A stretch of DNA of 26,336 nucleotides from Spirogloea muscicola (Eukaryota; Streptophyta; Zygnematophyceae; Spirogloeales; Spirogloeaceae), in contig WELB01000125.1 of assembly GCA_009602725.1 (NCBI GenBank), forward strand, positions 192,424-218,759, given 5' to 3'. Both the position numbers and the translations under genes were made by a program. Positions within the stretch are counted from its first letter, which is position 1. The number at the start of each line of letters is the position of its first letter. The notes under the pieces are model-generated. The model made no database searches. It saw only the letters and a list, made by a program, of their open reading frames with translations, and was not told the DNA's origin. Of this stretch, positions 1 through 26,336 are shown piece after piece.

Positions 1-236
1 GGCCTGTTTGCAGCGTGCTCAGGCTAGTGCCTTGCACCAGAAAGCTGGGCGAGCTCTAGTAGGTGGCAGAAGGGCTCCGTTCCTGGCATCTAGTATTCAT
101 GCATCGAGTAGTGACCTTTATGTTTTGACCCGTGGTTATTGAGCGGGTCAATCTGCTGTAGGTTATGTAGATTTTTAGATGTGCTTGCCTTTGTGCCTGG
201 CCATTTGGCCTATACACGATCTCTTTCCTTCCGCCC
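1..236 (+). repeat. repeat C, copy 1 (cut by left window edge)
   Basis: This stretch aligns along its length with 14585-14810 and 15838-16045. Shared blocks include TTGCACCAGAAAGCTGG, GGTGGCA, a GTGACCTTTATG-type block, TGACCCGTGGTTATTGAGC, and GTGCTTGCCTTTG followed by TGGCCA. I see no coding potential. At the 14.6 kb copy it interrupts a recognisable promoter, so it behaves as an inserted mobile or dispersed element. It has no obvious tRNA-type A/B boxes and no terminal inverted repeat that I can see. Confidence 0.75.
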
Positions 237-838
237 TTCCAACATGGTGCCTCGATGTGGGCATCATGGCCGTCCGATCAATTTAAATGTTGGAGCGACT
301 GTCGTTGTCTGAGTAGCCAGTATCAATAAAACTAAACAATGGCAAAAATAAGAGGCTTAGGGCTGCCTACAGCGACGGTGGGTGAGAGGCCAGCCAATAC
401 ATATTCAACTTGATTTCGGTCGAGCAGCCGAGGCAGCAAAGGGGCTCAAGCAAGACCGTCCTTGCACTAGAGAATAAGGGGGTGGGCCTCTGTGCAGTAT
501 GTATCTGAAAGAAAGTACTGAGCAATTTCGGAGCAGTTTCATTTTGGCTGCAGGTAATAGTGCTTATCACAAACTCACGTGGAGTGAGGTCCTTTCAAGC
601 TAGAAATGCTTGTTATGGGGGCACTAGAATGTTTGGAGCGCATGCTCATAAGGTCATAGCCTCCAAGTGCCGTACATGATGGACAGGCTAATGGGCTCAT
701 GAGATGGCTTCAACTGTCCTCATAAGCCACCAGTAAGTCGGGGTCACAACCTCAGGTGGTTGTGAGAACCCCCATGTTGCAGGTACCACAGTTAAGGTTC
801 AGTAATTAGCATTCTATACAGGCAATCTAAGATCGACT
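237..838. other. 3' flank of the USP-kinase gene, no gene seen
   Basis: This holds the kinase 3' UTR next to 839 and then ordinary, lower-GC sequence up to repeat C. The open frames are short, lack coding features, and match nothing else in the window. I cannot place the polyadenylation site. Confidence 0.5.
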
Positions 839-3800
839 TTAACGTTCTAGCGTAACCGGGCCGGCGCCGCGGCGTGCCTCAGCAGGCGCCCACCACCGCG
901 TGCGCCCTCGCTCCTCGGCAGCCGTGATATCCTCCTCCGAAGACGAGTCGTTGTCTGAGTCCTGCATTGCTGGTGGCAATGCCTTCGCTGGTGCTGCTGC
1001 ATGGCGACCCACCATATTCTGGCCCCAGGAGGCGACCTCGGCGCCAGCATCCTCTGACAGCAACTGCAAGTGATGCAGCATTGCTGGCCCGTTGCTTTGG
1101 CTCTTCACCAGCTTGGGGGCCCTGCTCTTAGAGTCAGTGGAGGCAGCGCCAGCGCCGGCAGAGCCCCGGTACTGCATGCTCCGGGTAGACCTGTGCAGCT
1201 TCGGCTGCGGATCCTCCAGCATCCGGACAACCTGCAGAGAAAGACATCACCAGGACCACCATCAACTTGAATAAGTAAAAGCGGGCAAGCATGTTCAAAA
1301 GGACGCAGCCTTCAGCAATGAAGACAGCATGAAGACTGTAAGTACATAAAGGAGGAATGAATTCACAATATCATGGATGGGTGTAGACCAGGACCAGAGG
1401 ACGAGAAAGGTTGGTGTGTGCACCTGTGTCATGGTGGGCCGATTGCCAGGCGCAGAGTCCACGCAAAGCTCCGCCGCTTTGACCATGCGCTTCAGCTGAA
1501 CGTGATCAAACTGGCCCTCAAGCCTCGCATCGACAAGCAGCTCATAGTGCCCAAAGGCAATCACTGGCAGCGCCTGCATGTGGCAACAGGTTGTGTTTGG
1601 CGGCAATTTCAACACACGTGAGATACGCCTTTATTCTTGTAAAGTGTACTTAAGCTATGCATGCTGCAACTGTGGGAAGAAGGACAAGGTCCAATCTGCG
1701 GCACCTTCCACATGAATGGGGCTACTTGCGAGAGCTGCTACATGCAAGTAACTAAGAGTACACGCACCCACGAGACGAGGCTGCGTGAGATGTGCGAGCA
1801 GTTGTACGATCCCACTGGGAGCTTTCCGCTGATGAGCTCCAGGAGCACCACCCCAAAGGCGTACACATCCGCCTTCTCATCCACCTCACCGCTCAAGTAG
1901 CACTCGGGCGCAATGTACCTGGCCAACATGACCGCAAAGAGGCGCTACCTCCAGTGCTGAGAAGCTGTGAAGCAGGGAAGGCGAAGCATCATCTGATTCG
2001 GACTTATAGAGGACCTGCAGCTTTTATGCTGCACAGTGACATGGAAGAGCTTCTGTGGTCTGACGTACCTGAGTCAAGAATAGGCAGCAGCAGCACCGTC
2101 CATTTGCCATCAAACAGAGAGCCAAGGCTCAAAGATACATGGTGTCAGTGGTCCTGCTTCTCACATCCTCTACCTCTTGCTCGGAATGAGTTAGCTCTTA
2201 CTTCACAGCAGCCAGCATGAGATCAACAATTTGACCGACTGACTACTTAAGATCTCCAAAATGGATGCTTGAGAGTGGTCTGTACAACTCTGATCAGGAT
2301 ACCAAGGATAAAGCAAGCTGTGCTCATGCAAATATTGTCTCGGGTCGCCTGCAAGAGGCTCAAAATGAGCCCAATTCAAAAGTAGCATCAGGATGGCCAC
2401 ATACCCAACAGTGCCGGCGAATGTCTCTGCCCGCTCGAGCAGGTCCACTGCTGCGCCGTGCCATCTTGCGAGCCCGAATTCAGCAACCTGCAGGCAGTAG
2501 GAAGATTGCCAGGGACCACTCAATAACCAGACGGGCCTGCCTTCTCAAGGCAGCACAAGCAAAACACCACAGAAGCATATAATGACAACAAGAGCTGACC
2601 TGCGCCTCCAGCCGGTCTGTGAGGAGAACGTTGGCAGATTTTACGTCGCAATGGATTATAGCCGGGTCGCAGTTCTCATGCAGGTAGCGGAGCCCTTCGG
2701 CGGCTCCCAGTGCCACCTTGTGCCGAGTGCTCCATCCCAGGGGCCTCTCGCAACCTGCACATGAAGATGGTGTGGCAACAAAAGGTCGCACTTGCAGGAA
2801 GTCAGCCCAACCATAATATCTGGGGCTCAATGAGGCAATGGGTGCATTGCATGAAGACAGCTCAAATGGAAGGATGCTGCTATCATGCAGTAGCACTTTG
2901 AGCAACAAGCAAGCCCGCCAATGTTGTCACACCAGGTATAAGTGTCAGTAAGCAGGCCGCAAGGAGCCAGGAACTACTAATGCAACAATCAGCAGGGATT
3001 ACGTATAGTTGATGCTCCTACCATGCAGATTGTCGTAGAGGGAGCCGCGGGAGAAGAGGTCGAAGACGAGCGAGCAGTGGCTGCGGTCGAGGCAGTACCC
3101 TCGAAGGTGCACCAGGTTCTTGTGCCGTACCCGGCTAAAGACCTCCACCTCTGTCATGATCTGCTTCACACTCCCGACAGCCATCTTACCCATTCGCTTG
3201 ACTGGCAAGGCAACACACAGAACGTGGGCAGGACAAACTGTTAGCGTCTGTAGTATCCTGTCCGTGTACAAATCCTGTCTGTGTCCAACTGTTTTCAGCA
3301 GTCATATGCACACAGCTCGATGTACTTGAGTAGCTAGATACAGCAAGTTACGAGATTCAATGGCTAAGCGTCTACCTGCAACTGGGCCATCTCCTGGCAA
3401 GGTGCCTTTGTAGACATTACCACAGCCTCCTGTCCCAAGCAGGTTGGACGAAGCAAAGTCATCAGTGGCCTCAATGAGCTGCTCAAGGCTGTACTCCCGC
3501 GTTGACAGGACAGTCTTGCAGGCCTCAAGCTCCTTAATCAGGCTCAATTGTAGCTGATTCTGCAAAGTGTGTCATACAAGGGTCAGATTAGCTCGGTAGG
3601 AAACCTTGACCTCTCAATCATCCGTCATGTTGTAGCTGTAGCATTTTGTCAGAGACAAGAGCAGTGCCGATGGCTAATATATCGACTATCAATTGAGAAT
3701 ATACAAGAGCTTCTGATTTTGGTTCTAGCTCAAACTTTCCAGTGCGGCATCTCTGCACGCTACATGGACCTTCATTGAAAAGCTGCAGCTCTGTATGAAA

Positions 3801-6800
3801 GGCAGCATAAAGTGGACAATGAGAGCCTGAGCCACTACCGTGCAACTCCCAGTGTTGGCTGCACTCCTGCTGTTGATGGGCTTTGCTTGATCCAAGCCAG
3901 TGTAGGAGACATCCTCAGTGTCAGCAGAGCCTGTCTCAAGAAGGACAGGCTTGAGGAGGCGCTCATGCTAGCAGTATTTCCAGCAAATTGGCTGTCTGCA
4001 GTCAAATGTGGCATTTGAAACCCCCCATTTATCTGTTAAACTCAAGACTAAGGCATCTGACTGGTGGCTGTCACATGGAAATGCACAGATGTCATGTGCA
4101 ACTGACTAGAAGCTGACCAAATCATGCTGAATTCCGCTGAAGACATGGCTGCAGCATGCCTACAGTGCTTGGAGCTTCATGCAGCTTCTTGTAAAGCACA
4201 ACTAGACTTCATTCACAGCTGAAATATTGATATTGACAAATAACTGCCTTACCACTTGATGCGGCTGAAGGAGTTGAGCACAGTGAGCCGCATGAAGTCG
4301 TATCTGGCATCAATAGTAATCCAGAGTCCATTTCAGCTCACTCCAAGTATCATGTATTTGAAAATTACTCTAAGGTGCAACTTTGCATGACACTTGGAAG
4401 CAGGGAAGGCCGGGGAAAACATCTTCCTAACCAAAGGGACCCAAATGCTTACGTGCATTCTCTTTGCATTGTTGCTCTTTTTCAATCTAAGTCAGACTGT
4501 AACATTTCTGTAGCATTGCAATGCTAATGTAGTACCTGTTTCATCCAGAGACAGCCGCGCTCCAGGTTTTGATGAGCACGTTGATGTGGGTGAACGCCCA
4601 TCTTCACTATCTGAACCTGCGAGTGCAAATGCTCAGACCTGAATTGTCGATCTCTCCAAATACTTGATACACAGGACGTGATAGTAGCAGCTGAGAGAGT
4701 AAAGAAAGGCGACACCATGTGCATGCATGGGCAGCTCTGAGGTTGGCAATCCTTACCAGAGGACCAGTCTCCGAGCACGGTGCGAGGTGAATGTCCTCCA
4801 ACTTCTGGTTTTGATGAGCTGTTTGACTTGAATTCTTGCAGTGCCGCTCCGCCATGCCCTGTGAGCTCGGCATCTGTGCAGGCAGGAGAGGGTGCATCAT
4901 TAGCCCATGGTGATGGGTGGATGCACTACTTTAGTTGCTTGTGTCAAATTTGGAGGATGGGTTGTGAGCAAGCTCAACAGTTGTTGGGGACAGTAGAGCC
5001 TATGACCAACCTGATGACCGAGCAGCCACGGCCTCTGATGCTCTGGACACGGGCAGCCTTGGCGGCGCTCTGCTTCGATAAGGAACCACAGCAGGGGCAG
5101 CAGCCCCATCCTCCACATCTGAGGCCCTCTCAGCTGACAAATCAGCTGAGACGCCCTGCGACGTGCCTAACGATCGTCTCATGAGCTCAGCTTGAAGGAA
5201 GTCATCATCGTCCTTTTCGAGCGCTGCCGGTGCGGTCCACCTCATGAGCGCGCCTGAAAAAGAACCCCAGTAATCATCGTCATAAGATGAAGAAGCTCAA
5301 CGTAAGTGAACTTTTCCACGAATCTAAGCAGTAGACCAACTAAGTGCGTGATACTTGCCTCCTTAAAGAGTCCTTTTAGGCTTTTTTTTTTAGGCATGTA
5401 GCTACCATGGAAATGGGGACTATATATCTCCTCAGAAACAAACCCCAAAGCAGCTCCAACTTTGGCAACTCCATCCTCAACTACGCTGTGCGGCTTTGAG
5501 AGAATCCTATTAGACAAGCTCTCAGTAGTTACCAGGGCTGTAGTAAGCAACTTCGTTGCCCTGAAAGACGACCACAGTACATTGAGGTGGAACGTTGCCA
5601 ACAAGGAAGCGGGTGCTTTCATCCATACTCCTGTGCACAAGAAGTAAGCAATAAAATCAATAGAAGTTTGCACCAACTTTTCTCATAAGGAACCAGGCTG
5701 GAGTCAATCTGGCCGAAGTAGCTGCCCAGAGCGAAGCTGCTGCTAGATGTATCAAGTCTACAGCAAAGGTATGGCTGCAGTTGAGTTGAGTCAACCATGT
5801 TACGCTCCTACTCACTTGCTGACTTCCAGAAAATCATTTCTACGTAAGTCATATTTCAGCTAATTGAGGGTCTGGGCTAGTCATACTCTGCCAAATTCGC
5901 CTTGCAGCTGGCGCCCACGATGACATGTGTGGCGTGCAGCACGCGAGCCTTCTCTGCGAGCGTGCTACAGGCGCAGGCCCCTGTCCGCACCATGACGTGC
6001 ACCTTCACCTGGAGCAACCGTGCAGCCAGCGGGCAAAAATGATGAGAGACAGACAGTGCAAACAAAGCAGACAATGCAAAGCAGGACTCCTGGGCTGGCA
6101 AGATTGGGGTCAAAGAGAAGCTCGCTGCGGGCCTGTGGACAAAATTCTGTAAGGCTGATAGCTCAATCAGAAGGTGTCCATGATTGTGAGATTCCAACTC
6201 GTGATCGAGCATAAATTTGTAATCAGTGGAGCCATTCAGATTATGACCTACAATTTGCCAAGTCAGTCAGAGGAGGCAAACCACCATTTGACTTGTGGCA
6301 ATTACTGTGATTACTGATAGAAGATGATCTGTTACACAGTAATTGAGGGTGGACAGGGAGGGTGGTATAATTAGATACAACAAAAGGAGAAGTAGGATCC
6401 AACCTTTCTCTTCTCGCTGGCCTCAACGGCGGCAGTCAGAAGCCGGCGGCACCCCAGCTCCAAACCGCGTACGTATGGACCCTTGGCGGCGCTGGGCACG
6501 TCGCCAGTCGGTGTTGCTGCCGCAAGCACAGAGTCAGGAACATCGGTAAGCTCACGTCACTGATTGCATAGCCTTGCCGAGGCACAGTGCATCAGAAAGG
6601 TGACAAGCTTGTCGTCAACATCGTCTGACTTCGTTAGCGATGCATCGGAGGTTGGTGCTTACGTGGTGGCGGCGGTGCACGCTCGGCGACGTGCAGCGCA
6701 AGCACGGCGTCGCCAGGGCGCGCCAGGAGCCGCAGCACGGTGCCCACCAGCTCTGCCGCCTCCCCAGGAAACCCAACAGTCTGCCCGCCGCTCTCCGTGC

Positions 6801-6968
6801 TCTGCGCGGTGGAGCAGGGCGGCCATTAGATCCAAGACCAGCATTGGCGCAAGCTGGCGTTTCTCCTCCAGAGTGGATAGGCACTCGGTGCACGGCAGCC
6901 GTGGCGCCATTGCTTACCTTGATGCCGATGAGGAACCTGCGGGGAGCCAGCGCCGGCCTCTCTGCCAT
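839..6968 (-). CDS. USP-domain receptor-like cytoplasmic kinase (RLCK VI-like), 17 exons, 800 aa
   Basis: Exons (minus strand, 5' to 3'): 6968-6918, 6801-6663, 6516-6404, 6008-5887, 5630-5533, 5253-5011, 4873-4757, 4616-4536, 4303-4253, 3930-3839, 3559-3376, 3201-3022, 2754-2600, 2487-2405, 1918-1768, 1573-1424, 1231-839. All introns are GT-AG, phases match throughout, and the sum is 2403 nt ending in TAA. The start ATG lies in ACCATGG. Residues ~12-175 form a universal-stress-protein fold: RFLIGIK strand, [38 protein letters not shown]. Residues ~176-390 are a Ser-rich linker. The kinase domain (~392-675) has a GTGGCGNV loop (411-418), VAVK with Lys432, Glu448, HCDVKSAN (525-532), EFG (545-547) and YIAPE (571-575), then [15 protein letters not shown] and an acidic Ser tail. 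No signal peptide or membrane segment is seen, so it is probably cytoplasmic. USP plus kinase without U-box is the plant RLCK VI layout. HCD and EFG are atypical, so activity is uncertain. Least certain joins are the short linker exons at 4616-3839. Confidence 0.92.
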
Positions 6969-7150
6969 GGTGTCTGCGCACGCCAGAGCTGGCAAGAACG
7001 TCAGCTCACGGGCACGGCTGAGCATGTGGCAGCCGAGAAGAGCTCCATCTATCAATGGTGCTGGTGCGCTTGCTTGCCGGCTCGCCTCCACCATTGCTGC
7101 CAGCTCAACATTTCTAACTCCCTCCCTCCTCCATTGACCTTCCTGTGTCG

Positions 7151-7201
7151 CGTCCCCCCACCCCCCCCCCCCCCNTCGTCCCCCCCCCCCCCCCCCCCCC
7201 C
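7151..7201. repeat. poly-C tract with an unresolved base
   Basis: Nearly uninterrupted cytosines run from 7154 to 7201, with one N at 7175 followed by TCGT. The true length is probably uncertain because homopolymers are hard to sequence. It lies in the 5' flank, or in intron 1 if the upstream exon is real, of the kinase gene. It destroys the meaning of any long plus-strand frame read across it. Confidence 0.9.
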
Positions 7202-7492
7202 TTTTCTAGACTCTCATTGTGCTCTCCCTGTCTCTCTTCTCCCCTTGCTTTCTCCTTCACAGACCTTTCTCATCCACTGTCTCACGAAAATAGCTCTCCG
7301 TGCTTCTGCTAATACACAGTCCAGTGGCCATGCTACCCAACATCGACGATGGCTATGGCTGCGGCTTGAGGCGCTCGCCCACCCAGGCAGATGGTCCAGG
7401 CCAGAGCTCGACGGGGAGCCATGCGGCAAGGTAAGCTACTCGGCATGAGGGCATTGCTGTGAACCGCATCGGTGGTGGGATCGCAGACTCAC

Positions 7493-7532
7493 CGGCAGCG
7501 TTCCGCGACGAGCCACCGTCGACGGCTCTCAT
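7493..7532 (-). other. possible additional 5' coding exon of the USP-kinase gene
   Basis: On the minus strand an ATG at 7532-7530 opens 13 codons plus one base, then meets a consensus GTGAGT donor at 7492. A pyrimidine-containing acceptor (TTGCCAG) at 6989 would join it in the correct phase to 6988-6918. That adds about 20 residues before the Met used in the main model, giving 820 aa. The intron would be about 500 bp and would contain the poly-C tract. Plant USP-kinases commonly have a short Gly/Ser-rich leader before the first USP strand, which fits this one. Without a transcript I cannot decide between the two starts. Confidence 0.4.
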
Positions 7533-7949
7533 CGTGCCTCCAGCTCGCTGTCGCCCAGCCTTCGCTTCAGCGCTGAGGGCTCTATGCAGCTCCACCCAGA
7601 GCAGACGGCTCCCTCCTTCCAAATCACGCCCCACTGTTCGTGACCCACCAGTGCCGCCACGCCTAGCCCAGCTAAACGCCTCCTGCCCCGCGGAGGCCTC
7701 GTGGCTGCCGCAAGTGGGGTGGAGGCCGCCGGCTGAAAGGCAGCAGTCACCAGCTCTCGCCTCCGGCTGCCAGCGGCCGAAGACGAGGAGCTGGGCTTGC
7801 GATGCTGGCTGCACGCTGCGGCGGCCGCAAGCTCAAAAGCCCTGTCTCGCTCGGCTGCGGCTCTGGGGACTCCGCTGCGGCGCTTGAGCGATGGCGGTTG
7901 TGAGCTCGGCCCGACTGCTGGCCAGGAGGGGGCCCGCAGGGGGGCCCTG

Positions 7950-8130
7950 CCTCCCCCGGCCTCCCTCCTCCCCTCCCTCCCCCTCGCGGGGGAAGGGAGC
8001 TCCTCCCCCCGGGGAGAGGAGGGAGGGAGGAAGGAGGGGGGGGGCCCTCCCTCCCCTCCCTCCCTCCTCCCCCCGGGGAGAAGAGCTTCCTTCCCCCGGG
8101 GAGAGGAGGGGGGGAGGAGGGGGGGAGGAC
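7950..8130. repeat. GC-rich block with repeated CCCCGGGG palindromes
   Basis: A CTCCCCCCGGGGAGAGGAGG-like unit occurs at about 8002-8023, 8066-8083 and 8089-8110, within alternating runs of CCCTCC and GGGAGG. The run of GGAGGG repeats near 8013-8045 and the CCCTCC runs near 8046-8070 could form G-quadruplexes on opposite strands. All six frames are long here because AT-rich stop codons are rare, so I call no gene. It is about 0.5 kb upstream of the possible 5' kinase exon. Confidence 0.7.
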
Positions 8131-8168
8131 GTCCCGGACGTCCCTGGGCAGGGGGCGTGCCGCCGCCG

Positions 8169-8288
8169 CACGTGCCTGAGATCCCCCCCCCGGCCGCACG
8201 TGCCCCCTTGGCCGGCCGCTGCGCGCCGAGCCCGCCACGTGCCGTACCGTACGGCCGCGGCGGCGGCCCCCGACCCATTCGGCACGTG
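8169..8288. promoter_or_regulatory. cluster of four CACGTG (G-box core) sites
   Basis: CACGTG hexamers sit at 8169-8174, 8197-8202, 8236-8241 and 8283-8288. In plants CACGTG is bound by bZIP and bHLH factors; ABA- and light-responsive promoters often carry clustered copies. The cluster is upstream of the minus-strand USP-kinase gene, about 640-760 bp before the possible 5' exon. It could be a distal promoter or enhancer for it. The same core is the anchor of the small-ORF promoters further right. Function is inferred only. Confidence 0.5.
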
Positions 8289-9841
8289 CGCCCCGGGTTC
8301 GGGCGCAGGGGCATGTGTAGCCGTCGATGTAAGAAGATCTAAAGGTCAATGAGTGAGGCGACGTCGCTCCGGCGGCGGTGGCGGCTGGCGGCGGCCCATC
8401 GTCGAGACGTGCTGGGGCGCAGTCACAAGTGACGACGTGCCCTTCAGAAACCGACGGTGCTACTGCTGGGCTAGAGGAGACTGTGCAGGGACCGTCAGTA
8501 ATCTCTACGTCCCCAGCTGTGGGCTGGCTTCTCTCTGCCCTCGCCCCTTCGCCCTTGAAAGCTCTTCGTTTCCGCAAGCAGCTCTTCTTATACGGCAATG
8601 GCTGTGCGAGGCCAGCCCAAAGGGAATCGCGAGGTCTCGATGCGTACTGGTACTTGTACAGTATACTGGCTTGCTCTGGCCTTCTCTCGTTTCATGCGCA
8701 CCGCGCGCCTTCTCTCTTCGAACAATCATCAATCTTTGTGGGGTGGCTTTTCTCAGCCCTCGCGCCCTTCCGAAGTGCTGCTTCTTCTGCTGAGTAGGGC
8801 TCACTAGCAGGCACCCTTAGTGATCTCTACGCTTTCCGGCTCTTCTGGACCTTGTTCATACTTGTGGGCTGGCCTTTCACAGCCTTCGCCGCCGTTGGAA
8901 AGCTACACTTTCTTGCTGCTAATTGATTTTGCGCAATTCTTCTACTAATGATCACGGAGAAGAAGCACTCCTCAAGTGAAAAGGCGCGCGGTGCGCATAG
9001 CAAGGACTTTATCTAGGTAGGTCAAGAGAATGAGTGGCAGCAAGTACTTCAAGCCGAGGCATATGCGAAGCGTTTCTCACGTTTCTCACGTCCCAACCAA
9101 CTCCGCATTATGCCCACCAATTTCTAAGTAGGAAGAAGTACGACAGCAATCAAATTGGGGGGCTCACTCGAGCAATTACACATTCAGGCAAAGGCTAGTG
9201 GAATTAGCGGGGCTTCACAAAGCGGATCCGTATGCTAAGGAGGGTTAAGGTTGAAAGAAGCAGCCCTTTCAAGGTGTTGAAGGCTGAGAAATGCCAACGG
9301 GCCAGAAAATACTGCATATACAAATAAGAAAGAGGACAACTGCCTGAGGGGGCGAGGGATGTGAAGTTCTTTGTTGCTTGCTTAATTGTCTGCATCAGCA
9401 CTTTCCGGCCCTTTGAACCTTGTTCATCCTTTTTGGAGAAAGGAAGCTCTCTCAAAGTGGGCAAGCGTTGTGAAAATCCAGCTCAACAATCAAGGACAAG
9501 GCCCAAATAAAATTTAGAAAAGTCTGAAAGGGCCGGAAAGCATAAGACTAGTGAAACTACTCTCCTTGACTTCCTCTATCCACTCTGTCTCAATGTGTCG
9601 AAAGTGCTCGCCCGTAGAGAAGAGGGGCTGGCAAAGCCAGCCCAAAAAGAATTGACAATATCCAAAGCCAAAAGATGAAAAGATGCCGAAAAGGACTACA
9701 CTACAAAGCAAAAGACAATGCAGAGGGAGTATCCACGAGTGAGCAACCGCAATTCAGAAGCAGGAAAAGCGGCACTTTGCAGAGACCCTGAGGCAGCAGC
9801 CAGAGCGCGGCCAGCGCGCGCGTGGACCGCATGAGCCAAAG

Positions 9842-10010
9842 ATGGGGCACTGGGGCGCTCGGTGGCTTGAGCTACTTAACCAGCTCGCCCGCCACGCAAT
9901 CGACCGTCGCTTCCATGGTGAACCGGTAGACTTTCCTGCAGCCGGGTCGCTGGCGCAAGTGTATCGCATGCGCTTGGCCGTCTCGCTGCAGAGGTCCATG
10001 GCCCGTGCGC
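9842..10010 (+). repeat. gene-like fragment, left arm of an inverted pair
   Basis: On the plus strand, translation gives a W.ELL.QLA..AI.RR pattern followed by AAGSLAQVYRMRLAVSLQRS. A diverged copy lies in opposite orientation at 10260-10445. The motif recalls the A.SLAQVY segment of ABC1/UbiB atypical kinases. It is too short, and nothing around it supports that, so I make no functional call. It may be a captured exon. Confidence 0.4.
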
Positions 10011-10259
10011 TGCACCTTCGTGCCGGACGAGCCCTCGCTGCTGCCTCTGGCTCTGTCCAGGGGACCCACTTCCATGACCCTAGCCTCTCTGATTTGCGGC
10101 TTCTTAGCAGGGGTTACTGAGTGATTTGTAGCTGCTTTCTTTCTTTGTGTGCTTTGGTTTCTTAGCGCTTCCTCTGGCTTCCTCTGGCCCCCTTCTCGTT
10201 CTTTGTTCATTCTTTTTTGGGCTGGCTTGTCCAGCCCCTATCCTCAATGGGCGAGCCCT

Positions 10260-10445
10260 TTCTAAGAGCGCTGGAGCGAGACCGCCAGCCTCATTCGAAA
10301 TACCTGAGCGAGGGAGCCGGCACCTGAGCATTGAAGCCTGGCGAATCCGGCCGGCGCTCGATGGCCTGCCAGGCAAGCCGCTGCAGGAGATCCAACCAGC
10401 CGAAGGCCCCGTGAACGTCAATGGCGAGGGCCGCGAAGACATCGC
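10260..10445 (-). pseudogene. gene-like fragment, right arm of the inverted pair, frameshifted
   Basis: Read on the minus strand, this matches 9842-10010. One frame gives W.DLLQRLAWQAIERR; a shifted frame gives AGSLAQVFRMRLAVSLQRS before a stop. The conserved peptide is therefore split between two frames, which indicates decay. The arms are separated by about 250 bp. I do not recognise the source gene. Confidence 0.4.
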
Positions 10446-11737
10446 CGAGAGGATGTCGTGTATCTCGGGAGGAGGAAGAGGGGACAATGGTAGAAGCCCA
10501 AAACGAGCGAAAGAAAGTCCAAAGAGACCAAATGGAGCAAGTGCTTTTCTTCTGTTTTCCAGAGACGGCGGCGGAAGTAGGGGCAGCCCAAGTGGTTACT
10601 GAGATGGTGATAAGAGCTGCTGCTCTTGTCGTGAAGTGCGAGTTTTCCTGGGCTGGCCTGTCACAGCCATCAACTTACAATTCTTTACTGTGGAGAGCTG
10701 TAAAATTTTTGGAAAGATCTTCAGGATTTCAAAGGGCCAGGTCTAAGAGTCCAGGTGCAAAAGAGAGGCAGGTGGCTGGCCTCTGATGTCTTTTCTTCAC
10801 AGACTGGTCATTGTCAAAGGAGTTTAACATATTGTGATAGCAACTTCATTTAAGGTGGTGTACGAGCGGGGCGCGCTTCTAAGCTTGAAGTAAGCTCTTC
10901 CAGAAAGAAAGCTCTTCCAGAGGGGGCGTGAGCATGTAGAGCTCAGGGCTTCGGAGAGGTTCAGGAATAATCGACAAGGCGCAAATAAGAGGCAGGTGGC
11001 TGGGGAGCTGTTCATCCTACGAAACGACAAGGTCAGGGGGAAACCACAGGGCTTGGAAGCACCGAGATAATGTACGAACGGCGCGCCTCTAAGCGGGCGC
11101 TGCACTTGAATACCCGGGCGTTTGACAGTTGCCACTGCCGATGGACGTCCCTTCTCAGCGACTGGATTTTACTGGCCGCGGGGAAGTTCCAGCTTCTCAA
11201 AACATGGCCCCGGACACTTGATGAGCTTGCCCTTACGACCGACGACGGAGGAGGTTTACTGCCGACAACCACGTCCCTCATGGGTGCACGTCAATAGAGA
11301 GGCGCATCCGAAGGGGGCACGGGCTGTCAAAGAAAAGAAAGAAGTGGCTCTCTCAAATGGGGGCAAGGGCTGTGTAAGCCAGCCGAAAAGGATTGACAAA
11401 GTTCGAAGGGGCCAAACTAAGGGGCTGTCAGGGGCCAGCCCGAAAGTCGTCAAGGTACGACAGCAGCTCAGGCTGGCATCTCTGCTTTTGCTTCTGCTGC
11501 TGCTTCGTCGCTCCTGTCGTCACCGGCTAATCAGAAGATGCAGCTACACCAGGGCGGGGTGAGGCCCTAGAAGCTTAGGACTGCCCACCATTTAAATTTC
11601 CACAAGTCATTCACGGTGATTTGTCTCCAACCAGGGCATCGGCCGTCAGGTCACAGATACGCCAGATCCGAGCAGTTGGGCGGCCCAACGCACGTGCGCG
11701 GGATCTCGCCCCCGTGGGGGCCCAACCGGCGGCCGCC

Positions 11738-11950
11738 ATGGTTGCTGCCCCGCAGGTCGTGGGCGCCCACATTGCCATGGCGGCCCCGCCCGGCGCCGCC
11801 TGCTGGGGCAGGCCTTGGGGACCGCTGGCTCCCCGCCGCCATAGCGACGCCTGCCGGGCGCAGTCTGTCGGCTCCGCTTGGCCTCCCTTTCGTATCATGA
11901 CCGCTTGGCCTTCCTTTCTTAGAGATTCGTTTCGTAGCCTTTTAGCATAG
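11738..11950 (+). CDS. convergent small ORF of U1 (70 aa), unknown
   Basis: The ATG follows a GGCGGCCGCC context. The N-terminus reads MVAAPQVVGAHIAMAAP and continues GAACW, then LAPRRH. About 35 residues match ORFs at the same place in U2, U3 and U4 (M.AAP.VVGAH). After that the copies diverge in frame and sequence. It runs toward the 102-codon gene from the far end of the unit. Conservation could reflect a CpG-rich regulatory block rather than protein coding. No known domain is recognised. Confidence 0.35.
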   Translation: MVAAPQVVGAHIAMAAPPGAACWGRPWGPLAPRRHSDACRAQSVGSAWPPFRIMTAWPSFLRDSFRSLLA

Positions 11951-13506
11951 GCCTTCCTTATAGCCCCTTCACTTTCTTTAGTTTGCCTGAATAATGTGTC
12001 GGCTTGGATTGGCCACCCTTTCACTTCATGCGCACCGTGCGCCTTCCCCCCTCTCGTATTAGGCGCACCGCGCACCTTCTGCCGGGCACCCGGCTGCTGC
12101 CTCCTCCATTTCCTCACCTGGCAGCTCTGGTGCCGTGCCACCCATCACACGCTCCCTCGTTCTCGTGGGCTGGTCTTCACAGACACAACCCTTCATCCAA
12201 GCTGCTTTTGCCTCCACCAGCCCTTAGCACAACTGCAGTCTCAACAGCGGCCATCTGCGGCCTGCCAAGGGGGCCCCCTGCGGAGCATGGCGGGTGCGAA
12301 GCACGTGAGTCTCCATGAGCGCTCAGTAGGTGCTCACTGGTGCGTCCAGGCGGTGGCGCAGGCGGCGGGTTCTCGGCGCCTGAATGCCGTCCTCCAGCGC
12401 TTGCCAGTTGCCACCTTGACGTTTTGTCCGCTCTCACCATACTGACTAACAACTTCGTTTTCGCATTCATGCGATGATTTCTCACCACCTGGATCTCTGG
12501 GGAGAGAGGTCGTGCAGGACTTCTAGAGAAAGGAGCAGGCTATTATCCTCTTTCCAATCAAGGAGCTCGTTCTGTGTGGTGTCATAGGTCAGTGTGGAGC
12601 CCATGCAAGAGATGAACGTTAAGCTACACCTTCGTTTCCACTGCCCTACATTTAAGTGATATTCATCAGCATCTTCACATTCCTCTGTTGAACCTGTCAA
12701 GCACTTCCCTACAGTCCGTCATTGCTCTCATCCTAGGAACAATCTAAAGGACAAGGCAGTGCAGTGCAGAGGAGCGTGTCCTGCTGCTGTTGTGTGCCGT
12801 GTGCCCGCTGCTGTGTCATTTCTTCACACAGCCAGCAGTCTGGCATAAGGGACTCCGTCAGCGCGCGCGGCATGCGTGGCAGCAGGTGCAAAACGAGGCT
12901 AGTGTAGGGCGTGTGTCCAGATGGTTACGAGGCACAAGAAATCTAAGGACGTGCTCAATCGAGTGAGCATGCAGCGGCATATCATAGAAGCAGCGGCTTG
13001 TCTGTGGCAGGCGTTTGTAGCTAAACATTCTCTTGTGCGATTCCACAGGTACATAGCAAGTATCATAATTGGCCGAGTCTCCTTGTCATGAAAGAGTCGT
13101 ATACAAGAAAAAGAGACCAGTCACGAGTATGTGGTCCTATTTGTATCTGAGCAGCCCTAACGTGTGCTTGAGGAGGTTTCAGAGTACTCAAGCCTTCTGA
13201 TTCAAGTTTCGCTGATGTGCCTATCGGACTACAAAGCTTGTCTAACAGAATATGCTATATACATTTCATGCTACTTCCAGCCCAGCTGGTAAAGCAGGCA
13301 AGAGCAGGTAGAAGCAGGGCAGGAGCAGGCAGGGAGACAAGGGGAGTGCGATGAGCGAGGAGAGAAGGGTCGAATCTCTCGTGACGTGGCCTTCGAGAGG
13401 CTGCAGTCGCCTCCCAAATGAATTGTGAGCAGGCTGCCGCTCCCCAAAGCGTGAGTAACTAGGCTCGGTAAGTGCAAGGCCTCGCACGAAATGGTTGTCA
13501 CTGCCG

Positions 13507-13815
13507 TCAAATCATCGAGGCTGGCTGCCGAGACGCCGGCGCCGGCATCGTTGCACCAATGCCGCCGCTGCCACCGCCGAAGACGCTTCCGTGGACACCA
13601 GCGGGGACGCTGGCACCCTGGTGAGCCATGCCAGAGGGCAGGCTGCCGCCGCGGTAAAGATCGGGGGCGCCGGTCTGGGGAGTGGAGGAGTTGCCTCGCC
13701 ACCGGCGGACGGTCGCGGGCCTGCGCCGCGCTGCACGCTGAGCGACTGTTCTCGTCCCTTTTCTTATAGCCACCCTAACCACCAGCGCGACGAGTCTGAT
13801 CACCAGGCCGTGCAT
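13507..13815 (-). CDS. small basic/Gly-rich protein, array copy 1 (U1), intact 102 aa
   Basis: The ORF has 102 codons and ends in TGA, exactly the length of copy 4. Residues 1-22 are a hydrophobic, basic, potentially amphipathic helix (MHGLVIRLVALVV...). Residues ~25-43 are Arg-rich (ARRRPATVRRWRG). Residues ~49-72 carry GAPDLYRGGS and GMAHQGASVPAG, and ~76-86 are Gly-rich (GGGSGGIGA). The helix could be a membrane anchor or an organelle-targeting segment; this is inference. The start is fixed by the ATG being shared by copies 1 to 4, even though the frame is open far upstream. A G-box promoter lies upstream and unit flank downstream. I do not recognise the family. Confidence 0.65.
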   Translation of the reverse strand: MHGLVIRLVALVVRVAIRKGTRTVAQRAARRRPATVRRWRGNSSTPQTGAPDLYRGGSLPSGMAHQGASVPAGVHGSVFGGGSGGIGATMPAPASRQPASMI

Positions 13816-14190
13816 TGTGGGGTCGCCGGAAGCCGCTGCTGGCCGGAGCTGGCGGGCCGAGGCTGGCTTGGCCGCGAAAGTAAAGGGAAAGAACGAGCTG
13901 AGTCGAAGCGAGGCGATGGCGGTGAGAGGCCGGCCCAAAGGGACTGGGCAAGGCCAAGGCGCTAAGGTGCGGGGAGGGGCTGCTGGGCTCCTGCGGCGGC
14001 GGCTTGCGGCAAGGCTTGGCGAGGAGGCGAGGCGGTGCGGAGGTGGGGAGGAGAGTGTGGCTCGTTGCTGGGGCCAAGTGGGGCTTTTGAGCTGGGCAGA
14101 GCGTGCCCCCCCCTTCCCGGAGGGGGCCGGTACGTGGGGAGGGCGGGTCAGCGCGATGGTCAACCCTCGCTTCCGCGGCCGCCACGTGGC
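13816..14190 (-). promoter_or_regulatory. promoter and leader of small-ORF copy 1
   Basis: On the minus strand the order is GCCACGTGGC G-box (14181-14190), a W-box TTGACC (14159-14164) and a C-run/G-run hairpin (about 14105-14127). A CTCAAAAGCCCCACTTGGCC block (about 14072-14092) stands where unit U5 has TATAAAG. A GC-rich leader of about 270 nt follows. The leader contains a GGGCCGGCCTCTCAC-type copy of the dispersed hairpin module. G-box and W-box binding factors are known in plants, but activity here is inferred. Confidence 0.6.
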
Positions 14191-14361
14191 GGCCGCCTGC
14201 ATCAGCCCGCGTCTTGTCTGTCCCGGAGAGGCTACTTATTACAGGAATTAAATACTGGTCAATACAACAGCGGCGCCTGGGCCGGAGCCGTGCTTTTCAA
14301 CGTGCTTTTCCGTTTCGTGATCCATTCGGACTCCGCGGCCCGCGCGACCATGTAAGCGGCT

Positions 14362-15160
14362 GCCACGTGGCAACCGCAGAGGAAAGGAAACTCTCCAGGT
14401 GCGTTGACCGGCTCCCCAAAGTCTCCGCGCCGCGTGTCAGGGGGGGGGGGTGCCGTACCCCCACCAGGTCCAATGCCCCCTCCCCCCTCCCCTTCCCTCC
14501 CTCCCCTCTATCACCGTGGCCGCTTACCGGATGCCTCCCCTGGTCGGGGCGGGGGTCCTCCCCCCCCAAGCTGCATATCTGTCTTTCTTGCGACGATGAG
14601 GTCTGCAGCGTGCCCACCAGGCTAATGCCTTGCACCAGAATGCTGGGCGAGCTCTAGTTGGTGGCAGATGGGCTTCTTATCCAACATATAGTATTCAGGC
14701 ATCGATTAGCGACCTTTATGTTTTGCCCCGCGCTTACTGAGCAGGTCATTCTGCTGTAGGTCACATAGGTCTTAGATGTGCTTGCCTTTGTACTTGGCCA
14801 TTTGGCCTTCGTTTGTTTCAAATACACGAAATTCTATCCCCAGGACCGCCCCCCCCGTGGAACCGGGGGGGACGCTGCCCAGCTCAAACAAGAAAGAGCT
14901 GGGCAGCTCAAACAAGCCCCACTTGGCCCCAACTAGAGCCACTCTCCTCCCCACCTCCCCACCGCCTCTCCTCCTCGCCAAGCCCCGCCGCAAGCCGCCG
15001 CCGCAGGAGCCCAGCAGCCCCTTGCACCTTGGCGCCTGGGCCTTGTCCAGTCCCCTTGGGCCCGGCCTCTCACAGCCATCGCCTCGCTTCGACTCAGCTC
15101 CTTCTTTCCCTCTACTTTCGAGCCAAATTCAGGCTCGGCCCGCCAGTGCCATAGTTGCAG
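14362..15160 (+). pseudogene. promoter and leader relic of a lost plus-strand unit (P0), split by repeat C
   Basis: This has the array promoter order on the plus strand: G-box GCCACGTGGC (14362-14371), W-box TTGACC (14404-14409) and the CCCTCC-rich tract to about 14572. Repeat C then intervenes. The promoter resumes at about 14840 with the C-run/G-run hairpin (about 14849-14871), the CAGCTCAAA block and the leader, ending near 15160. No ATG or ORF of the small protein follows. A 24-bp stretch around 14879-14915 is duplicated, breaking the TATA-position block. It lies head-to-head with the U1 promoter. Confidence 0.7.
14573..14838 (+). mobile_element. repeat C, copy 2, inserted in promoter P0
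   Basis: Flanking sequence on both sides is continuous with the U4 promoter (22920-22990), so about 265 bp have been added here. The insert matches 1-236 and 15835-16050. The junctions are near CCCCAAG on the left and CCCCAGG on the right, which might be an imperfect target-site duplication. It has no ORF, so it would be non-autonomous. The element class is undetermined. Confidence 0.65.
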
Positions 15161-15534
15161 GGAAAAAGTCAAGCTGCGTCGACTGGGCGGCTGCATCGCT
15201 CGGTGTGCCTTTTTTCTTACCGTTCACTTCATGTCTATTGGGGCTGACCTCTTACGGGAAGGGCTTTGAAAAGCCTCAGCCCGAAAAAGCGGACAAGGTC
15301 TGAGGCCAGCCCAAAGGCATGAAGAAGGCCTGCAAGAGCCTTCAGAGCTGCATCCTGTCATTTATCAGTGACGACAGGAGCGCAAGACGCCGCAAAACTT
15401 CCATGACGCACAAGAAGCTCATGAGTGTCCACCTTCCAAATCCACAACCCATTCATGCTGGTTAGCAACCACTGACGCAACCTGGGAGTCGACGGCCCTT
15501 CGAGTCACTTACGCCATCCCCAAGCGTTTGTTGA

Positions 15535-15596
15535 GCTGGGCGGGGCGGCGCGTGCGCGCGAGCAGCGGGGCGGGGCGGCGCGTGCGCGTGAGTGCC
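15535..15596. repeat. GC-rich tandem duplication at the end of U2
   Basis: Two near-identical copies of a GGGGCGGCGCGTGCGCG-type sequence lie at about 15540-15560 and 15572-15592. Related sequence occurs once in U3 and U4 just before their convergent ORFs. It is a short local duplication in a CpG-rich block. Confidence 0.6.
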
Positions 15597-15621
15597 CCCG
15601 CGGGGCCCACCGGCGGCCGTC

Positions 15622-15975
15622 ATGGCTGCTGCCCCGCAGGTCGTGGGCGCCCACATGGGCGGCCATGGCGGCCCCACCCCGCCGTGCGCCGCCTGCTGCG
15701 GCAGCCCCTGTGGAGCCCTCGCTCCCCGCCGCCATGGCACCTCGCTCGGGCGCAGTCTGCCGGCTCCACTTGCCCTCCTTTCTCCCCTGCGTGAAAGTAT
15801 GCTTCTAGCCGAGATGGGCATGCCGGCAGCCTATTTGTCGTTCTTGCGACCTCGTGTGTCAGCCTTTCTGCAGCGATCTCCGGCTCATGCTTTGCACCAG
15901 AAAGCTGGTCGAGCTTCGGCGGTGGCACGCGGGCTTGTCAATTGCGGGCATCAGTTAGCGACCTCTACGTGCTGA
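15622..15975 (+). CDS. convergent small ORF of U2 (117 aa), unknown
   Basis: It starts MAAAPQVVGAHM and continues through CAACCGSP.GALAPRRHG, as in U4, then runs into inserted repeat C, so its C-terminus is not comparable with the others. A Kozak-like purine-poor GGCGGCCGTC precedes the ATG. No domain is recognised. Either a short peptide-coding region or a conserved GC-rich DNA element would fit. Confidence 0.3.
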   Translation: MAAAPQVVGAHMGGHGGPTPPCAACCGSPCGALAPRRHGTSLGRSLPAPLALLSPLRESMLLAEMGMPAAYLSFLRPRVSAFLQRSPAHALHQKAGRASAVARGLVNCGHQLATSTC

Positions 15976-16050
15976 CTCGTGGTTACTGAGCACGTCAGCT
16001 TAACAGCAGGTGATGTGCATCTGTGCTTGCCTTCGTACTTGGCCACCCTG
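15835..16050 (+). mobile_element. repeat C, copy 3, inside U2
   Basis: It matches copies 1 and 2 through TTCTTGCGAC, TTTGCACCAGAAAGCTGG, a CAGTTAGCGACCTCTACG block, CTGACTCGTGGTTACTGAGC and GTGCTTGCCTTCGTACTTGG. The corresponding point in U4 (near 25135-25155, reverse strand) runs directly from the GGCCTCCCTT block to the GCGCACCTTCT block without it. It is therefore an insertion specific to U2. Exact ends are uncertain by a few tens of bases. Confidence 0.65.
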
Positions 16051-16555
16051 GCCCTCCACCACACCAAATTTCTTTTCGTATCATGTCGTATCATGCGCAC
16101 CGCGCACCTTCTCTCGGGCACCCAGCTGCTGCCTCCTCCGTGTTCTCACGTGGCTGCTCTGCTGCTGTACCACCCGACACGAGCTCTCCTTTGCCTTGTC
16201 CACTCGTTTCTGGGCTGATCTTCAAAGCCATCGCCCCCTCTGTAGAAAGTTAGCTTCTACCTTCACCAGCCCCACAAGACCAGCAGCAGTCGGCATCGGC
16301 CATCTGTGGCCTGCCAAGAGGGGGGTTCTGCGGCGCATGCCGGCTGCGAAGCACGTTCAGTCTCCTTGAGCGCTTGGTAGGTGCTCACTGGCGTGTCCAG
16401 GCGGCGGTGCCAGCGGGGAATTCTCGGCGCCTGAAGGCCATCCTCCAGCGTTCGCTGGGTGCGACCTTGACCATGTGTCCTCTCTCACCATATACTTTAG
16501 GTTCTTCGATTTCAGTTTCATGCGATAATCCTTCACCACCTGCATCCTAGGGGGA

Positions 16556-16619
16556 AGAGGTCTTGCAGGACTTGAAGGGAAAGGAGCAGAGGTCTTGCAG
16601 GACTTGTAGGGGAAGGAGC
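16556..16619. repeat. 32-bp tandem duplication
   Basis: Two adjacent copies beginning AGAGGTCTTGCAGGACTTG lie at 16556-16587 and 16588-16619 and differ at a few bases. The equivalent places in U1 (near 12508) and U3 have a single copy, so this arose after the units diverged. Confidence 0.75.
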
Positions 16620-17611
16620 AGAACGATCTCCAAGTTTGTCAAAGAGTTCTGTTTGTTTTTCCATGAAACAAATCGTGCAGCCCATGCAAGATATTGAGCT
16701 TAACCTACTCTTGAGCGCCTTCAGTCCACTGCCTTGATTTTAGTAATTTTCCATCAACAAGCACAATCAGTTGCGGCTCTCCGTGGATTTCGCCAACACT
16801 TACTTACAGTAAATCCTCATCGGTATTGTTCTGAATAATCGATTAAGGTAATCGTCGAATTACAGTGCAGAGATGCGGGTCCTGTAGGCTGTGGACGGCG
16901 GCTGCTGTGTCATTCCTTCACACGGCAAGCAGTCCGGCATGAGGGACTCCTTAGTGCGCACGGCATGCTTGTGAGCAGGTGCAAAGCAGAGGCTAGTGGT
17001 AGGCCGTGTGTCCAGATGGGGATGAGGCAGACAAGATTGAGAATGTGCTAAATCAGAGGGAACAGTGCAACCGAATCACATGAGAGCAGCCGCTTGTTCT
17101 TTGCCGAACTTCATGATTATGCATTCAGCTTATCATTCTTGTCAAGTGCAAGTTTACAGGTGTGATGCAGATTCTGGGTTGGCTAAGTCTCTTTGTCAAC
17201 GACAGATGTGTACAAGAGCAAGGCTGGATCAGTAACGAGCATGGGGTCTTTATCGTATATGAGCAGCCCTTACATGTGCTTGATGAGGCCTTTTTGTAAA
17301 AGCACAATTTGTACCATGAATGGGTACTGTGCCTAAGCTCGGTCTGCATCTATAAGAGGCTATTTACATCTCATGCTGCTTCCAGCCAAGCTGGTATAGC
17401 GGGCAAGAGCAGGTAGATGAAGAGGGTGAGAGCAGGCAGGGATATCGGGAGTGCGACGAGCGAGGGGGAAGAGAAGGGCCGATCCTCTTATGGCATGGCC
17501 TCCGGGATGCTGCAGCCGCCTCCCGAATGGAATGCGAGCAGGCTGCCACAAAAGATGGTGCCATGGGCTCGGTACGTGTATGGCCTCGTACGAAGTGGTT
17601 GAACCTGCCTT

Positions 17612-17941
17612 CTACATCAACATGGCTGGCTGCCGCAACGCCGGCGCCAGAATCGGTGTACCAGTGCCGCCGCTGCCACCGCCAGCGACGCTTCTGTGGA
17701 CATCATCCGGGCCGCTGGCACCCTGGTAAGCCATGCCCTATTCCGAAACCCCAACTCTGCGATCCGGCTGCCGGCGCGGTACGTGTTGAGGGACGTCGGT
17801 CTAGAAGGTGGAAGAGGCGCCGCGCCACCGGCGGATGGTCGCGGGCCTGCGCCGCGCTCCACGCTGAGCCGCTGCTCTCGTGCCCTTCCTTACGACCGCC
17901 CTCACCACCAGCGCGACGAGTCTGATCACTAGGCCGTGCAT
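17612..17941 (-). pseudogene. small-ORF copy 2 (U2), interrupted by TAG codons
   Basis: The frame starts with the same ATG as copies 1 and 3 (MHGLVIRLVALVV...). A TAG at codon 47, where intact copies have CAG, ends a 46-aa ORF at 17801. Read past it, the frame continues for 110 codons with one more TAG at codon 68, and regains GMAYQGAS and the Gly-rich tail. An insertion of about 24 bp lies before GMAYQG. Most of the frame is preserved, so it decayed recently or the short product is used. Copy 3 has the same first TAG. Confidence 0.65.
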
Positions 17942-18462
17942 TGTGGGGTCGCCGGAAGCCGCTGCTGGCCGGAGCTGGCGGGCCGAAACTGGCTTGGGCG
18001 CGAGAGTAAAGGGAAAGAACGAGCAGAGTCGAAGTGAGGCGATGGCAGTGAGAGGCCAAGCCCCAAAGGGACTGGGCAAGGCAAGACGCGACGGTGCGGG
18101 GAGGGGCTGCTGGGTTTCTGCGGCGGCGGCTTGCGGCGAGGCTTGGCGAGGAGGAGAGGCGGTGGGGAGGTGGGGAGGAGAGTGTGGCTCTCGTTGTCGG
18201 GGCCAAGTGGGGCTTTTGAGCTGGGCAGCTGCCCCCCCGGTTCCAGTGGGGGGGACCCCGCCCCCAACCAGGGGAGGCTCCTGGTAAGGGGACACAGTAA
18301 CAGAGGGGAGGGAGGCAATGAGGAGGGGGGAGGGGGGCAGTGGACCGGTGGGGGTACGGCCGCCTCCCGGACACGTGGCGCGGGGACTTTTGGGCGCCGG
18401 GCACCCTGGTCGGGGTCAACGCAGCTGATGAGCTTCCCCCGCCTGTGCGGCCGCCACGTGGC
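17942..18462 (-). promoter_or_regulatory. promoter and leader of small-ORF copy 2
   Basis: On the minus strand: G-box GCCACGTGGC (18453-18462), W-box TTGACC (18414-18419), a second ACGTGG core (18371-18379), a C-run/G-run hairpin (about 18232-18253), a CTCAAAAGCCCCACTTGGCC block (about 18200-18220) and a leader. There is no TATA box. It faces the U3 promoter head-to-head across about 160 bp. Confidence 0.6.
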
Positions 18463-18621
18463 AGTCACTCGGGTGGCCGTGCGAGTCGCCGAGTACCAAT
18501 AGATGACTGAAATGAATCAAATTATAAAATCAACGGCACACTGAACAACGTTTCCTCCGTCCCCCCGATATTTACATATATGAGTGAGTGGCTCCCCCCG
18601 GCGCAGGGGATGCGAGCAGCA
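18463..18621. other. AT-rich centre of the inverted duplication
   Basis: This 159-bp spacer separates the G-boxes of U2 and U3. It is much more AT-rich than both sides and includes AAATTATAAAAT near 18520 and ATATTTACATATAT near 18570. It is the axis of symmetry of the array and could act as a shared divergent promoter. No ORF is seen. Confidence 0.6.
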
Positions 18622-19028
18622 GCCACGTGGCGGCCGCGGAAGCAAGGGTTGACCCGAGCGCTGACCCGCTGCGTTGACCGGCTGCCGCCCCAAGGTTGGG
18701 GCGGGGGGTCCCCCAGACCGCTCCCCCGGAACGAGGGGGGGCAGCTGCCCAGCTCAAAAGCCCCACTTGGCCCCAGCTAGAAGCCACTCTCCTCCCCACC
18801 TCCCCACCGCCTTCTCCTCCTCGCCAAGCCTCGCCGCAGGCCGCCGCCGCAGGAGCCCGGCAGCCCCTTCCCGCACCGTCGCGCCTTGGCCTTGCCCACT
18901 CCCTTTGGGCATCGCCTCTCACTGCCACCGCCTCGCTTCGACTCAGCTCGTTCTTTCTCCTCTACTTTCAAGCCCAAGCCAGTTTCGGCCCGCCAGCTCG
19001 GCCCGCAGCGGCGTCCGTCGACCCCACA
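18622..19028 (+). promoter_or_regulatory. promoter and leader of small-ORF copy 3
   Basis: G-box GCCACGTGGC (18622-18631) followed by GGCCGCGGAAGC as in U1, W-boxes TTGACC (18649-18654 and 18674-18679), hairpin (about 18722-18741), CTCAAAAGCCCCACTTGGCC (from 18753), then a leader of about 270 nt. The leader includes CCCTTTGGGC...CCTCTCACTGCC, a degraded copy of the dispersed hairpin module. Confidence 0.6.
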
Positions 19029-19358
19029 ATGCACGGCCTGGTGATAAAACTCGTCGCGCTGGTGGTGAGGGCGGTCGTAAGGAAGGGCACGAGAGCAGCG
19101 GCTCAGCGTGGAGCGCGGCGCAGGCCTGCGACCGTCCGCCGGTGGCGCGGCGCCTCCTCCACCTTCTAGACCGACGCCCCAATCTGTACTGCTCCAGCAG
19201 CTGGTCGAGGATCAGGTTTTAAGATTCAGGGCATGGCTTACCAGGGTGCCAGCGGCCCGGATGGTGTTCACGGAAGCGGCGCCTGCGGTGGCAGCGGGGG
19301 CAATGGTGCAACGATGCTGGCGTCGGCGTTGCGGCAGCCAGCGCTGTCAACTAATTGA
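19029..19358 (+). pseudogene. small-ORF copy 3 (U3), one in-frame TAG
   Basis: It begins MHGLVIKLVALVV and matches copy 2 closely. A single TAG at codon 47 (19167-19169) ends a 46-aa ORF. Apart from that codon the frame is open for 110 codons to a TGA at 19356-19358, with GMAYQGAS, a Gly-rich stretch and an RQPALS end. About 21 bp are added relative to the intact 102-codon copies. Around the stop the changes from the intact form are C to T and G to A (TCC CAG to TTC TAG; GGC to GAC). It is probably a young pseudogene. Confidence 0.65.
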
Positions 19359-21400
19359 AAGGCAGGTTCAACGACTTCGTACGAGGCCATGCACTCACCG
19401 AGCCCACAGCACCAGCTCTTGGAGAGCGGCAGCCTGCTGGGGAGGCGGCTGCAGCATCTCGGAGGCCATGCCGTATGAGGATCAGCCCCTTAGCTTGCCC
19501 CTCGCTCGTCGCTCCCCTTATCCCTGCCTGCTCTCACCCTGTTCATCTACCTGCTCTTGCCCGCTTTACCAGCTTGGCTGGAAGCAGCATGAGAATGTGA
19601 ATAGCCTCCTTCTAAATGCAATTGGAGCTCTGTATTCGGGTAGGCACAGTACCCATTCTTGGTACTTACATTTTCTTACAAAGGCCTCCTCAAGCACATG
19701 TAAGGGATGCTCGGACATCATAAAGACCACATGCTCGTGCTTGGTCCAACCTTGCTCTTGTACACGAGTCACACGTTGACAAAACGACTTGGCTAATCCT
19801 ATTATTTGCAACACACCTGTATTTATGCACTTGTAACTCCCTGCAATGGACTAGCAGCTGGTTCTATGAGATTCGGCTGCACTGTCCACACGATTAAGCA
19901 CGTTCCCAACACTCTTGTGCCTCAGACCCATCTGGACACACGCGCTACCACTAGCCTCGCTTTGCACCTGCTGCCAAGCATGCCGTGCCCAGTGACGAAG
20001 TCCCTCATGCCGGACTGCTTGCTGTGTGGAAAAATGACACAGCAGCTGGGGTACACAGCCTACAGGAACCGCTCCTCTGCACAGAAAGTCTATATCTTGT
20101 CTCTGATCATCCAAAGCGAGGGCATTGAGGCTTTACTAGAAAGAAGTATCTGGTGAAATAAATGTGTAGGGCTGCAAAACATTGTGCTGATAGAGATCAT
20201 CAAATACAGGGTAGAGGACCAAAGGTGCTCAAGAGTAGGTTATGATAACAGAAGTCGTCACCTGCATAGGCTGCACTGCACATTTTGTCCTTTGGAGCAA
20301 CATAGGGAAGATGGTCCTTGATTTGGATACTTGGAAATTGTGTCCTGTTCCTTTCTTTGGAGGTCCTACACGACCTTGCTCCTAGAGACCAAGGTGGGCG
20401 ATACCCTTGATTTTGTATCATTGTCTGCCGTACCAATTTATAAGCACTTCCCTGTACACAGTTTTGACTTTCGACCAATTTAGACATCATGTGGTTCTTA
20501 GTGGCAGACTGTTCACCTTGACGTTGGATTACTTCGGAACCACCAGAAGCACCTTACGTGACCACTGGACAAATGGCTTGTATCACTTTCTTCGTATACT
20601 TTGCTATAAACCCAGATTATGGTAGTTTAGAAGCGATATTGGATTCTTAGTTGATTGAAGTAAAAGCGCGAAAAAGAAGCGTCTTGACTTCTCAGAAGAT
20701 CCCTCTTGGTGTATTGCCAAGTGACAAGGCATAAGTTTTCTTTAAATCGACATACAAAGGTCCGAATCTCGTCAGTCCAGATCATTGACTGACTTTGTTA
20801 CGTATATCTAATGAAATAGAGATCGGCATAATCTAATGTGATTACTAAATGTAGTGAGCGGATACATGACTAAGGCGGCAAATGGCGACCGCTGGAGGAA
20901 GACCTTCAGGCGCCAAGCTCCCCGCCGGCGCTGCCGTATGGACACGCCAGTGAGCAGCTACTCAGCGCTCAAGGAGGCTCGACGTGCTTCGCATCCGGCA
21001 TGAGCTGCAGGGCCTCCCTCTTGGCAGGCCGCAATTGGCCGGCAGATGGCACATGGTCGACTTCCGCTGTGAGGCTGTTGCAGGTAGAAGGAGCTTTGTA
21101 AGACTCCGACTTGCTGCTGCTCACTCGTGGTTACTAAGCTTCCATCTGCGGTAGTCTTGTGTCTAGCTGTGTGGTTTTAGGCGCCTTCCGGCTCTTGCTC
21201 TTTGGACACTGTCCATTCTTTTTGGGCTGGCCTTTCCCAGCCCCTACCATCAATGGGAGAGCACTTTCATATCTCAAGAGGGCGACGGCTGTGAAGACCA
21301 CCCCACAAAGGATGAACAAGGCGAAGGAGAGCGTATGTTAAAAGTGGCACAGCACCAGAGAGGCCAGGTGAGCACATGGAGGAGGCAGCAGCCGGGTGCC

Positions 21401-21565
21401 CTAGAGAAGGTGCGTGGCGCGCATGATGCCGGAGGGAGGCCAAGCGGAGCCGGCCGAGATCATGGGGTCGCCATAGTGGCGGCCCCAGGCGCTGCCGCAG
21501 CAAGCGGCGCAGGACGGGGCAGCCATGCCAATGTGGGCGCCTACGACCTGCGGGGCAGCAGCCAT
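21401..21565 (-). CDS. convergent small ORF of U3 (54 aa), shortened
   Basis: It starts MAAAPQVVGAHIGMAAPSCAA and then diverges. The sequence matching the middle of the U4 ORF (PSLGHPAAASSM) continues in another frame, so this copy has an indel and ends early. It is read toward the small-ORF gene of U3. Function unknown. Confidence 0.3.
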   Translation of the reverse strand: MAAAPQVVGAHIGMAAPSCAACCGSAWGRHYGDPMISAGSAWPPSGIMRATHLL

Positions 21566-22325
21566 GGCGGCCGCCGGTGGGCGACGTCGCGCCCACACGC
21601 GCCGCCCCCGCTCGCACTTGTCACGTTCCAAGGCCGATGCAAAACAGCGTGAATGCGTTTGTGGACTTTGGATGATGGAGAGTTATCGGCAGTTTGAAAA
21701 CTCTGCTGCGTCTTGCGCTCCTGTCGTCATCAGTAAATTAGAAGATGCAGCTCTACTGGCTCTTTCAGACCTTGTTCATGTCTTTGGGTTGGCCTCGGAC
21801 CTTGTCCTCTCTTTTCGGGCAGGCTTTTCACAGCCCTCGCACCCTTGGGATGAGCTTACTGTCTTCCAGCCATTGCCTAGCGTTGGATGAGCTGTTCCTT
21901 TCTCTTTTCACAGCCCTCAGCAGCTTTGCAAGAGCTGCTCCTTTCTACTTAAGAGGCATTAGTGTAACGAGCAATAAACTGCTATACAGAGCAAGGCGAT
22001 GGCTGAGCATTCCCTTGTGGGAGGAAGAGCTCTGCAAGGAAATTGCTGTAAGAGGCCAGCCCAAAGGGCATGTACAAGGTCTGAAAGGGCCATCTCCCTG
22101 CAGCAGTCCTTAGCGTTTGCCGTTCCACTTGCGGGCAGGCCACACCTTGGTTGCTGCCTTCTGCCTCCAGGGTCCGTCAGGGCGACGCTTTTTCTTTCCC
22201 TCTAACTATTCTGATCTGCACTTGCTGACTAGAGGTCATTGAGCGCCCACTTGCAGATGTCATGGAGAGTAAGTAGTATCCTCCCTTATGAGGCTTCTGG
22301 CCCTCCGGACCTTGTACAACCCTTT

Positions 22326-22479
22326 GGGCTGGCCTCTCACAGCCATTTGCCTTGCATTGAAAGAGCTGCTTCTCTGGGCTGGACTCTCACAAATGGGCGA
22401 GGGCTGGCTTTCACAGCCATTTGCCTTGCATTGAAAGTGCTGCTTCTCTGGGCTGGACTCTCACAAATGGGCGAGGGCT
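22326..22479 (+). repeat. 75/74-bp tandem repeat of the hairpin module
   Basis: Two complete copies start at 22326 and 22401, and a third begins GGGCT at 22475. Each holds GGGCTGGC.T.TCACAGCC, ATTTGCCTTGCATTGAAAG and CTGGGCTGGACTCTCACAAA. The second copy is one base shorter within the hairpin. It is the only place in the window where the dispersed module is tandemly repeated. Confidence 0.85.
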
Positions 22480-22777
22480 AAGCCAGCAGAAGAATGGACA
22501 AGGTCCAAGGACAGGAGAAAGCGCGGCCAGATTGACTGGTGGCTGGGAAAGGCCAGCCCAAAGGAACAAACAGCTCTTCCAAAGGAAAACAGAGAGGAGA
22601 AAGGCAGTGGCTGTAAGCGGTCAGCACAAAAGGAATCACGTGAGAAGTAATAATTGGGAGAAGGCCACACCAAACGATGCGGCGTTCTGCTCAATCGGCG
22701 CAGCTAGAGATTCTCGACCAATCTCTACGCCGTGACTGGCTCCCTAAATAGACAAAGCACAAGTTGAGCAAGCATCT

Positions 22778-23278
22778 GCCAAGTGGCGGCCGCAGGTGGA
22801 AAGTCAACAAAGCAGTCAAGGAGCCCTGGCAGCTCGGGGGCGCTGTCCCGGCACCGGTCCAACCACCCTCCTCCCCCCCCTTCTCCCCCCTCCCCTCCGT
22901 CAGTGTGTCCGCCTACCGGCAGCCTCCCCTGGTCGTGGGCGGGGGTCCCTCCCCCCCCCCAAGGTCACCCCCCGTGGAACCGAGGGGCCGCTGCCCAGCT
23001 CAAAAGCCCCACTTGGCCCCAACAACGAGCCACTCTCCTCGCCTCCCCCACACCGCCTCCACTCGTTGCCAAGCCTCGCCGCAAGCCGCCGCCGCAGGAG
23101 CCCAGCAGCCCCTCCCTGCACCGTCGCGCCTCGGCCTTGTCCAGCCCCCTTTGGGCCGGCCTCGCGCAGCCATCGCCTTACTTAGTATCAGCTCGTTCGT
23201 TCCCTCTACTTCCGCGCTCAAGCCAGGCTCGGCCCGGCAGCCCCGGACCGCACCGGCGTCCGGCGAGGCGAACCCACA
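22778..23278 (+). promoter_or_regulatory. promoter and leader of small-ORF copy 4
   Basis: It begins with GCCAAGTGGCGGCCGC (22778), a one-base-mutated G-box, then has a GTCAAC (reverse W-box core), a CCCTCC tract, a CCCCCCGTGGAACCGAGGGG hairpin (about 22968-22987), CTCAAAAGCCCCACTTGGCC (from 22999) and a leader of about 270 nt with TTTGGGCCGGCCTCGCGCAGCC. The lost palindrome may weaken factor binding. Confidence 0.55.
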
Positions 23279-23587
23279 ATGCACTACGTGCTGATAAACA
23301 TCGCCAGGCAGGTGGTGTTGAGGTATCTGAGGAAGCGCATGGGAACCGCGGCTCAGCGTGGAGCGCGGCGCAGGCCCGCGACCATCCACCGGTGGCGCGC
23401 CTCCTCCCACACCTCCCAGACCGGCGCCCCCAACCTGTACCGCGGCGGCAGCGTGCCCTGTGGCATGGCTTACCAGGGCGCCAGCGTCCCCGCCGGTCTC
23501 CACCAAAGCGTCGCCGGCGGTGGCAGCGGCGGCACTGGTGCAACAATGCCGGCGCCGGCGTATCGGCTGCCAGCCTCGTGGATGTGA
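23279..23587 (+). CDS. small basic/Gly-rich protein, array copy 4 (U4), intact 102 aa
   Basis: It has 102 codons and a TGA stop, equal in length to copy 1. The N-terminus (MHYVLINIARQVVLRYLRKR) differs in sequence from copy 1 but keeps the hydrophobic/basic alternation. Then come ARRRPATIHRWR, GAPNLYRGGSVP, GMAYQGASVPAG, GGGSGGTGA and the tail. Changes between copies fall mostly in the helix, while the LYR and GMA.QGASVPAG motifs are kept, as expected if the protein is or was selected. Role unknown; a membrane-associated or organelle-imported peptide is one inference. Its promoter has a damaged G-box and no TATA box. Confidence 0.65.
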   Translation: MHYVLINIARQVVLRYLRKRMGTAAQRGARRRPATIHRWRASSHTSQTGAPNLYRGGSVPCGMAYQGASVPAGLHQSVAGGGSGGTGATMPAPAYRLPASWM

Positions 23588-24922
23588 CGGCAGTCACAAT
23601 CACTTCGTTCGAGGCCATGCATTATTTGAGCCTATAGCTTATGCTTCTGGAGAGCGGCAGCCTGCTTGCGTTTCATTTAAGAGGCAGCTGCAGCATCTCG
23701 GAGGCCATGCCATGGGAGATTCGGCCCTTCTCTTCCCCTCGCTCGTCCCCCTCCACTTGTCTCCCCTGCCTGCTCCTGCACTGCTTCTACCTGCTCTTGC
23801 CCGCTTTACCAGCTGGGCTGAAAGTAGCATGGGATGTGAATAGCCTCTTATGCAAGACAAGCTTTGTAGGCCCTCAAAAACAGTAGCGATACTTGGTATA
23901 GAATGCTTGAGTATTCTGAAAGCTCCTCAAGCACACATTGGGGCTGCTCAGGTTCAAATAGGGACCACATGCTCGTGACTGGTCTCTTTCTTTTGTATAC
24001 GACACTCGCACAAGGAGATTTGGCCAGTATCAAAGTTTGCGATGCACCTGTGAACGTTCTCTAGTCGAGAATGCTAAAATCCTGCCATGGACAAGCTGCT
24101 GCTTCTATTATATACCGCTGCAAGCTCACTCGATCTAGTACAACCTCAAATATCTATCTTGTGCCTCATATCCATCTTGACATGCGCCCTGCACTAGCCT
24201 CGTTTCGCACCTGCTGCCAAGCATGCCAAACGTACTGACGGGGTTAGGGTCATGTCAGACTGCTTACTGTGGAGAAATGACACAGCAGCTGGCCTACAGA
24301 ATGAGCGACTCTGCACTGTAACTCGACATTTTCCTTTTCCACCTTTTGGTTGATCATCCAGGACGATAGCAATGACGTTCTACTGTAAAGGGGTGTTTGG
24401 CGAATTTCACAGCGTAATGTGGACTGCTGATGAAGGTCACTGAATGTAGGGCAGTGGACCAAAGGTACTCAAGCGTAGCTTAATGTTCATCACTAGAATG
24501 GGCTGCACAGTTTGTCCTATGAAACCACATATGGAAGGAGCTCGTTGATTCGAAGAATTGGGGACTTGGAAACTTGGAGACAGTAGTCTGCTCCTTTCTC
24601 AAGTCCTTCACAACCTCGCGAAAGATATTCCGAAGAGATCAGATTCGAAGAGATATTCCGCGGAGATCTCAGGACATCCAGGCGGTGAGGAATCATTGCA
24701 TGAAGGCAGAAATTGAAGTGGTTACTCAGTATGGTGAGAATTCAAACGTCAAGGTGGCAACAGGCAAGAGCTGGAGGACGGCATCCAGCCGCCGAGTAGT
24801 CCCCGCCGGCGCCGCCGTCTGGACGCACTAGTGAGCACCTACTAGTAGACGCTCACGGAGACTCAACGTGCTTTGCAGCCGGCATGGACCGCAGGGGTCC
24901 GGCCTTAGCAGGCCGCAGGCGG

Positions 24923-25285
24923 TCAACTTTGACACTGCAGTTGGGCCCGTGGGGCTGGTGGAGGCAAGAGCAGCTGTAACAAATGGGGCGTGGCTGTAAA
25001 GACCAGCCCACATGAAACTGAACCAGGTGAAAGAGAGCGTGTACTAGGTGGCACAGCACCAGAGCGGCCAGGTGAGGACATGGAGGAGGCAGCAGCCGGG
25101 TGCCCGGGAGAAGGTGCGCCTTTCAGAAGATACGGAAGGGAGGCCAAGCGGAGCCGACGGACTGCATCAACAAGGTCGCCATGGCGGCGGGGAGCCAGCG
25201 CTCCCAAGGGGCTGCCGCAGCAGGCGGCGCAGGGCGGGGCCGCCACGGCGATGTGGGCGCCCACCACCTTCGGGGCAGCAGCCAT
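24923..25285 (-). CDS. convergent small ORF of U4 (120 aa), longest copy
   Basis: It starts MAAAPKVVGAHIAVAAPPCAA and continues CCGSP.GALAPRRHG, then PGHPAAASSMSSPGRSGAVP, also seen in frame pieces of U2 and U3. It ends within a copy of the hairpin module near 24990. It has many Ala/Pro residues and a C.ACC cluster. The frame is open upstream of the ATG to 25915, but only the part from this Met is shared among units. Not recognised; coding status doubtful. Confidence 0.35.
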   Translation of the reverse strand: MAAAPKVVGAHIAVAAPPCAACCGSPLGALAPRRHGDLVDAVRRLRLASLPYLLKGAPSPGHPAAASSMSSPGRSGAVPPSTRSLSPGSVSCGLVFTATPHLLQLLLPPPAPRAQLQCQS

Positions 25286-25415
25286 GGCGGCCGCCGGTGG
25301 ACCTTTGGGGGGCAACTTCGCGCGCATGTGCGCCGCCCCGTCTGCCTTTAGTACGAGATAGTGATTATTAGCATCAGTCGCCCACCTGCTAATCGCGCAA
25401 TGGGCACAGTAGGCC

Positions 25416-26131
25416 GCCACGTGGCAGCCACGGCTTGAGGCACCACGTGGCACTCGCACAGGCATGGAACAGCGCCACGTGGCGATCGGTATGGGCTTGA
25501 GAGATGCATCGTTGACGGCTTCGTTGACTAAAGTGCCGCTGCCGTTACCTGGCAGGAAAGCGCCGCGCCGCCTCCGGGCGTGCGGGGGTTGCTGCCCATG
25601 TCTGTTTGAGTACCCACTGCACCATCTGATTGTCACGCTGGCACTCTTTGTGCGCCACGCTGGCAGGTTGGACGATTGCGATTGAGGCCGGCGTAGATCG
25701 TGCAATGCTGAGCGTTGGGCAGCAGGCGGCGGCTCGTCGGTGTGAAACGGCACCAGAAAGCGAAGCTTCTTGGTAGCCCCGAGGGCACCGCCCTTAGCTT
25801 CGGCCAAATCTGCTCTCCCCCTCCCGCCACCCCCCCACCCCCCCCCGTCTGGCTCTTCATTCGCTGACTGGCCGCCTCCCTCGGTAGGCCCCCCCCACCC
25901 CCCAGGCCAACCCAACCGCGTCCTCGTCCCTCTCGGACCTGCGGCGCTGCTCAGCTTATAAAGCCCCGCTTGGCTTCCACTTCCGGCTCACTGCACAGCA
26001 CACCCCTCCTCCACTTCCCGAGGCCTTCGGCTGCCGGGCGGCTCGGCGCTCCACACCACCTAGCGCCCGAGCCAGCCTCGCTTGCAGCCTTGGTGGGCTC
26101 GCTCGTCGCTGCGACTCCGACCCCGAGCCGC
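25416..26131 (+). promoter_or_regulatory. promoter and leader of small-ORF copy 5, with TATA box and three G-boxes
   Basis: G-boxes are at 25416-25425 (GCCACGTGGC), 25443-25450 (CCACGTGG) and 25474-25483 (GCCACGTGGC). TTGAC cores are at about 25512 and 25524. TATAAAG is at 25957-25963, followed by CCCCGCTTGGC, the same context that carries CTCAAAAG in the other copies. The leader is only about 170 nt from the TATA box and lacks the module seen in other leaders. This looks like a working plant-type inducible promoter; induction by ABA, light or stress is inference from the G-boxes. Confidence 0.65.
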
Positions 26132-26336
26132 CATGAGCTTCCTGCTGAAGTACGTCGTCAAGGCTCTGGTGGTGAGCTTTGTGAAGAAGCGCTTGTGGAA
26201 GGCGGCTCAAGGTGGCGCCCAGCGCGCGCCCGCGAACATCCGCCAGTGGCGCGCCGCCTCCTCAGCCTCCCGCGCCGACGCCCCCAACCTGTACCGCGCC
26301 GGCAGCGTGCCCTCTGGCATGGCTTACCAGGGCGCC
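26132..26336 (+). CDS. small basic/Gly-rich protein, copy 5 (U5), cut by window edge
   Basis: The ATG lies in GAGCCGCCATGAGC. The 68 visible codons are open. The N-terminus MSFLLKYVVKALVVSFVKKR is a clear amphipathic, Lys-rich hydrophobic segment. It is followed by AQRAPANIRQWRAASS, DAPNLYRAGSVPSGMAYQGA, aligning residue for residue with the 102-aa copies. It is the most diverged copy, the least Arg-rich, and has the only intact TATA promoter. It may be the functional parent of the array copies. The 3' end is outside the window. Confidence 0.7.

What the first reader, a model, noticed from the sequence alone, without database searches (positions are those of the whole stretch)
11600..26336. 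An amplified unit carrying an unrecognised 102-aa protein gene with its own promoter
Four full units, one cut unit and one promoter relic share promoter, leader, small ORF and flank. Two copies keep exactly 102 codons and the APNLYR / GMA.QGASVPAG motifs despite divergent N-termini. I know no family with this layout (amphipathic basic helix, Arg-rich stretch, LYR-type motif, Gly-rich tail). It could be a stress-inducible gene cluster, or a non-autonomous element that has captured a host gene.
Basis: partly seen in the sequence, partly recalled or inferred. Interest (0 to 1): 0.8.

Follow-up and report, generated by a model that had tools for sequence, protein, structure and literature searches.

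The report
Clustered orphan small-protein genes, algal genome
A probably triplicated green-algal genome carries small clusters of related genes for an unknown 102-residue positively charged protein, including shortened 46-residue versions that look maintained; it is a local gene family, not a jumping element.

Summary
Window 11.7-26.3 kb holds four full units of about 2.4 kb (A, B, C, D), one gene cut by an N run (E) and one promoter relic. Genome-wide, the protein occurs as 16 copies on four contigs, and a 3' piece of the unit matches only the same clusters: a clustered gene family, not a mobile element. Ten copies are open, in three classes: alpha (E, cut), beta (D), gamma (A). Six (B, C and four elsewhere) share a TAG at codon 47. 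E is a more divergent paralogue, not another unit copy. In the six short copies the first 46 codons are conserved and indel-free while sequence after the stop decays, so a 46-residue product may be maintained. An exact GCCACGTGGC G-box lies 368-720 bp upstream of 12 of 16 copies. The LYR reading fails (LCR in 2 of 10); amphipathicity is not above shuffles. No convincing relative was found in Pfam, PDB, viral or prokaryotic contigs; no eukaryotic collection was available. dN/dS is 0.17 (alpha, six differences), 0.59 (gamma), 0.90 (beta); all intervals include 1. Transcription and function are untested. The organism is probably a zygnematophyte.

The parts
13507..13815 (-). Copy A, gamma class: 102 codons + TGA (MHGLVIRLVALVV...)
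17801..17941 (-). Copy B, delta class: 46 codons then TAG (MHGLVIRLVALVVRAVVRKGT...SSTF)
19029..19169 (+). Copy C, delta class: 46 codons then TAG; divergent partner of B, 1088 bp between the two start codons
23279..23587 (+). Copy D, beta class: 102 codons + TGA (MHYVLINIARQVV...)
26133..26336 (+). Copy E, alpha class, 68 codons then a run of N (MSFLLKYVVKALVV...); 97.1% identical in DNA (198 of 204) to C81_1
14893..15146 (+). Promoter/leader relic, lying where a divergent delta partner of the gamma copy lies on C81 and C105
   Evidence: assignment to a lost delta copy is inference
14600..14800 (+). High-copy dispersed repeat between A and the relic
   Evidence: 2243 first-look candidates; 40 scored and listed, the query itself among them, all at 90% identity or more
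14181..14190 (.). GCCACGTGGC (G-box), 368 bp upstream of A; second one at 14362-14371, 549 bp upstream
18453..18462 (.). GCCACGTGGC, 514 bp upstream of B; another at 18622-18631, 405 bp upstream of C
22778..22787 (.). GCCAAGTGGC, one-base variant of the G-box upstream of D
   Evidence: read; no exact motif there
25416..25483 (.). Three CACGTG sites (two of them exact GCCACGTGGC) 657-715 bp upstream of E
25957..25962 (+). TATAAA in front of E; copies A-D have CTCAAAAGCCCC at the matching place
   Evidence: read; function inferred
11711..12157 (-). 3' segment of unit A (counterparts 15595-16230 in B, 21328-21580 in C, 25032-25298 in D)

Best explanation
A small protein-coding gene family, with no relative in the libraries searched, was amplified locally by tandem and inverted duplication in a genome that is itself probably triplicated. 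Four classes exist: alpha (most divergent, fewest replacement differences between its two copies), beta and gamma (102-103 codons), and delta (six copies sharing one TAG at codon 47). Gamma/delta or delta/delta pairs face away from each other across a spacer of 1.03-1.18 kb, and most copies have an upstream G-box. The protein has a basic hydrophobic N-terminal part predicted as one helix (residues 3-29), an Arg-rich stretch and a Gly-rich, apparently unstructured tail. Shown: copy number and clustering, shared start, stop and frame, class structure, G-box position, and that delta conservation ends at its stop codon. Inferred: that the genes are transcribed and translated; that delta arose by one nonsense mutation and then multiplied; that the N-terminal 46 residues are a working module by themselves (most likely one that binds membranes or nucleic acid, since they carry 10-12 K/R and no D/E); that the tail is needed only in the long classes; that a plant-type G-box factor drives the genes.
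For: 16 copies on four contigs; unit 3' segment only in the same clusters. Start and stop at the same codon in 9 of 9 complete open copies. Between the six delta copies no gap in codons 1-46 in 15 of 15 pairs, against 9.5-17 frameshifting gaps per kb after the stop, upstream and downstream. Delta variable sites 19/138 before the stop, 73/189 after it (P 5e-7), 70/284 upstream (P 0.011); before/after P 0.0009 and 6e-6 in two subsets of three copies; the step is absent in beta+gamma, 54/138 against 57/189. Coding part more alike than the pooled rest in 14 of 14 pairs. Alpha coding part 97.1% against 81-86% upstream, P 7e-8. Frame 0 is the only frame without stops in all four classes (15 of 16 copies, C81_7 left out) and has the lowest pN/pS of six frames in alpha and gamma. 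Within-class dN/dS in codons 1-24 is 0.16-0.44. 15 exact GCCACGTGGC in the four clusters, 15 of 15 upstream of a start codon.
Against: dN/dS is 0.90 within beta and 0.72-0.75 within delta, and for beta and delta frame 0 is not the lowest of the six frames (beta +2 frame 0.60 but with stops; delta +2 frame 0.50, stop-free over 46 codons), so amino-acid constraint is weak there; low silent divergence may reflect gene conversion. Bootstrap intervals include 1 for all classes. In 3 of 14 pairs one or two flank segments are as conserved as the coding part. The ten open copies were picked because they are open, so their lack of frameshifts (0 against 13.4 expected) is partly by construction. No transcript data. 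AlphaFold2 mean pLDDT is 53.6. No eukaryotic collection was available to show relatives.
Confidence: 0.73

Rival explanations
1. The unit is a non-autonomous mobile element that captured a host gene.
For: Units are multiple, partly inverted, and share flanks; a dispersed repeat lies among them.
Against: All 16 copies are on four contigs, in clusters, and C125, C27 and C81 also share the sequence beside the cluster. The dispersed repeat is a separate sequence: it is in high copy number, the unit is not.
Confidence: 0.06
2. Only alpha (E and C81_1) is a working gene; beta, gamma and delta are segmental-duplication debris kept alike by gene conversion.
For: Point dN/dS: alpha 0.17 (68 codons, six differences) against 0.90 (beta), 0.59 (gamma) and about 0.75 (delta). 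Patchy identity: C81_2/C81_5 96% over promoter and coding part but 83% and 78% downstream; C81_3/C81_4 99% after the stop but 76% further downstream.
Against: Start, stop and frame are kept in 8 of 8 beta and gamma copies (though these were picked as open). Delta conservation ends at its own stop codon, which conversion alone does not predict. Within-class codons 1-24 dN/dS 0.16-0.44.
Confidence: 0.19
3. A reading of function, not exclusive of the gene-family reading: the N-terminal 46 residues are an organelle-targeting presequence and the Gly-rich part is the mature protein.
For: No D/E and 10-12 K/R in the first 46 residues of 9 of 9 proteins; a helix is predicted there. That such composition is typical of presequences is recalled.
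Against: Delta keeps only this part, which would leave a presequence without cargo. Between-class dN/dS of 1.8-3.2 in codons 1-24 (alpha, beta and gamma or delta; 0.35 for gamma-delta) is unusual for a mere targeting signal (recalled).
Confidence: 0.25

Closest known systems
Lineage-specific (orphan) small-protein gene clusters
   Same: Small, basic, no relative in the libraries searched, few clustered copies, local duplication.
   Different: Parallel classes in a triplicated genome and a truncated class whose conservation stops at its own stop codon. Absence from other algae was not testable here.
LYR-motif (Complex1_LYR) proteins
   Same: A Leu-Tyr-Arg triplet in 8 of 10 open copies.
   Different: No Pfam match, triplet at residues 53-55 in a part predicted unstructured, LCR in 2 of 10 copies.
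Cationic membrane-active (antimicrobial-type) peptides
   Same: Short, strongly basic hydrophobic N-terminal part; amino-acid-changing differences between alpha, beta and gamma.
   Different: Helical moment not above shuffled sequences; no activity data; a resemblance from recall only.

Membership tests
LYR-motif (Complex1_LYR) proteins | Match to a Pfam LYR model | tested here: not met
   No family for D and A at E<=0.001; 9 members scanned at E<=1 gave only FAM176 at 0.16 in one
LYR-motif (Complex1_LYR) proteins | Invariant LYR triplet | tested here: not met
   LCR in C81_2 and C81_5, 2 of 10 open copies
LYR-motif (Complex1_LYR) proteins | Helix bundle around and after the motif (recalled) | tested here: inconclusive
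   Only helix 3-29 predicted, mean pLDDT 53.6
Non-autonomous transposon | Many dispersed copies | tested here: not met
   four contigs only, counts being lower bounds
Non-autonomous transposon | Terminal repeats and target-site duplications | not tested
   Identity fades gradually at the unit edges; no systematic search made
Protein-coding gene family | Start, stop and frame kept between copies | tested here: met
   9 of 9 complete open copies share start and stop codon; no gap in codons 1-46 in 15 of 15 delta pairs
Protein-coding gene family | dN/dS below 1 | tested here: inconclusive
   alpha 0.17 (six differences), gamma 0.59, beta 0.90, delta about 0.75; bootstrap intervals include 1 in all four
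Protein-coding gene family | Transcription and translation | not testable with these tools
   No RNA or protein data available
Cationic antimicrobial peptide | Amphipathic cationic helix | tested here: inconclusive
   Moment 0.14-0.47 at residues 2-19; best windows reached by 221-562 of 2000 shuffles; net charge +9 to +12 over the first 44-46 residues, five peptides

The most novel reading that the evidence does not exclude
The family makes two selected products: a 102-residue protein, and from delta genes a 46-residue peptide born by one nonsense mutation that kept only the basic N-terminal module. The delta genes then multiplied and sit in divergent pairs with the long form or with each other, under shared G-box control. 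The N-terminal helix diversified by amino-acid-changing substitutions when alpha, beta and gamma/delta parted (dN/dS 1.8-3.2 between them, 0.16-0.44 within classes, 0.35 between gamma and delta), as expected for a membrane-active or defence peptide.
Probability: 0.28. Interest if true: 0.6.

Novelty: new member of a known kind. Interest (0 to 1): 0.37.

Why it matters
It is a small-protein family without a match in the libraries searched, in what is probably a zygnematophyte, the lineage next to land plants (recalled). The delta class offers a natural test of how a truncated gene product can be kept: conservation ends at the new stop codon, in copies from three genomic places. Without expression data it remains a solid but fairly ordinary orphan gene cluster.

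Tried and rejected
TAG as a sense codon: considered because six copies have an in-frame TAG at codon 47 (a Gln codon in 8 of 10 open copies). Rejected: the sequence after TAG decays, and the nine best of 104 HSP70 matches are free of stops (TAG appears in three of the weaker matches, which may run into introns).

Antisense or shifted frame as the real gene (C81_7 left out): minus frame 0 is stop-free in beta and gamma but gives pN/pS 1.42 and 1.62, and it has stops in alpha and delta. The +2 frame gives a lower ratio than frame 0 in beta (0.60 against 0.90) and delta (0.50 against 0.72), but has stops in beta and gamma and 9.0 (no silent change) in alpha. So frame 0 is the best single frame, not the best in each class.

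Longer spliced gene using the conserved 3' segment as an exon: I looked by eye for splice sites and opposite-strand frames. The segment is gapped and only about 0.6 identical over 25131-25276 in eight units. Not pursued.

Weak extra hits of the alpha search (C36, C52, C163, C12; E 0.02-0.51) were judged noise and not read.

Rfam and tRNA scans of the window: 0 hits. Fold library search was not run because the model is low-confidence. RuBisCO large subunit search: 0 matches, presumably because no plastid contig is held. The first LHC search of the PDB used the wrong strand (0 hits; seen) and was repeated on the right strand.

A lichen alga (Trebouxiophyceae) as source: considered first and dropped after the GRAS result.

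Placing C105: 3,000 bases of its flank, about 7 kb from its last copy, match C82 (85%) and, over 682 bases, C252 (100%), not C125, C81 or C27. So whether C105 is the rest of the C27 cluster or a fourth place is unresolved. The C81 flank fetched in the same call (L021) was not searched.
Full report
WHAT THE GENOME IS. The window is C125:192424-218759 of a 153-Mb, 471-contig assembly; the window has 57% G+C. The genome has chlorophyll a/b-binding genes (one exon matches chlorophyll a-b binding chains in the PDB) and GRAS genes (92 exon matches, 89 of them marked over the cut-off). As I read the tables, HSP70 and GRAS exons mostly come in sets of three alike copies on different contigs, some in two or four. 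Window 3000-6200 has two counterparts, C27 (88%) and C81 (86%). I infer a triplicated genome. From recall, GRAS genes point to a streptophyte. A recent triplication is known for the zygnematophyte Spirogloea muscicola (class; triplication stated in a passage that I read of PMC9065682, citing Cheng et al. 2019, which I did not read). I take this alga or a close relative as probable, not shown.

COPIES. Searches with D (18 matches) and alpha (23 matches) give 16 gene copies: C125 (5), C81 (7), C105 (3), C27 (1). Four weak hits (E 0.02-0.51) on C36, C52, C163 and C12 I dropped as noise. The unit's 3' segment (window 25032-25330) gives 20 matches, all in the same clusters. The tool warns that such counts are lower bounds. 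Runs of N lie inside or within 2.3 kb of the last copy in all four places, so further copies may be hidden.

CLASSES. Alpha: C125_E (cut after 68 codons) and C81_1. Beta: C125_D, C105_1, C81_2, C81_5. Gamma: C125_A, C27_1, C105_3, C81_7. Delta: C125_B, C125_C, C105_2, C81_3, C81_4, C81_6, all stopped by TAG after 46 codons. Nine complete open copies have 102 codons (103 in C81_7, a 3-base insertion) and all end in TGA at the same place. In trees of all 16 copies, alpha is one group with 100/100 support upstream and at codons 1-46. Its place differs: apart from all others upstream, but with beta at codons 1-46 (100/99), so 'oldest' is not shown. Beta is one group with weak support upstream and at codons 1-46 (71 and 68% bootstrap). 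Gamma and delta are not cleanly separated upstream, at codons 1-46 or downstream (15 copies), but delta is one group at codons 47-68 (100/100), where its sequence is altered.

ORDER. Turned to one direction, C125 reads gamma(-), relic(+), delta(-), delta(+), beta(+), alpha(+), N. C81 reads gamma(-), delta(+), beta(+), delta(-), delta(+), beta(+), alpha(+), N. C105 reads gamma(-), delta(+), beta(+). C27 reads gamma(-), N (positions). Four divergent pairs (C81_3/4, C81_6/7, B/C, C105_2/3) have start codons 1033-1184 bp apart (coordinates used). The relic at 14893-15146 lies where A's delta partner would be; a dispersed repeat sits between. That the relic is a lost delta copy is inference.

IS IT CODING? 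ORF length is no evidence here. The coding part differs less than the pooled rest in 14 of 14 chosen pairs (Fisher P 0.03 to 5e-24). The rest includes poorly alignable distal sequence, and in 3 of 14 pairs (D/C105_1, A/C105_3, A/C81_7) one or two flank segments are as conserved as the coding part. Five pairs have 0 frameshifting gaps in 1428 coding bases against 13.4 expected from flanks; these copies were chosen for being open, so the cleaner test is delta. Between delta copies, codons 1-46 have no gap in 15 of 15 pairs and 94.7% pooled identity. After the stop identity is 81.9%, upstream 89.3%, downstream 74.7%, with 9.5, 13.7 and 17.0 frameshifting gaps per kb. Variable sites in delta are 19/138 before and 73/189 after the stop (P 5e-7) and 70/284 upstream (P 0.011). 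Two subsets of three copies give 12/138 before against 43/191 (P 0.0009) and 54/189 (P 6e-6) after. Beta+gamma show no such step (54/138, 57/189, P 0.10), beta alone a small one (12/138, 31/192, P 0.049), gamma none (27/138, 28/189, P 0.3). Copies are not independent, so these P values are only a guide.

SELECTION. Mean dN/dS: alpha 0.17 (68 codons; four silent, two replacement differences), gamma 0.59, beta 0.90; delta pN/pS about 0.75 over 46 codons, 0.72. Bootstrap intervals include 1 for all four. Against the other five frames, frame 0 has the lowest ratio in alpha and gamma but not in beta or delta (C81_7 left out). In codons 1-24 the within-class ratio is 0.29 (alpha), 0.16 (beta), 0.26 (gamma), 0.44 (delta). 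Between classes it is 2.51 (beta-gamma; pN/pS interval 1.15-5.65), 2.33 (alpha-beta; 0.93-5.56), 1.81 (alpha-gamma), 3.16 (beta-delta) and 0.35 (gamma-delta). In codons 25-46 within-class ratios are 1.69 (beta), 1.22 (delta), 0.65 (gamma) and 0 (alpha): the Arg-rich stretch shows no such constraint outside alpha and perhaps gamma. So the N-terminal helix was changed by replacements when alpha, beta and gamma/delta parted, and then kept. Low silent divergence in the coding part beside more diverged flanks, and patchy identity between copies, point to gene conversion as well.

PROTEIN. First 46 residues: 10-12 K/R and no D/E in 9 of 9. AlphaFold2 on nine sequences predicts one helix, residues 3-29 (mean pLDDT 76 and 74 for residues 1-10 and 11-20, 53 for 21-30), the rest unstructured; mean pLDDT 53.6, pTM 0.22. 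Helical moment is 0.14-0.47 and not above shuffles. Pfam: nothing for two proteins at E<=0.001; nine at E<=1 gave FAM176 at 0.16 in one. PDB: best E 0.21 with one protein, 0.28 with the profile, taken as chance. IMG/VR and the prokaryotic genome collection, each scanned with two short patterns from the alignment: 53 and 71 stretches matched a pattern, none a relative by tblastn.

PROMOTER. GCCACGTGGC occurs 15 times in the stretches of the four clusters that I held, 15 of 15 upstream of a start codon, at 368-720 bp. By distance 12 of 16 copies are the nearest gene to one; C81_4 shares its spacer with C81_3; C105_3 has a one-base variant; D has only GCCAAGTGGC (read); C27_1 has none in the 631 bases before its N run. 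In window 11600-26336 there are 6 against 0.01 expected from a first-order Markov model, and 0 in 1-11599; for the core CACGTG it is 12 against 2.96 (at most 8 in 100 random sequences), and 6 in 1-11599. The copies are homologous, so these are not independent. In eight aligned units the sequence at about -450 to -320 is only 0.52-0.63 identical, though beta pairs keep 0.79-0.88 at -450 to -300. GCCACGTGGC is listed as the binding site of the tobacco G-box factor TAF-1, called a homologue of Arabidopsis GBF3 (passages of PMC4055858). Stress induction is therefore possible and untested.

LITERATURE. A search for papers with two of Spirogloea, orphan gene and lineage-specific gave 466, of which 8 were listed, none with the word Spirogloea. 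This is no proof that the family is undescribed. PMC11126685 was seen in passages only.

VERDICT. Its protein motifs were over-read. The unexpected part is the delta class, which behaves like a maintained 46-residue truncation. Function remains inferred. On re-checking I lowered three odds slightly (best explanation 0.75 to 0.73, novel case 0.30 to 0.28, interest 0.38 to 0.37) and raised the debris rival from 0.17 to 0.19, because frame 0 is not the best frame in beta and delta.

Noticed in passing
window 14600-14800: Dispersed repeat with 2243 first-look candidates genome-wide (40 scored and listed, all at 90% identity or more); an 83% alike stretch at window 20-175. Possibly SINE-like; ends not determined.
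   Followed up: partly
window 2480-3565, minus strand: Frames that read like a plant-type receptor-like protein kinase; 2480-2908 matches Pkinase at E 3e-5, below the curated cut-off, and 3302-3565 has no Pfam match.
   Followed up: partly
window 8608, 8866, 15302, 21224, 22052, 22326, 22549: Recurrent GGGCTGGCCT / AGGCCAGCCC words, with a 74-bp tandem pair at 22326-22479.
   Followed up: no
C105:333020-333440 (locus L022): Another dispersed repeat of about 420 bp: 266 first-look candidates, 40 scored, most matches 69-89% identical.
   Followed up: no
C105:333000-333681 and C252:86439-87120: 682 bases identical between two contigs at the edge of that repeat: recent copy or assembly overlap.
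   Followed up: no
C125:218760, C27:559694, C105:350462, C81 below 400374: Runs of N lie inside or within 2.3 kb of family copies in all four places, so the assembly breaks or is withheld in or beside the cluster.
   Followed up: partly
C81_3/C81_4 (C81:409298/410331): Inverted delta pair 99% identical just after the stop but 76% further downstream: sign of recent conversion between palindrome arms.
   Followed up: no
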